This document shows, piece after piece, positions 1 through 64,000 of a stretch of DNA of 64,000 bases (its first letter is position 1; each line of letters starts with the position of its first letter). The position numbers were made by a program, and so were the translations under genes. Source of the stretch: Halorussus halophilus (GTDB lineage: Archaea > Halobacteriota > Halobacteria > Halobacteriales > Haladaptataceae). The notes below the pieces were generated by a model. That model did not search any database and was not told the DNA's origin. It worked only from the letters and a program-made list of their open reading frames with translations. The DNA is taken from positions 1 through 64,000 of the forward strand of contig NZ_CP044525.1 in assembly GCF_008831545.1 (NCBI RefSeq), given 5' to 3'.

Positions 1-423
1 AGATTTGCCGACCGTACTCACGGCGTTGTCGATGATAGAGGCGTTGCCACCGTGACCGTTGACGAAACAGACGCCGTCGAAGTCGTTTTCGAGCGCGTTG
101 TCGGCGACCTGCTCTAGGATTGCGAGGAGGTCCTCCAGTTCGAGGGTCAACGTTCCACCTAACGAGGTGTGGTGTGGCGAAAAGCCGGTCCAGACGGGCG
201 GTGTCACGAGAAGCGGCACGTCGCCACCGGCGCGCTCGGCCCCGTGGTGCGCGACAGCGTCGGCCAGCAGGGTGTCGGTGGCGACTGGGAGATGGTGTCC
301 GTGTTGTTCGATGCTACCGACTGGTACGACGACGACTGACCCGTCGGCCGTGCCGGTCTCGCGAATCTCGCGTCGAGTCTTCGTCGCCCACGCGACGGAC
401 GACGAACGCCCTGTTGGGAGCAT
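1..423 (-). CDS. Creatininase-family amidohydrolase (3' end outside window)
   Basis: The minus-strand frame is open from an ATG at 423 to the window edge, giving 141 residues without a stop. It reads VVVVPVGSIEQHGHHLPVA near residue 35 and VCFVNGHGGNAS near residue 125. The EQHGxHLP and NGHGGN signatures carry metal ligands of the creatinine amidohydrolase/MftE family. Members hydrolyse amide bonds of cyclic or peptide substrates in the cytoplasm with Zn or Mn. The C-terminal half is cut off, so substrate cannot be inferred. The next gene diverges from it, so the 190 bp between them probably holds both promoters. Confidence 0.85.
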   Translation of the reverse strand, partial: MLPTGRSSSVAWATKTRREIRETGTADGSVVVVPVGSIEQHGHHLPVATDTLLADAVAHHGAERAGGDVPLLVTPPVWTGFSPHHTSLGGTLTLELEDLLAILEQVADNALENDFDGVCFVNGHGGNASIIDNAVSTVGKS

Positions 424-615
424 GGACGACACTGCTCGTGTTGGCCGTATATCTATTGGGGTTCTCGGGAAGTGTCCTTCGAGACGGTGGGGAGAGAAGG
501 TGGCGGGATAGCAGGTGTCGATCAATCGACCGGGCCAAGAGCGTGGCAGATAGTCGTTCTTACAGTACGTATGCGCACCAAGATTTAATATGAATGGGTG
601 TTGTTGTCTAACACA

Positions 616-1869
616 ATGTCCGAGCAAGAAGTGAGTGGGGAGAGACGCACGTTTATCAAGAGCAGCGGCGCACTGGCAGCGGTACCACTCGTCGGTGGCG
701 TCGCTGGTGCGGCCGAAGACGAACGAACCGAGGCGCGCGGGTCCGAGCGTGGCGAGGACGGCGATGACAGGCGGGTCGTCGGCTACTACCCGTCGTGGGC
801 GAGCGAGTACGGCCCCCGAGACGTGCCGTACGACAAGATAACTCACCTCAACTACGCCTTCCTCGAACCGACCTCGGAGGGCGAGGTGAAACTCGCAGTC
901 ACCGGCGACGCTGACCCCGAACTCCTCGAAGAGTTCCGGGAGGTGACCCACGAACAACCGGACACGTCGTTCGTGTTTTCGATCCAAGCCGGTTGGTACT
1001 CCGGGCGTTTCTCCGACGCTGCGTCGACGGCCGAACGTCGGGAGCGGTTCGCGCGAACCGCCATCGACCTCGTCGAGAAGTACAACTTCGACGGAATCGA
1101 CATCGATTGGGAGTACCCAGACGGGACCATCCGCGAAGAGGACCCGCACAATCTGGTATTGCTATTTCGCGAGATTCGACGACAGTTCGACGAACTGGAG
1201 AGCGAAGACGTAGAAGACCACGACGACGATGGAGACAGAGAAGACGGTGAAGACGACCGGTCGTACGAACTGAGCATGGCGGCCTCAGCCAACCCACGAA
1301 TCATCGACACTCAGAAGGTCGAGGCGTTAAGCGACCTCGTAGACTTCCTCAACGTCATGAACTACGACTTCCACGGCACGTGGAACGAGCGGACCCATTT
1401 CAACGCGCCGCTGTACCCCGTCCCCGACGCGCCGAACGCGAATCCGGAGTTCACTGCTAACCACGCGATGCGCCACTGGGCGAGCAAGCCCATCGCGAAG
1501 GAGAAGCTCAACTTCGGGTTGCCGTTCTACGGCCGGACCTTCGAGAACGTGCAGAACGACCAGCCCAGCGACCACGGCCTGTTCCAGCCGTTCGCGGGCG
1601 GGGGAGCCCGGACGTACGGCGACATCATGGAAAACGTTCGACGCGGCACCGACTACGAGTACCACTGGCATTCAGAGGCGCGCGTGCCGTGGCTCTACTC
1701 GGAAGCGGACGACGTATTCATCTCGTACGATGACCGCCACTCCATTAGGGAGAAGACGAAATACACTGTGGACAACGACTTCGGCGGGATGATGTGCTGG
1801 GAGCTCTCTCAGGACCCCAGCAACGTCCTACTCGAAACTATCGATCGACATCTCGCGCGCGACGACTAA
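616..1869 (+). CDS. Secreted GH18 chitinase, copy 1
   Basis: Glycoside hydrolase family 18 enzyme of about 417 residues. The catalytic DxxDxDxE signature is seen as FDGIDIDWEYPDG, with the final E as proton donor. A RRTFIKSSGALAAVPLVGG Tat signal predicts folded export. The start at 616 (MSEQE) is preferred over a GTG 18 bases upstream because it puts the RR motif near the N terminus. An acidic insert rich in D and E (about bases 1195-1260) lies between the catalytic strand and the next conserved segment and is missing from copy 2. It probably cleaves extracellular chitin. It is followed 97 bp later by a paralogue on the same strand, most likely a tandem duplication. There is no carbohydrate-binding module. 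Confidence 0.9.
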   Translation: MSEQEVSGERRTFIKSSGALAAVPLVGGVAGAAEDERTEARGSERGEDGDDRRVVGYYPSWASEYGPRDVPYDKITHLNYAFLEPTSEGEVKLAVTGDADPELLEEFREVTHEQPDTSFVFSIQAGWYSGRFSDAASTAERRERFARTAIDLVEKYNFDGIDIDWEYPDGTIREEDPHNLVLLFREIRRQFDELESEDVEDHDDDGDREDGEDDRSYELSMAASANPRIIDTQKVEALSDLVDFLNVMNYDFHGTWNERTHFNAPLYPVPDAPNANPEFTANHAMRHWASKPIAKEKLNFGLPFYGRTFENVQNDQPSDHGLFQPFAGGGARTYGDIMENVRRGTDYEYHWHSEARVPWLYSEADDVFISYDDRHSIREKTKYTVDNDFGGMMCWELSQDPSNVLLETIDRHLARDD

Positions 1870-1921
1870 AATCAGTCCCGAAATGCGGTCTAGCGGTTGC
1901 AGAGCGGGTAGCATGACTATT

Positions 1922-1940
1922 TTAGGTTAACCGAACCTAG
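1922..1940. promoter_or_regulatory. DtxR-family-like operator between the chitinases
   Basis: TTAGGTTAACCGAACCTAG contains the perfect inverted repeat TAGGTT-N5-AACCTA. It resembles the 19-bp iron box bound by DtxR/IdeR-type regulators (TTAGGTTAGGCTAACCTAA; 15 of 19 positions agree by eye). It sits directly upstream of an A-rich TATA-like stretch (about 1942-1955) and about 40 bases before the second chitinase start, a position where a bound protein would control transcription. Haloarchaea encode DtxR-family metal regulators, but none is in this window. Confidence 0.5.
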
Positions 1941-1978
1941 AAAAAAACTTAACTTTCTTTGATTCGATGGTAGTATCG

Positions 1979-3148
1979 ATGTCAAACGACGACAACCAAT
2001 CGTCGAGTAGCATCGGACGGAAACTGACCCCGAACGCGTCGAGGCGGCGGTTCCTCAAAGGAACCGGCGCTCTGGCGGTAACCAGCACGCTCGCCTCCGG
2101 CAGCGCGTCGGCACATGGGAGTTACGGCAACCGCGTCGTCGGGTACTACCCCGGTTGGGCGGGCAGTTACGAGCCCGCGGACGTCCCCTACGACAAACTC
2201 ACGCACCTGAACTTCGCGTTCCTCGAACCGCAGTCCGACGGCACAGTCGTCGTTGGCAGCCAGTCGAAGAAGGACCGACTCAGCGAGTTGTCGAACTACG
2301 ACGACACCGGCACCGTATTCATCCTTTCGATAAGTGCGGGCTGGTACTCCGGGACGTTCTCGGACGCCGCGTCGACGGCCGAGCGTCGCCAACGGTTCGC
2401 GAAGACCGCCGTCGACATCATGGAGCAGTACCAGTTCGACGGCCTCGACCTCGACTGGGAGTACCCGGACGGGTCGATTCGCGCTGAGGACCCGCACAAC
2501 TTCTCGCTCCTGCTGGAGGCGTGTCGAAACGAACTCGACGCCCGGTTCGGCTCATGGACTCACCTGACGATGGCGGCCTCGCCGAACCCGAACATCGTCG
2601 ACGACGCCTACGAGGTCGAGACCATCGACGGCTACCTCGACCACATCAACGTCATGACCTACGACTACCACGGTGATTGGAGCAACGACACCAACTTCAA
2701 TGCACCGTTTGACTCGCCGCCTGGCGACCCGGACGGCCAGCAAGACTGGAACACCACCAACCACATGCAGTACTGGGCCAGCAAGCCCATCGCAAACGAC
2801 AAGCTACTCATGGGCATGCCGTTCTACGGCCGGTCATACTCCGGCGTGGCAGGCACCAACGACGGGCTGTTCAATTCGTTCAGTTCCTCGACGTCCGAGA
2901 CGTACTACGACATCGTCCAGAACATCAAACCGCAGGCGGACTACGAGTACCACTGGCATCCCGACGCGCAGGTGCCGTGGCTCTACTCGGCGGCGGAGGA
3001 CACGTTCGTCTCCTACGATAACGTTGACTCGATCAAGAACAAGGTCGACTTCGTGAAGAACAACGGTTTCGGTGGGGCCATGTGCTGGGAGCTTTCTCAG
3101 GACCCCAGCAACACCCTCATCGGAACGATGCACGACAATCTCCACTGA
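1979..3148 (+). CDS. Secreted GH18 chitinase, copy 2
   Basis: GH18 chitinase of about 389 residues with a SRRRFLKGTGALAV Tat signal and the catalytic motif FDGLDLDWEYPDG. Later conserved segments INVMTYDYHG and CWELSQDPSN match those in copy 1. The start at 1979 is chosen because the TATA-like ACTTAAC near 1951 would put transcription start at about 1976, giving an almost leaderless mRNA; an in-frame ATG at 1967 is the alternative. It lacks the acidic insert of copy 1. The divergence between the copies shows that the duplication is old. The DtxR-like box upstream hints at separate regulation. Confidence 0.9.
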   Translation: MSNDDNQSSSSIGRKLTPNASRRRFLKGTGALAVTSTLASGSASAHGSYGNRVVGYYPGWAGSYEPADVPYDKLTHLNFAFLEPQSDGTVVVGSQSKKDRLSELSNYDDTGTVFILSISAGWYSGTFSDAASTAERRQRFAKTAVDIMEQYQFDGLDLDWEYPDGSIRAEDPHNFSLLLEACRNELDARFGSWTHLTMAASPNPNIVDDAYEVETIDGYLDHINVMTYDYHGDWSNDTNFNAPFDSPPGDPDGQQDWNTTNHMQYWASKPIANDKLLMGMPFYGRSYSGVAGTNDGLFNSFSSSTSETYYDIVQNIKPQADYEYHWHPDAQVPWLYSAAEDTFVSYDNVDSIKNKVDFVKNNGFGGAMCWELSQDPSNTLIGTMHDNLH

Positions 3149-3215
3149 ATTGCAGCGGCGGTCCGAATCGAGCGGAACGCGCTGCGACGAACGCCGTTCT
3201 CTCGGTGCGAACGGC

Positions 3216-3992
3216 TCAAGCGTGCGCGAGTTTCAGTTCGACGATGTTCTTTGTTCGCATGAGTTCGTCCAGCAGTTGCTCGTCTGGGTCGACTGCGACG
3301 CGACTGGCCGGGCCGGAGACGCTGACGGCGCCGATGACCTGGCCGTTCTCGTTCTTGATTGCGACCGCGACGCAGCGGACCCCGCGCACGCGCTCTTCGC
3401 TGTCGACGGCGTACCCTGTTTCCCGAATCGTCTCCAGTTCCGTCGTGAGTTCCTCGCGGTCAGTTATCGTCTTCTCCGTGCGAGGCGGCAAGCCTCGGCG
3501 TTGGAATATCTCCTCGACCCGACTCTCGGGCAGGTACGCGAGGATAGCCTTACCGAGGGCGGTGGCGTGGAGCGCGACGTGTTTCCCCGGGTGCGTATCG
3601 ACCGGGATGGAGGTCTCGCCCTGGGCGTCATAGACGTAGACGCCGCGTCCGTCCTCTTCTACGAGAAGGCTCGCCGACTCGTCGGTTTCCGCGGCCAGTT
3701 TGTCGATCTCCGGTTCGGCCACCTCGAAAATCTTCCGGCGAGAGCGGGCGTATTCGCCGATTTCGAGGAATCGGAGGCTAACGTGGTAGGTGTTGTCACT
3801 TCTGACGACGTAACCCCGTTGGACGAGCGTTCTGAGGTGGTTGTGGACCGTGCTATCGGGGAGGTCGAGGTGGGCGGAAATCTCCGTAAGGCGGGCCCCG
3901 TCGAGTTCGCGCAGGGTCTCGATGATGTCGAACGATCGGGCAGTCGTTCGGACGGGGGTGTTGGACTCGCCAGGCATCTCCTCTCTCTGCAC
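3216..3992 (-). CDS. IclR-family transcriptional regulator
   Basis: The 258-residue protein has an N-terminal winged helix (about residues 15-75; LTEISAHLDLPDSTVHNHLRTL) and a C-terminal IclR effector domain with the hallmark segments HATALGKAILAYLP and GYAVDSEERVRGVRCVAVAI. IclR proteins bind a small metabolite in the C-terminal domain and repress or activate neighbouring catabolic genes. It converges on the chitinases (67 bp between stops). The effector is unknown; a sugar-catabolic role is only suggested by the neighbours. An ATG five codons downstream (3977) is an alternative start. Confidence 0.9.
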   Translation of the reverse strand: MQREEMPGESNTPVRTTARSFDIIETLRELDGARLTEISAHLDLPDSTVHNHLRTLVQRGYVVRSDNTYHVSLRFLEIGEYARSRRKIFEVAEPEIDKLAAETDESASLLVEEDGRGVYVYDAQGETSIPVDTHPGKHVALHATALGKAILAYLPESRVEEIFQRRGLPPRTEKTITDREELTTELETIRETGYAVDSEERVRGVRCVAVAIKNENGQVIGAVSVSGPASRVAVDPDEQLLDELMRTKNIVELKLAHA

Positions 3993-4684
3993 ACTTTCCG
4001 ACGGTGACGTAATATAAGTTCCTCTGCAGATTGCGATGCCAACGGATGCGTCTCGCTGGGACCGGGGGCTATGGTTGTCGTCTATCGAGTACCGATTCTG
4101 CAGATAGCATTGCGTGTTTGCTCTCCAATTCGTAGCGGCACGTCGAGAATTAGCGGAGTTAGTAGTTCATAGTATTGGGGATATAGAACAAGACAATGTA
4201 TTCGTGATGATTCCAGTGGATAGTCCAGATGACCCGTGTATTCGCGTGTTAATGCCCGATGTATCGGGTATTAACACTCAATTCTCTATTTTAGATATTT
4301 AATACCTTTTGGTGCAGAATAAATATTATTTTACAGCAACTGTTCACTAATTTTTCCATATAGGTGGTTATTCCGTGATTTTATCAAGGAAACTACGACC
4401 ACACAGCATTGAACTATATGTACAATACTATTGGGTTGTAATAGGGTTGTTTTCGTCCACCAAAGATATGTGGTCACGATAGGTAGGTCCGGTACAATAT
4501 TCCAAAACTAGTGATAGCCGTGGCCTTGTCCGAGGACTCCCAGTCTGACTCCAAATCTGAGTCGACGGCTTAACCTATCGGTCACCACCTCGCCGTCACC
4601 CAGTCATATTTCTATCCCTCTGAGAACAGACTTTTCCCGTCACATTGGTCGTTTGTTGACCTGAAGTATCCCAAGACGGGTGTG
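3993..4684. other. AT-rich gene-poor region with a long palindrome
   Basis: About 690 bases between the IclR gene and the next supported gene. Composition turns markedly AT-rich from about 4120 to 4500, unlike the coding DNA around it. A 62-codon open frame (4114-4302) has no recognisable domain and I do not call it. At 4246-4277 two 15-base arms (GTGTTAATGCCCGAT and its inverse with one mismatch) are separated by 2 bases. The region could be transferred DNA or an old insertion. Confidence 0.5.
4246..4277. repeat. 32-bp near-perfect palindrome
   Basis: GTGTTAATGCCCGAT at 4246-4260 is mirrored by ATCGGGTATTAACAC at 4263-4277 with one mismatch and a 2-base centre. This could extrude a cruciform or bind a dimeric protein. 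The short loop and lack of a following T-run argue against a simple terminator. No gene start lies nearby. Confidence 0.6.
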
Positions 4685-5035
4685 CTATTCACTAGGGGAT
4701 ACGGGTGCCACGTATGCCGATTTGATTTCGTCTCCTTCCCGCCACTGGTAGTAGAAATATTGTCTGCCATCGATTTCCTTCGTCGTTAATGTTGCTCTTC
4801 CTGGGGCCTCGGACTCCTCGATAGTGTCCGTCCATGTTTCTTCGTCCCAGCCTTCTGGAGTCTCCTCGATGTCAGTTGCTCGTTCTTCCAGCTCTTGTTC
4901 TGCTTTGGCTTCTTTGTAGCTGGCTAGTTGGTCTGCATAGTTGGCAATTTCACGTAATCGGGTTGCAGACTGGCGTTGCAATCCCTCAGTAAGATACTTA
5001 GGGATGTCATCTGGGGATAGAGGTTCACTTGGCAT
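4685..5035 (-). CDS. Hypothetical acidic protein, 116 aa
   Basis: Soluble acidic protein of typical haloarchaeal composition. Residues 20-55 form a predicted helix (LREIANYADQLASYKEAKAE), followed by an acidic linker and a C-terminal β-rich segment (GRQYFYYQWREGDEIKSAYV). I recall no firm function. It resembles small halophile proteins with a helical front and a YYxW-x-n-YV tail. It starts at ATG 5035 and lies 72 bases downstream of another small minus-strand gene; an inverted repeat sits between the two. Confidence 0.65.
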   Translation of the reverse strand: MPSEPLSPDDIPKYLTEGLQRQSATRLREIANYADQLASYKEAKAEQELEERATDIEETPEGWDEETWTDTIEESEAPGRATLTTKEIDGRQYFYYQWREGDEIKSAYVAPVSPSE

Positions 5036-5039
5036 CCTA

Positions 5040-5082
5040 ACTAACCAACGAGGGCGGAGAGGATTTAGAATTGTTGGTTAGT
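5040..5082. repeat. Inverted repeat ACTAACCAAC...GTTGGTTAGT
   Basis: Two perfect 10-base arms (5040-5049 and 5073-5082) are separated by 23 bases, just upstream of the 116-aa gene. The same arms (GCTAACCAAC/GTTGGTTAGC) recur at 50959-51002 with a 24-base spacer. The inner edges are also similar (CAACG on the left; AATT followed by a T-rich step on the right). Confidence 0.7.
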
Positions 5083-5107
5083 GACGAGAGTGGACGGCAG
5101 AGACTCC

Positions 5108-5341
5108 TCAAACTTGATCCGCCTCTTCGCCGACTGATTCGAGAGGAACTTCTTCGACGTAGGTTGTGACCAGTGCTAGTTCAGAAGGATGTGTACTGTC
5201 GTCTTCTTCCTCTTCTATTTGGATGTCAGCATAGGAGTATTCGACATCGAGAACGTCATAGAGTTCTAATCCGAGGGAAAATTCGGTTTCGCTTATTCCG
5301 ATTGGGTCTTCTGCAGGTGCAGATAGGCTCTTTAACACCAT
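5108..5341 (-). CDS. Hypothetical acidic protein, 77 aa
   Basis: Very acidic short protein (EEEEDDS stretch around residue 45) with alternating hydrophobic residues (LALVTTYVEEVPL) at the end, consistent with a small β-rich fold. No family recognised. It lies upstream of the 116-aa gene on the same strand and probably shares its transcript. Confidence 0.55.
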   Translation of the reverse strand: MVLKSLSAPAEDPIGISETEFSLGLELYDVLDVEYSYADIQIEEEEDDSTHPSELALVTTYVEEVPLESVGEEADQV

Positions 5342-5481
5342 CTAGTATGGATGTAATGGCCGACAAACACGACCCCAACGACTCGATTTGAATCGGCTAC
5401 AACGTGGTGACTATCAGATGCCTACGCCTTTCTAGTGTGCGAAAATTGAACGGCCCCTAGCCCGAGAGCGCCACCTACCCG

Positions 5482-6630
5482 CTATGCGGCGCAGTTGTTC
5501 GGGCCGAGTTCAAGTTCCGTCGCCTCGCTCTCGTCGTCGATGGTCTCTTTACCGGTGTTGACGTCGATGACCGTCTCGTAGTTCGGCGGCTTCTCGGGGG
5601 CGTTCTCGGTCAACCGCTCGACGAACGATTCCTTATCGAGTCCAAGGAGGTCGAGTTCCTCGCGCAGGTCGCCAAGTCGGGCCGTAAGCGGTTCACCGGG
5701 CGAACCGTTCTCGTAGCGGCCATCGCTCGTGACGGTTAGGTGGCCCGGTAGCACCTTGATATCGTCTGGCAGTTCGAGAAGGGTCTCGTGGAGCGAATCG
5801 TACAACAGTTGCGCTCCGCGCGAGGCGTCGTCGGCACCGAACTGGAGTTCCGTTCGCCCGACCGAGTCGACGAACAGCGTATCGCCGGTCAACAGAAGGT
5901 CGCCGTCGATTAGATAGTTCATCATCTCGGAGGTGTGGCCCGGCGTGTGGAGTGCCTCGATCTCGATGTCTCCGACTGCGACAGTTTCACCGTCAGACAA
6001 CGGGTCGTATTCGTACTCGACGCCGCGGTCGCTGGCTACCTCTCCGAGGTGGTAAGGGACGCCGACCTCGTTCGCGAGGGCGGGACTTCCGGAGATGTGA
6101 TCGGCGTGAACGTGCGTATCGAAGACTCGTGCAATCGAGAGTCCAGCATCCTGCGCAGCGACTTTGAACTGGTCGGTCTGTCTGGTCGCGTCGACCACGA
6201 CTGCCTCCTCTGCTTGCTTCGAACCAACGACGTACCCTAGACAGCCCTTCGCCCGACGCTGGATTTGCTGAACGACGAGGTCGTCGTTGGTTGACTCTAT
6301 GGGGACGACTTCGTAGAGTTTACTCCATTCTTCCATCCCACCGGTGACGACCTCCGCGTCGTCGTAGCCGTGTTCGTCTAGTTCGAACGCGAACGGCGTC
6401 GAGGTCAGGCCTTTGCCACAGATTGCGACCACTGGGCGACCCTGTACTAACGCGTTCACCTCGTTAAGTTGCTCCTCGTTCAACCCTTCTTCGGGGTCGT
6501 ACGGCACGTTCTCCGCGTTCTGGACGTGCCATGCCTCGAAACTGTCCTCGGGACGCGTGTCGATAAGTGTGAACTGTTCGTCGGCGTCAATCTTGTCTGC
6601 GAGTTTCGCTGCGGTAATGTTCTTGACCAT
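5482..6630 (-). CDS. Rhodanese-MBL fusion, persulfide dioxygenase-like (1)
   Basis: 382-residue two-domain enzyme. Residues 1-110 form a rhodanese domain (LIDTRPEDSFEAWHV; active-site loop CGKGLTS). The rest is a metallo-β-lactamase domain of the ETHE1/persulfide dioxygenase class, with ligand motif THVHADHISG, then HTPGHT, TGDTLF and LPGH. ETHE1-type enzymes oxidise glutathione or other low-molecular-weight persulfides to sulfite using Fe(II). The attached rhodanese would move sulfane sulfur between carriers. It ends in ELELGPNNCAA, a tail also found in the fusion at 38921-40096. Cytoplasmic, as no signal is visible. Neighbours on both sides are sulfur-related. Confidence 0.85.
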   Translation of the reverse strand: MVKNITAAKLADKIDADEQFTLIDTRPEDSFEAWHVQNAENVPYDPEEGLNEEQLNEVNALVQGRPVVAICGKGLTSTPFAFELDEHGYDDAEVVTGGMEEWSKLYEVVPIESTNDDLVVQQIQRRAKGCLGYVVGSKQAEEAVVVDATRQTDQFKVAAQDAGLSIARVFDTHVHADHISGSPALANEVGVPYHLGEVASDRGVEYEYDPLSDGETVAVGDIEIEALHTPGHTSEMMNYLIDGDLLLTGDTLFVDSVGRTELQFGADDASRGAQLLYDSLHETLLELPDDIKVLPGHLTVTSDGRYENGSPGEPLTARLGDLREELDLLGLDKESFVERLTENAPEKPPNYETVIDVNTGKETIDDESEATELELGPNNCAA

Positions 6631-6694
6631 TGTTGGATTTCAGCTAGCAGTGATATCTGTCGGTCGTTGTGCTACTGTTCTACCGTTCACGTCG

Positions 6695-8479
6695 CTATCG
6701 AGTGCGGTTCCGGCCCTCCTCCGGGAAATCATTTTCACTCGGAATCATCGCCGTTTCACAATACGCCTCACCCTCACTGTAGTCAACGCCGGGTTGGATG
6801 AACGGATACGGTCCATCCGCGGGAGTGTTCTGAGCGCGGCCGCCATCGTCTGCTGTTTCGACAAGCCCCATCACTTCGTACTCGACGGGCGAATTGTCAT
6901 TGAGGAAATCGACGATGACGTCGACCGGAATCTTACCGTCGTCGACCTCGACATCTTGGAACGGGAAGCCGCAGTTACCGAGGTCGCGCTCTGGGTCGCC
7001 GGGTCGGCGGAACGTCGCGACCGAGTACGTCTCCTCGGGGTCGATCGGGTCGCCATCGACACGCATCTCGACGAGACGACGACCGCGTTTGGCTGTCGGG
7101 TCGATGGTCACCTCGACGTTCGAGGAGAAGTTTCTGACGCGGCCATCTTCCTGGTCGTAGGGGTACGGCGTGAAGTTGTCCACGAGAAACTCTTCCATGT
7201 GACTTTTCAGCTGTTGGCCGTACGCGACACCACGAGCGACGGGCGTCGCCATCGGGAAGAACGTGTACAGTTCTTCGAGCGTGATTTCGCCGCGCGGAAT
7301 GGCGGTCCCGTACCGGAATCCGTGCGAGACGGCGAGGTCTGCGTCGAAGTGGTCTCGAAGCGCGTCGTTGAACAGCGTGTTCCACGCACTCTCGAGAAAC
7401 GCCTGACGGTAGAGTGGCTTCTCAGTCCGTCCGACGACCGTATCCAGCGGTCGTTCGAGCGTTCCGGCTCCCCGTTCGAATCCCGGGTCGTCCTCGTAGA
7501 ACGGCGCTCGGACTGACTCAACCGTCTCGCTCGCCGTGTCGTCCGGCTCGGGAGTGTACTCGCCGTCCTCGGTCAGACAGTAGAGGTGGTGGCGGAACTG
7601 CACTTCACTATTTTGGACACGCAGGTCTACTCGGCCGAGCGCTTCGCCCATACCGGACTCGACGACTATCGTCTCCGTCTCCTCGACGACGATGGGGTCG
7701 TACGTGTACTCGTGCGTGTGGGCGCTGAACATGACGTCAACCCTCGCACAGTCCTTGGCCGCCTGGACCATCCACGGAAGGCCGATTTCGGTGACCGCCA
7801 CGACGACGTCGGCACCGTCCTCGCGGGCGGCGTGCGCCGATTCCTCCAAGAGCGCGGGATGTTTTCCGAAGCGGTACTTCCCCTCGTAGAACGCGGGCGC
7901 CATTCGGTCGACGTAGACGTTGGTCATCCCGACGACCCCGACAGACAGACCGCCGACGTCGAGGATTCGGTACGGGTCGTACAGCAGGTCGTCCGTCTCC
8001 CGGTCGTAGAGGTTGTTCGCAAGGACTGGCGCGTCGAGGTCGGCCATCAACTCGACGAAGTTACCGTCCTCGGCGGCCTCGTTCGAGTAATCCCAGTTGC
8101 CAGGGACGTAGACGTCGGGGTTGACGTGCTCGTTGATGGGGTCGAGCATGGCCCGTCCATTGGTGTACGTCGTCACCGCTGAGCCGTGGAACGTGTCCCC
8201 GCTCATCAGTGTGCAGACCTCGTGGTCTGCTCGGAGTTCGTCGAGTTTGGCTGCGAGTACTGGGATGCCACCGGCCCGGTCGATGACTCGGTCGTCGTCG
8301 CCGAACTCGAAGTCTGGGCCAGCGGTCGAATTGTCGTAGTATATCTGATTTCGGGGAGTCAGTTGTCCGTGTAGGTCACTTACGTGGCCAAACACCAGAT
8401 CGGGGTCGCCCTCCTGACGCCCGGCGATACTCCCGTCGAGGTTCCGCCATCGACCAACTGCTGGCTCCTCCGTACTCAT
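6695..8479 (-). CDS. 5'-nucleotidase/SoxB-like metallophosphoesterase
   Basis: 594-residue calcineurin-type phosphoesterase. N-terminal metal motifs are HVSDLHGQL, MSGDTFHGS, GNWDYSNE and SAHTHEYTY, followed by a 5'-nucleotidase C-terminal domain (AVSHGFRYGT, ELYTFFPM). Where UshA-type nucleotidases read GNHEFD, this protein has Trp in place of His, as in the SoxB thiosulfohydrolase branch (GHWEF). SoxB hydrolyses protein-bound cysteine S-thiosulfonate to sulfate. Unlike periplasmic SoxB there is no signal peptide, so it should act in the cytoplasm. No SoxYZ or SoxA is in the window. It could instead be a nucleotidase with altered metal chemistry. Confidence 0.7.
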   Translation of the reverse strand: MSTEEPAVGRWRNLDGSIAGRQEGDPDLVFGHVSDLHGQLTPRNQIYYDNSTAGPDFEFGDDDRVIDRAGGIPVLAAKLDELRADHEVCTLMSGDTFHGSAVTTYTNGRAMLDPINEHVNPDVYVPGNWDYSNEAAEDGNFVELMADLDAPVLANNLYDRETDDLLYDPYRILDVGGLSVGVVGMTNVYVDRMAPAFYEGKYRFGKHPALLEESAHAAREDGADVVVAVTEIGLPWMVQAAKDCARVDVMFSAHTHEYTYDPIVVEETETIVVESGMGEALGRVDLRVQNSEVQFRHHLYCLTEDGEYTPEPDDTASETVESVRAPFYEDDPGFERGAGTLERPLDTVVGRTEKPLYRQAFLESAWNTLFNDALRDHFDADLAVSHGFRYGTAIPRGEITLEELYTFFPMATPVARGVAYGQQLKSHMEEFLVDNFTPYPYDQEDGRVRNFSSNVEVTIDPTAKRGRRLVEMRVDGDPIDPEETYSVATFRRPGDPERDLGNCGFPFQDVEVDDGKIPVDVIVDFLNDNSPVEYEVMGLVETADDGGRAQNTPADGPYPFIQPGVDYSEGEAYCETAMIPSENDFPEEGRNRTR

Positions 8480-8764
8480 ACTGACGTCGAATGACTACAA
8501 TTGTCGGGGCTACAAAGGTTGTGGGCAATATTTGAAACACCTCACAAGACTTGTGAACCGCCTGTAGAGCGAACGATAGGCAACGCACACCGATACTCGG
8601 TCGATTTCGGTTTCGAAACTACGCGTGTCCGCCTGACTCACTTCACGAAACGAAATACAGATTCGATAGGTCCCTAGTCTCCAAGCAAGAACTCAGGTAT
8701 ACCCTCATCACGTACTGAAACACAGATTGATGGACCGAATAGACCGTGAGGAGGTGGTGTACCA

Positions 8765-9550
8765 GTGACGATCAATTGGGTGACGACGGGGGTATCTGCG
8801 GTCGTCATTCTGGTCGCGTCCGTCGTACACGGAATCGCTGGGTTTGGCTTCGCGCAGGTTTCGATGGGACTGATGCCACTGTTCCGATCACCGTCTAGTG
8901 CGTCGATTATCTTCACAGCGACGGCAGTCGTGAGCAACGCCCGTGTCTGGTGGAGTGTCCGAGACGCGTTCGACTGGCAGAAGTGGATTGTCCCCGTCGG
9001 GGGACTCGTCGTCGGAATGCCACTGGGAATCTACGTGTTCAGCCAGTTCAACAAGGCACAGATGCGCGTCGCCATCGGGGCGGTCCTCGTGCTCGCAGTC
9101 ATCATCGTCGGTGCGACCCAACAACTTGACGTCGTCACGGACTGGATCGAAGCACGGGACTACCGCCCGGGGAATCTCGTCGGCGCGACGGCTGGACTCT
9201 TTGCCGGGATATTCGGCGGGGCAGTTGCAGTTCCCGGCCCGCCGATGATCATCTACGGGGCGTTCATGTCCGCCAGCGGGTTCTGGAGCGATGAAGAGAT
9301 GAAGGCGACGTTCACCGCCTTCTTTGGGACGCTCATGCTGTACCGACTCGGCAGTCTCACCTACACGGGAACGGTGACGACGCCGCTCATGATCGAAGCC
9401 CTCGTCGCAATCCCGATGGTGTTCGTTGGCGCGTGGATCGGGGTCTATATCTTCGACAACATCCCTGAACGCGTCTTCCAATGGGTCGTGCTGATACTAC
9501 TGACCGTGAACGCGTTCGTCCTACTGTTCACAGCCATCCCACAACTCTAA
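8765..9550 (+). CDS. TSUP (TauE/SafE) family exporter (1)
   Basis: 261-residue membrane protein with about eight hydrophobic segments and paired family motifs (HGIAGFGFAQV near the start, AGIFGGAVAVPGPPMIIYG in the middle). TSUP proteins move sulfite, sulfonates or other organosulfur anions. The GTG at 8765 is the only start that keeps the first membrane helix. It diverges from the SoxB-like gene with 285 bases between, which fits sulfite export after sulfane-sulfur oxidation. Substrate is inferred from context. Confidence 0.85.
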   Translation: MTINWVTTGVSAVVILVASVVHGIAGFGFAQVSMGLMPLFRSPSSASIIFTATAVVSNARVWWSVRDAFDWQKWIVPVGGLVVGMPLGIYVFSQFNKAQMRVAIGAVLVLAVIIVGATQQLDVVTDWIEARDYRPGNLVGATAGLFAGIFGGAVAVPGPPMIIYGAFMSASGFWSDEEMKATFTAFFGTLMLYRLGSLTYTGTVTTPLMIEALVAIPMVFVGAWIGVYIFDNIPERVFQWVVLILLTVNAFVLLFTAIPQL

Positions 9551-9598
9551 GGGATGGTTGGCAAACGGTTTAATTCTGCATCGGTAACGGACCAGTTA

Positions 9599-10093
9599 AT
9601 GGCAAAAAGATGGACCCGGCGAAATGCTCTTCGGTCACTTGGGACTATTGGAACTCTTAGTATTGCAGGCTGTCTTGGTTCGTCGAACGGACAGTCCTGG
9701 GATATCAAGGAAAACCTCGCTGTCACTAATGCCCAGCAGTACAATTCGCCCGGCTGTGGTTGCTGCAAACAGTATGCATCGTACTTTCGGGAAAACGCCG
9801 ACGGGAAGCTTACCGAGACCGTCCCTGATGATATTTATAGGATTAAGAGAAAGCACAACATTCCTCAAAAGCTACAAGGCTGTCACACACTTGTCTTGGA
9901 TGACTACTTCGTCGAAGGTCATGTCCCTCTAGAAGTTGTGTCGAAACTCCGCACGGAAACACCCGATATCGATGGAGTCGCTCTCCCAGGAATGCCAGCA
10001 GGATCTCCTGGAATGGGCGGTGAGAAACGTCGTGAATTTGTCGTTTACGCAATCGGCGGTGAGCAAGGAACTGAAAAGTACATGACAATCTAA
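9599..10093 (+). CDS. DUF411 metal-binding Tat lipoprotein
   Basis: About 164 residues. The twin-arginine signal (RWTRRNALRSLG) ends in a lipobox (LSIAGC), so it should be lipid-anchored outside the cell. The mature part carries the DUF411 signature PGCGCCKQYA plus later GCHTLVLDDYFVEGHVP. DUF411 proteins occur next to copper efflux genes and probably bind copper with the CxCC cluster. Start 9599 is chosen over 9554 because TTTAATT about 25 bases upstream looks like a TATA box and would give a leaderless transcript. It is followed by the remains of copZ. Confidence 0.85.
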   Translation: MAKRWTRRNALRSLGTIGTLSIAGCLGSSNGQSWDIKENLAVTNAQQYNSPGCGCCKQYASYFRENADGKLTETVPDDIYRIKRKHNIPQKLQGCHTLVLDDYFVEGHVPLEVVSKLRTETPDIDGVALPGMPAGSPGMGGEKRREFVVYAIGGEQGTEKYMTI

Positions 10094-10382
10094 CACCTTG
10101 GTGAGTGAAGGTTGTGGTTGCCGTGGACCCGTGGGTCGGTCGTAGTGGACTGCTTGTGAGACGATGGTGGCGGTGTATCCTTCCTACTACGTCCTCAGAG
10201 CGCATAGCGTACTGAGGGGCTGAACGAGAGCTTCGCTTTCTACGTTGCTCCTTGAGGAAGGTGAGTTAGCCCCTGCGTCCAATTAAACCGTCTGTAGTCT
10301 ATGCCGAAGCGTCGTACCCCGCCTCGTTGACGGCGTTGACGAGCGTCTGCGTCTCTGCGTCACATGAATTTCGAGGCGGAAG

Positions 10383-10402
10383 CCCACGGCTTTAGCCGTG
10401 GG
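10383..10402. repeat. Left-end hairpin of TnpB element 1
   Basis: Arms CCCACGGC and GCCGTGGG are separated by TTTA. It is the subterminal stem-loop recognised by Y1 transposases in this superfamily, and it closely resembles the right-end stem at 11725. Confidence 0.8.
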
Positions 10403-10492
10403 AGGAAGCCGACATGGTACGAGTCTCTCCTCGAACGATTGCTTGGCGACTCCCCCACCATTAAGTAACTCAGTGCCGTAATGTGAAGTATC

Positions 10493-11737
10493 GTGGAATA
10501 CCGGCGAACCGCCGTCATCAAACTCGACACGTCCTCGGACGACGATTCAGCACTCCGAGAGACGGTCGAACAATTCAAACACTGTGCCAACCGCGCAAGC
10601 GAGTGGTGCTGGCACGGCGACGACGGCTACCACGTCACCTCGAAAGCCAAAGCCGAACGCGCCCTCTACGACTCACTCCGTGACGAAACCGACCTGACCG
10701 CGAATCTCGTTCAGAAAGGGATTCGCAGGGCAGTCGAAGCCGTCAAGAGTGGTGTCGAACGACTCAAACGTGGCGAAAGTACGTCGAAGCCATACTTCTC
10801 GGCGGACAGCGCGGTGTATGACAAGCGGTCTGCGACGTTCCACCGCGACCACGTATCGCTGTCCACCGTAAATGGGCGCGTTGAGTGCGATTACATTCTT
10901 CCCGACGACCCGGAGAAACCGCCGACCAAGTACGTCTCCGACGACGATTTCGAGTTTCGAATGGCCTCTCTCCAGTACCGCGACGGTGACTGGTATCTCC
11001 ACGCCTCCATGCGAAAAGTCGAAGCAGACGAGGAGTCGTCTGAACCGGACACCAAGCACAGAACAGTCCTTGGTGTGGATTTAGGTGTCAACAACCTCGC
11101 CGTCGCTTCGACCGGGCAGTTCTGGTCGGCAGACGAGTTCAACCACTGGCGTCGAGAGTACGAGAAACGTCGTGGGTTGCTCCAACAGTGTGGCTCTCGC
11201 CACGCCCACGATAACATCGAATCCGTTGGGCGAAAAGAGACTGGCCGGTTCGAGATGCACCTTCACAGGGTAGCAAACGAACTTCTTGAAGAAGCGGTCG
11301 AGAACGACTGTTCGCACATCGTCTTCGAGAACTTGACCCACATTAGGGAGAACGTCCCTGAAGCGACGTGGCAACACGTTTGGGCGTTCAGACGCCTCTA
11401 CGAGTACGTCGAGTACAAGGCTGAGGAGTACGGTCTGAACGTCGAGCAAGTTCCGCCGGAGAATACGTCGAAGCGGTGTTCGACGTGTGGGTTTACGCAC
11501 GGTAACAATCGGTCGGGAGAGTCGTTCGAGTGTCAGAAATGCGGGTATGAGAACCACGCGGACTACAACGCGAGCAAGAATATCGGCTTTCGGTATCTCC
11601 GTCGTCGGCAAAACGCAGACGATGGAGGCGCACCCGTAGGTGTTGCGCTAAATCGCGGGACGTTGAACGTGAGTGGCGAGTATTCGCCCGCCAGCGATGG
11701 TCAGAACGGGAGTCCACGCGAAAGCCCACGACTTTAG
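10493..11737 (+). CDS. tnpB: TnpB RNA-guided nuclease, element 1
   Basis: 414-residue TnpB with GTG start. The RuvC-like catalytic triad is visible: D in LGVDLGVNNLAV, E in IVFENLTHI, and D in ENHADYNASKNIG. A CxxC...CxxC zinc finger (CSTCGFTH...CQKCGYE) lies between the second and third motifs. TnpB uses an ωRNA from its own 3' end to cut the empty donor site and promote retention of the element. All key residues are present, so it is probably active. The C terminus runs into the right-end hairpin. The protein is about half identical to the second TnpB at 36180. Confidence 0.95.
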   Translation: MEYRRTAVIKLDTSSDDDSALRETVEQFKHCANRASEWCWHGDDGYHVTSKAKAERALYDSLRDETDLTANLVQKGIRRAVEAVKSGVERLKRGESTSKPYFSADSAVYDKRSATFHRDHVSLSTVNGRVECDYILPDDPEKPPTKYVSDDDFEFRMASLQYRDGDWYLHASMRKVEADEESSEPDTKHRTVLGVDLGVNNLAVASTGQFWSADEFNHWRREYEKRRGLLQQCGSRHAHDNIESVGRKETGRFEMHLHRVANELLEEAVENDCSHIVFENLTHIRENVPEATWQHVWAFRRLYEYVEYKAEEYGLNVEQVPPENTSKRCSTCGFTHGNNRSGESFECQKCGYENHADYNASKNIGFRYLRRRQNADDGGAPVGVALNRGTLNVSGEYSPASDGQNGSPRESPRL

Positions 11738-11752
11738 TCGTGGGTTACTTAC
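11640..11752 (+). ncRNA. Probable ωRNA 3' region of TnpB element 1
   Basis: The final tnpB codons and right end contain a stable stem-loop (11725-11744: CCCACGAC, TTTA loop, GTCGTGGG). In characterised TnpB systems the ωRNA scaffold overlaps this part, and the guide is the flanking host sequence just past the right end, here starting CTGTTATCG in copZ. The 5' boundary is arbitrary. Confidence 0.6.
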
Positions 11753-12013
11753 CTGTTATCGATGCAGTTTCTGCCTCGCGGTCGGCAGTCGCCGATGACA
11801 CGCCCGATACGTCTTCGAGTGCCTCTTCCACGGTCTGTTCGCAGTGTTCACAGGTCATTCCTTCGACAACGATTGTTTTGCTCATACGCGTTATAGTACG
11901 AGAGGCTACTCTTTCTGACTTATTCCTTGATTCTCAAATCATATTTGGGATCACACCTTCATTACAAAAGCAATTATCGGTGGTGTCTTAGTAGTTGGCG
12001 CACAAGCATCTGT

Positions 12014-12604
12014 ATGCGTGACCTGGATGAGACAGACTTGGAGATACTGTCGCTACTCGGTGAGGACGCCCGCCGACCGTACAGCGAAATCGCCGACGAA
12101 ATAGGCCTTTCTGGACCAGCGGTATCGGACCGCATTACTCGCCTTCAGGACGCGGGCGTCATCAATCGCTTCACCATTGATGTTGACCACTCCCAACTAC
12201 GCGCTGGCATACCGGTGTTCGTCCAAGTGGACGTACCTCCTAGCGGTTTCGACGACCTTCGGGACCAGATTGGGGACGAAGAAGCAGTTGAACACGTATT
12301 TGTGACTGCTGATGGTGATATCTGGTTTTACGCCCGCGCACAGGTCCAGAACGTCCGCCAATGGCTAGACGAACTGATCGCGCAAGCAGGTGATGTCAAC
12401 TACACCGTGACGTTGATGGACGACTACGAGTGGCGGCCGTCGCTAGGCGGGACCGAGTTTGCACTCACCTGTGCGGAGTGCGGTAACACTGTCGACAGCG
12501 AGGGTGAATCAGCCCGCATCGATGGCCAGATGTATCACTTCTGTTGCCCATCCTGCCGGGACCGGTTCGAAGAACGGTACAATCGTCTCGAAGAAGGCGC
12601 GTGA
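12014..12604 (+). CDS. Lrp/AsnC-type regulator with C-terminal TRASH domain
   Basis: About 196 residues. The N-terminal AsnC winged helix (LDETDLEILSLLGEDARRPYSEIA) is followed by a RAM-like ligand domain. A TRASH metal-binding domain at residues 150-185 has CAECGNTV...HFCCPSCRDRF. Homologous HTH-TRASH proteins sense copper in archaea, and the Halobacterium protein VNG1179C activates a copper ATPase gene. The start at 12014 (MRDLDETD) matches the family N terminus. It diverges from the broken copZ across about 130 bases and should be that operon's regulator. Confidence 0.9.
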   Translation: MRDLDETDLEILSLLGEDARRPYSEIADEIGLSGPAVSDRITRLQDAGVINRFTIDVDHSQLRAGIPVFVQVDVPPSGFDDLRDQIGDEEAVEHVFVTADGDIWFYARAQVQNVRQWLDELIAQAGDVNYTVTLMDDYEWRPSLGGTEFALTCAECGNTVDSEGESARIDGQMYHFCCPSCRDRFEERYNRLEEGA

Positions 12605-12823
12605 CTGGTTAGGATTTCAAAGAACACCTACGGAGACTCTTTGCTTTTCTACTAGAAAACCGGGTGATTAGATTCGACTTCTACTACGTCGTCAGTCACT
12701 TGAACAGTGGGCGCGGGCGAAGAGCACCATCTGGCGAGCAGAGAAGACTGACTCGTCACGTACCGCGAAGTGGTGGTTCGACAGTTCTCCGGCGACGGGA
12801 CCACGATTCCGTTACAGGATGGA
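12605..12823. other. Intergenic region, no feature recognised
   Basis: About 220 bases between the convergent AsnC-TRASH and halocyanin genes. I see no supported gene or strong hairpin. Confidence 0.4.
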
Positions 12824-13579
12824 CTATTTTGATGTGTTCCCGTCGGTGGTTTCCAACTGGTTGCGGCGACGCTGGAATTCTTCGTCGCTGATTTCTCCTC
12901 GTTCGTGTCGGTTCCGAAGCGTTGCCATGGCCGTATTGTCTTGTTCGGACGAGGGTTGTCCACGGCGGAGTGCCCAGTAGAGTGCTCCGCCGATTACACC
13001 GAGCATCCCCAGTGCGCCACCGACAAACGGCAGGCCACCGAACCAACCGCGGCCGCGCCCAGACCCCATTCCAGGACCCATTCCGGGCCCCATCATTCCG
13101 CCGCTGGAGCTGCTGTCTCCATCCGCAAACGCCTCGTACGCAATTGTCTCTCGGTCGACGATTCTGTCGCTACTCGGGACATCACCGTTCGGAATCGGGC
13201 TCTGTTCTGCGGGTCCGCCAGGCTCACCGACGACGATTCGGCCGACCATTCCAACTGACTGATGTGGACTGCAGTAGTAGTCGTAGGTTCCGGGCGTGTC
13301 GAACGTCTGCTTGAACGATCCTTCTGAGATGACGCCGCTATCGAAGGTTTGCGCGCCGTCCGGGATGCGGTCTTGATACGCCGTGGCTGAGTGAGCGCCC
13401 GCGGCAATCTCAAACTGTACCGTCGTCCCGGGTTCGACGTGGAGGCCGATCGGGTCGAAGTAGTTGTTACCCATCTTCACGACGGGCGTTTCCTGTGCCG
13501 TAACTCGCTGTGTGAGCCCTGCGCCTGCGGCGGCGCTAGTACCGAGCAGTTGCAGGAACTGTCTTCGATTGGAATTCAT
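12824..13579 (-). CDS. Halocyanin-type blue copper protein with TM helix and SHOCT tail
   Basis: 251 residues from ATG 13579. Order: Tat signal (NRRQFLQLLGTSAAAG); plastocyanin-like domain with ligands His in GAHSATA, then Cys, His and Met in YYCSPHQSVGMVG; a linker; a Gly/Met-rich stretch (MMGPGMGPGMG); a TM segment (GGALGMLGVIGGALYWAL); and a C-terminal SHOCT motif (RHERGEISDEEFQRRRNQLE). Blue copper proteins shuttle electrons at the membrane. The SHOCT tail would face the cytosol if the TM anchors the protein. An upstream extension of the frame is low-complexity and rejected. Its copper neighbours include a multicopper oxidase. Confidence 0.9.
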   Translation of the reverse strand: MNSNRRQFLQLLGTSAAAGAGLTQRVTAQETPVVKMGNNYFDPIGLHVEPGTTVQFEIAAGAHSATAYQDRIPDGAQTFDSGVISEGSFKQTFDTPGTYDYYCSPHQSVGMVGRIVVGEPGGPAEQSPIPNGDVPSSDRIVDRETIAYEAFADGDSSSSGGMMGPGMGPGMGSGRGRGWFGGLPFVGGALGMLGVIGGALYWALRRGQPSSEQDNTAMATLRNRHERGEISDEEFQRRRNQLETTDGNTSK

Positions 13580-13607
13580 GGCTGAGTTTTCTCTGGGTTG
13601 TCGTTCG

Positions 13608-13949
13608 TCATCTGTGCACGAGGCCGATGAGCCGTTGGGCGAGTCCTTCTTGACGATGAATCGCCGATCGGATCTCCTCCTCCAACTCCTCCCGCTCGAC
13701 GATACCGATGAACTCGTCAACTCGCTCGCCATCGGCGTAGATGAGGGTAGTTGGCGTCTTCCGGACATCGTACTCTTCGGCCGTCTCGAGGTCTTTCTGT
13801 ATGTCGACCTCGCGGAATTCGACATCAGGGAACTCGTCCTCGATGCCCTCGTTTTTCTGTCGCTGCGTAGCACACGCCCCGCACGTTTCCTGAGTGAAGA
13901 GGATGACTTCGGTCACAGATAGAGATACGGTCTTGTACGTTATTGGCAT
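13608..13949 (-). CDS. Small thioredoxin-like protein (CGAC)
   Basis: The thioredoxin fold contains VILFTQETCGACATQ, later RKTPTTLIYADGE with the cis-Pro (TPT). It should reduce disulfides in the cytoplasm, perhaps in copper-loaded partners. The ATG at 13949 gives 113 residues. A GTG at 13916 gives a protein beginning directly at TEVILF, which fits many homologues better; the choice is open. It lies 28 bases upstream of the halocyanin gene on the same strand. Confidence 0.85.
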   Translation of the reverse strand: MPITYKTVSLSVTEVILFTQETCGACATQRQKNEGIEDEFPDVEFREVDIQKDLETAEEYDVRKTPTTLIYADGERVDEFIGIVEREELEEEIRSAIHRQEGLAQRLIGLVHR

Positions 13950-14217
13950 TACTATCCAAATTCTAAACTCGCGCAGGGACTCAGTCTTTGATTTGAAAGC
14001 GAAATTCAGTTCTCGGAGGCAAGCAGTGTTCTGTGTTGTGACGGTAGATGTACAAAGAAGCGCTGCCACGGATTCCAGCGGTCGTCGTTCCGAACGATCG
14101 TTCCCCCTCACGAACGGGACCACAGGTGGAATACCGATTTCTCGCTCGTCGAGTTCCGTCGCCTCAACCCGGTCGTCGGTCATGAAGGGGAAGGATGGAA
14201 ACCGGTTCCGAGAGTCG

Positions 14218-15696
14218 TTATTGGACGTATTGCAGAACCCGTGCCATTCCAGCTTCGAGGTGGTAGAGGTTGTGACAGTGGAACAGCCATTCGCCCGGAT
14301 TATCAGCCAGGAAGTCGAAGGTGACCTCGCCCATGTGGCCGGGGACGATAACGGTGTCCTTGACGGCGTTTCCGACTTGGAAGAAGTGACCGTGGAGGTG
14401 CATCGGGTGAATCACCGGGCTACGGTTTACCATCCTCACTCGGACATGGTCGCCCTCGCGCACGCGGAGTGGGTCCGCATCGGGGTACGCCTGACCGTCG
14501 ATCACCCACTCGTAGGAACCGCCACCGCCTGGCGACAGCGTCAGGTCGAACTGGCGGTCTGGGTTGCCATTGATTCCGTCTAGCGGTGAGAGCGCATTGA
14601 GGTCAGCGTACTGGAGTCGGCGTCCCTCCGAGGATGGCGCAGACGGAGATCCACTGTTCCCGTCATACTGAAGGAGGGCGCGTGCCGGTGATTCGCTACC
14701 GTTCACAGCGTCGGCGCGTATCTCCCACGTCCCGGGGTTGTTGGCCTCGACGACTGCGTCGTACCGTTCGCCGGCCCCGAAGACAAACGAATCCACCGTC
14801 ACCGGTTCGACCGGCCGTCCGTCGGCGTGGGTGACCGACATATTGTGACCGGCAGTCCGAACCCGGAATGCCGTTGCACTTCCGGCGTTCACGAATCGGA
14901 GACGTATCCGTTCGCCTTCTTGGATGGTGAACGTCTGCGGGTCAGACGGTAACCGTCCATTGATGAGGAGTCCGGCGTACGGTGGTCGTCTGTCACCCAT
15001 CTGGCCCATGTTTCCCATGCCGCCGGAACCGCCACCACCTCTGCCACCACGACCGCCTCGGCCTCCCCGTCCGCCACCCATCGGACCTTGACCGGAGTCA
15101 ACTTCCGAGAGTGGTCGTGGTTCTTGGTTCAAGTAGTCGTCGACGATGACTGTGTACTCTCGGTCGTACTCGACGTGAGGATTCTGTTCTTCAATCACCA
15201 ATGGACCGAAGAGTCCGCGGTCGAGTTGGAGTCCGACGTGACTATGATAGAAGTACGTCCCCGCGGGTTCCGCTCGGAACTTGTACGTGAACGTCTCACC
15301 CGACGCTATCGGCTGTTGGGTGAGCCCAGGGACGCCATCCATCGCGTTCGGCACCGGTACACCGTGCCAGTGGACCGTCGTCCCCTCCGAAACGTCGTTT
15401 CTGACTGTGGTTTCGAATACATCTCCCTCCTTAACTCGAAGTTCAGGTCCGGGGAACTCACCGTTGTACAGCCAATTCTGGGCAGATGTATTCGGTCCTG
15501 GCTGGATTGGGCCGGGCGCCGCGGTGACCGTCGTTGACGTGTCCGCAGAAGCTGAGACGGTCGGACGTGGTGTGGCAGACTGCGATTCGTCGTTGTCCTC
15601 CAGCACGTCGCTTCCCGAGCATCCCGCGAGTGCACTCACACTTCCTCCGCCCAGCAACTGGAGGAACCGACGTCGAGACGTTGATGGTCCGTTCAC
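14218..15696 (-). CDS. Multicopper oxidase (laccase-like), Tat lipoprotein
   Basis: 492 residues with SRRRFLQLLGGG Tat signal and lipobox LAGC near residue 26. All copper-binding motifs are present: HWHG (about residue 109), HSH, HPMHLHGH and HCHNLYHLEAGM, including the T1 Cys. Members oxidise phenols or Cu(I)/Mn(II) and reduce O2 to water; CueO-like copper detoxification is a reasonable guess here. A Gly/Arg-rich run (GGRGGRGGRGGRGGGGSGG) with several Met residues sits in the middle domain and may bind copper or be a flexible loop. Its start overlaps the stop of the DUF302 gene by 4 bases, so the two are cotranscribed. Confidence 0.93.
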   Translation of the reverse strand: MNGPSTSRRRFLQLLGGGSVSALAGCSGSDVLEDNDESQSATPRPTVSASADTSTTVTAAPGPIQPGPNTSAQNWLYNGEFPGPELRVKEGDVFETTVRNDVSEGTTVHWHGVPVPNAMDGVPGLTQQPIASGETFTYKFRAEPAGTYFYHSHVGLQLDRGLFGPLVIEEQNPHVEYDREYTVIVDDYLNQEPRPLSEVDSGQGPMGGGRGGRGGRGGRGGGGSGGMGNMGQMGDRRPPYAGLLINGRLPSDPQTFTIQEGERIRLRFVNAGSATAFRVRTAGHNMSVTHADGRPVEPVTVDSFVFGAGERYDAVVEANNPGTWEIRADAVNGSESPARALLQYDGNSGSPSAPSSEGRRLQYADLNALSPLDGINGNPDRQFDLTLSPGGGGSYEWVIDGQAYPDADPLRVREGDHVRVRMVNRSPVIHPMHLHGHFFQVGNAVKDTVIVPGHMGEVTFDFLADNPGEWLFHCHNLYHLEAGMARVLQYVQ

Positions 15697-16076
15697 AGTT
15701 CGTCGAGTACTCGTTCGAATCGGTCAGCGACTTCTTGGGAGATCGAGTCGAGGTTGGGATTTTCCGTGATGCCGACCAGTTGTTTGGGATCGACGGCGCT
15801 CACGGTGACGCCGTCGTCGGTCTCGTAGACGATAACGTTGCACGGTAGGAGCGCACCGAGTTCGATTTCGTCTGCGAGGCCTTCGAAGGCGAGTTGGGGG
15901 TTGCAGGCGCCGAGGATGCGATATTGTCTGAACTCTTCGTCGAGTTTCTCCGCGAACGTCGTTTGCACGTCGATGTCACAGAGGACGCCGAAGCCTTCCT
16001 CTTCGAGCGCACTCATAGTCTTCTCGACAACCATGTCAAACTCATCGTCGACCTGCTTCCGCATTGTATAGTCCAT
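15693..16076 (-). CDS. DUF302 family protein
   Basis: About 127 residues. DUF302 features are ALEEEGFGVLCDIDVQTTFAE, ILGACNPQLAFEGL and LLPCNVIVYE. The conserved CNP/PCN cysteines may bind metal or heme. The function is unknown; family members are often next to copper or sulfur oxidation genes. Start 16076 (MDYTMRKQV) is favoured over an ATG 45 bases upstream because of family length. It begins the DUF302-multicopper oxidase operon. Confidence 0.85.
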   Translation of the reverse strand: MDYTMRKQVDDEFDMVVEKTMSALEEEGFGVLCDIDVQTTFAEKLDEEFRQYRILGACNPQLAFEGLADEIELGALLPCNVIVYETDDGVTVSAVDPKQLVGITENPNLDSISQEVADRFERVLDEL

Positions 16077-16087
16077 ATAGCACAATA
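16076..16087. promoter_or_regulatory. Possible variant of the TATTG-N2-CAATA motif
   Basis: TATAGCACAATA differs from the inverted motif near the sulfur genes by one base. It overlaps the start codon of the DUF302 gene, where a bound repressor could block transcription, but one site may be chance. Confidence 0.25.
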
Positions 16088-16263
16088 ACGCGTGCGCACT
16101 GATTACTGTTTGGGCGACCACCGAAACTCGCCTATCCCTTATTAATCAAGATAGTTAACCGCTTTATATGGTTTCTCTGCACTGAAAAAGCCAACTGTCC
16201 TCGAGCCCCAATCGAATATAATAGTGTCCATATCGTGAAATACTCTGTCGGTGGAGGGGGAAG

Positions 16264-17976
16264 TCACTTTTCGACGATCACGTCCTCTAAGACGAGTACG
16301 TCGAGACCCATTCCGTAGAAATCCTTGAGTGCTTGCGCGGGCGTTTCGACGATTGGTTCGGCATGGTCGTTGAAGGACGTATTAAGCACGACTGGTACGC
16401 CGGTGATATCGGCAAACTCGGAGATGAGCCGATAATACTGTGGATGTTGCTCTTCACGAACGGTCTGTGGTCGTGTCGATTTATCTGCTGGGTGGAGAAC
16501 CGCTTCGATATCGTCTTGCTTCTTCGGTTTCACGTCGGATGCCGTTATCATGAACGGGGCCGGTTGGCCGGTTTCGAGATACTCGTCTGCGGCGTCTTCG
16601 AGCATCGAGGGCGCGAACGGCCGCCACTCTTCGCGGTGTTTGACGAACTTGTTCACTCGATCACGAGATTCGATAGTTCGCGGGTCTGCGAGGATGCTTC
16701 GACTGCCGAGTGCACGCGGCCCCATCTCCATCCGACCACGGAACCACCCGACAAGCGCCCCATCCGCGAGACGTTCGGCGACGTACCGTTCGACGTCGTC
16801 GGGACGTTCGTACTCTACCTTGTTCGTCTCCAGTATCTCGACTACTTCCTCAGTGTCGTACTCCGACCCGAGATACACGTCCGTCATCGTCGGGACAGCC
16901 GACGGAGACTGATCGAGCCATCCGGCACCGAGTGCTAGACCGGCGTCGTGTGCGACCGGTTGGATGAACACGTCCTCGATGGACTCTGCTTCGATCAGTT
17001 GTTTGTTCATCTTGCAGTTCAACGCAACACCACCCCCAATCCCGACGTTTTCCGTGCCGATGGCGTTGGCGTATTTCGTCGCGATGTCGAGAACGGTCTC
17101 TTCCAGGAATCTCTGAGCGGCGTACGCGAGGTCTTTCTGCCATTGGTCGAACTCTCCCGGTGAGTCGTTTCGTGGACGACCGAACTTCTTCTCTAGTTGT
17201 CGGACACCGTAGTCAGTTCCCCAGCGCTGGGTCAGTTCCGTCACGTCGTAATCGACGCCCGGCGTAACGATGTCTCGGAGGGCGGTCTCGATTGCTTCGT
17301 TCTCCTGACCGTATGGAGCGAGACCCATCACTTTGCCTTCGCCGTTGAACATTCGATACCCGAGATACTCGGTGATGACGGCGAAGAAAAGCCCAAGACT
17401 ATTCGGGTGGTCGTACGTTCGAATGCGCGAAAGGCCGTCCTCGTCACCATGCCAGACGACTGTCGAGTCGTACTCGCCTTTGGCGTCGACGGTGAGCACT
17501 AACGCCTCGTCGAACCCAGAGGGGTGGTATGCACTGGCAGCATGGCACGCGTGGTGTGGTTTGGTCTCGATTGGCGGCACTGAGTCTCCGATTTCTGCCA
17601 GTCGAGATTCGACTTGCTTCGTCGGGAAAAACTGGCTTTGTATCTGGGATTTCACTAGCCACTCTACGTGAGAGAGTTTCGTATCGAGACCGTCGAGACG
17701 AACTGTATCCCAGAGGTAGTGGTCGACGATCTTCGATTGGAGCGACGGGTCGTATGGAAGAATGACCTTCGAGATCTCTCCGAGGTCTAGGTCCCGATAG
17801 TCGAGGCACGCGCGTATTGCTTCACGCGGGAAGGTCTTCGGTGCATGTTTGTGACGAGTAAGTCGCTCTTCTTCGATACCATAGACGGCTTCGCCATCCT
17901 CGAAAAGTACTGCACTGGGGTCGTGTCGTCCGTACAGCCCGATCGCAGGCTTGAACGCGAGTGCGTAGTTCGTCAT
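16264..17976 (-). CDS. Carbamoyltransferase (NodU/CmcH/TobZ family)
   Basis: 570 residues. N-terminal YrdC/Kae1-like half: GLYGRHDPSAVLFEDGEAV, EEERLTRHKHA and the metal-binding HHACHAASAYHPSGF. Then GIGGGVALNCKMN and the C-terminal RGRMEMGPRALGSRSILADPR. These enzymes use carbamoyl phosphate and ATP to put a carbamoyl group on a hydroxyl of a secondary metabolite, sugar or lipid. All signature residues appear intact. It lies 17 bases downstream of a Tat lipoprotein gene on the same strand, with carA further upstream. The acceptor substrate is unknown. Confidence 0.92.
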   Translation of the reverse strand: MTNYALAFKPAIGLYGRHDPSAVLFEDGEAVYGIEEERLTRHKHAPKTFPREAIRACLDYRDLDLGEISKVILPYDPSLQSKIVDHYLWDTVRLDGLDTKLSHVEWLVKSQIQSQFFPTKQVESRLAEIGDSVPPIETKPHHACHAASAYHPSGFDEALVLTVDAKGEYDSTVVWHGDEDGLSRIRTYDHPNSLGLFFAVITEYLGYRMFNGEGKVMGLAPYGQENEAIETALRDIVTPGVDYDVTELTQRWGTDYGVRQLEKKFGRPRNDSPGEFDQWQKDLAYAAQRFLEETVLDIATKYANAIGTENVGIGGGVALNCKMNKQLIEAESIEDVFIQPVAHDAGLALGAGWLDQSPSAVPTMTDVYLGSEYDTEEVVEILETNKVEYERPDDVERYVAERLADGALVGWFRGRMEMGPRALGSRSILADPRTIESRDRVNKFVKHREEWRPFAPSMLEDAADEYLETGQPAPFMITASDVKPKKQDDIEAVLHPADKSTRPQTVREEQHPQYYRLISEFADITGVPVVLNTSFNDHAEPIVETPAQALKDFYGMGLDVLVLEDVIVEK

Positions 17977-17993
17977 AGTGAGTTCCGTCAGAG

Positions 17994-19028
17994 TCAGTGT
18001 TCGTTATCCGGAGCAGTGCTACTATGTACGTACACCCAGATGATGTCGCCGTCCTGCAATTCGTACGACGAGGGGTCGATGGCGGTCGCTCGTTGTCGAA
18101 TGCTGATTTCCGTTCCGTCGTCGGACGCTTTGTACGTGCCTCCGTGGTTTCCACCACTCGAATACTCGATGACGTGGCCACCACTGTTCGAATAGGAGAT
18201 GTCCGGCAGTTGGTCGAACACCTCGGAGAGCGTGATGGGGTCACCTTGACTCGTCCAACCGTAGTACGGCGGGTCGCTGTTCGCGAACTGGAACCGCTCA
18301 GTCCCTGCCTGCTGGTACTTCGACGCGGTGAAATCCAGTCGGCGGTTGTTGACGTCGAACATAATTTTCCCCGACCGCGTGTCACCACCACTAGACCCAC
18401 TATCAGTTGAGAGACTAACCCAGAACTGGTCTGCGTGTTCGATTTCGTACTTCGTGGGGTCGATAGCGTCCGTGCCTTCACTGATGGAGACGTCGATGCC
18501 AGAGCGACTACCGTTGTACGTCGTTCCGTTGTATCCGACGACGTGACTGCCACTGCGTTTCGAGTACGAGATGTCTGGGAGGAGGTTCAGCCCGCGTTCG
18601 AACGTGATGACTTTCTTTTCGTTACTCCACTCGTTCGGGCCGTGTGCAGAGTCGTGGAAGTGGAAGTAGACGGTCTCGGGCCGTTCTTGTTCGATGTTGT
18701 CGAGGTAGTACTTCGACCGGTCGAAGTTGACGAGTTGACCGTCGATGTCGAAGAATAACTGGCCGTGCCAGTGATACTGTTTGTAGCCTGGTTTGTCTTC
18801 GGTTGTCGTCTCGGCCGTCTCGGTCGGTTGGTCGGTCGTTTCGGTCTCAGCTTGTGTTGTCGTTGTCGTCGCCGTTGTCGAAGTGCGATTGGTGGCCGAT
18901 TGCCTCGTCGAAGTGGTCGTCGAGTCGGTCGAAGTATCGTTCCCCGCACACCCTGCGAGACTTGTGAGCGTGAGGGCGGTAGTTCCTAAGACGGCTCTGC
19001 GTGTCGTTAGCTTCTTGTCATCAACCAT
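17994..19028 (-). CDS. Tat lipoprotein with two tandem homologous domains
   Basis: About 344 residues from ATG 19028 (19037 also possible). A Tat signal (TTRRAVLGTTAL) with lipobox SLAGC is followed by a long Thr/Ser-rich linker (residues 25-80), typical of O-glycosylated anchors. Two repeats of about 120 residues follow; each has a strand like GQLFFDIDGQLVNFDRSKYY / GKIMFDVNNRRLDFTASKYQ, a LPDISYS-x-n-GxHVI core, and TDAIDPTKYEI / ATAIDPSSYEL. An HWHG motif opens the first repeat, and more His (YFHFHDSAHG) suggests metal binding. No named family recognised. It is cotranscribed with the carbamoyltransferase. Confidence 0.8.
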   Translation of the reverse strand: MVDDKKLTTRRAVLGTTALTLTSLAGCAGNDTSTDSTTTSTRQSATNRTSTTATTTTTQAETETTDQPTETAETTTEDKPGYKQYHWHGQLFFDIDGQLVNFDRSKYYLDNIEQERPETVYFHFHDSAHGPNEWSNEKKVITFERGLNLLPDISYSKRSGSHVVGYNGTTYNGSRSGIDVSISEGTDAIDPTKYEIEHADQFWVSLSTDSGSSGGDTRSGKIMFDVNNRRLDFTASKYQQAGTERFQFANSDPPYYGWTSQGDPITLSEVFDQLPDISYSNSGGHVIEYSSGGNHGGTYKASDDGTEISIRQRATAIDPSSYELQDGDIIWVYVHSSTAPDNEH

Positions 19029-19364
19029 AGATTTCAATTATTAGGTGGGTGTCGAAAACGGCGTGTGTTTGGATGGTCTACGAACGACGATTGATGCCAG
19101 ACAATCGGCGTCGCCAATTCAAACAATGCACGAGAGGGGCATAGTAGGGGACGAGTGATATCACTGCGCGAAGTTGACCAACACATTTAACAAAGAAAAT
19201 CAAATTTGGGCGATTTCTTTACATTATAATAAACAAATCACGTCTATTATGAGACAATCGCAGTTCAGGCTCCACCGAACGAAATAACCGATGGGATCGA
19301 CGATGAACGCATAACGGAAATTCAAGGACAAAGCCCGCCGTTCAGGGCGAGGAGGACGTCAACG
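19029..19364. other. Intergenic promoter region with relic IS end
   Basis: About 335 bases. The AT-rich part at 19180-19250 (TTTAACAAAG, TATAATAAAC) probably holds the lipoprotein promoter. At 19331-19358 a short stem (GCCC...GGGC) followed by GAGGAGGACG resembles the left-end hairpin context of IS1341-type elements, but no tnpB follows. Confidence 0.4.
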
Positions 19365-20423
19365 TCACACTACTGACTGACGCGATTCGGCGAGTGCAAG
19401 CACATCGTCGAAGAAGTCGAGTGTATCGTGAGGTCCGGGATTCGCCTCGGGGTGATACTGCCGCGTGAGAATCGACCGTTCCTCATCGACGAGCGCTTCC
19501 GGCGTCCCATCGTTGACGTTGACTTGTGTCACGTCGAGGTCCCCCGACTCGGTAACAGCGTACCCGTGATTTTGGGTCGTCATGACCACCTGATCCGATT
19601 TCCGATCATAGACCGGTTGGTTGACACCACGGTGACCGAATCGCATCTTTTCGGTGGCTCCGCCGAGTGCCCGGGCGATGATCTGTTGGCCGAGACAAAT
19701 GCCCGCAATCGGTAAGTTACCGACAACCTGTGTAACGAGGCGTTCTGCGGCTTCGAAGATTGCCGGGTCACCTGGCCCATTCGAGATGAACAGGACGTCA
19801 GGATCCACGGCGCGAACGTCCGAGACAGTTGCATCATACGGGAGAACGTGTACGGTCGCACCACGCTCGACGAGCGAGGTAACGATACTCTGCTTTGCTC
19901 CACAGTCGATAAACGCAACAGAAGGGCCATCTTCGGCGTCACGATACCGGACTGGTTGCTCGACACTCACATCCTCACCGATAGTGTCGTGGTCGCTCAT
20001 CCCTACGCACGTATCGAGTTCACTCCGCGCATCGTCCGGTGTTACGTTCGACCCAACGGCAATTCCACATTGCATCGCTCCCTGCTCACGGATACGCCTC
20101 ACCAGAGTTCGTGTATCGAGGTGGTCCATCGCTGGAACACCTTCTTCCGCCAGCCAGTTCGTCACGTCGGCCGTCAGTTCTCGTGCAACGACGGCACTCG
20201 GGTGGATTCGGACACTCTCGAACCGTTCCTCTCGCACACCGTAGTTACCGATGAGCGGGTATGAGAACGTCAATATCTGTTTTTCGTACGATGGGTCGGT
20301 TAAGCTCTCCTCGTACCCGGTATACGCAGTAGTAAACACAAGCTCTCCCCGTGTCCTTCCCGGTGACCGACCGCGCGCTTCGATTACTGTTCCGTCTTCC
20401 AGGGCGATGTAACCATCTGACAT
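19365..20423 (-). CDS. carA: Carbamoyl-phosphate synthase small subunit
   Basis: About 352 residues from ATG 20423 (MSDGYIALEDGT); an upstream ATG extension is not family-like. The N-terminal CPSase domain (TAYTGYEESLTDPSY, YPLIGNYG) is followed by a class I glutamine amidotransferase with the Cys nucleophile in GICLGQQ and the His/Glu pair in QYHPEANPGP. It supplies ammonia to CarB for carbamoyl phosphate, a precursor of arginine and pyrimidines and the donor for the carbamoyltransferase nearby. carB is not in the window; separate carA and carB loci are common in haloarchaea. Confidence 0.95.
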   Translation of the reverse strand: MSDGYIALEDGTVIEARGRSPGRTRGELVFTTAYTGYEESLTDPSYEKQILTFSYPLIGNYGVREERFESVRIHPSAVVARELTADVTNWLAEEGVPAMDHLDTRTLVRRIREQGAMQCGIAVGSNVTPDDARSELDTCVGMSDHDTIGEDVSVEQPVRYRDAEDGPSVAFIDCGAKQSIVTSLVERGATVHVLPYDATVSDVRAVDPDVLFISNGPGDPAIFEAAERLVTQVVGNLPIAGICLGQQIIARALGGATEKMRFGHRGVNQPVYDRKSDQVVMTTQNHGYAVTESGDLDVTQVNVNDGTPEALVDEERSILTRQYHPEANPGPHDTLDFFDDVLALAESRQSVV

Positions 20424-20465
20424 TGTTAGAGACTCGAATACGTTAGCCACACTAAGTTCGACCAC

Positions 20466-20730
20466 GATTTTGAGGGGTCCTGTCCCAGTGTTTTCAACGC
20501 ACTTCTACGGTAAGAACGGATTGTGCCGAGTTCGCTCACTGAAATTCCCCCCGATACTTTATGTATAGGGAAGTCCGCGCCATACCGAGTACGTTGTCAT
20601 GTTTTTCAAAGTAGGGGTAGACAACCGTGCAGTTTGAAAATTCATCACAGTGAGGTCGTTCCCAAAGTGGACTGCCTCAAGGGCTAGCCACGACGCACTC
20701 GGCCTGCCCAGCCTGTAGAGATAGAGGTAT
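20466..20730. other. Noncoding region with a degenerate direct repeat
   Basis: No gene is supported. CAACCGTGCAGTTT (20621-20635) and CAATCGTGCAGTTT (20731-20745), both preceded by RRGGTA, form a direct repeat about 110 bases apart. The second copy overlaps the end of the next gene. AGCCTGTAGAG at 20710 recurs at 44250. These may be remnants of an insertion sequence. Confidence 0.4.
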
Positions 20731-21003
20731 TCAATCGTGCAGTTTCAATGAGGCAAGGATGAAAAGCATTCCACTCGATACGATTACTGCTTGTATGAAT
20801 GCGGCCGCAGAGAGTGACGTGTCGAAGACGGCGTATATAACGCCTTCACAAACTGCACCGGTACCGATGAACACGAACCCAAATGCGACGTATAGCATCG
20901 GTTTACTCTCGCTGCGCCTGTAGCCGTGATACGCCAGGTACGCGACACCGAGACTGAGGACGAGTGTGATCAGTTTGACGACGACAATCGGTGTCTCGAT
21001 CAT
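20731..21003 (-). CDS. Small three-helix membrane protein (DUF7521-like)
   Basis: About 90 residues from ATG 21003, with three hydrophobic stretches (VVVKLITLVLSLGVAYLAY; MLYVAFGFVFIGTGAVCEG; AAAFIQAVIVSSGMLFILASL). It is typical of the haloarchaeal DUF7521 membrane proteins encoded with an ArsR-like regulator. The start codon overlaps the stop of that regulator by 4 bases, showing translational coupling. Probably a membrane partner of the regulator; function unknown. Confidence 0.75.
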   Translation of the reverse strand: MIETPIVVVKLITLVLSLGVAYLAYHGYRRSESKPMLYVAFGFVFIGTGAVCEGVIYAVFDTSLSAAAFIQAVIVSSGMLFILASLKLHD

Positions 21004-21359
21004 AAATCTTCCCTGAGGTTCGTCCAAAGAGAAGAGAAGTTGTCGGCCAGTTCGTCGCGAGTCTCGATTGAGAGTTCGAGTTCTCCGTTGGACACCTCGG
21101 CGTGGAGTTCTTCGAGCGTCGTTTCGTACTTCCGCCTATGAGAACCATCCGAATCGACAGACGAGAGATCTTCGACGAGACCATGCGTTTCGAGTGTAGA
21201 CACTCGCCGGTAGATCGTCGCAAGCGAGACACCACAGATCTCGCTGAGTTCTTTCGCCGACTTTGGCTCTCGGTCTGCCGCAAGAAGAATACGCCGTGAG
21301 TGGTCGTCAGCGAGAACTTGGAAGATGGCCGCCGTCGCTGAGTTCTCCCCTTGCTCCAT
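21000..21359 (-). CDS. ArsR-like winged-helix regulator
   Basis: 119 residues from ATG 21359. The winged helix covers residues 10-75 (FQVLADDHSRRILLAADREPKSAKELSEICGVSLATIYRRVSTLE), followed by a helical tail. The frame extends far upstream but that part lacks protein character and crosses a likely promoter. It is coupled to the small membrane protein. It diverges from the CPTC membrane protein gene, whose promoter it may control. Confidence 0.85.
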   Translation of the reverse strand: MEQGENSATAAIFQVLADDHSRRILLAADREPKSAKELSEICGVSLATIYRRVSTLETHGLVEDLSSVDSDGSHRRKYETTLEELHAEVSNGELELSIETRDELADNFSSLWTNLREDL

Positions 21360-21491
21360 ACGTACGTGTAGATTGTTCGTGGACAAAGAAGCGACGGTTC
21401 GACATTCCCAAATCAACTCCAATAATGGGCATATTATACAATTCTGAAAAAAGACCGACCAGTTTACTCTTTGCATGACAGTCGAGTGCAT

Positions 21492-21911
21492 ATGGGCATT
21501 TTCAATAAGCGAATCGTGAAAGCGAGTGGCGTGAGTATCGGATCGTTCGTCCTCTTCGGACTTATCACGGATTTGATTCCGAACCCCTTCTACATTCGTG
21601 ACGTTCCACGAACGGAACTCGACTATCTGTTCCTCACTGTAACTGCCGTATTTCTCGGCCTCTATACGTTTCAGAGCACAGGAACAGAACAATCCAAAGA
21701 CGACAAGAGTGCGACGGCGAGTGCGGTTGCCGGATTTCTCGCATTCGGCTGTCCGACGTGTAATGCGTTACTGCTTGCGCTGTTCGGCAGTTCTACGTTG
21801 ATGACGTACTTCGGTCCACTCCGCCCACTGCTAGGCGTCGTGAGTGTCGGACTCTTCTCAGGGTTGTTGTACATCCGCTCTCAACGCTCGTGTCAAACGT
21901 GCACGACATGA
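21492..21911 (+). CDS. Membrane protein with CPTC motif
   Basis: About 139 residues with four hydrophobic stretches. GFLAFGCPTCNALLLALFG places a CxxC pair inside or at the edge of a membrane helix, and the C terminus has another pair, CQTC. Start 21492 is chosen as the first ATG; a TATA-like ATATTATACA lies at 21431. The resemblance to the CASCG membrane protein at 22945, and the DsbA and CcdA neighbours, suggests a thiol-disulfide role. No named family. Confidence 0.7.
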   Translation: MGIFNKRIVKASGVSIGSFVLFGLITDLIPNPFYIRDVPRTELDYLFLTVTAVFLGLYTFQSTGTEQSKDDKSATASAVAGFLAFGCPTCNALLLALFGSSTLMTYFGPLRPLLGVVSVGLFSGLLYIRSQRSCQTCTT

Positions 21912-22005
21912 GTAAGGGAGTCCCAAGACGGGAGATTTGAGGGGCCTTCGGTCTCTCGTCCCTTTGAAACTCAAGATACGCACGCTTTCTCGACGAAAGC
22001 ACGTC

Positions 22006-22941
22006 TCACCCGAGAAAAGCGCTTCTAGGAAGATACCCGAACGAGCGAAGCGAATACCCCGTTACGTAGAGACCGATCAGAACGAAGGACACACTCCCGA
22101 CGAGGCGGGCCTTTCGGCCGTATCGACCGAGTGGCAGCGTCTCTCCTGTAACACGTGCGGCGATACTAACACCAAGGACGAGCGTCCCCATCCCGGCCGC
22201 GAACGCTCCGAATACAGCGAGACCATCGACGAAGCCGTGCGTCGTGAACGACGTGAGCACCATCCCCAAGAAGACCGGGAGGTTACAGGCGAGACTTCCA
22301 ATTCCGTAGACGATACCGAAGACGACGAACGCAGGAATCGTTGATCCATCTCGCTCAGGAAGTTGAACCGACTGCAACGGAGAGACATCGTAGTAGTACA
22401 TGATACCGAGTCCGATGAGCAACGGTCCGACTAGAAGTTCGAGCGAGACTAGATACGGTTCGATCCAGTGACCCAGAGCGAGGATGAACCCACCGATTAG
22501 CAGATACACCGAAACCACACCGAACGTAACGAATCCACCGACGCGAAGTCCATCGAGGACCGCTCGTTTACCGAGTGCACTCACCATGAGAACGGTACCG
22601 ACGACGGTGACGGCGACGGGCGGAAAGTAGCTTCCAGACCCTAACTTGGCAAGTGGCACAATGACGTGGTATCCTGGGAGCAGGACGCGAATGCCAGCTA
22701 CAGCCATGTAGAAAAGCGGAATTGCGCCAAGTAGAAAGACGAGAAACCCGTTGACGAGTAATACGGTTTGAGTGAGACGAAACGAACTCGAATTCGACTG
22801 TTCGTGTCGAAGGGCTTCGTTCTCGCGCGTGTAGAAATACGAGAGATACGCCGGGAGGAGTCCGACACTACAGGGTGCAAAGAACATCAAGACGCCTGCA
22901 GCGTACGCTGCAACGAGTACTGATGATGACGATAATGGCAT
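22006..22941 (-). CDS. ccdA: CcdA/DsbD-family thiol-disulfide transporter (1)
   Basis: 311 residues with eight or more helices. FFAPCSVGLLPAYLSYF and GIGSLACNLPVFLGM each carry one conserved Cys near a Pro, the CcdA arrangement that moves electrons from cytoplasmic thioredoxin to extracytoplasmic thiol proteins. It is the last gene of a minus-strand operon (dsbA, CASCG protein, ccdA) with overlaps or gaps of a few bases. It probably keeps apocytochrome cysteines or the Ccm thioredoxin reduced. Confidence 0.9.
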   Translation of the reverse strand: MPLSSSSVLVAAYAAGVLMFFAPCSVGLLPAYLSYFYTRENEALRHEQSNSSSFRLTQTVLLVNGFLVFLLGAIPLFYMAVAGIRVLLPGYHVIVPLAKLGSGSYFPPVAVTVVGTVLMVSALGKRAVLDGLRVGGFVTFGVVSVYLLIGGFILALGHWIEPYLVSLELLVGPLLIGLGIMYYYDVSPLQSVQLPERDGSTIPAFVVFGIVYGIGSLACNLPVFLGMVLTSFTTHGFVDGLAVFGAFAAGMGTLVLGVSIAARVTGETLPLGRYGRKARLVGSVSFVLIGLYVTGYSLRSFGYLPRSAFLG

Positions 22942-22944
22942 CGC

Positions 22945-23490
22945 TTACTCTCCTCCGTTCGTCACGCTACGCCGACAGTAGCGTGGGTCGCCAGCACGAG
23001 CGAGATATGCTAGTAGGAGCAAGAGACCGCCAGCGCGTAACAGATTTCCGTGGAATGGCAGTGCCGCCATTGCTCCGGCGAACCCGAGCAGACCGAGAAC
23101 GCCAGCACCACAACTCGCACACCCCGATGCGAGTAGCCCAGGAACAGCACTCGACAATCCCTTGCTGCCGGATAGTCCGGCGCGTGCAACCCGTCCCATC
23201 GCGTTCGTTATCGCGATACCAGTGACGATTGCGTACGCAACGATTAGTCCCAACCCGAGTGCGCCAACGGTCGTGTACGTGTTTGCAGTTAAGGCAATCA
23301 CGGTGTCATCGAAATACTGGGGTCCGGCGTTGAGCATCTGGAACGAGTATTCCGGGAACGTACTCAGAACAAGGAGGATGTAGGTTGCGACAGAGAATCC
23401 GGCGAAAAGGAGACTCCGGGAGAGCGTCGTCACTGGATAGACGAAAGCTGCCACGAGCTGTTCGCTATGACGTTCGAGACGGTGTGTCAT
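22945..23490 (-). CDS. Membrane protein with CASCG motif
   Basis: 181 residues with about four hydrophobic segments. VPGLLASGCASCGAGVLGLLGFAG puts a CxxC pair next to a glycine-rich helix, much like the CPTC protein at 21492. Its ATG overlaps the stop of dsbA and its stop lies 3 bases before ccdA, so all three are coupled. Likely a partner in disulfide exchange. The family is unnamed to me. Confidence 0.75.
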   Translation of the reverse strand: MTHRLERHSEQLVAAFVYPVTTLSRSLLFAGFSVATYILLVLSTFPEYSFQMLNAGPQYFDDTVIALTANTYTTVGALGLGLIVAYAIVTGIAITNAMGRVARAGLSGSKGLSSAVPGLLASGCASCGAGVLGLLGFAGAMAALPFHGNLLRAGGLLLLLAYLARAGDPRYCRRSVTNGGE

Positions 23491-24227
23491 CCGGCGTTTT
23501 GCACCTGTTTGAACGCCTCTTTGAAGCGGCCATACGGTTGCGCGCCGACGAGCTTTCCGGCGGCGTCTGCATCACGATTATACAGAATGAACGCAGGTGT
23601 TCCCCGGATTCCGAATTGTGATGCTTTGTTCATGTCTTCGTTTATCGATGACTCAATCTCGGAACGGTGGTTTTCCATGCACGTTTTGACGGCACTTGCG
23701 TCCACGCCCTCGACGCCGCGCGTTATTTCTAACAGATTACTCTTCGAAGCCCAGCCAGACCCTTTCGACTCCTGTTCGTCGTAGAGCGTCGAATGCCACC
23801 GCAGGTACGTGTCGGGCGAGGAGTCTCGTACCTGCCGCCAGACGCATTTGTCCATCACTGCAGCAGTCATCGAATTGTCGCTGAGGTATGGAAACTCGAT
23901 GAAGACGACGCGAACGGTGCCGGTTTTGACGTAATTCTCGATGATTTTTGGGAACGCGTTCTGTTCGAATCGACGACAGAAGGGACACTGGTAATCGCTC
24001 CAGTAGTACATATCGATAGGTGCGTCTAGGTCCCCCATGATGGGGTGGCCCTGGAGGTTGATGTCGAATCCCGTGGTTTTCGAACTCTGCTGAAATTGGC
24101 CGGTCGTCGATGCAGACGACTCGGAGTCGAGTTGTGATGCCCCATAGACGACCCCGCCGCCTGCTGCGAGCGTGCCGATTCCACCGAGCACGGCACGACG
24201 TGTTGTGATCGTGTCTGGCAAGTCCAT
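23487..24227 (-). CDS. DsbA-family thiol oxidoreductase, Tat exported
   Basis: 246 residues. A Tat signal (TTRRAVLGGIGTLAAGGG) precedes a DsbA/thioredoxin fold with the active site in YWSDYQCPFCRRFEQ and the cis-Pro in GIRGTPAFILYN. It should form or isomerise disulfides outside the membrane. It heads an operon with the CASCG protein and CcdA, and it diverges from ccmEAB, consistent with control of the redox state of heme-binding cysteines. Confidence 0.9.
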   Translation of the reverse strand: MDLPDTITTRRAVLGGIGTLAAGGGVVYGASQLDSESSASTTGQFQQSSKTTGFDINLQGHPIMGDLDAPIDMYYWSDYQCPFCRRFEQNAFPKIIENYVKTGTVRVVFIEFPYLSDNSMTAAVMDKCVWRQVRDSSPDTYLRWHSTLYDEQESKGSGWASKSNLLEITRGVEGVDASAVKTCMENHRSEIESSINEDMNKASQFGIRGTPAFILYNRDADAAGKLVGAQPYGRFKEAFKQVQNAG

Positions 24228-24393
24228 GCATTTTCACTCGTCCTGTGTCGTATAAATTGCAACTGTCGATTTGCTAGTTTTGAAAATTTGCGCGAATTAC
24301 TATGAGATATAATATATTTATCTGGGGGACCCCCGAGTGAAGTGTAGCTATACTCCGATACAATAATACCAATCGTGTCCTAAATGCCCAATA

Positions 24394-24765
24394 GTGCGAC
24401 GGAAAAACAAGCTTCTCTTCGTTGGCGTCGGCATCATCGTACTCCTCGGTGGAGTCGGAGCTACTACGATGAGCGCCACGACAGAGTTCGTCACGCCGAC
24501 GAACCTTGCTCACGAAGACTATCAAGGTGAATGGGTGAACCTCGAAGGGTCTGTGAGGAATCTCGACACGTCGGGGACGAAGACTACCTTCGACGTGACC
24601 GACGGCAACGCCACGATCGAAGTAGTGTACGATAAACCGCTTCCCGAAACCTTACAGAACGGTCGAATCGTCGTGGCAAAAGGTGAGTATCGGAACGGGA
24701 AGTTAGTGGCTAACAAGCTCTCCGTCCGAGCCCACGAAGGTAGCGACAACAAGAACGAGCGATGA
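24394..24765 (+). CDS. ccmE: CcmE-like heme chaperone
   Basis: 123 residues from GTG 24394. A TM anchor (LLFVGVGIIVLLGGVGAT) is followed by an OB-fold domain (NLEGSVRNLD, FDVTDGNATIEVVYDKPLPETLQNG, VVAKGEYRNGKLVANKLSV). His114 in RAHEGSD aligns with the heme-binding His of bacterial CcmE (KHDENY), while the usual Tyr four residues later is absent. CcmE takes heme from CcmC and passes it to CcmF for attachment to CxxCH. Its stop overlaps the ccmA start by 4 bases. Confidence 0.85.
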   Translation: MRRKNKLLFVGVGIIVLLGGVGATTMSATTEFVTPTNLAHEDYQGEWVNLEGSVRNLDTSGTKTTFDVTDGNATIEVVYDKPLPETLQNGRIVVAKGEYRNGKLVANKLSVRAHEGSDNKNER

Positions 24766-25526
24766 CGGCGAAGACGTCTCCAGTTGCGGAGCAAGAACCG
24801 CTAGCGATTCGGACAGTGGACCTGACGAAGGAGTACGGGCAGTTCGTTTCGGTCGATAGCCTCTCGGTCGAAATCGAACGAGGGGAAACCGTCGGTCTCT
24901 TCGGACCGAATGGTGCGGGGAAAACGACGTTTCTCCGGATGCTAGCTGGTCTTACACGACCGACGAGAGGGACCGTCTCGATCCACGGCACCGAATTCGA
25001 ACTCGACAATCAGCGACTCCGCGAACGAATCGGCGTCGTCACACACGATTCGATGCTCTACGACGAACTAACGGCGCGCGAGAACCTCCACTTTCACGCC
25101 AACTTACACGGACTCAGTTCAGTCACTCGACAGACCGAAGAAGTTCTCGAAACGGTCGGCCTCACCAGTCGCGCAAGTCGTCGCCCACCCGAATTCTCTC
25201 ACGGACTCCGGAAACGACTCGCACTCGGGAGAGCCCTCCTCCACGACCCAGACCTGCTGTTGCTCGACGAACCGTACACTGGACTCGACCAGCGCGCCGG
25301 TGCTGACTTCTCGGCCGCGCTGAACGACCTGACGGAGAAGACCATCGTCCTGACCACACACGGGTTAGAACGCGGCCTGAGCCACTGTTCACGAGCACTC
25401 GTACTCGATTCCGGGCGACTCGAAGCCGACTTTTCGACGACATCGCTTTCGAGTGAGGAGTTCGAAGAACGGTACCGAGAGACAATTGGACTGCCATCGG
25501 AGGAGACGACAGTCGAACACGAATGA
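24762..25526 (+). CDS. ccmA: CcmA-like heme ABC exporter ATPase
   Basis: 254 residues. Walker A GPNGAGKTTF, signature-like FSHGLRKRLALGRAL, Walker B LLLLDEPYTGLD, and H-loop TTHG. Within ABC ATPases the ccmEAB gene order identifies it as CcmA, which with CcmB and CcmC releases holo-CcmE by ATP hydrolysis. Overlaps of 4 bases on both sides give tight coupling. Cytoplasmic side of the membrane. Confidence 0.9.
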   Translation: MTAKTSPVAEQEPLAIRTVDLTKEYGQFVSVDSLSVEIERGETVGLFGPNGAGKTTFLRMLAGLTRPTRGTVSIHGTEFELDNQRLRERIGVVTHDSMLYDELTARENLHFHANLHGLSSVTRQTEEVLETVGLTSRASRRPPEFSHGLRKRLALGRALLHDPDLLLLDEPYTGLDQRAGADFSAALNDLTEKTIVLTTHGLERGLSHCSRALVLDSGRLEADFSTTSLSSEEFEERYRETIGLPSEETTVEHE

Positions 25527-26197
25527 GCGATTTTCTCTCTGCCATCTATCACGTCGTCAGGAAAGACCTGATAATCGAGATACGGACGAAACAAGTGACG
25601 ACGACGGCCACAGTGTTCTCGTTGTTAGTCGTCATCACGTTCGCCTTTAGTTTCGTCCAGACGTTCGCCAACCCACGAATCGTGGGACGAAGCGCGCTCT
25701 GGATCGCGTTCGTGTTCGCCGGTACGCTCGGAGTCACGAAGACGGTCGGTATCGAAGCACGGAACGCCGCACTCGACGGTCTATTGCTTGCACCCGTCGA
25801 CAGGTCGGCCATCTACGTCGGGAAAGTTCTTAGCACGGCGTTCTTCGTCATCATCGTAGACGTAGTGACACTCGCTGCTGCGGTAGTCTTCCTCGGGTAC
25901 GCACCCACTCCGACCACACTAGTTTCGCTTGTTGGCGTGCTCGTCGTCGCAGCGTTCGGATTCGCTGCCGTCGCAGTCGTCGTTTCGACGCTCACTCATC
26001 GGTCGACGCTGGACGAACTCGTTCTCCCGGTACTTCTCGTGCCGCTCGTGGTGCCAGTGCTTCTTGCTGGCGTCGAGATAACAGATGCACTATCGTCGGG
26101 CCGTCCGACGACGACGTGGTTACAACTACTGTGTTCGTACACGGGAATTCTCTTTCTCGCCGGAATAGCTGTCTTCGACTACGTCGTCGAAGAGTGA
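25523..26197 (+). CDS. ccmB: CcmB-like heme exporter permease
   Basis: 224 residues with six hydrophobic segments. The start VRKDLIIEIRTKQ is typical of CcmB, and a conserved middle reads VGIEARNAALDGLLLAPVDRSAIYVGK. It pairs with CcmA. It ends 17 bases before the convergent secreted protein gene at 26215. Confidence 0.9.
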   Translation: MSDFLSAIYHVVRKDLIIEIRTKQVTTTATVFSLLVVITFAFSFVQTFANPRIVGRSALWIAFVFAGTLGVTKTVGIEARNAALDGLLLAPVDRSAIYVGKVLSTAFFVIIVDVVTLAAAVVFLGYAPTPTTLVSLVGVLVVAAFGFAAVAVVVSTLTHRSTLDELVLPVLLVPLVVPVLLAGVEITDALSSGRPTTTWLQLLCSYTGILFLAGIAVFDYVVEE

Positions 26198-26214
26198 GTC
26201 AAAATCTGATTCGA

Positions 26215-27405
26215 CTACAAGACTCGATACGCGACGAACCCACCACCGACGATAGCGACTAACCCACCTAACAGCGGGATGGCAGGGAACGTCGGCATCG
26301 AGTTACTCTCCGCAGACGCCTGTTCAGCATCGTTGGTTCCAGACCCCGACGTGTTCGGGGCAGTGAGTTCGAGTCGAACTGTGTCGCCGTTCGTTATCGG
26401 TTCCGTGTTCGTCAGAAGGGGAATCGGTGAGTCGCCGACTTCCAAGTTCGCAGAGTGGTTCACCTTCTTTGGTTCGTATCCTCTGAGAACGACCGCGACC
26501 GTGGTGGAGTTGTGACCGAACGTCTTCTTGAACGTCCGTCCGTTGATATCGTAGGCGACCCCGATGCGGGCCGAACTGTTGGCCGGGACCGTGACGTTGA
26601 TTTCGACGCCACGACTGGTTTGACGATAACTCGTCTGTCGCCCTTGGAACATCGCCGAGTAAGGTTTCGACCCATTGGGCGTGACGACGGTAACTGTCCC
26701 GACGTACGGACGGTCACCCGTGTTTCGGAGCGTGAGCGTCTCGACTACGGTCGGCGACTGTGACGCATTCTGCGGTGCAAGCACCTGCAGGACGTGGTTC
26801 GCTGGGTTCCCACCGGAAACGTTCAACACCGACTTGTCGTCGGTTGGTGGCGGCGTCTCGATAGTGACAGTCGAAGTCTCGGAGGTGTTGATGGTACGCA
26901 GGTAGGGCACGCCGTCTGCAACGACCTGAATCCGATACGACTGATTCGACTGGAGCGGTCCGAACTCGAACGTCCCGCTCTGGCCGACCTTCGTCCGGTC
27001 CACCGAGTAGCCCGTCCCACTAACGAGTTGGACGGTGGCGTTCGTTCGAGGTTCGCCCGTCTCGTTCACGACGGTCCCCGAGAGCGACCGATTGAGTCGC
27101 ATCGATACGGCGGTCTCGTTACGGAGAACTTCCGAGTGGACTGCACCGTCGTGGACGACCTCGACGAGGTACAACGGTGCGTCTGGCACGTCCGCAGAGA
27201 ACTGCTTGCCATCGACAGTCGTCCGGACCGGGTCGTCCATCTTCTTGAACCCTTGCGTCATCGGCGTCACGGTGACGTTCGCGCCGTCAGCAGTTCCGTT
27301 TTCGACCGTAACTGTACCGTTGACGGTCGTCGTCGCACCGACGACGGTGGCGAAGGCGATACTGGCGAGGACGAGTCCGAGTACGAGTGTTGTTTTTCGT
27401 AGCAT
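26215..27405 (-). CDS. Secreted, C-terminally anchored protein cotranscribed with ccmF
   Basis: 396 residues. A Sec signal (TLVLGLVLASIAFATVVGA) is followed by carboxypeptidase-regulatory-like β domains (NGTVTVENGTADGANVTV; GTVVNETGEPRTNATVQL), an NEW3-like β segment (ETLTLRNTGDRPYVGTV), a low-complexity Ser/Thr stalk and a C-terminal TM helix (PAIPLLGGLVAIVGGGFVAY). No cysteine or enzyme motif is visible. The gene starts 8 bases after ccmF, so it is in the cytochrome c maturation operon. It might hold apocytochrome outside the cell, a job CcmH/CcmI does in bacteria; this is inferred from position only. Confidence 0.75.
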   Translation of the reverse strand: MLRKTTLVLGLVLASIAFATVVGATTTVNGTVTVENGTADGANVTVTPMTQGFKKMDDPVRTTVDGKQFSADVPDAPLYLVEVVHDGAVHSEVLRNETAVSMRLNRSLSGTVVNETGEPRTNATVQLVSGTGYSVDRTKVGQSGTFEFGPLQSNQSYRIQVVADGVPYLRTINTSETSTVTIETPPPTDDKSVLNVSGGNPANHVLQVLAPQNASQSPTVVETLTLRNTGDRPYVGTVTVVTPNGSKPYSAMFQGRQTSYRQTSRGVEINVTVPANSSARIGVAYDINGRTFKKTFGHNSTTVAVVLRGYEPKKVNHSANLEVGDSPIPLLTNTEPITNGDTVRLELTAPNTSGSGTNDAEQASAESNSMPTFPAIPLLGGLVAIVGGGFVAYRVL

Positions 27406-27413
27406 TATGTTCG

Positions 27414-29816
27414 TTAGTCAGATGGTTCGGTGTCTGTACTGGCCGCATTCTCGGAACCCCTAGTACGTACGTTCGATCGAACCCCGTGTGCGGGGTCGTA
27501 GAGTAGGACGAGTGACATCCCCACGAGGAGCATGAGGATTGCGAGTCGCATGACTGTCATCATGGGAATCCGCTTAACCGTAACCGAAGCAGTTCCATCG
27601 CTAACGCCGACGATGACGTAGGTGTCAGAGATCAATCCTCGGTCGATGATGACGTCACGAACCTGCATACCGCCCTGTTGGACGTAGCGACGCTGGCCCG
27701 CAACCCCACTCGTCACCTCGTTCCCACCGCGATAGACCGCCATCGAGACGCCTTTCGCCTTGACTCGCGTCGGGACGACGCTCTCCGGTGGCGATTGCAC
27801 CGACCCCATCATCGAGGGACGAGAGAGAACCATCGCATCGGCACTCGGCACGAAGTCCCACATGAGCCGACCCTTGGCGACGATGCGCTGTCCCTGCTGG
27901 ACCGACACGCTAGACTCGTTCGCGTTCGGGAGGCCGACCCAGACGCTCGAATTATCGATTTGTACGACCGTAGCCCGCTGGCCTTGTCGGACGTTCGTCA
28001 CCGTGCCGTACACGGTCTGGACCGTCCCGTTGAGTGACTCACCCCGTGAGATTATATTTCGCGGCGAGAGCGCGTACGACTCGACTGCAGGATTTCGTGG
28101 GAACTCAGAACTCGAATACCCGAGAACGCGAATCGAGTAATCGGTGCCCGCAATCGGTTTTTTGGACGAATCGACTGCACCGCTTCCGATGCCCGTCGCC
28201 ATGACCGACGCTTGCCCGCCGAGGAGATACATGAGCGGCAGTGAGAGAACGAGGAGCGCGACCCCGATGTGGATGGTCGTGATACCCGTCTCCTTGAGTT
28301 TCGCGTGCCGTCCGGCGGCCGCAGGAATTCGAACCGACGCGCGCTTTAGCATACTGAGGCAGACGTACGCAACCGGTGGGAGGACCGCCAACGCGCTCAC
28401 GCTCCCGATGATAGTGTAGAAGAACGAACCGCTCGGCGAGGTCGAAGCGAGTCGCCACGCGTCCGAGGGTGCAACGAACGCGGCTACGACTGTCCCGGCC
28501 GTGAAGACGCCCAGACCGACGAGGCTACGACGGCGATCCTCGACGTCGAAGTCCATGTAGAATCCGAGCAGTAGCATAGTGGCGATGACGAACGGGAAAC
28601 TCCAGAGGTTGTAGTATCGTGGTTCGACTGAGACCTCGATACTAGTTATTGCGTCCCTGAGGACTGGGAACGTCAGCCCCCAGAGCGAGACGAACGTCAA
28701 TAGTCCGAGGAGGAGAACGGCACCGTGCAGGAGGTTCGACCGCGTAATCCACTCCCCGTCGCGTTGCCGTTCGTCGCCGTCCTGGAAAAGCCAGTAGCCG
28801 AACGGAATGATGACACCGAGGACCACTGTGATCCCCATCAACACGAGGAGCGAGACGCCGATACCACCGGACGCGAACGAGTGAATGCTTCGAAAGACTC
28901 CGCTCCGGACGACCGACGTGGTGTAGACGGCCAGCGCGAACGTCGTCGCGGTCATCGCCGGAGCCAGAATCTGGTAGTCCCCATTGGGGCGGTACCGCGT
29001 TACCGCGTGAAGTGTCGCAGTGAGGAACAACCACGGAATCAAAATCGCAGTTTCGACTGGGTCCCACGCCCAGATGCCACCCCATCCGAGGACTGTGTAC
29101 GACCAGAGACCGCCGAGTGCGACGGCGGCGGTCAGGAACAGCCAACTCAATCGTAGCCAGCGGGTGACACTTCCGATCCACGTCGAGAAGAGGCCGCCAT
29201 TCCCACGAAGCAGCGATATGAAGTGTGCTGCACCGATGGCGAACGGCATCGTAAGGAGTGCGTAGGACGCGAACATGACCGGTGGGTGAATCGCCATGTA
29301 TGGGTCCACGAGGAGCGGGTTCAGCCCCTGTCCGCTCGTCGGAACGTACCCCGCAGGAGCGTTGGGGAACTCATTCCCGACCGGTGCGAAGGGACTCCTG
29401 AGCAACAGCATTCCGGTGAAGTACGTGACGATACCGACCGTAAGCGCCTGCACGAGTTTCCCACCACGACTGTCTATTCCACGGAAGAGCACGGCGGCGA
29501 GTGCGACGAACGAGACGATGGTCGCCCATAGGAGGATGGACCCTTCATTACCCGCGTAGACGCCAGTCAAGCGGTAGAGTAACCCGAGATAGTCGGCCGT
29601 ATTGTGCCAGACGTACGCGTTCGAGTAGTCGGTCCTGACGAACTGGTACGTGAGATGCAAAAGCGCACTCGATAAGAGGACGACGGCACCCCCGAGCAGT
29701 GGTTTCACGTAGTCTAGATACTGGTCGTTGTCTGCGACGTATCCTCTCGTGAGGATAGCCGTCGTGGAGACCAATGCGAGAAACGCTAGCAGTAGGATGA
29801 TTGTCCCGGGCGTCAT
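27414..29816 (-). CDS. ccmF: CcmF-like cytochrome c heme lyase
   Basis: 800-residue membrane protein. The WWD-type heme-handling loop is GWGGIWAWDPVETAILIPWL, and other conserved pieces include GNEGSILLWA and ATLHAVTRYR. A large extracytoplasmic β domain follows about residue 570 (AGTDYSIRVLGYSS..., OB-like; GTVTNVRQGQRATVV). This late part resembles a CcmE-type OB fold and may be a built-in acceptor. CcmF joins heme vinyl groups to CxxCH cysteines. Its ATG overlaps the thioredoxin stop by 4 bases. Confidence 0.92.
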   Translation of the reverse strand: MTPGTIILLLAFLALVSTTAILTRGYVADNDQYLDYVKPLLGGAVVLLSSALLHLTYQFVRTDYSNAYVWHNTADYLGLLYRLTGVYAGNEGSILLWATIVSFVALAAVLFRGIDSRGGKLVQALTVGIVTYFTGMLLLRSPFAPVGNEFPNAPAGYVPTSGQGLNPLLVDPYMAIHPPVMFASYALLTMPFAIGAAHFISLLRGNGGLFSTWIGSVTRWLRLSWLFLTAAVALGGLWSYTVLGWGGIWAWDPVETAILIPWLFLTATLHAVTRYRPNGDYQILAPAMTATTFALAVYTTSVVRSGVFRSIHSFASGGIGVSLLVLMGITVVLGVIIPFGYWLFQDGDERQRDGEWITRSNLLHGAVLLLGLLTFVSLWGLTFPVLRDAITSIEVSVEPRYYNLWSFPFVIATMLLLGFYMDFDVEDRRRSLVGLGVFTAGTVVAAFVAPSDAWRLASTSPSGSFFYTIIGSVSALAVLPPVAYVCLSMLKRASVRIPAAAGRHAKLKETGITTIHIGVALLVLSLPLMYLLGGQASVMATGIGSGAVDSSKKPIAGTDYSIRVLGYSSSEFPRNPAVESYALSPRNIISRGESLNGTVQTVYGTVTNVRQGQRATVVQIDNSSVWVGLPNANESSVSVQQGQRIVAKGRLMWDFVPSADAMVLSRPSMMGSVQSPPESVVPTRVKAKGVSMAVYRGGNEVTSGVAGQRRYVQQGGMQVRDVIIDRGLISDTYVIVGVSDGTASVTVKRIPMMTVMRLAILMLLVGMSLVLLYDPAHGVRSNVRTRGSENAASTDTEPSD

Positions 29817-30319
29817 TTGGTCCCACCTCCGTTCGTCGTATTAGCGCCGTTCGATTTCTGTTTCGCGCGTTCGAGATAGGCGAGGAAGTCCTGTTTGGGC
29901 GCGTATCCCGAGATGCGGGTCAGCACCTCACCATCCGGTGTGATAATGACGTGCTGTGGTGGGTAGTTGACGTTGTACTTCTGCTTCAGACGGGACGGTT
30001 CGCGCGCATCGCTGTCGAGGTTGACTGCGACTAAGACGAAATCGTCGAGACTAGATTGGACCGCAGGGTCAGAGTAGACGTTGCGGTTGTAGTCTTCACA
30101 GTAGGTGCACCACGTCGTCCAGAAGTAGACGACGATGGGCTTGTCCTTTTGCTCAGCTACCTGTTCAGCTTGCGAAAAATCGGTTCGCCATTTCGTATCG
30201 CCGTGGTAGGAGTACTTTTCGTCGCTCAACACCGGTGCTGCGTGCATCGAGAGATATCCGATTCCCAGAAGTAGCGCGAAGAACGCGAGGGTAGACGCTT
30301 TCCGCGGAGTTATCGGCAT
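29813..30319 (-). CDS. Membrane-anchored thioredoxin (CcmG/TlpA-like)
   Basis: 168 residues from ATG 30319. An N-terminal TM helix (TLAFFALLLGIGYLSMHA) precedes a thioredoxin domain with active site YFWTTWCTYCEDYNR and cis-Pro NYPPQHVII. It should act outside the membrane to reduce apocytochrome cysteines before heme attachment, fed by CcdA. It is the first gene of a minus-strand operon with ccmF and the anchored β protein. Confidence 0.88.
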   Translation of the reverse strand: MPITPRKASTLAFFALLLGIGYLSMHAAPVLSDEKYSYHGDTKWRTDFSQAEQVAEQKDKPIVVYFWTTWCTYCEDYNRNVYSDPAVQSSLDDFVLVAVNLDSDAREPSRLKQKYNVNYPPQHVIITPDGEVLTRISGYAPKQDFLAYLERAKQKSNGANTTNGGGTK

Positions 30320-30702
30320 GACTCTCAGTATACGACCACCGCTGCAAAAGTGTACTGCATCTCCACTACTGGTCAATTTTCTCTTGTGGATTCGTTTTCG
30401 TGGTGAGATAGATTCATTATCTATTAGTTATTCGAACAGAAGAATAGGTACGGGCGAGAGGCCAGATCAATCAAATCGGCCGTAATACAGCTATTTCGTG
30501 CGAATAAGCAGGGGTGGTGGCGGCTCTACTACATATCATCTTCAATCAGTTATGTTATCGGCGGGGTTACGTTCTTCACATCACCTAATTCCTACGCAGA
30601 GCTATGAAAATGTTTATCACAGTAGTGGGAGTATTGGTCAATATCGTTTGAAGACCAAGTGTGGAATGAAATGGTAGGAGAAGAGATGGAACAAGACGAA
30701 AC
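30320..30702. other. Divergent promoter region between ccmG-like and tsdA-like genes
   Basis: About 380 bases, AT-rich at 30400-30560. No gene is supported. It holds TATTGGTCAATA at 30632-30643 upstream of the cytochrome gene. The promoter for the minus-strand thioredoxin-ccmF operon must also be here. Confidence 0.5.
30632..30643. promoter_or_regulatory. TATTG-N2-CAATA operator upstream of tsdA-like gene
   Basis: TATTGGTCAATA is a perfect 5-base inverted repeat with a 2-base centre, 59 bases before the start codon. The same arms recur upstream of the HTH regulator, thioredoxin and TSUP unit. Confidence 0.55.
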
Positions 30703-32115
30703 ATGAGTCAAGGCGATTCAACGTTATTACTCAAGCCGGTACTCCTCATAGTTAGCGTCGCCGTCATGGCGGTCGTGGTCACACTCGCAGTCAACGGACT
30801 GCTCGCGTTCACGGGCAACGACTACATGAGTGGCCAACCAGCCGCAGAATCGGGCGGCGGCGGTGGCGGTATCCTGGACTTACCCGGCGAATGGAGCGGT
30901 TACGAGTGGTATAGTGAGGACCTCCGAGAGGATGGTATGAAATACAAGAACGAAACGGCTGGTAACAAGGTCAACTTCCAGCCGAAGAAAATGAACAACT
31001 CGACACTCCCGGAGAACGAGAATCGCCGGGAACTCGTCAAGTACGGACGTCGGCTCTTCGCTAACACGTCCAAACTGATGCCTGGGTACACGGGCGGCAC
31101 CCGCATGTCGTGTGCGAACTGTCACGGCGGTGGGTCGCTCCCGACGACGACTGGCATGGTCGGCCAAGACATCGACATGATTCCGCTCGTCGGCACCGCC
31201 TCGGGGTATCCCGAATGGACGGGTCGTACCCAGCGGATGCGCGACATGCGCCAGCGAATCATGGGTTGCTTCCTCCGGAGCATGGACGCAGCCAACGCCG
31301 AGAAGGGCGTCCCAGCCTACGACAGCAGAGAAATCCAGGCCATGGAGACCTACATGGTCTGGCTGAACAAGGGAACGCCGAGCCAAAAAGTGCCCTACTG
31401 GCGACACATCGAGAAGCCGGAAGGTAACGAGAAGAAGCCCGTTCCGGAAGTGAACCCGGTGCGCGGCGCAAAACTCTACCTCGAGAATTGTGCGTCCTGT
31501 CACGGCAAGGACGGCCAAGGGAAGAAAGGTCAGTACCCACCACTGTGGGGCCCGAACTCCTTCAACGACGGTGCCGGGATGGGCCGACTGTACACCTCGG
31601 CAGGCTTCATCCGCGAAGCGATGCCATACGGTACCGCACACTCGTTCAAAGACTGGGACGACGTCCAAGACGTCGCCGGGTTCATGAACGCACACAAGCG
31701 GCCGCACCTTCCACGCCAACCCAAAGACTGGGAGGAAGCAGGCGTGAAGAAAGAAGGCATCTACTACAAACGCGCTCAGGAGCACTGGGGTTACGACATG
31801 AATCCCATGACGAAGAAGCTCCTCATCGCTGGCATCCCAATCGGGAGCCAACCGATAAACAAGAGCGTGATTCCCGAGGACTACTCGAAGTACGACGACC
31901 CGATGAAGAACACCTCGGTCGAGGGGTCGTGGAAGACGACGTGGATGAACAAGTCCAACACGTACGCCAACTGGAAGTACGCAGAGGATTCAGGTAGTTC
32001 AAACAACTCGACGCAGACGAACAGTTCGGCGTCGCTGACCGTTCGAGGTGCCGTAACCGACGCGATGGCTAACGGCGACTCGACCGCAAAAGCACGAGAG
32101 AATCAAGCGAGCTGA
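30703..32115 (+). CDS. tsdA: Membrane-anchored diheme cytochrome c, TsdA-like thiosulfate dehydrogenase
   Basis: 470 residues. A TM anchor (residues 10-36) is followed by two class I cytochrome c domains with CANCH (C137-H141) and CASCH (C263-H267). RIMGCFLRSM (Cys189) matches the TsdA segment whose Cys is the unusual axial ligand of heme 1. LWGPNSFNDGAGMGRLYTSAGFIREAMPYG matches the TsdA heme 2 domain. TsdA couples two thiosulfates into tetrathionate and passes electrons onward; here halocyanin is a likely acceptor. A Ser/Asn-rich tail of about 90 residues after the second heme domain (after about 380) is extra. It is followed by ccdA, ccmC and ccmD on the same strand. Confidence 0.88.
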   Translation: MSQGDSTLLLKPVLLIVSVAVMAVVVTLAVNGLLAFTGNDYMSGQPAAESGGGGGGILDLPGEWSGYEWYSEDLREDGMKYKNETAGNKVNFQPKKMNNSTLPENENRRELVKYGRRLFANTSKLMPGYTGGTRMSCANCHGGGSLPTTTGMVGQDIDMIPLVGTASGYPEWTGRTQRMRDMRQRIMGCFLRSMDAANAEKGVPAYDSREIQAMETYMVWLNKGTPSQKVPYWRHIEKPEGNEKKPVPEVNPVRGAKLYLENCASCHGKDGQGKKGQYPPLWGPNSFNDGAGMGRLYTSAGFIREAMPYGTAHSFKDWDDVQDVAGFMNAHKRPHLPRQPKDWEEAGVKKEGIYYKRAQEHWGYDMNPMTKKLLIAGIPIGSQPINKSVIPEDYSKYDDPMKNTSVEGSWKTTWMNKSNTYANWKYAEDSGSSNNSTQTNSSASLTVRGAVTDAMANGDSTAKARENQAS

Positions 32116-32142
32116 ACTCGAACGGTACACAATTTTTCGAAT

Positions 32143-32835
32143 ATGGCAGGCGTCCCGACGACTGCTGCGGTGTTCCTTGCTGGCATCGTGACGATACTGA
32201 CACCATGCTGTCTCCCGATGATTCCCGTGCTTGTAGTCGGCGGTACCGGGCATCGACTGCGACCAGTTGCAATCGTCTCCGGAAGTACGCTGATGTTCAC
32301 GATTCTCGGCGTTGCGACGGGGATGATCGGCGCGCTCACGCCGGACGACATTCGGGCGCCGTTCGCTATTCTCATGGTGGCGTTCGGTGCGGTTATGGCC
32401 GACGACGACCTCAACGAAATATACTCTCGGTACACGAGGAAGTTCGTCAGTAGCGCGAATTCCGCAACCGGGGTTGTAGATGAAGAACGCCATCCGTTGG
32501 CGAATGCGTTCGTCGTCGGATTGCTACTCGGAGTTATCTGGCTGCCATGCGTCGGTCCTGTCCTCGGCGGTGTCCTTGCATTCGTCGGGACGACCGGAGA
32601 CATCACACAGAGCGCGTTACTTCTGTTCACGTACGGCGTCGGATTCTCGATTCCCCTGTTGGGCGTCGCGTACGCGACCAAGTTCGGTGGCCGTCAGGTG
32701 CTCGGTCCCGTCCTCGACGATGGCCTCACCGAACACGTCCAGACGATAACCGGGTACAGCTTCGTCGCCTTCGGCGTGGCGATGCTGTTTGGACTGGACA
32801 AACTAGCACTCGCATCACTTATCGAACTACTCTAA
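32143..32835 (+). CDS. CcdA-family protein (2), short
   Basis: 230 residues, six helices. ILTPCCLPMIPVLVVGG and GVIWLPCVGPVLGGVLAF are the paired Cys-Pro motifs of CcdA, with a charged cytoplasmic loop at about residues 85-120. It starts 27 bases after the cytochrome gene, so the two probably share an mRNA. It likely delivers reductant for maturation of that cytochrome. It is a different subfamily from the CcdA at 22006. Confidence 0.88.
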   Translation: MAGVPTTAAVFLAGIVTILTPCCLPMIPVLVVGGTGHRLRPVAIVSGSTLMFTILGVATGMIGALTPDDIRAPFAILMVAFGAVMADDDLNEIYSRYTRKFVSSANSATGVVDEERHPLANAFVVGLLLGVIWLPCVGPVLGGVLAFVGTTGDITQSALLLFTYGVGFSIPLLGVAYATKFGGRQVLGPVLDDGLTEHVQTITGYSFVAFGVAMLFGLDKLALASLIELL

Positions 32836-32893
32836 GAATGATACACAAAGATAACACGACGATGACACGGAGAATCGGCAGAGAAATACGACA

Positions 32894-33619
32894 ATGATGG
32901 GGTTCAGTAACGTACTCAGTCGTCTCATGCGAGCTTTGCGATGGCTCGTCGAGAGTAGAGGCGTCAAGTGGGGAACGCTCGTCACGGGCGTCGTCTCGAT
33001 GGGACTGGTGTTCGGCGTCGCATCCGATACGATGTATGGAATCGAACACGGTGCTAACTTGCTGGCGTATTGGCACATCGCACTCGCGTGGGTCGCCGCC
33101 GCCGCGCTCGCGACGACGTTTTTCGGGAGTGCGTTGTATCTCCGCTATCGTGGACGGTTCTGGAACCGCCTTGCACACAGTGCCGGTGAAATCGGCTTCA
33201 TGTTTGCGACACTGACGCTGGTCTTGGGAAGCATGTGGGGGAAGGTTATCTGGAACTCGTGGTGGGAGTGGACCGACGTTCGACTAGTGACGTTTCTGCT
33301 CGTCTGGTTCATTTACGCGGGCTACCTCATCGTATACTCCGCGACCGAACGAAGTAACGACGAACTGTACGCAGCAGTGTACGGCGTCATCGGCTTCGTG
33401 ACGGTACCCATCTCGTATCTATCCACTCGTCTTTGGATTCCGACGTTCCACGAAACCACTGTCGGGAACCCACAGGTCAGTGCCAACATCGACCCGCTCA
33501 CGCTCGTCGTCTCGGTGATTGCAGCGACGTTCCTCTACTTCTACCTCGTCGGTCTTCGCATCAATCTTCACGAACTGGAAGACAAAGTACTTCGACTCCA
33601 CGCACCAAGGAGGGACTAA
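32894..33619 (+). CDS. ccmC: CcmC-like heme-delivery protein
   Basis: 241 residues with six helices. The WWD heme loop appears as SMWGKVIWNSWWEWTDVRL, and conserved histidines flank it (YWHIALAW; IPTFHETT). CcmC loads heme onto CcmE. It lies between ccdA and a 39-aa ccmD-like frame in one plus-strand operon led by the cytochrome gene. An in-frame ATG one codon later (32897) is equivalent. Confidence 0.92.
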   Translation: MMGFSNVLSRLMRALRWLVESRGVKWGTLVTGVVSMGLVFGVASDTMYGIEHGANLLAYWHIALAWVAAAALATTFFGSALYLRYRGRFWNRLAHSAGEIGFMFATLTLVLGSMWGKVIWNSWWEWTDVRLVTFLLVWFIYAGYLIVYSATERSNDELYAAVYGVIGFVTVPISYLSTRLWIPTFHETTVGNPQVSANIDPLTLVVSVIAATFLYFYLVGLRINLHELEDKVLRLHAPRRD

Positions 33620-33622
33620 CGA

Positions 33623-33742
33623 ATGGAACCACTACTCCTCGCCGGATACACGGCATTGTTCGTCGCGTTCTTTGGCTACGTCGTCCACTTGCAACGGCGT
33701 ATGAGCAAAGTAGAATCCCGGGTGGCGGACCTCCGCGATTGA
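33623..33742 (+). CDS. ccmD: CcmD-like small membrane protein, 39 aa
   Basis: A short frame beginning MEPLLLAGYTALFVAFFGYV, one TM helix, then a basic, helical tail (HLQRRMSKVESRVADLRD). Size, topology and location 3 bases after ccmC match CcmD, the small subunit that helps release holo-CcmE from CcmABC. CcmD sequences are poorly conserved, so the call depends on context. Confidence 0.75.
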   Translation: MEPLLLAGYTALFVAFFGYVVHLQRRMSKVESRVADLRD

Positions 33743-33901
33743 GGCCCGTCGCCGACGAACTCGAACAGATACGGACACCCACCCACCGGCTAAATTCCAT
33801 TTGCTTCTAGTCGAATCATTTTGCTGAGTTGTCACGCTAATCGTGTAGTATGGGGGCGCAGCCTCGCTTGAAAGACAGTTTCCCATAGTTTTATCACAAC
33901 C

Positions 33902-33915
33902 CTACAATATTGTAG
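33902..33915. promoter_or_regulatory. 14-bp perfect palindrome before the halocyanin gene
   Basis: CTACAATATTGTAG ends 5 bases before the halocyanin start codon. It contains CAATA and TATTG arms in the reverse order to the other operators. A protein bound here would sit at the transcription start. Confidence 0.45.
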
Positions 33916-33920
33916 TTCGT

Positions 33921-42574: not shown

Positions 42575-43111
42575 CCAGAGAGGACCGATTCGACCACCAC
42601 TCTAAGAACCGATTTCGAAGAAACTTCGCGGACGAGGGCCGTCTGCATCGCGATGGTGAGCGAGATTCGTCACTCTGGGCGGGCCCTGATGGCTGTGATT
42701 CAAGCATTGTGGAACAGTTCAAAAGCGACGCGGTGGCTAAGGCGACTAGGGTGCTGACTACGTTCGTCGTCTGTGCCAGCGGCATAGCGACTTTCGCCGC
42801 CGTAATCGATTCTATCCTTGACACCCTCCCGCGCCTAGAGGCGCAGGTATTTTCCTTGTTCTGTATGAATATCACGATTAATCATATTTATCTCGGTGGG
42901 TGTCGATGGGGTCGCTGGAGGTGGCGCAAGTGGCAGAGGCAGACAAACACGATTGTAGACTACCAGCAATCGAACGCCTGCCATTCATTCAATCCGTAAA
43001 GAGCCAACAGCAGTTGAATCGGCACGAAACCATATCACGACGTCCACGGGAACGATTACACGGGCGAAAAACACCCAAGCAAACGGCTGAAGATCGTATC
43101 GGAACGGAACC
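42575..43111. other. Region without a supported gene
   Basis: About 540 bases. Short open frames exist on both strands but show no domain or consistent codon bias. A GCGCCTAGAGGCGC hairpin lies at about 42831-42844. A low-GC step near 42860-42890 may contain a promoter for the methyltransferase gene. Confidence 0.4.
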
Positions 43112-44200
43112 ATGACAACTGAAACCCAAGCAGACGCGAATGCGGACTCAATCGACGAACAAAAACTGACCGACCTCGTGGAAACGTCGCTCGTAGACCT
43201 CGGCGCGACAGTCCATGCCTCGCTCGCCATCATCGGAGATGAACTCGATCTCTATTCCACACTGGACGAAGCAGGGCCACTCACGTCCGCCGAACTAGCC
43301 GAAGAAACGAACACCACGGAACGCTACGTCCGCGAATGGCTACGCTCGCAGGCCGCTGGCGGGTACGTAACCTACGACCCCGAGACCGACCGCTACAGTC
43401 TCTCACCCGAGCAGGCGTACGTGTTAGCCAACGAGGAGAGCCCGGTGTTTATGCCGGGTGCGTTCCAGTTAGTCGCGTCAGCATCCAAGATCGAACCAGA
43501 CCTCAATGAGGCATTCCGAACGGGCGAGGGCATCGGCTGGCACGAACACGACGAAGACGTATTCCACGGCACCGAACGCTTCTTCGGGCCATCCTATGGA
43601 GCCAATCTGGTAGACTGGATCAAGGCACTCGACGGGGTAGACGAGACGCTACAAGCAGGTGGACGGATTGCTGACGTTGGCTGTGGTCACGGCGCACCGT
43701 CGATCCGAATAGCTGAGGCGTACCCCAACTCGACAGTCGTGGGCATCGACTATCACGAGGAATCGATAGCAGTGGCGCGCAAGCGGGCAGAAGCGGCGGG
43801 CGTCGGTGATCGCGTCCACTTCGAAGTCGCAACCGCATCGGAGTACAATGGAGCCGACTACGACCTCGTGACGATGTTCAACTGCTTCCACGACATGGGT
43901 GACCCTATTGGTGTGGCGGCCCACGTCCGAGAGACGCTCACCGACGACGGGACATGGATGATTGTCGAGCCCTATGCTGAAGACAAAGTCGAAGAGAACC
44001 TCACCCCGTTTGGTCGCCTCGCGTACTCGATTTCGACGGTGGCCTGTACGCCGAACTCGCTCAGTCAGGATGTCGGCTACGGACTCGGTGCCCAAGCAGG
44101 AGAGGAACGCACCCGTGAAGTCGTCACCGAAGGTGGATTTTCGCGCTTTCACCGCGTGGCAGAGACACCGACCAGTTTAGTCTTCGAAGCGAAGCCATGA
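43112..44200 (+). CDS. Class I SAM methyltransferase with N-terminal winged helix
   Basis: 362 residues. The N-terminal winged helix/dimerisation part (LYSTLDEAGPLTSAELAEETNTTERYVREWL) is typical of Rv2258c/O-methyltransferase-like proteins. The SAM-binding core has IADVGCGHGAPSIRIAEAYP and VGIDYHEESIAVARKRAEAAG, with later MFNCFHDMGDP. Substrate unknown. It stands alone, ending before a hairpin that separates it from the convergent arylsulfotransferase-like gene. Confidence 0.88.
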   Translation: MTTETQADANADSIDEQKLTDLVETSLVDLGATVHASLAIIGDELDLYSTLDEAGPLTSAELAEETNTTERYVREWLRSQAAGGYVTYDPETDRYSLSPEQAYVLANEESPVFMPGAFQLVASASKIEPDLNEAFRTGEGIGWHEHDEDVFHGTERFFGPSYGANLVDWIKALDGVDETLQAGGRIADVGCGHGAPSIRIAEAYPNSTVVGIDYHEESIAVARKRAEAAGVGDRVHFEVATASEYNGADYDLVTMFNCFHDMGDPIGVAAHVRETLTDDGTWMIVEPYAEDKVEENLTPFGRLAYSISTVACTPNSLSQDVGYGLGAQAGEERTREVVTEGGFSRFHRVAETPTSLVFEAKP

Positions 44201-44214
44201 CTAGTTATGAAGTA

Positions 44215-44235
44215 CCTCGGGGACAAGCCCCGAGG
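44215..44235. terminator. Strong hairpin between convergent genes
   Basis: CCTCGGGG and CCCCGAGG (8-base arms, 5-base loop ACAAG) lie 15 bases after the methyltransferase stop. It may end transcription from either side. The following GCACTCG and CAGCCTGTAGAG recur near 20700, so an IS relic is also possible. Confidence 0.5.
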
Positions 44236-44340
44236 CACTCGTCCTATTCAGCCTGTAGAGGCCGAACCAATCACTACTGAGAGCACTCCTCCTCTGTATT
44301 ATCATTCTGATCCTGACGACTCCAAGTTGGCAACGAAATT

Positions 44341-45765
44341 TCACTGCCAGAAGCGTGGCCGGTATCGTCGCCACTGAACTCGCCACCGAAGTTCGAGCAG
44401 TGTCCAACCTATCACACTTACGAATCCGACGACGAGTGCAAGGAGCGCTGGCATGTCGAACCACGCCGGAGTGATATACATCAGCCCGTTCAAATACTTC
44501 CCTGGAAGTACGTCCTTCAACGTGATCCAGAACTGCCCTGAGAATCCAGTTGAACGTGAATCGATGTTTGCGCGCGCGGCACTTGGTCCTCCTTTACTTT
44601 CATCACCGGTCCCCAGTCGTTCGGCTTCGTAGGGAAACGCAATCTGGACACTCCAGACTACTTTCCCCTGTTCGTTCACCTCGAACACGCGGTTGCCGTT
44701 CGAGTCCGTGACGAGCGTGTTCCCGTTTGGAAGGCGGTCAGCGTCACGGGGCCACTGCATCGATGGGTCCTGCCACGTCCAGGTGCGTTTCCAGTCCCCG
44801 TTCTCGCGTTGGTACTCCACGACTCGGTTGTTTTCAGAGTCCCCAACGACGACTGCTGGTCCGCCATTTTCTTCCGGAATGTAATCGGGATTGTGCTGTT
44901 CGTAGAGGATGTCGTAGTTGTCCTCCTCTCCGAGCGTCCAGTTCTCCAGTAAGCCACGTCCGGGTTCGAGGAAGAGTACACGGTCCTGATTTCGAGCACT
45001 GACCATGATGCGGTCGTCTTCGACGATGTTGACGTCGTTGATATGGGTCCAATCTTTCGGATACGGACCACCCGTCGAACGGGGGAAGGATTCGCTGGCG
45101 TTCCACGTCCAATCGACGTTTCCTGACGTGGTGTTAATCGTGAAGACGCGGTCGAGGTAGATGTCTGCGACGACGAAGTGCGTCTCGTTGAGTCGGTCGG
45201 CATCGTGGTATCTCGTCGACTCTTTTCCGGGGGTGACCTCGGACCACACCGAAGTGACGTTTCCTGTACTGAGGTTTACTCGTTCGATACCGTTTCTGGT
45301 GCAGGCGTTCTCGGAGCTGTGTGACTTTGCGTAGCGCGTCCACACGTCCTCTGGGACGTTTCGTCTGTTGAGGTCCCACTCAGTTGGACAGTTCGCCCCT
45401 GAGATGTGGTCTGCGTAGAGATACTCTACTGTCGCTTTCGTTCCCGGAACGGGGTCTACGTCCCAGTATCGGGTGTGCGAATCGTTGTAGTACAACAGTG
45501 ATCCGTTTGCCCGGAACGCAACGAGTTCCGCTCGCGCGCGAGGACCGTTGCTTCGGTCGCCGAGCCACGAGTTTGAGTCGGTTGCGATGACGGTGATGTT
45601 GTCTCGTGGTGGAACGGTCTGTCCCGACTCTGCACGAATTTCAGACTGACTTTTTCCCTGAAAATCAGTGCCTCGAGCAGGTGAGGCGTATGCATTGGCA
45701 ATTGCGGCACTTGACAGTATAAGTATGGCGACAAAGAGAACCCTCACACTCCGCTTTCGAACCAT
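44341..45765 (-). CDS. Arylsulfotransferase (ASST)-like exported membrane protein
   Basis: 474 residues. An N-terminal signal or anchor (VLFVAILILSSAAIANAYA) is followed by a β-propeller with repeated HDADRLNETHFVVAD, WTHINDVNIVEDDRIMVSARN and WPRDADRLPNGNTLVTDSNGN strings. One C-terminal TM helix (MPALLALVVGFVSVIGWTLLEL) has basic residues after it. ASST-type enzymes transfer sulfate between phenols through a catalytic His outside the cell. The D-A-D-R-L-P-N-G-N-T repeat is typical of the family. A real sulfotransferase activity is not proven. Confidence 0.8.
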   Translation of the reverse strand: MVRKRSVRVLFVAILILSSAAIANAYASPARGTDFQGKSQSEIRAESGQTVPPRDNITVIATDSNSWLGDRSNGPRARAELVAFRANGSLLYYNDSHTRYWDVDPVPGTKATVEYLYADHISGANCPTEWDLNRRNVPEDVWTRYAKSHSSENACTRNGIERVNLSTGNVTSVWSEVTPGKESTRYHDADRLNETHFVVADIYLDRVFTINTTSGNVDWTWNASESFPRSTGGPYPKDWTHINDVNIVEDDRIMVSARNQDRVLFLEPGRGLLENWTLGEEDNYDILYEQHNPDYIPEENGGPAVVVGDSENNRVVEYQRENGDWKRTWTWQDPSMQWPRDADRLPNGNTLVTDSNGNRVFEVNEQGKVVWSVQIAFPYEAERLGTGDESKGGPSAARANIDSRSTGFSGQFWITLKDVLPGKYLNGLMYITPAWFDMPALLALVVGFVSVIGWTLLELRWRVQWRRYRPRFWQ

Positions 45766-46006
45766 TGAGACCGAATATAGTTCTACGACAGCTAAACGAT
45801 TTGTGGCCCCTCCAGTCCCAGTACATGAGGTTAGCGCATCAAGTTCCCCTTGGCAGCTATCCCAGTTCCGGAATCTGACGCCTTCCTCGCATTCACTGTG
45901 GTTGAGATAGTAACTGCCTAGGCTGATTGTTTCGATAATCTATTGGAGGTTTCCACTCCGGTCGTACCCCAGAATATTCTGATCAGCAAGTGGCTCCCCA
46001 ATTTGG
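45766..46006. other. Intergenic region, no feature recognised
   Basis: About 240 bases upstream of the arylsulfotransferase-like gene, likely holding its promoter. I see no supported gene. Confidence 0.3.
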
Positions 46007-46159
46007 TCAGGAAGGGGAGACGACTTCCCAACACCCGGGGCATTCTGCGTATACGCCTTCGGTGCCATCTTCTCGTTCGTATCGGACGAGTACGTCACGG
46101 TCGGCTATCGACTCGCTACAGTTCGGGCAGTCGCCCAACCGTTCTTGTTTCTCGGCCAC
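46007..46159 (-). CDS. Small zinc-ribbon protein, 50 aa
   Basis: It starts at GTG 46159 (reading VAEKQERLGDCPNCSES) and has CPNC and CPGC knuckles flanking LVRYEREDGTEGVYAE, the compact two-knuckle ribbon common in haloarchaeal genomes. A longer frame from 46192 lacks family-like sequence at its front. No specific function. Confidence 0.7.
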   Translation of the reverse strand: MAEKQERLGDCPNCSESIADRDVLVRYEREDGTEGVYAECPGCWEVVSPS

Positions 46160-46362
46160 ACTCAGTAGTGGGTGGACACAGTAATGAGTCAATCGCTGGG
46201 CAGAGAATCTTGACGGGGCGTCACCAATACGTCGCGAGAGAGTTGGAAGTACTATCCACTAAATCGCCCTGTTTCGCGCATCAAGGATAGTTGAGTCGGA
46301 ATTAATCGTGCCACGGTAAGTGGCCGCCAAACCCAACCGTGCGCCTCCCGTTAATTTGGAGC

Positions 46363-46689
46363 ATGACCGAAGACCAGACTACGTCCGATTCGGCGAGTTC
46401 GATAGAGCAAGGCCGTGCCGTCTACGATGACGATGGCAACGAACTCGGCGAAATATCCGGATTCACCGACGAAGGATTCGAGGTAGCGATCAACGAAGAC
46501 CTCGACCACGTCGAGAACGACATCGACCAAGAATCCCAACAAGAGCACGAACCAGGCCAAGAGTTCGGAGAAGGCTACCTCATGTGGCGGTGTGAGAACT
46601 GTGGTGAGATGGGTGACTTAGACGATGGACTACCAACGGAGTGTCCGAACTGTGGGTCTGAGAACGTCATCAAGTGGCGGGAGGACTAA
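46363..46689 (+). CDS. PRC-like/rubredoxin-like zinc protein (DUF7130-type)
   Basis: 108 residues from ATG 46363. The front (AVYDDDGNELGEISGFTDEGFEVAI) resembles a PRC barrel, and the back is a rubredoxin-like ribbon with CENCGEMG and CPNCGSEN. Haloarchaeal homologues end in the same MWRCENCGEMG style. Its stop overlaps the region just before the GNAT gene (3-base gap). Probably an adaptor or electron-transfer protein. Confidence 0.82.
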   Translation: MTEDQTTSDSASSIEQGRAVYDDDGNELGEISGFTDEGFEVAINEDLDHVENDIDQESQQEHEPGQEFGEGYLMWRCENCGEMGDLDDGLPTECPNCGSENVIKWRED

Positions 46690-46691
46690 CG

Positions 46692-47483
46692 ATGCCAGAC
46701 CAACCGAGCATCCGAAAGGGCGAATCAGGGGACGTTGAGCGAATACAGGAACTCGTCGAGAGTTCGATGACGACTTCGTACGCCCTCAGCCCGCAAGACA
46801 TCGAGACGATCATCGACGCAGCGTTCTCAGAGTCTGCACTCGAAGATCGGATCGATAACGAGGAGACCATCGTACTAGTGGGGGAAGTGGACGACGTACT
46901 CGCGGGAGTTACGGAAGCGACCATCAGCGACGACACTGCAGAGATTCAGTGGCTTCACGTCGATCCTGAACGCCGCGGTGCGGGTCTCGGCTCAGCCTTA
47001 TTCGAACGACTCACCGCGGAACTCGAAGAGCGCGGCATCGACGAATTCCGGGCGGTTTCGCTCGCAGCCAACACGTCTGCAGGAACCTTCTTCGAGCGAT
47101 TCGACTACGAGAAAGTAGACGAACGCCAAACAGACCTCGGGGGCCGCGAAACCATCGAGTACATCTACACGCACGGCGACCACGCTTCGGAAACAAGCAC
47201 CGATAGTGCTGAACCGGTCGCAGACAGTCTAGACGACGAATATCCGGAGACGATTACGACTGAGGACGGCGAAGAACTCTACTTGGGTGATGACCCGTTC
47301 CAGGGCTCAGAGGGACTATTCACAGCCACGTTCAGCGACCCCGACCGTTCAGAGCGGTACGGTTTCTACTGCTTGCATTGTGGGTCTGCAGATGTCTCGA
47401 TGGACGAACTGGAGCGCGTTCGGTGTGGGACCTGTGGTAACACGCGCAAACCAGACGACGACTACGACGGCTCATATCTCTAG
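46692..47483 (+). CDS. GNAT acetyltransferase with C-terminal zinc-ribbon domain
   Basis: 263 residues from ATG 46692. GNAT domain with the acetyl-CoA loop in LHVDPERRGAGLGSALFERL; then an acidic linker and a second domain (residues 185-263) with YCLHCGSADVSMDE and CGTCGNTRKPDD knuckles. The fusion of a GNAT with a DUF5816-like ribbon is a halophile arrangement. The acetyl acceptor is unknown. It is probably cotranscribed with the rubredoxin-like gene. Confidence 0.85.
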   Translation: MPDQPSIRKGESGDVERIQELVESSMTTSYALSPQDIETIIDAAFSESALEDRIDNEETIVLVGEVDDVLAGVTEATISDDTAEIQWLHVDPERRGAGLGSALFERLTAELEERGIDEFRAVSLAANTSAGTFFERFDYEKVDERQTDLGGRETIEYIYTHGDHASETSTDSAEPVADSLDDEYPETITTEDGEELYLGDDPFQGSEGLFTATFSDPDRSERYGFYCLHCGSADVSMDELERVRCGTCGNTRKPDDDYDGSYL

Positions 47484-47710
47484 CAGACGGAACGCCAGTC
47501 GCTCGAAGACAGAGAAGAAACTGTGTCCACCGCATATTGCAAACAATTCCACTGTGTTCGTCGGTACAGACTACGGGCACGTTATCCCATTCGAGACAAG
47601 CGCTGGCCGAAAGTGCTGGCGCAAAGATGTGATAACAGGCAACCATCGTCCCCGAATCCAGAACGAGCGACTGGTTCAACGTTATCACCTGGGCCGACGA
47701 AGGACTAGGT

Positions 47711-48679
47711 ATGGCTGATTCTGGGCGTATTACTGACGAGGACGTTCTCGAAGTCTTCGAGCAGGTAGCAGACCCCACGGAATCACTCTCGACGAGTGAA
47801 GTGGCCGACGCCCTCGATTGCGCCCGACGCACGGCCTACGCCAAGTTGAACGCGTTAACTGAGAGCGGTCAGCTTCAGACGAAGAAAGTCGGTGGGCAAG
47901 TGCGCATCTGGTGGCAACCACTGGGCGAAGAGAAGCCCAAACAATCGGACGACCAAAGTCAAGCAATTCCCGAACTCACCGACGAACACGTCCTCGAATT
48001 AGAGTTTCACTCTGAACAACTCGGTGAGGCGGTTCTCGAAGCTGGAGGCTCTGACGTCCAGATTAGCGTTGACGGGGTTGTCTTCCGTGACGACGGAACC
48101 CAACTCCAGTATTGGACGATAACCGATATCAACGTGAACACGTTCGTCGATCTAATCACCGACCGCCCGACGGTCCTCGAAACACGGCTTCTCAGTACCG
48201 TAGAGGATACGTTTCGAATGGAACTCCTCGCTACCTCAGACTCATTGTTTGCCGCATTCGACGCATTCGATGGCCGGATGGCGGAAGTGTCTCTCAACGA
48301 GAAGACGATACAAATCAGCGGGGAGTTCCCAACCACTGTCGACGTGGATGCAGTCATCGAGGCTGTTCAAGACGTGTATCCGGATTTGGAACTGACCGGT
48401 CAGCGTCTCGTCTACACGCCTCGATTGTTTCGAACCGTCGTCGAAGACCGCTTGACCGACCGCCAGTGGATGGCACTCCGAATCGCATACTATGCCGGAT
48501 ACTTCAACCGCCAACGGGCCAGTACCGGAGACGAATTAGCGGACCGCATGGGTGTTTCCCGCCAGACGTTCCATCAGCACCTTCGTGCAGGGGAGTATCT
48601 TGTCTTTCAGATCCTTATGGAAGGGTTCAATGACGAAGAAGAAGAAATGCACATTGACGGCACGACTGAGACTGACTAG
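47711..48679 (+). CDS. HTH_10 (bacterio-opsin activator-like) regulator
   Basis: 322 residues. An N-terminal winged HTH (LSTSEVADALDCARRTAYAKLNALTESGQL) is followed by a middle sensor-like domain and a C-terminal HTH_10 (LTDRQWMALRIAYYAGYFNRQRASTGDELADRMGVSRQTFHQHLRAGE). Proteins of this type activate transcription in response to light, oxygen or metabolites. No sensor cofactor motif is visible. The next gene is a HalOD1 protein. Confidence 0.9.
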   Translation: MADSGRITDEDVLEVFEQVADPTESLSTSEVADALDCARRTAYAKLNALTESGQLQTKKVGGQVRIWWQPLGEEKPKQSDDQSQAIPELTDEHVLELEFHSEQLGEAVLEAGGSDVQISVDGVVFRDDGTQLQYWTITDINVNTFVDLITDRPTVLETRLLSTVEDTFRMELLATSDSLFAAFDAFDGRMAEVSLNEKTIQISGEFPTTVDVDAVIEAVQDVYPDLELTGQRLVYTPRLFRTVVEDRLTDRQWMALRIAYYAGYFNRQRASTGDELADRMGVSRQTFHQHLRAGEYLVFQILMEGFNDEEEEMHIDGTTETD

Positions 48680-48722
48680 TAAGAGACCGAACTTACCTCT
48701 CGTCCTCCCTTCTCCTCTATTG

Positions 48723-49064
48723 ATGCGAAAAAACCAGCCAATTCATAACGACGCGAATACCGTCGGTTCCGATCCCTGGGTAGCGGATAAAGTTGGATAC
48801 GACCCGCAGACCAAATCGTATCATACCCGCCACGATTGGGAGAGCGACGAACCTATCTCCCTGACTGTGGTTAGGACGATTGCCGTTGCAGCCGGATCCT
48901 CGCCCGAGACCATGGAACCGCTCTACTCTGTGATTAACCCCGACGAACTCGAGGCTCTTCTTTCGTCTGCTGGAGAGACAGATATCGAAGTTCAATTCAC
49001 GTATGATCGCTGGCCAGTCACTGTCTCCAACAGTGGAGACATAATAGTCCACGAACCGATATAA
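48723..49064 (+). CDS. HalOD1 output-domain protein
   Basis: 113 residues from ATG 48723. The HalOD1 core is SLTVVRTIAVAAGSSPETMEPLYSVINPDELEALL, followed by VQFTYDRWPVTVSNSGDIIV. HalOD1 domains are found in haloarchaeal signalling proteins and usually appear as small soluble proteins; their biochemical output is unknown. It follows the HTH_10 gene by 43 bases on the same strand. Confidence 0.87.
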   Translation: MRKNQPIHNDANTVGSDPWVADKVGYDPQTKSYHTRHDWESDEPISLTVVRTIAVAAGSSPETMEPLYSVINPDELEALLSSAGETDIEVQFTYDRWPVTVSNSGDIIVHEPI

Positions 49065-49374
49065 CCCCCGAGAACACGCTGTGGTTCTATGTATACGTGT
49101 TTCGTGAATCTTCGTTATCCACGGCGGGGTTCTACCCGATATATACCAAACACAATATAGCTAGCATATTTTACCAGTAGTATGACTATTGTGCTAAATT
49201 GAATACTTGGTTCTCCGACGTGATCGGTCCGGACGGCTATGTCATGGTCCGTTCTCCGGTCAACTGACACCAACGGTGAACGAAGTTCCAATAGAGAGGA
49301 ACTGGTGTTCGGTATTCCATGTTCACGGAAGAAGACAAGATGTTTATCTCACTACTTGGTGGTACCACTCATAC
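49065..49374. other. Promoter region of the thiamine-binding protein gene
   Basis: About 310 bases. AT-rich, with CACAATATAG (49151) and ACTATTGTGC (49185) that recall the CAATA and TATTG arms without a proper spacing. A TATA-like GTTTATC lies about 33 bases before the start at 49375. No gene recognised. Confidence 0.4.
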
Positions 49375-50469
49375 ATGGACCGGCGTCGATTCCTTACAGT
49401 AGCAGGTAGTGTATCAGGCAGCATAGTCTCGGGATGTGTCAGCTCCAGTCAATCTGACGGTGCATCCACGACAACCGGAGCTAAGGAGTCTCTTGAGGGA
49501 ACGCTGACGGTTGCAACGTACGAGAATTTCGTCGACGCCCCCTCAAGCAGTCCAAGTCCCTGGATAAAAAACGCATTCGAGAAGCAGTATCCAGACGTCA
49601 CCCTCAAGTGGACAGCACCAAAGAACGCATTCAACCACTACGTCCAACGACGCCAACAGAACGCCGAAATCGACGCCGACGTGTACATCGGCCTCAAAGT
49701 TCCGGATCTCGTTCGGATCAACCAGAAGTTATCGAAACCCCTGTTCGATCCCGTTGAAACCAGTCGATTATCGAACTACGACCACATCAAGTCGGGGTAC
49801 GAGTTTACGCCTGACGACCGCGTCCTCCCCGCATTCACGGGGTATCAAAGCTTCGTCTACAACGGCTACGAGATAGACGCTCCCAAGACGCTGGAAGCAC
49901 TAACTGAACCCGAGTACCAGGGGGCGCTCACCGTACAAAACGCCCAAACCGACAACACGGGCCTGTATTTCTTACTGTGGACCATCAAGGAAATGGGTGA
50001 AGACGGCTACCGCGACTACTGGCGGGACCTCCTCGAGAACGATGTTCAAATCCTCGAATCGTGGGGAGAAGTGTATACGGCCTTCACGTCAGGTGAGACG
50101 AACATCATCACCTCGTTCTCGAACGACCAAGTATATGCAAAACGCGCCGGGCAAGACCTCACAAAACACCAAGTCGCGCTCCCTGGCGGGCACGGATACA
50201 CGTTCATAAGTGGTATGGGGAAATTCGCGACGAGTGAACAGTCGGCGTTAGCCACCGCGTTCATGGACTTCATGTTGACGCCGACTGCACAGGGTAAGCT
50301 TGCAGAGCTCAACGTCTCGTTCCCGATTACCGACCATGCCGACGTTCCAACCGTCTTTGACGAGTACGCAAAAAAGCCATCAGAGCCGCTGCGGTACACC
50401 TACGACGAGTTAGACGAGAATCTCGACACCTGGCAAGACGAGTGGGCGCGATTCGTTGTGAACCACTAG
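49375..50469 (+). CDS. Extracellular solute-binding protein, thiamine-type ABC transport
   Basis: 364 residues from ATG 49375. Short signal MDRRRFLTVAGSVSG with lipobox SGC near residue 21, so a lipoprotein. Periplasmic-binding fold of the TbpA/iron-phosphate class (LTVATYENFVDAPSS, DADVYIGLKVPDLVRINQ, GYQSFVYNGYEI, WGEVYTAFTSGE, GHGYTFISGMGKF). Homology to thiamine-binding TbpA/ThiB seems best, supported by the convergent MTH1187-type thiamine-binding protein. No permease or ATPase gene is beside it, so partners must be elsewhere. Confidence 0.82.
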   Translation: MDRRRFLTVAGSVSGSIVSGCVSSSQSDGASTTTGAKESLEGTLTVATYENFVDAPSSSPSPWIKNAFEKQYPDVTLKWTAPKNAFNHYVQRRQQNAEIDADVYIGLKVPDLVRINQKLSKPLFDPVETSRLSNYDHIKSGYEFTPDDRVLPAFTGYQSFVYNGYEIDAPKTLEALTEPEYQGALTVQNAQTDNTGLYFLLWTIKEMGEDGYRDYWRDLLENDVQILESWGEVYTAFTSGETNIITSFSNDQVYAKRAGQDLTKHQVALPGGHGYTFISGMGKFATSEQSALATAFMDFMLTPTAQGKLAELNVSFPITDHADVPTVFDEYAKKPSEPLRYTYDELDENLDTWQDEWARFVVNH

Positions 50470-50475
50470 AGTGCG

Positions 50476-50790
50476 TTAGTCGCGAGTCCCACGTGCCTCC
50501 CGACCGAGTTCGTCTTCGACGGCGTCCATCTTCTCACAGGCTTTCATCTCTTTCGTCCGTAAGTCGTCGATCTGAACGAGCGTGCTGACTCGGTCTCCGG
50601 GAACGGCCTCGTGTGCAGCGCCAATCGCTGCGAGCAGTTCATCGACAGTATCAGCCTCGACGACAGTCGCCATCGAATTCGTTCGATAATCGACGTCGTA
50701 CTCTTCAATCGTCTTGATGGCCGTTACAACCTCTTCCGTAATGTCGTCTTCCGTAATTGGCGTGACGCGGAACATCCCGAATACGGTCAT
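50476..50790 (-). CDS. MTH1187/YkoF-family thiamine-binding protein
   Basis: 104 residues from ATG 50790. The ferredoxin-like family fold is seen in VFGMFRVTPITEDD, EYDVDYRTNSMATVVEADTVDELLAAIGAAHEAV and VSTLVQIDDLRTKEMK. These proteins bind thiamine or its pyrimidine moiety. Its stop is 6 bases from the stop of the solute-binding gene, making a convergent pair with related ligands. Confidence 0.88.
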   Translation of the reverse strand: MTVFGMFRVTPITEDDITEEVVTAIKTIEEYDVDYRTNSMATVVEADTVDELLAAIGAAHEAVPGDRVSTLVQIDDLRTKEMKACEKMDAVEDELGREARGTRD

Positions 50791-51521
50791 ACACCTACCT
50801 GCAGCCTCTCCCAACTGAAGCAATTGTCGGTTTTACAACCCAGTAATTATTCGGGAGTGGTGACCAACGCGACTGACGTTATCGGGGGTCGTTAGCTCTC
50901 AAACGGACCTCAGGGCATTATACTACATCCACATCAGCCAAGTGATGTAACTATACCTGCTAACCAACGCTTTGATACCAAGTCCCAATTCTGTTGGTTA
51001 GCTCGGTTGGGGCTTCTTACACCACTACCCGGAAGCAACTCCGGAGTTGGAGGAGTATCGAACACGAGTTGATGCCAAATAAACCGAGGTGACACTGCGA
51101 TTTGACTTCACTGAGCTCGCCAGGGGCTGTGAGAAATATAAGAATCGCGTTATCTATCTCGGTCATGCCGGGAAATCGTGGCCGCCTCTTGTACCTGATC
51201 TCTCGGATGTATCTTTATAACCCATGAACATCTCCTTTTGCAAGAACAGATTAGGTGTTAATTTAGTAATACAGGTGATTGCAGGACAAATATTGCATCG
51301 ATTTAAGTATCCACTATTAAAATCTGGACTGTCCTGCATAATCATGCTGTATGACCGCAGGAGAAAGTGAATTCAAAGCATGGCACGCACTATATCACCG
51401 TTAAAGCAGTTGCATCGTCTCTTTCCAAACCCCCACACTCTCGGTCCCGGTTGCTGCTCAGTCGAGCGTTGGAGGTGTGTACTGTGGAACAGGTGTTGAG
51501 ACAGGAATTGATCTTATCTTC
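50791..51521. other. Gene-poor region with inverted repeat and possible IS fragments
   Basis: About 730 bases between the thiamine-binding gene and the IS6 element. No complete gene is supported. It holds the inverted repeat at 50959-51002. A short open stretch on the minus strand at 51400-51520 (HTSNARLSSNRDRECGGL) may be the end of a gene cut by the IS6 element, but I cannot identify it. Confidence 0.45.
50959..51002. repeat. Inverted repeat GCTAACCAAC...GTTGGTTAGC
   Basis: Perfect 10-base arms separated by 24 bases, the same motif as at 5040-5082. Neither copy lies within a gene, and this one has no gene start immediately beside it. Confidence 0.7.
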
Positions 51522-52262
51522 GGCACTGTCTAGATAGCGCGGTTTGAGAAGTGAGCAGGTTGTAGCGGTTGTGTCCATGCAAGCCGCAAACCTGCTCAAA
51601 AAGAGCTTAGACACCACTACTCTTGAATGTTGCCAGCGCGAGCGGACGGCGACGCCCGTCAGGGCGTTCGCCGTCCGGCTCCACGCTGCCGGTCTTTCAC
51701 TTCGAGAAACAGCAGCAATTCTCGGCTTGTTCGGCGTGGAATGGTCGCATGGAGCGGTTTGGCAGTGGGTACATCGGCTAGCTGACAGCGTCTCGGACCC
51801 GCCGACGGCTACGCCGTCGCGGGTCGCGGTCGATGAGACCGCTGTCCGACTGAACGGGGAGTGGTTGTGGGTATATGCTGCAATCGACTGTGACACAAAA
51901 CTCCTGTTAGACATCGCGGTGTTTGGACGGCGTGGCACTGATCCGGCTGCTGCGTTCCTGCACAATCTCACCGAGAAACACGATTGTTCACACGCTGAGT
52001 TTCTCGTTGATGGCTATGGCTATTTGACTGCCCTCTCTCGATTAGGATTGAGCGGTCATCTCAACTACGCCGACCGAAACCACATCGAAAAGTGGTTTCA
52101 CACCCTCAAGATGCGACTCGACCGCTTTCATTCGTCATGGGTCGGCAGTCGGCCGAGCGTTCGCCAGTGGCTTGCGTCGTTCGTGCATTATTATAACGTT
52201 CAAAGACCGCATCAAGCTCTCGATGAACGAACGCCGGTTGAGGAGGAAAACTAGACAGTACC
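51522..52262 (+). mobile_element. IS6-family insertion sequence
   Basis: 741 bases flanked by 12-base terminal inverted repeats GGCACTGTCTAG (51522-51533) and CTAGACAGTACC (52251-52262; one mismatch). GGCACTGT is characteristic of IS6 ends. It contains one transposase. The 8 bases on either side differ (TTATCTTC and TGATATTA), so there is no target duplication, which suggests later recombination or loss of one original flank. Confidence 0.9.
51577..52254 (+). CDS. IS6-family transposase
   Basis: 225 residues from ATG 51577. DDE motif: D in VAVDETAVRLNGEWLW, D in FLVDGYGYL, and E in NHIEKWFHTLKMRLDRFH. The N-terminal HTH (LSLRETAAILGLFGVEWSHGAVWQWV) should bind the terminal repeats. The frame is complete with no early stop, so the enzyme may be functional. 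The stop lies inside the right terminal repeat. Confidence 0.93.
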   Translation: MQAANLLKKSLDTTTLECCQRERTATPVRAFAVRLHAAGLSLRETAAILGLFGVEWSHGAVWQWVHRLADSVSDPPTATPSRVAVDETAVRLNGEWLWVYAAIDCDTKLLLDIAVFGRRGTDPAAAFLHNLTEKHDCSHAEFLVDGYGYLTALSRLGLSGHLNYADRNHIEKWFHTLKMRLDRFHSSWVGSRPSVRQWLASFVHYYNVQRPHQALDERTPVEEEN

Positions 52263-52558
52263 TGATATTAGTTCGTATCGGTGGTCTAGCACCTATGCAA
52301 ATGGGAATCGGCACATGAACTCCCCCTGAGACGATGGCACTCTGGTACTCCGTGGAGACCGCACACGACGAAAAAGAGCTCGGAAGGGCGCAAACAGAGT
52401 AGACAAACGTGTCAACATGGCCATGCACACCAACGAACTACCAGAATAGAATTCTGCGGCCTTGTTGAAACCCTCTGGTGATGACATCTCAGCCCGTTTT
52501 GCCGAGATACTTCGCCCTTCCTCTTGAAGACGACGCTCACTAAACCAACTGTAGAGGA
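52263..52558. other. Region right of IS6, possible gene remnants
   Basis: About 300 bases. A minus-strand open stretch (SISAKRAEMSSPEGFNKA) has protein-like character but no start or domain. No complete gene. Confidence 0.4.
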
Positions 52559-52912
52559 TTACGGCCAGTCGTCCGGCAACTCGTCCTGATGGTCGCGCAT
52601 CAATCTGAGGAGCGGCGCGATCTTCTTGAACCGAGCGCCGCGGGTGATAGTACTGGTATCCCGATCCCAATTGATGAATCCTGCGTCGGCCAGTTTTGGG
52701 AGATGGGCGTGATAGAGTTGCAGGTGTAGCAGGTCACGCGCGTCACCATCCTCCTCGTGCTCATCAGCAATCGACTCCGAGGTGATGTCGTCCTCGTCCT
52801 GCGGATTGTGTTGTGCAACGGCCACGAGAATGCGGCGGCGGTACTTGTGGCTGAGTATCTCGAACAGTTCACTCAGTGAGCCTTCATTCTCCTCGATTGT
52901 TTTTGCTGACAT
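52559..52912 (-). CDS. DUF7344-type winged-helix regulator
   Basis: 117 residues. Winged helix with LFEILSHKYRRRILVAVAQHN, an acidic insert (EHEEDGDARDLLHLQLYHAHLPKLADAGFINWD) and an ITRGARF wing, the typical layout of haloarchaeal DUF7344 DNA-binding proteins. Its target is unknown. The 140 bases upstream hold a cluster of hairpins that may be its leader. Confidence 0.85.
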   Translation of the reverse strand: MSAKTIEENEGSLSELFEILSHKYRRRILVAVAQHNPQDEDDITSESIADEHEEDGDARDLLHLQLYHAHLPKLADAGFINWDRDTSTITRGARFKKIAPLLRLMRDHQDELPDDWP

Positions 52913-52936
52913 TTGCTGATAGCTCTTGTTGCGAAA

Positions 52937-53053
52937 TGCGTCACTTAGTGATGCGTTCCGCGCAGGCGATGCGCGAAGAGAAATGGATGACTGCGAACGG
53001 GTACTCCCGTTTCAAGCAGGCCCACCGTTGGAGCTAAACGCACAGTGTGTGCT
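52937..53053 (-). ncRNA. Cluster of four hairpins upstream of DUF7344 gene, candidate structured RNA
   Basis: Four stems occur in 117 bases: ATGCGTCAC/GTGATGCGT (52937-52957), GCGCA/TGCGC (52961-52975), AACGGG/CCCGTT (52997-53012) and GCACA/TGTGC (53041-53053). Loops are 3-5 bases. Sequence between them is conserved-looking but noncoding. The strand is uncertain; the minus strand would make it the leader of the DUF7344 gene. Confidence 0.4.
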
Positions 53054-53379
53054 GGGTTCCGTACGGTGGCTTGGTTCCCGAGAGACAAAAGGTTTGTGAG
53101 TATTTAGCATGGCATTCGAGTTGATGTAGAGTAGTTCCAGTAAAGCTACCACCTCTTCACCATCCCGTAATTGTCGGCATCACATCGGTTCGCTAGTGGG
53201 CTCAACGACGACGAGCGCCCGCTCGATAGTATGCACGACGCACTTGATCGAAGGAGGCGTAACTTCGGGAGTGAGTCTATCAACCTCCGCTACTCACTCG
53301 TTGTGTTTCTCAGCGAGGGTTTCAACAATGCCGTCAAAGCGAGTCTGGGCGATCATCCGAAAGTGGATCTGACCAGGGC
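53054..53379. other. Region with no supported gene
   Basis: About 325 bases. A plus-strand frame (53171-53395) reads LVVFLSEGFNNAVKASLGDHP near its end, possibly a fragment of a former gene, but it overlaps the real minus-strand gene and lacks a domain. Confidence 0.35.
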
Positions 53380-53808
53380 TTACCCCTGGGCCTGACGGAT
53401 GAACTCGTCGAGTGCTTCTTCGACGAGCGCCGCAACCCGTTCACTATATCGCCAGAGTGCAGCGTTGAGTCGCTCTTCGGTCTCGTCGTCGAGGTCGTCT
53501 GCTCCACGAAGAACGGAGTCTTTGGTGATCTGTGGGTGGTACACACAGACGACGCCGAGTGAGGTATCCGAACTCGAGGTTCCCGCTGTGTGAATCCCGT
53601 ACTGATCGGTTCCCCAGACACCATCGCCGCCCTCTCGCTCCAGTTCAGAGTCGAGCGCGTCGAGCAGTTGCATCTCTTCGGACGAGAGGATGGAGTCGTC
53701 ACCCTCGAACAGTTCAGTGTACGCCTCCATTCGGGCATTTCTCGTCCACTGGTCCAACTGGGACCGCGCACGGAGTACGAGCTGGCGCTCGTCTGGAAAT
53801 TCGGCCAT
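53380..53808 (-). CDS. Acidic helical protein (DUF7539-like), copy 1
   Basis: 142 residues. Helical front (EFPDERQLVLRARSQLDQW), an acidic middle, then DGVWGTDQYGIHTAGTSSS and a helical tail (RLNAALWRYSERVAALVEEALDEFI). Soluble, no catalytic motif recognised. A second copy lies at 63713 on the other strand, with the first 22 residues identical and only about two base differences over the last 120 bases of the window. Confidence 0.75.
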   Translation of the reverse strand: MAEFPDERQLVLRARSQLDQWTRNARMEAYTELFEGDDSILSSEEMQLLDALDSELEREGGDGVWGTDQYGIHTAGTSSSDTSLGVVCVYHPQITKDSVLRGADDLDDETEERLNAALWRYSERVAALVEEALDEFIRQAQG

Positions 53809-54070
53809 GGTTCTAGAAGGACCGCCAGGTCAATCAACGTTCGTACGGTGGGTCAGGGCACCAGGAGCGATGATGTGCCTGCGTTAGGTACACAGCCAAC
53901 CGTTTGATTGTCACGGTAAATCTGTGCTAGAAGACCCGTGACACGCGCTCTTGGCCAGGGTATGACGGGAGGGACGCTCTCTCAGTCGTCGTACAGAACG
54001 CTCCCGTTCACTACCTTCTCCAGCGAAGGTGGCCCCCCACGTTATGCACCTAGGCGACCTACAATGGGTC

Positions 54071-54253
54071 ATGACAACAATTGTCTACCGAGGAGTTGAT
54101 GACACTGTCTCGGAGGATGTCGACGACGAGCAACTGAACTATCGAGAAGACCACTGGCAGATTCATCACGGCGACGACGAGTACACGTACATCCCGAGAG
54201 AGCGTGTCTATACGGTGCAGATGAACGACCCGCACGTCATAACAGACGAGTAG
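54071..54253 (+). CDS. Hypothetical protein, 60 aa
   Basis: It starts MTTIVYRGVDDTVSEDVDDE and continues with HWQIHHGDDEYTYIPRERVY, an acidic β-rich protein common in haloarchaea. ATG 54071 is preferred to an earlier ATG 42 bases upstream. Function unknown. It lies between the acidic helical gene and the convergent SLC13 gene. Confidence 0.65.
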   Translation: MTTIVYRGVDDTVSEDVDDEQLNYREDHWQIHHGDDEYTYIPRERVYTVQMNDPHVITDE

Positions 54254-54296
54254 ACACACGGTGAAGAGAACGCTCTGGAATCAGAATCTGTGCATT

Positions 54297-56162
54297 TCAC
54301 ACTCCCCAGAAGAACGCGATCCCGACGACAGTGACCACCGACAGGAGCAACTGTAACGGCGCACCAACGCGGATGAAGTCCGAGAACGTGTAGCCACCAG
54401 GCCCGTAGACGAAGAGATTCGTCTGGTAGCCGACCGGCGTCATAAATGCCGTCGAGGCGGCAAACGTCACGGCGAGGACGAACGCGAATGCGTTCGCACC
54501 GATCGACTGGGCTGCGCTGGCCGCGACAGGAATCATCAACACGACGCTCGCGTTGTTACTGATGACGCTCGTCAACAACCCGGTCGCGAGGTAGAACACC
54601 CAGAGGACCCCGATCGGTGGCAGGAATACCGCTGTCGAAGCGACGGCATCGCCGAGCAGTGCCGCAGCCCCGGTTTGCTGCAGGGCGATGCCGAGTGGGA
54701 TGACGCCTGCGAGCAGGAAGATCACGTTCCACTCGACCGACGAGTAGAGTTCGGTCGGTTTCAGGACGCCGGTGAAGACCATCGCCACGACCCCTGCTAA
54801 CGCAGAGACGACGATCGGGAGAATGTTTAGTGCTGGCAAGGCGACCACACCAGCAATGATGCCGACCGCGAACGGAATCTTGTCGCTCCGATAGGTCACC
54901 TCGTCGAACTCGTGGGCGACGATAAAGTCCTCGTTCTCGACGAGTCGAGTGAGGCTATCGGGCGGTGCCTGCACGAGGAGCGTGTCTCCGACCCGGATAC
55001 GGATGTCTTCGAACCGGTCTCGGACGACGTCGCCGCGGGTTCTGAAGGCGAGGACGTTCGCGTCGTAGCGCTGTCTGAAGGTCGAACTCGCCAGGGTTTC
55101 GCCGACGAGGAACGAACCGGACGGAATGACGACCTCAACGAGGACGGGTTCTTCGTCCTCCGGATGTAGGTCCGTTTCAGTCCGGGGGCCACCTGCCAAA
55201 GTGAGTCCTTCCGCATCCATGATCCGTTCGAGCGTCCCCCGGTTCGTCCTGAGTCGGAGCGTGTCGCTCTCGCGGATCTCCTTACGAGCGAGCGGTTCTG
55301 AAAAGCGCTCACCGTATCGGATCAGCTGTAACACGTCGATGTCGAGTTCGTTGTCTCCCAGTGCCTCCTCGACCGTCTGCCCGATCAACGACGAGTTCGC
55401 TGGCACGACGACGTCTGCGAGGTACTCTTGGAGGGCGTACTCTTCGACGAGGTCTTCGTCGGCGGGAATCCGTTCGGGGAGCAGTCGAACGCCAACCGTC
55501 ATCAGATAGAGGGAGCCGACCGCGAACACGATGAGACCGAGTTTGGTGAACTCGAACATCCCGAACGCGTGCAGACCAAGTTCGGGAGACTCCGCCCCGA
55601 GTTGGGCTGCGATATCGCTCGCGAGGATGTTCGTCGACGTCCCGATGAGTGTCAACGTGCCGCCGAGCATTGAGGCGAACGACAGCGGCATCAGTAATTT
55701 CGACGGTGAGGTCTTCCCGTTGTGTGCGAGGTCGTTAATCACCGGGACCAGAATCGCGACGACCGGCGTGTTGTTGACGAGGCCCGAGATGGGGCCGGTG
55801 ATGCCAATCGTCGCCGCGAGTTGCTTGGGACGGTTGGCCCCCGCGAACGCGGCCATCTTCCGGCCGAGCAGCTGGACGATGCCGGTCCGGTTGATTCCGG
55901 TACTCAGGATGAGCATCGCCAGAACGGTGATCGTGGCCGGATTCGCAAATCCCGAGATTCCCTCCCGCGGAGAGATCTGTGTCCACGGTTCGAGTACCAT
56001 CAACAGCACCATCACCAAGATGGCGGTGACATCGATTGGAAACCACTCCGTGGCGAACAACACGAGCGCGAGCAGAATGAGGGCGAAGACGACGAGCATC
56101 TCGGCCGTTACTGACGGGAAGCCGAGACCCTGGACTGCCAACGAAACGGTAGAGAAGACCAC
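54297..56162 (-). CDS. SLC13/DASS-type permease with two TrkA-C domains
   Basis: 621 residues. Membrane halves at the N and C termini (LSFASMLGGTLTLIGTSTNILAS with the SNT-like motif; TGLLTSVISNNASVVLMIPVA; ASTAFMTPVGYQTNLFVYGPGGY) enclose two cytoplasmic TrkA-C/RCK_C regions at about residues 245-330 and 345-415 (VVVPANSSLIGQTVEEA; VVIPSGSFLVGETLAS). Members transport sulfate, dicarboxylates or other anions with Na+. Two TrkA-C domains suggest control by a nucleotide. With sulfur genes elsewhere in the window sulfate is possible but unproven. Confidence 0.88.
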   Translation of the reverse strand: MVFSTVSLAVQGLGFPSVTAEMLVVFALILLALVLFATEWFPIDVTAILVMVLLMVLEPWTQISPREGISGFANPATITVLAMLILSTGINRTGIVQLLGRKMAAFAGANRPKQLAATIGITGPISGLVNNTPVVAILVPVINDLAHNGKTSPSKLLMPLSFASMLGGTLTLIGTSTNILASDIAAQLGAESPELGLHAFGMFEFTKLGLIVFAVGSLYLMTVGVRLLPERIPADEDLVEEYALQEYLADVVVPANSSLIGQTVEEALGDNELDIDVLQLIRYGERFSEPLARKEIRESDTLRLRTNRGTLERIMDAEGLTLAGGPRTETDLHPEDEEPVLVEVVIPSGSFLVGETLASSTFRQRYDANVLAFRTRGDVVRDRFEDIRIRVGDTLLVQAPPDSLTRLVENEDFIVAHEFDEVTYRSDKIPFAVGIIAGVVALPALNILPIVVSALAGVVAMVFTGVLKPTELYSSVEWNVIFLLAGVIPLGIALQQTGAAALLGDAVASTAVFLPPIGVLWVFYLATGLLTSVISNNASVVLMIPVAASAAQSIGANAFAFVLAVTFAASTAFMTPVGYQTNLFVYGPGGYTFSDFIRVGAPLQLLLSVVTVVGIAFFWGV

Positions 56163-56265
56163 ACTAAATAGAGACGTTGACGCGGGATAAGGACTGGTAT
56201 GTACACGAGCGAATTGATTAGAGCAACACTTCGTGCACTGCTTTGGGGTGGAGTCCCGAGGCAGT

Positions 56266-57603
56266 TCACTCGTCGTCCGTCTCCTGTATTTCCTGTGCCT
56301 CTCGAATCACGAGTCGTTCGATTCGAGTATCATCGACAACCTCGACCTGAAGAACGTACCCGTTCGCGTCGATCTGATCGCCCACTTCAGGAACTCTGCC
56401 GAGACGACTGAAGACCAATCCACCGATTGTCTCGACGTTGTCGCTCTCGAACCGAGTGTCGAGCCGGTCATTCACGTCCTGAATGGGGACTCCTCCATCG
56501 ACGACGTACGTCCCGTCGGCTTGCTTCATGATGGATGGCTCTTGGGCTCGTGTGTCGAATTCGTCCTGGATGTCACCGACGATTTCCTCGAGAATATCCT
56601 CGATGGTTACTATACCCTCGAAGACACCCCATTCGTCGATTACGACGGCCATCTGTCCTTCCTCACGCGTCTGAAAGTCGGCGAGGACCTCGTCGATCCG
56701 TCGCGTCTCCGGGACTGCGAGGATCTCTCGTGCGAGTTCGAGAGCGGTGATCGAGTCACGATCAGCCTCGGTTTCACTCGCTCGCAGGATGTCCTTAGCG
56801 TGGACGAATCCGAGCGGCTGGTCGCCGTCCTCGTCGAGCACGAGATAGCGCGTGTAGGTCCCGGCGGCGGCAACCGACCGGAGTTCCGAGAGCGGCATCG
56901 AAGCGGGCACGGTTTCCACGTCTGGACGCGGAACCATGACTTCGCGGGCGACCGTATCCCCGAGTTCGAAGACGCTCTCGATCATCTCGACTTCGTCGAG
57001 GTCAATGTGCCCCGTCTCCTCCGAGCGGGTGAGGATCATCCGAATCTCAGATTCGGTGTGGGTTTCCTCGCTCTCGGACGCCGGGGAGACACCAGCGAGG
57101 CGGGTGAAGTAGTTGGCCGTGCCGTTGAAGACGATGATACCGGGCACGAACACGTAGTAGAAGAATTTCATGAGTGGGGCGACGAGGAGCGCGACACGCG
57201 TGGCCTCCTGGATGGCGAACGTCTTCGGCGCGAGTTCGCCGAACACCACGTGGAGGAACGTGATGAAGCCGAATCCCAGGACGAACGCGACGAGGTGGAC
57301 CGTTCCCGACGGAAGAAACTGGCCGAGGACGGGGTCGATGAGTGCTGCGACGGCCGGTTCACCGATCCAGCCGAGACCAAGCGAGGAGAGCGTGATGCCG
57401 AGTTGACTGACAGCCAGATAGTCGTCCAGATTCTGGATGACCTCCTGGACGAGTGCTGCCCCCGGTTTCCCGCGTTCGACGAGTGCGTTCACCTGCGTGG
57501 GACGGACTTTGACGAACGCGAACTCCGCAGCGACGAAGACCCCGTTCATGATGACGAGGAAGAAGGCGAGGAGCAGTCCGCCGAGAGAAATCAGATCAAC
57601 CAT
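56266..57603 (-). CDS. CNNM/CorC-type (hemolysin-like) transporter
   Basis: 445 residues from ATG 57603. DUF21 membrane domain (LAFFLVIMNGVFVAAEFAFVKVR, VSQLGITLSSLGLGWIGEPA), then two CBS domains (REVMVPRPDVETVPASM; AVVIDEWGVFEGIVTIEDILEEIVGDI) and a CorC/HlyC C-terminal domain (ADGTYVVDGGVPIQDVNDRL). The family exports Mg2+ or protects against divalent cation stress. It stands alone. Confidence 0.93.
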   Translation of the reverse strand: MVDLISLGGLLLAFFLVIMNGVFVAAEFAFVKVRPTQVNALVERGKPGAALVQEVIQNLDDYLAVSQLGITLSSLGLGWIGEPAVAALIDPVLGQFLPSGTVHLVAFVLGFGFITFLHVVFGELAPKTFAIQEATRVALLVAPLMKFFYYVFVPGIIVFNGTANYFTRLAGVSPASESEETHTESEIRMILTRSEETGHIDLDEVEMIESVFELGDTVAREVMVPRPDVETVPASMPLSELRSVAAAGTYTRYLVLDEDGDQPLGFVHAKDILRASETEADRDSITALELAREILAVPETRRIDEVLADFQTREEGQMAVVIDEWGVFEGIVTIEDILEEIVGDIQDEFDTRAQEPSIMKQADGTYVVDGGVPIQDVNDRLDTRFESDNVETIGGLVFSRLGRVPEVGDQIDANGYVLQVEVVDDTRIERLVIREAQEIQETDDE

Positions 57604-57884
57604 ACTCGATATTGGACGCCTGGACACTTGTAGGAACGGATACGTACTCGGCTTCTGCGGTCAGCGTTTCGACGAATCGCTAGTGACTGGGACGTCGAAA
57701 GCGACTGGACTATCTCCACATCGGCTCTAGATTGTCTGCTCGTGGGAGGGAGCGATAGATGGTTCTGTCGAACGTCTGCCGATTCACCACCGGTCCCACT
57801 GGAACACCCGTTCGATAGGTGTGGGTTACAATCACACGTGGCGCTTGCTAGCCACTGCTTCCACAGATGCCCGTGACCGTCGCT
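57604..57884. other. Intergenic region, no feature recognised
   Basis: About 280 bases between two minus-strand genes, presumably with the promoter of the CNNM gene. No gene or strong repeat is seen. Confidence 0.3.
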
Positions 57885-58484
57885 CTAGATGCCGAGCCAC
57901 TCGTCGACCCTGACCTGATAGCCGTTCGCCCGACAGAACTTCGCCGCCTGTCGGCGCACAGCTCGGGACGAGGGAAGCTTCTCTTTCTCGTGGATTTGGT
58001 CGACGATCCAGTCGCTGATAGCTGTGATCCCTTCGTCGTCGTCATCGGCGTCGATCGATTCGAGTTCCTGGAACGTCAGCTCGTAGGCTTTGCGCTGTGT
58101 CCAACTGAACTCCGTATTTCCCAGCGTCTCACTGGCTTCGACGACTCGTTTCATCGCCGCAGCAATTGTCGGCCGCTGTACCTGCACTCGCACGGCAGCC
58201 GGGGAGTCGAACGTCTCGGCCTCCGTTGCTGGGACGAGATCCTCGATCGTGTAGGTCCCATCGATCGATTCGATCGCGCTGTCACCGACCGTCGCGACGA
58301 TCTCAGCCCCCGTCGCCGGGAAATCTATTGTTTCGAGTTCCGCCTCGAGATCACCGAGTTCCGCCGCCTCGACCGGTGGCTCTGTTTCGTCTCCCCGCTC
58401 CAGTTCAGTGGCGACCTCACGCTCTTGTTGGCGTCTCTCTGCGTCTCGCGCTTGCTTGTCTCGCCCGCTCTTATTATCTGCCAT
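57885..58484 (-). CDS. DUF5789-like acidic protein
   Basis: 199 residues. A basic-acidic helical front (SGRDKQARDAERRQQEREVATELE) is followed by a β/α domain with DFPATGAEIVATVGDS, RVQVQRPTIAAAMKRVVEASETLG and a tail with SRAVRRQAAKFCRANGYQV. DUF5789 proteins are widespread in haloarchaea and uncharacterised. The C-terminal 60 residues look like a separate helical module. Not obviously linked to its neighbours. Confidence 0.7.
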   Translation of the reverse strand: MADNKSGRDKQARDAERRQQEREVATELERGDETEPPVEAAELGDLEAELETIDFPATGAEIVATVGDSAIESIDGTYTIEDLVPATEAETFDSPAAVRVQVQRPTIAAAMKRVVEASETLGNTEFSWTQRKAYELTFQELESIDADDDDEGITAISDWIVDQIHEKEKLPSSRAVRRQAAKFCRANGYQVRVDEWLGI

Positions 58485-58589
58485 TTCATGACCTAGGCTC
58501 TCCAGTCGGATAGTCCTGTGGTGGAGGATAGGTGCGCCTGGCGTTCACGCTGGGTGCAGCCGAATCATTCGCTACGCAGGCGTCCTATT

Positions 58590-58933
58590 TTCCTCGATAA
58601 GTTCGAGGGCCTGACGCGAGACGATGTCTTGATGGGTATCGACAGCGTCACCTCGAAGTACGGCGACATGACCGTTATCAAGGCGAGTGTCGAGCTGCAC
58701 GAACACAAGGAGCAGTCACGGGGTGTTCCGATGGTGCTGGCCCGCATCCGTCTCGTCACCGACTGAGGCTACTTCACGGCAGACGGTGAGGGCTACGGCG
58801 CGACACACGCCCTCCGTCTGGCGGCCAACGCTATTGAGCGACAGCTCCTCAAGGGCAAGACCTACGCCAGTCGAAGAAGCATCCGAACCCGGACGCCCGG
58901 GAGCAACTGTACGGCTGGTGGCTCGGCGCCTGA
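58590..58933 (+). pseudogene. Degenerate HPF/RaiA-like ribosome hibernation gene fragment
   Basis: From 58590 the frame reads FLDKFEGLTRDDVLMGIDSV and on to VLARIRLVTD, then an in-frame TGA at 58764-58766, and continues GYFTADGEGYGATHALRLAA to KGKTYASR. A frameshift near 58872 is needed to read KKHPNPDAREQLYGWWLGA and stop at 58931-58933. Front truncation, stop and frameshift show it is dead. The β-α-β pattern (VIKASVELHEHKEQ, ALRLAANAIERQLLKGK) suggests a ribosome hibernation/RaiA-like domain; that assignment is tentative. Confidence 0.6.
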
Positions 58934-59062
58934 TAGGACAGGCAGACGCACAGGTATTTCCGTCAGGGAGCAGTAGTTGGGGTAGTTCCAGTTCTGTATC
59001 TGTCTCGACGACGTGGACAGCCGCGTCACTTCTTTCGAGTGCAGCCTGGACGGTGACTACTG

Positions 59063-61234
59063 ATGAAATTGATTGTGAAGCCACTCGACAGGCAGAGTGC
59101 AGGCAAGGGTATCGCAGCGATAGACCGCGAGGCGATGTCGGAACTCGGCATCGAAAGCGGTGATTTCGTCCGTATAGACGGCGACAGCGGCACTGCAATC
59201 GTCCGTGTCCGACCGGGACAGACCGGCGAGCGACAGCGCGGGGTCCTCGGTATCGACGGGCAGACGCGGAAGGCTATCGGCGCACGCCTCGACCGGCTCG
59301 TCTCGGTCGGGGCCGCCGACGTGGAACCAGCGGCGACGCTGTCGGTTGCGCTCCCCGAGGGTCTCCAGATTCGAGGGAACCTCTCCTCGTATCTCCGCGA
59401 GAAGCTCGCCAACCGGGCCGTGCAGGCGGGCCAGACCATCCCGCTCTCGCTCGGACTCGGCGCGGCGATGGGGCGCTCGAACCGCCGGATTCCGATACGC
59501 GTCGTCGGTACCGACCCCGAGGGAACAGTCGTCGTCACGGGGTCGACCGACGTCGAGGTCGTCGACCGATCTACCGAGGCCGTCGACGCGGCGGGCGACG
59601 TCGAGAGTTCGGCTGCCGAGCTACCAGGCGTCACGTACGAAGACGTCGGTGGGCTGGACGACGAGCTCGACCAGGTGCGGGAGATGATAGAGTTGCCGAT
59701 GACACACCCCGAACTGTTCCAGGCGCTCGGTATCGAACCGCCCCAGGGCGTCTTGCTTCACGGCCCTCCGGGGACTGGGAAGACGCTGATAGCGAAGGCG
59801 GTCGCCAACGAGATAGACGCCAACTTCTCGACTATCAGCGGGCCGGAGATAATGTCGAAATACCACGGCGAGAGCGAGGAGCGACTCCGTGAAGTGTTCG
59901 AAGAGGCCGCCGAGAACGAGCCCGCGATTATCTTCATCGACGAGATCGACTCCATCGCTCCGAAGCGCGACGACACCCAGGGCGAGGTCGAGCGCCGGGT
60001 CGTCGCCCAACTGCTCTCGCTGATGGACGGCCTCGAAGAGCGCGGCCAGGTGACTGTCATCGGGACGACGAACCGCGTCGACTCCATCGACAACGCCCTC
60101 CGGCGCGGCGGGCGATTCGACCGCGAAATCGAGATCGGTGCGCCCGACACACAGGGCCGGAAGGAAGTTCTCCAGATTCACACCCGCGAGATGCCCATCG
60201 CCGAGGACATTGACCTCAACACGTACGCCGACAACACGCACGGCTTCGTCGGCGCGGACCTCGAAAGCTTGGTCCGCGAGTCGGCGATGAACGCACTCCG
60301 GCGCGTCCGCCCGGACTTAGACCTCGAAGGCGACGAGATAAGCGCCGAGACGCTTGAGACGCTCGAAGTCACTGAAGGGGATTTCCGTTCGGCGCTTCGG
60401 GAGATTGACCCGAGCGCGCTCCGAGAGGTGTTCGTTGAGAAGCCCGACGTGACATGGGACGATGTCGGTGGCCTCGCCGAGACCAAAGAGCGACTGCAGG
60501 AAGCCATCGAATGGCCGCTCGCTTACCCCGACGCCTACAAACAAGTTGACCTCCAGTCGACGAAGGGGATTCTGCTGCACGGACCGCCCGGCACCGGCAA
60601 GACCCTGCTCGCCAAGGCAGTCGCGAACGAGGCACAGTCGAACTTTATCTCCGTGAAGGGCCCCGAGCTGTTCGATAAGTATGTCGGTGAGAGTGAGAAA
60701 GGTGTCCGGGAGATATTCGAGAAAGCGCGCTCGAACGCGCCCACCGTGATATTCTTCGACGAAATCGATGCCATCGCCAGCAAGCGCGGAAGCGGTGGCG
60801 GGGACAATCAGGTCGGCGAACGCGTCGTCTCGCAACTGTTGACCGAACTCGATGGGTTAGAGGAGCTCGAAGACGTGGTCGTGGTCGCCGCCACGAACCG
60901 GCCAGACCTCATCGACGATGCGCTAACGCGAGCGGGCCGCATCGAGCGCAAGATAGCGGTCGAGGTGCCCGACGAGGCGACTCGGCGCGAGATTCTGACG
61001 ATTCACACCCGCAAGCGGCCGCTGGCAGACGACGTGGACCTGGACCAGCTAGCCGCCGACATGGACGGTCTCGTGGGGGCGGATGTGGCCGCGCTGTGTC
61101 GCGGCGCGGCTACCGCCGCCGTTCGCGAACACGTTCGCTCCCAGTCCGGCGACGAACCGACGGCCGTTGAGGATATTGTCCTCACCCAGGCACATTTCGA
61201 CGCGGCACTCGCAGAGCTGACAGACGAGTCATAG
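59063..61234 (+). CDS. cdc48: Cdc48/VAT-type AAA+ ATPase
   Basis: 723 residues. N-terminal double-ψ barrel domain ([25 protein letters not shown]), then D1 ([31 protein letters not shown]) and D2 ([33 protein letters not shown]). Both Walker A and B motifs are intact. The arginine-finger strings are RRGGRFDR in D1 and TRAGRIER in D2, both lacking the usual proline. No C-terminal HbYX motif for docking to the 20S proteasome is seen. It unfolds proteins using ATP. Haloarchaea encode several Cdc48 copies, and this is likely an accessory one. Confidence 0.93.
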
Positions 61235-61684
61235 GCTGTGACGGCCGTCGTCTCCTCATGGCGTGGGCAGATTTTCCTGTACGCTTTTCGGAAGCCGATT
61301 GCCGGTCGGGTAGCGCTGTGAAAGCGTAGCGGGCACAGGTGATGCGTCCGCGTCACCCGAACGCAACGTTCCCATTCGAATTGCTGATTTTAGAGGTGAG
61401 CGTCGGCAAGGCCTCAAGTACCCGCGTTGTCGGTCTTCGTCAGTTATCGCATACGACAGCTCTCGAGAATCTGAACGACATCTCTGTAATCCACAGTCAC
61501 TCGCGAGCACCCGCCCGTTGACTCAGAGATGGTGAAGGCCGTGGAACCCCTGCGGTTCGACACCGTTTCTAGTGAGCGGTCGTTTGGTCGGTGGGCGGAG
61601 GAGTCTCGGTACTGAGAGCCTACTTTTCAAGAACCCAAGCCATATCGGCGTGCGGACACTCCGCCTTAGGGAGGTTCTCAACTG
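61235..61684. other. Region without a supported gene
   Basis: About 450 bases. A 28-codon frame (61529-61615, starting MVKAVEPLRFDTVSS) is too short to support. The rest shows no domain or clear repeat. Confidence 0.35.
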
Positions 61685-61993
61685 ATGGATCTGCTCGATT
61701 CGTTCGGGGCGTTAGTTAGCGCGGACCCTCACACTCACCCAGACGCAGAGCCATTCGACGAGTTACGTGCGAGCCAGCTCATTACCCTCATCCTCGATAT
61801 GGACAGTACTGCCGGGAGCAGTGTGCCGATCGACCTTCTTGCCGCGAAGATGATTCAACGTGCACACTGCGACACAGTGGTTATCGATGGAACGGATCCA
61901 GAGTGCATTCTCACCGCTGTCCAAACCGGCGAATTCGAGGGGACGAGAATCATCTCGGATGGCGACGATGACACGCCACCGGCTGAACCATGA
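61685..61993 (+). CDS. Hypothetical acidic protein, 102 aa
   Basis: Acidic protein with a helical front (EPFDELRASQLITLILDMDS) and a β-rich end (CDTVVIDGTDPECILTAVQTGEF). Two cysteines but no CxxC pair. No family recognised. It is followed 34 bases later by another small plus-strand gene, possibly in one transcript. Confidence 0.5.
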   Translation: MDLLDSFGALVSADPHTHPDAEPFDELRASQLITLILDMDSTAGSSVPIDLLAAKMIQRAHCDTVVIDGTDPECILTAVQTGEFEGTRIISDGDDDTPPAEP

Positions 61994-62027
61994 CATTTGT
62001 TAACTCCGTGGAGAACTACATCTGCGT

Positions 62028-62267
62028 ATGTCTCGTTACCAAGCGTCCTTCGAGATAGACTCAAAGACCGATTCGTACGCCGCTCGACGCATTCTGGAAC
62101 GAACATACGATACGATTCGAGAAGAATCACGGAGCGTCAGAGAGGGGTCGGACGACGCCGACGAGCTCCTGGAAGCGTTCCGGACGCTTCGAGACGCAGC
62201 GAAACAGCCGACGGCGGGGAAACTGACCATCACCTACGAACAATACGATGACGAATTCGAGAACTGA
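62028..62267 (+). CDS. Hypothetical acidic helical protein, 79 aa
   Basis: MSRYQASFEIDSKTDSYAAR opens a protein that is mostly helical (RRILERTYDTIREESRSVRE, LLEAFRTLRDAAK) with short strands at both ends (YQASFEID, GKLTITYEQYD). It looks like a small dimeric helical domain. Function unknown. Confidence 0.5.
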   Translation: MSRYQASFEIDSKTDSYAARRILERTYDTIREESRSVREGSDDADELLEAFRTLRDAAKQPTAGKLTITYEQYDDEFEN

Positions 62268-62305
62268 GCTCGCAGAACATCCCTCACCGGGAGAGATACG
62301 CAACC

Positions 62306-62782
62306 TCAGTCTGCAGTCCGCCAGCGTCCCCCAAGTTCTTCACGTTCGAAATCGTTATGTTTTCCATCGCGGAAGACGGTCACACGACCGTTCTCTTCGC
62401 TCAGCGTTACGCTGGCAAGGACCTCTTCTCGCAGGGACACCTCTAACGCGCTGAGATGTTTGGTTCCCATCCAATCGGCATAAGCGAGGGGTGGCTCTTC
62501 GACCACTTCAGCAGCATTTGGAGTCCGAACGCGAACCATCTGCTCTTGGATCGTCCGATCCGCAGCAATAACGACTGCCCCATCGCAGCTGAATGCCACG
62601 TTGCGGGCTGCGTCGATGAACTCATCGGATGAGATGGCGACTGACCGACACTGGTCGACGGGCCACCTATTGTCCCCCAGCGGATCGGTGTATCTACCGA
62701 AATCGATGTCAGCGACGATAATAAAATAGAGACTCGGTCCGGTCACATATGGTTCGTCCCACCGGTTGAATGAGAGACTCAA
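62306..62782 (-). CDS. DAC/DisA_N-like domain protein, degenerate or 5'-truncated
   Basis: 158 residues from a TTG at 62782. The diadenylate cyclase core includes CDGAVVIAADRTIQEQ with the DGA motif and SVTLSEENGRVTVFRDG, but the RHR(T/S)A-type motif is replaced by TKHLSALE. DAC enzymes make c-di-AMP. Upstream the frame stays open with protein-like sequence (AEYATIPETIDILRYVAESL) but no good start before a TAA, and another frame carries ITGRAFKRILNVNRVYR, which suggests a frameshift in the 5' part. Probably catalytically altered or broken. Confidence 0.5.
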   Translation of the reverse strand: MSLSFNRWDEPYVTGPSLYFIIVADIDFGRYTDPLGDNRWPVDQCRSVAISSDEFIDAARNVAFSCDGAVVIAADRTIQEQMVRVRTPNAAEVVEEPPLAYADWMGTKHLSALEVSLREEVLASVTLSEENGRVTVFRDGKHNDFEREELGGRWRTAD

Positions 62783-63089
62783 ACTCTCTGCGACATATCT
62801 GAGAATGTCGATAGTTTCTGGAATCGTGGCATACTCCGCTTGACCGCTGTTGGATTCTATGATAATTCTCTCACCGGTATACTCGATTTACGTTGAGAAT
62901 CCGTTTGAATGCTCTGCCCGTAATTGAAATCACCAGAACACTATCCGCATCCGGGTTTGGTAGAATGTCTCATTCACCGAAGAAGAACAGGCGATTGTCC
63001 TTATCACGTCGATATTAGGTGAACTGTTGTCATTCTTCCCCCTCGCCGAAGAGTAAGTACTGGGCAGCACCAAGTGACGTTCAAACAGT

Positions 63090-63497
63090 ATGCACGAGAC
63101 TGGATTCTTGGTCCCTATTCGATATCCACTTCAAGAGGGGAGCGTCCGAACCCTGAAACGAGCGATTGAACTCGCTGATGAATATGAAAACGCTCACCTG
63201 TATATCCTCTATGTGAATCTCCTCCACAAAGGTGTACACGTTGAGCGAGATGACCTTGTTCGCGCAGTCAAGCAGGAGTTCGACTCACTCCCGAACGCGA
63301 GCTATCACGTCCGAAATGCGTTCTTGCTCGAAGAGGCCATCCTTTACGAGGCCATTCAGCAAGATGTAGACTACGTCGTCATCGGAAAGGACACCAGAGC
63401 ACGGTGGCGTCAGATACTCTCCGACCGCCTCGACATTGACACAGATCTCGAGGTGTTCTTGCAGCGCCATCTGAACACGAAACTGGTAGTCGTGTAG
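63090..63497 (+). CDS. Universal stress protein (UspA-like)
   Basis: 135 residues. UspA fold: GFLVPIRYPLQEGSVRTLKRAIELADEY, YILYVNLL, a middle helix and VDYVVIGKDTRARWRQILSDRL, then TKLVVV. The phosphate loop G-x2-G-x9-G seen in ATP-binding USPs is not clear here (IGKDTRAR), so nucleotide binding is uncertain. Likely a stress response protein. It stands alone before the duplicated acidic helical gene. Confidence 0.82.
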   Translation: MHETGFLVPIRYPLQEGSVRTLKRAIELADEYENAHLYILYVNLLHKGVHVERDDLVRAVKQEFDSLPNASYHVRNAFLLEEAILYEAIQQDVDYVVIGKDTRARWRQILSDRLDIDTDLEVFLQRHLNTKLVVV

Positions 63498-63651
63498 CCA
63501 CAAACACCTCTCTGTGGGTTCACGGTCGAAAGCGTCCCCTCGCCGAAGACAGGAATTCACTTCTCCCGAGTAGTCTGGTACATACACGGACCAGACGCAA
63601 ATGTGAGTAACAAAGCCGGTGTTGAGTACACCGCCGCTACCGACACCTCCA

Positions 63652-63670
63652 CTATCTATCTATCTATCTA
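63652..63670. repeat. Tetranucleotide microsatellite (CTAT)n
   Basis: Four and three-quarter copies of CTAT end 42 bases upstream of the second acidic helical gene, in its promoter region. Confidence 0.85.
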
Positions 63671-63712
63671 CGTCGTACAAACACTCATTCGCCTTGCACC
63701 CCTTCTAGGACC

Positions 63713-64000
63713 ATGGCCGAGTTTCCAGACGAACGACAGCTCGTTCTTCGGGCGCGTTCCCAGTTGGACCAGTGGACGAAAAGTTCCCGGATGGAGGCGT
63801 ACGCTGAATTGTTCGAAGGTGACGATTCCCTACTGTCCCCTGAAGAGGTGCAATTGCTCGATGCGCTCGACTCCGAACTGGAGCGAGAGGGCGGCGATGG
63901 TGTCTGGGGAACCGATCAGTACGGGATTCACACGGCGGGGACCTCGAGTTCGGATACCTCACTCGGCGTCGTCTGTGTGTACCACCCACAGATCACCAAA
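63713..64000 (+). CDS. Acidic helical protein (DUF7539-like), copy 2 (3' end outside window)
   Basis: 96 residues to the window edge, without a stop. Nearly the same as the protein at 53380-53808 (inverted orientation). The last 120 bases differ at about two positions, while the middle (residues 22-45) differs more (KSSRMEAYAELF against RNARMEAYTELF). The promoter contains the CTAT repeat, and CCTTCTAGGACC lies just before the ATG, resembling the CCTTCTAGAACC of copy 1. Confidence 0.78.
   Translation, partial: MAEFPDERQLVLRARSQLDQWTKSSRMEAYAELFEGDDSLLSPEEVQLLDALDSELEREGGDGVWGTDQYGIHTAGTSSSDTSLGVVCVYHPQITK

Follow-up and report, generated by a model that had tools for sequence, protein, structure and literature searches.

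The locus described here raises two questions: what a nearly complete System I cytochrome c maturation (Ccm) set does around a single diheme cytochrome in the haloarchaeon Halorussus halophilus, and whether such an arrangement is new. Within the window (the whole stretch of 64,000 nucleotides that was analysed), profile searches identified a cassette at 24394-34592 that is composed of ccmE-A-B, an Ig-domain membrane protein, ccmF, a thioredoxin, tsdA, ccdA, ccmC, ccmD and a halocyanin. The locus is very probably a mobile, self-contained cassette that makes the cytochrome TsdA and attaches its hemes by means of a haloarchaeal variant of System I.

Gene content of the cassette

The genes of the cassette, together with a group of accessory thiol genes beside it, are as follows.

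22006..24227, - strand: thiol-related accessory genes (a DsbA-like protein at 23487-24227, a small membrane protein at 22945-23490 and a CcdA-like protein at 22006-22941)
24394..24765, + strand: ccmE, heme chaperone of 123 aa with a GTG start and, from its translation, no cysteine (PF03100, E = 4.2e-12)
24762..25526, + strand: ccmA, ABC ATPase (TIGR01189, 133.1 bits, just over the cut-off of 131.6)
25523..26197, + strand: ccmB, ABC permease (PF03379, E = 9.2e-21)
26215..27405, - strand: Ig-domain protein with a signal peptide and a C-terminal membrane anchor, 8 nt after ccmF (PF13620, CarboxypepD_reg)
27414..29816, - strand: ccmF, heme lyase of 800 aa (PF01578, 4e-25; PF16327, CcmF_C, 2e-9)
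29813..30319, - strand: thioredoxin-like protein (WCTYC), overlapping the ccmF start (PF13098, E = 2.6e-15)
30703..32115, + strand: tsdA, membrane-anchored diheme cytochrome c of the thiosulfate dehydrogenase type (phmmer, 2e-35; PF21342, PF00034)
32143..32835, + strand: ccdA, transmembrane thiol reductase (PF02683, E = 2.2e-19)
32894..33619, + strand: ccmC, heme delivery to CcmE, with His61 and His186 conserved (TIGR01191, E = 8.8e-23)
33623..33742, + strand: ccmD, 39 aa (TIGR04391, 27.8 bits, cut-off 24)
33921..34592, + strand: halocyanin with a Tat signal and a C-terminal anchor (TIGR03102, E = 1.7e-39; TIGR01409)

Three transcription units are present: ccmE-A-B on the + strand (24394-26197), thioredoxin-ccmF-Ig protein on the - strand (30376-26215) and tsdA-ccdA-ccmC-ccmD-halocyanin on the + strand (30703-34592). 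The thioredoxin reading frame as listed extends to 30376; translation probably begins at the ATG at 30319. CcmA, CcmB and CcmC are accompanied by CcmE and by a CcmF with a WWD domain and conserved histidines, which together make up the System I core, and the small reading frame behind ccmC is CcmD. The first-pass annotation had named ccmE-A-B, ccmF, ccmC, a 39-aa ccmD and ccdA around a TsdA-like diheme cytochrome, and the searches confirm each of these in place. It had also counted two CcdA proteins and a DsbA within the set. The ccdA gene at 32143-32835 stands, but the DsbA-like and second CcdA-like genes are outside the span given for the set; they adjoin only 3 of 40 related loci and lie beyond the conserved cassette. 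This CcdA-like protein (22006-22941) had no match in Pfam and NCBIfam searches and a weak match to the CcdA1 profile. TnpB-type transposase genes are found near the cassette at 10493-11737 and 36180-37466.

The lack of CcmH and CcmI that was noted at first pass holds. CcmH (PF03918) was found in 0 of 391 haloarchaeal genomes in a search whose positive controls matched, and CcmI (TIGR03142) had no match in the H. halophilus genome. The protein that had been called CcmG-like is indeed a thioredoxin, nearest to the C-terminal domain of DsbD; however, it falls outside the CcmG family, with scores of 16-20 bits (19.8 for the protein of this locus) against DsbE/CcmG (TIGR00385) where the cut-off is 123. 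Nothing in the genome exceeds that cut-off. Of 57 loci, 53 have a thioredoxin gene immediately upstream of a long CcmF (45 pairs identified by script and 8 with overlapping extended reading frames), and the thioredoxin is probably a substitute for CcmG. Electrons would pass from CcdA to the thioredoxin, keeping the CxxCH thiols of the cytochrome reduced.

The Ig-like membrane protein at 26215-27405 had been omitted from the first-pass annotation. Of the 40 loci, 24 have it, each of them together with TsdA, and it is missing from the other type of cassette. Judged from its position, a role as a CcmI substitute is attractive. The predicted model (pLDDT = 82) consists of beta domains and a C-terminal helix, and the matches of a fold search were confined to generic Ig and pilin-like folds at low TM-scores. 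Given these folds and the absence from the other cassette type, the protein is at most a candidate for such a role.

CcmE, CcmC, CcmD and CcmF of haloarchaea

In the proposed pathway, heme would be loaded onto CcmE outside the membrane by CcmAB together with CcmC and CcmD, and CcmF would then pass it on to both TsdA CxxCH motifs without CcmH and CcmI. The variant of System I would be characterized by a shifted CcmE histidine without its tyrosine, a CcmC loop that is one residue longer, a retained CcmD and a CcmF with a built-in OB domain. The features concerned are listed below.

24727..24735, + strand: [RK][AS]H motif of CcmE, Arg112-Ala113-His114 (aligned with the CxxxY and HxxxY types)
33236..33286, + strand: WWD motif of CcmC, WGKVIWNSWWEWTDVRL, in which Thr127 (33272-33274), ahead of the Asp, is additional (aligned with CcmC of E. 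coli)
27801..28091, - strand: OB-fold domain that interrupts the extracytoplasmic domain of CcmF at approximately residues 576-672 (model strands; OB-fold Foldseek matches)

The first-pass annotation was silent on all three. The [RK][AS]H motif is present in 59 of 59 haloarchaeal CcmE proteins from many genera and two cassette types. None of the 59 has a cysteine in the motif region, as the archaeal CxxxY type does, and none has a tyrosine at +4 after the histidine, as in the bacterial HxxxY type. The CxxxY motif was found in 68 of 70 loci of other Halobacteriota that were brought in by the CcmE search. From a conserved strand alanine, the spacing is 7 residues to the cysteine in 65 of the 68 CxxxY proteins and 7 to His130 in E. 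coli CcmE, but 8 to the histidine in all 59 haloarchaeal proteins; the haloarchaeal histidine is therefore one residue further out. A multiple alignment likewise shows it displaced outward by one residue from the usual ligand site. A pairwise HMMER alignment disagrees, setting His114 directly on E. coli His130 with no gap nearby; the case for a one-residue shift is therefore based on the multiple alignment together with the strand spacing. From these comparisons, His114 is the putative heme-binding residue, shifted outward by one and without a partner tyrosine.

The abstract of Allen et al. 2006 reportedly states that "most" archaeal CcmE have a cysteine, and the haloarchaeal exception may therefore already have been noticed there. 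In a literature search that covered other papers than that one, no description of the haloarchaeal CcmE type was found. A 2011 review assigns a cysteine to all archaeal CcmE (PMC3601427), and a 2022 study treats archaeal CcmE as universally Cys-type and archaea as being without CcmD (PMC9084895). The haloarchaea contradict both the universal Cys-type CcmE and the absence of CcmD (PMC9084895, PMC3601427). Since the heme-release tyrosine is otherwise almost entirely conserved, with approximately 3% Phe (PMC6204919), the class of CcmE that lacks it is well suited to testing the release model.

It is unlikely, if still worth weighing, that the variant CcmE is not a covalent heme chaperone at all and either passes heme non-covalently or is vestigial. 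In favour of this reading, the protein has neither the cysteine nor the tyrosine, and its histidine is out of register. Moreover, the extra alanine of the haloarchaeal proteins lies at the place corresponding to a region of E. coli CcmE where an inserted alanine reportedly prevents heme from being attached (PMC3601427). However, [RK][AS]H is kept in 59 of 59 proteins whereas the residues that follow are not conserved, ccmE is found in every cassette, CcmC retains the equivalents of its heme-ligand histidines, and the tyrosine is dispensable in E. coli CcmE (PMC3601427).

The heme-contacting WWD loop of CcmC is longer by one residue before the Asp in 57 of 57 haloarchaea, and HMMER also places this residue as an insertion relative to E. 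coli CcmC. One bacterial CcmC (L209) has a longer loop although its CcmE is unshifted; thus, the CcmC and CcmE shifts are not strictly tied, and a compensating relation between them is a hypothesis only. The CcmD profile (TIGR04391) was matched by all 10 haloarchaeal CcmD sequences sampled, and the public annotation of Halobacterium noricense includes a "CcmD family protein".

The CcmF protein carries the WGGxWAWDP motif and four histidines (177, 270, 312 and 516) that are invariant in an alignment of 47 archaeal CcmF. Its model, a confident one (pLDDT = 86, pTM = 0.85), matched Thermus CcmF (PDB: 6zmq, TM = 0.83) apart from the OB insert. A profile of the insert picks up long archaeal CcmFs, the insert being common to other archaea, and had no match among the sampled bacterial CcmF. 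Against 24,074 ORFs, a set that is rich in ccm genes, the best non-CcmF matches of this profile were almost all CcmE, with E-values from 6e-6. The nearest OB folds in the PDB are tRNA-synthetase domains. Profile comparisons between the CcmE OB fold and the CcmF insert were weak, and the two are not claimed to be proven homologues.

Compared to E. coli System I, the cassette has in common homologues of CcmA, B, C, D, E and F, a histidine near the C-terminal motif of CcmE and the WWD domains, whereas HxxxY, CcmH and CcmI are absent, the thioredoxin probably replaces CcmG, the CcmC WWD loop is longer and CcmF contains the OB insert. The Ccm system of Methanosarcina acetivorans (PMC9084895) shares the CcmABCEF core, the lack of CcmH and CcmI, and the archaeal CcmF lineage. 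In contrast, its CcmE binds heme at the cysteine of CxxxY and its CcmF is split in two, while the haloarchaeal CcmE has no cysteine and CcmF is in one piece; CcmD, reported as absent from archaea in the same study, is present here. System I* of the Desulfovibrio type (PMC3601427) can also function without CcmH or CcmG, but it is defined by a Cys-type CcmE that the haloarchaeal cassette does not have. Whether these features amount to a third CcmE chemistry is close to an even question that leans slightly to the negative. Such a chemistry would combine a histidine one residue beyond the known His/Cys position, no tyrosine to ligate the iron on release and a CcmC loop lengthened to match, with a ligand switch at the handover from CcmC other than the one proposed for E. 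coli, from P-His2 to Tyr134, and with a long, OB-bearing CcmF that works without CcmH.

The TsdA cytochrome and its probable reaction

The cytochrome aligns with Allochromatium vinosum TsdA across both domains (the phmmer match of 2e-35) and is composed of a SoxA-like N-terminal domain, a class I cytochrome domain and two CxxCH motifs. Searches with four cytochrome families gave no other clear c-type cytochrome in the genome, and its closest named relatives are in Halorussus and Halomicrococcus. The residues of interest are the following.

31111..31125, + strand: heme 1 CxxCH, Cys137-His141 (invariant in 38 of 38)
31267..31269, + strand: Cys189, equivalent of the active-site heme-ligating cysteine by alignment (invariant in 38 of 38)
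31489..31503, + strand: heme 2 CxxCH, Cys263-His267 (invariant in 38 of 38)
31621..31623, + strand: Met307, equivalent of the heme 2 ligand (Met in 38 of 38)

The two CxxCH motifs, the active-site cysteine ligand of heme 1 and the heme 2 methionine ligand are shared with the TsdA proteins of A. vinosum and Campylobacter jejuni. The haloarchaeal proteins differ by a membrane anchor, a C-terminal extension of approximately 130 residues, and Ala or Ser at the position of Lys208 in A. vinosum and Asn254 in C. jejuni. This residue, which precedes Met307, is Ala in 34 and Ser in 4 of the 38 sequences and is never Lys, which in the A. vinosum enzyme switches with the Met. In mature TsdA, the Cys-ligated heme would convert two thiosulfates to tetrathionate, and the Met-ligated heme would hand the electrons on to the halocyanin. 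The halocyanin gene adjoins tsdA in several relatives, and its product is the likely electron acceptor. A complete cassette is carried by "Natronorubrum thiooxidans" HArc (L155), whose source paper bears thiosulfate-to-tetrathionate oxidation in its title. The reaction is thereby supported for N. thiooxidans, and orthology would extend this support to H. halophilus.

That TsdA is mainly a tetrathionate reductase is quite unlikely. Replacement of the A. vinosum heme 2 lysine by Ala or Ser in 38 of 38 sequences leaves the methionine, and ligation by Met resembles that in C. jejuni TsdA, a reductase-biased enzyme with Asn at this position (PMC5146829). However, changing this position in C. jejuni TsdA did not set the direction of the reaction (PMC5146829), and oxidation is indicated both by the neighbouring sulfur dioxygenase-like, halocyanin and multicopper oxidase genes and by the N. 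thiooxidans phenotype.

An assignment of the cytochrome to a Sox pathway, as a SoxA-like component acting with a SoxB-like protein (6695-8479) and served by the Ccm set, is improbable. While the cytochrome matches SoxA (TIGR04484, 2e-11) and the SoxB-like protein lies 22 kb away (TIGR04486, 1.7e-62, 211 bits against a cut-off of 550), the SoxA match is under its cut-off and TsdA structures match far better, at 2e-35 and over both domains. Genome searches for SoxY and SoxZ, both run without a positive control, gave no match.

Distribution and origin

CcmE was found in 40 of 391 haloarchaeal genomes, which agrees with the earlier view that such a set is unusual in this group. The TsdA domain was found in 26 of the 391, and all 26 are CcmE genomes; the probability of this overlap by chance is approximately 1e-30 if the genomes were independent, which related genomes are not. 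The 40 loci were read, each over up to 20 kb. The comparison of gene order proposed at first pass found a TsdA cassette at 24 of the 40, with the three transcription units in conserved order. The compactness of the cassettes, with one cytochrome each, could make haloarchaea a model of CcmH-independent heme attachment.

The first-pass annotation had singled out the locus as a candidate for an undescribed system. This is rejected because Kletzin et al. 2015 (PMC4429474, cluster 28) reports that five haloarchaea have thiosulfate dehydrogenase homologues arranged with ccm genes in an operon-like manner; Haloferax volcanii appears in that paper as a species that has no ccm genes. As here, a diheme TsdA-like cytochrome is combined with ccm genes and no CcmH. 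The same paper describes MauG-type cytochromes with ccm genes in other haloarchaea, searches for CcmB, C, E, F and H, finds archaea to be without CcmH except for Ferroglobus, and dates the absence of CcmH from archaeal System I to Allen et al. 2006. In its passages on these loci, nothing is said of the CcmE motif, CcmD, the CcmC loop, the OB insert, the Ig-domain protein, the thioredoxin-CcmF pairing or the one-to-one distribution. The type of cassette was known before, and its variant machinery is apparently unreported.

The haloarchaeal CcmF proteins form one group nested in archaeal CcmF, apart from the sampled bacterial sequences, and within it the TsdA-type and the other cassettes fall into separate supported clades. 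TsdA distances track those of CcmF, CcmE, CcmB and CcmC (r = 0.85-0.94; CcmF, r = 0.94), in line with movement of the whole cassette together. CcmE was found in 0 of 7 genomes of the same genus, and the contig that carries the locus makes up 219 kb of a 4.45-Mb genome; a horizontal gain of the cassette is therefore likely. A degraded or silent remnant is hardly credible, despite the TnpB-type transposase genes nearby, given that all reading frames are open, all catalytic residues are present and the gene order is kept across distant families.

The Ccm set had also been described as dedicated to the cytochrome. This is true of the H. halophilus genome but is not a strict rule. In one other genome (G037), approximately 160 kb separate TsdA from a Ccm set, which belongs to the other cassette type. 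At most of the other loci, the ccm genes surround a different protein with two CxxCH motifs and no Ig-domain protein. The CxxCH spacing of this diheme protein is that of the MauG-type diheme peroxidases of Kletzin et al., and multiheme proteins were found at one locus of the 40.

Distribution of the long CcmF

A long CcmF with an inserted OB-fold domain and a thioredoxin gene upstream, as found in haloarchaea, was also identified in Methanoperedens and Hydrothermarchaeota (loci L186-L202 and L163-L173). Since these features extend beyond the haloarchaea, they are an archaeal trait and not a specifically haloarchaeal one. Among the same loci, Argoarchaeum has a long CcmF and no thioredoxin gene. 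One Methanosarcinales genome (L187, 1-1578) encodes a homologue of the Ig-domain protein in the vicinity of ccmF and ccmE; this homologue bears an additional charged tail at its C-terminus. The CcmC of an Acidimicrobiia locus (L209) has a WWD loop longer by one residue (FWDWGDARL), here in a bacterium, and is adjoined by an ordinary HxxxY CcmE.

Cytochromes and their Ccm sets

In genome G037, the TsdA gene (C1:2174597) and a non-TsdA-type Ccm set (C1:2338238) are separated by approximately 160 kb; this is a natural case where the other type of Ccm set may mature TsdA. Two reading frames at haloarchaeal Ccm locus L072 of genome G346 (6589-8412 and 10921-11829) contain eight and four CxxCH motifs, respectively. 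For haloarchaea, Kletzin 2015 (PMC4429474) reported no cytochromes of the multiheme kind.

Genes flanking the cassette

Sulfur-metabolism genes flank the cassette (window 5482-10093 and 37875-42574), and two transposase-type genes lie close to it.

6695-8479, SoxB-like protein, scoring below the curated cut-off
Within 5482-10093 or 37875-42574, two rhodanese/metallo-beta-lactamase proteins resembling sulfur dioxygenase fusions
Within the same intervals, DsrE2
Within the same intervals, a protein with a sulfur transport domain
Within the same intervals, two TauE-type exporters
10493-11737, TnpB-type (IS605 OrfB) gene
36180-37466, TnpB-type (IS605 OrfB) gene
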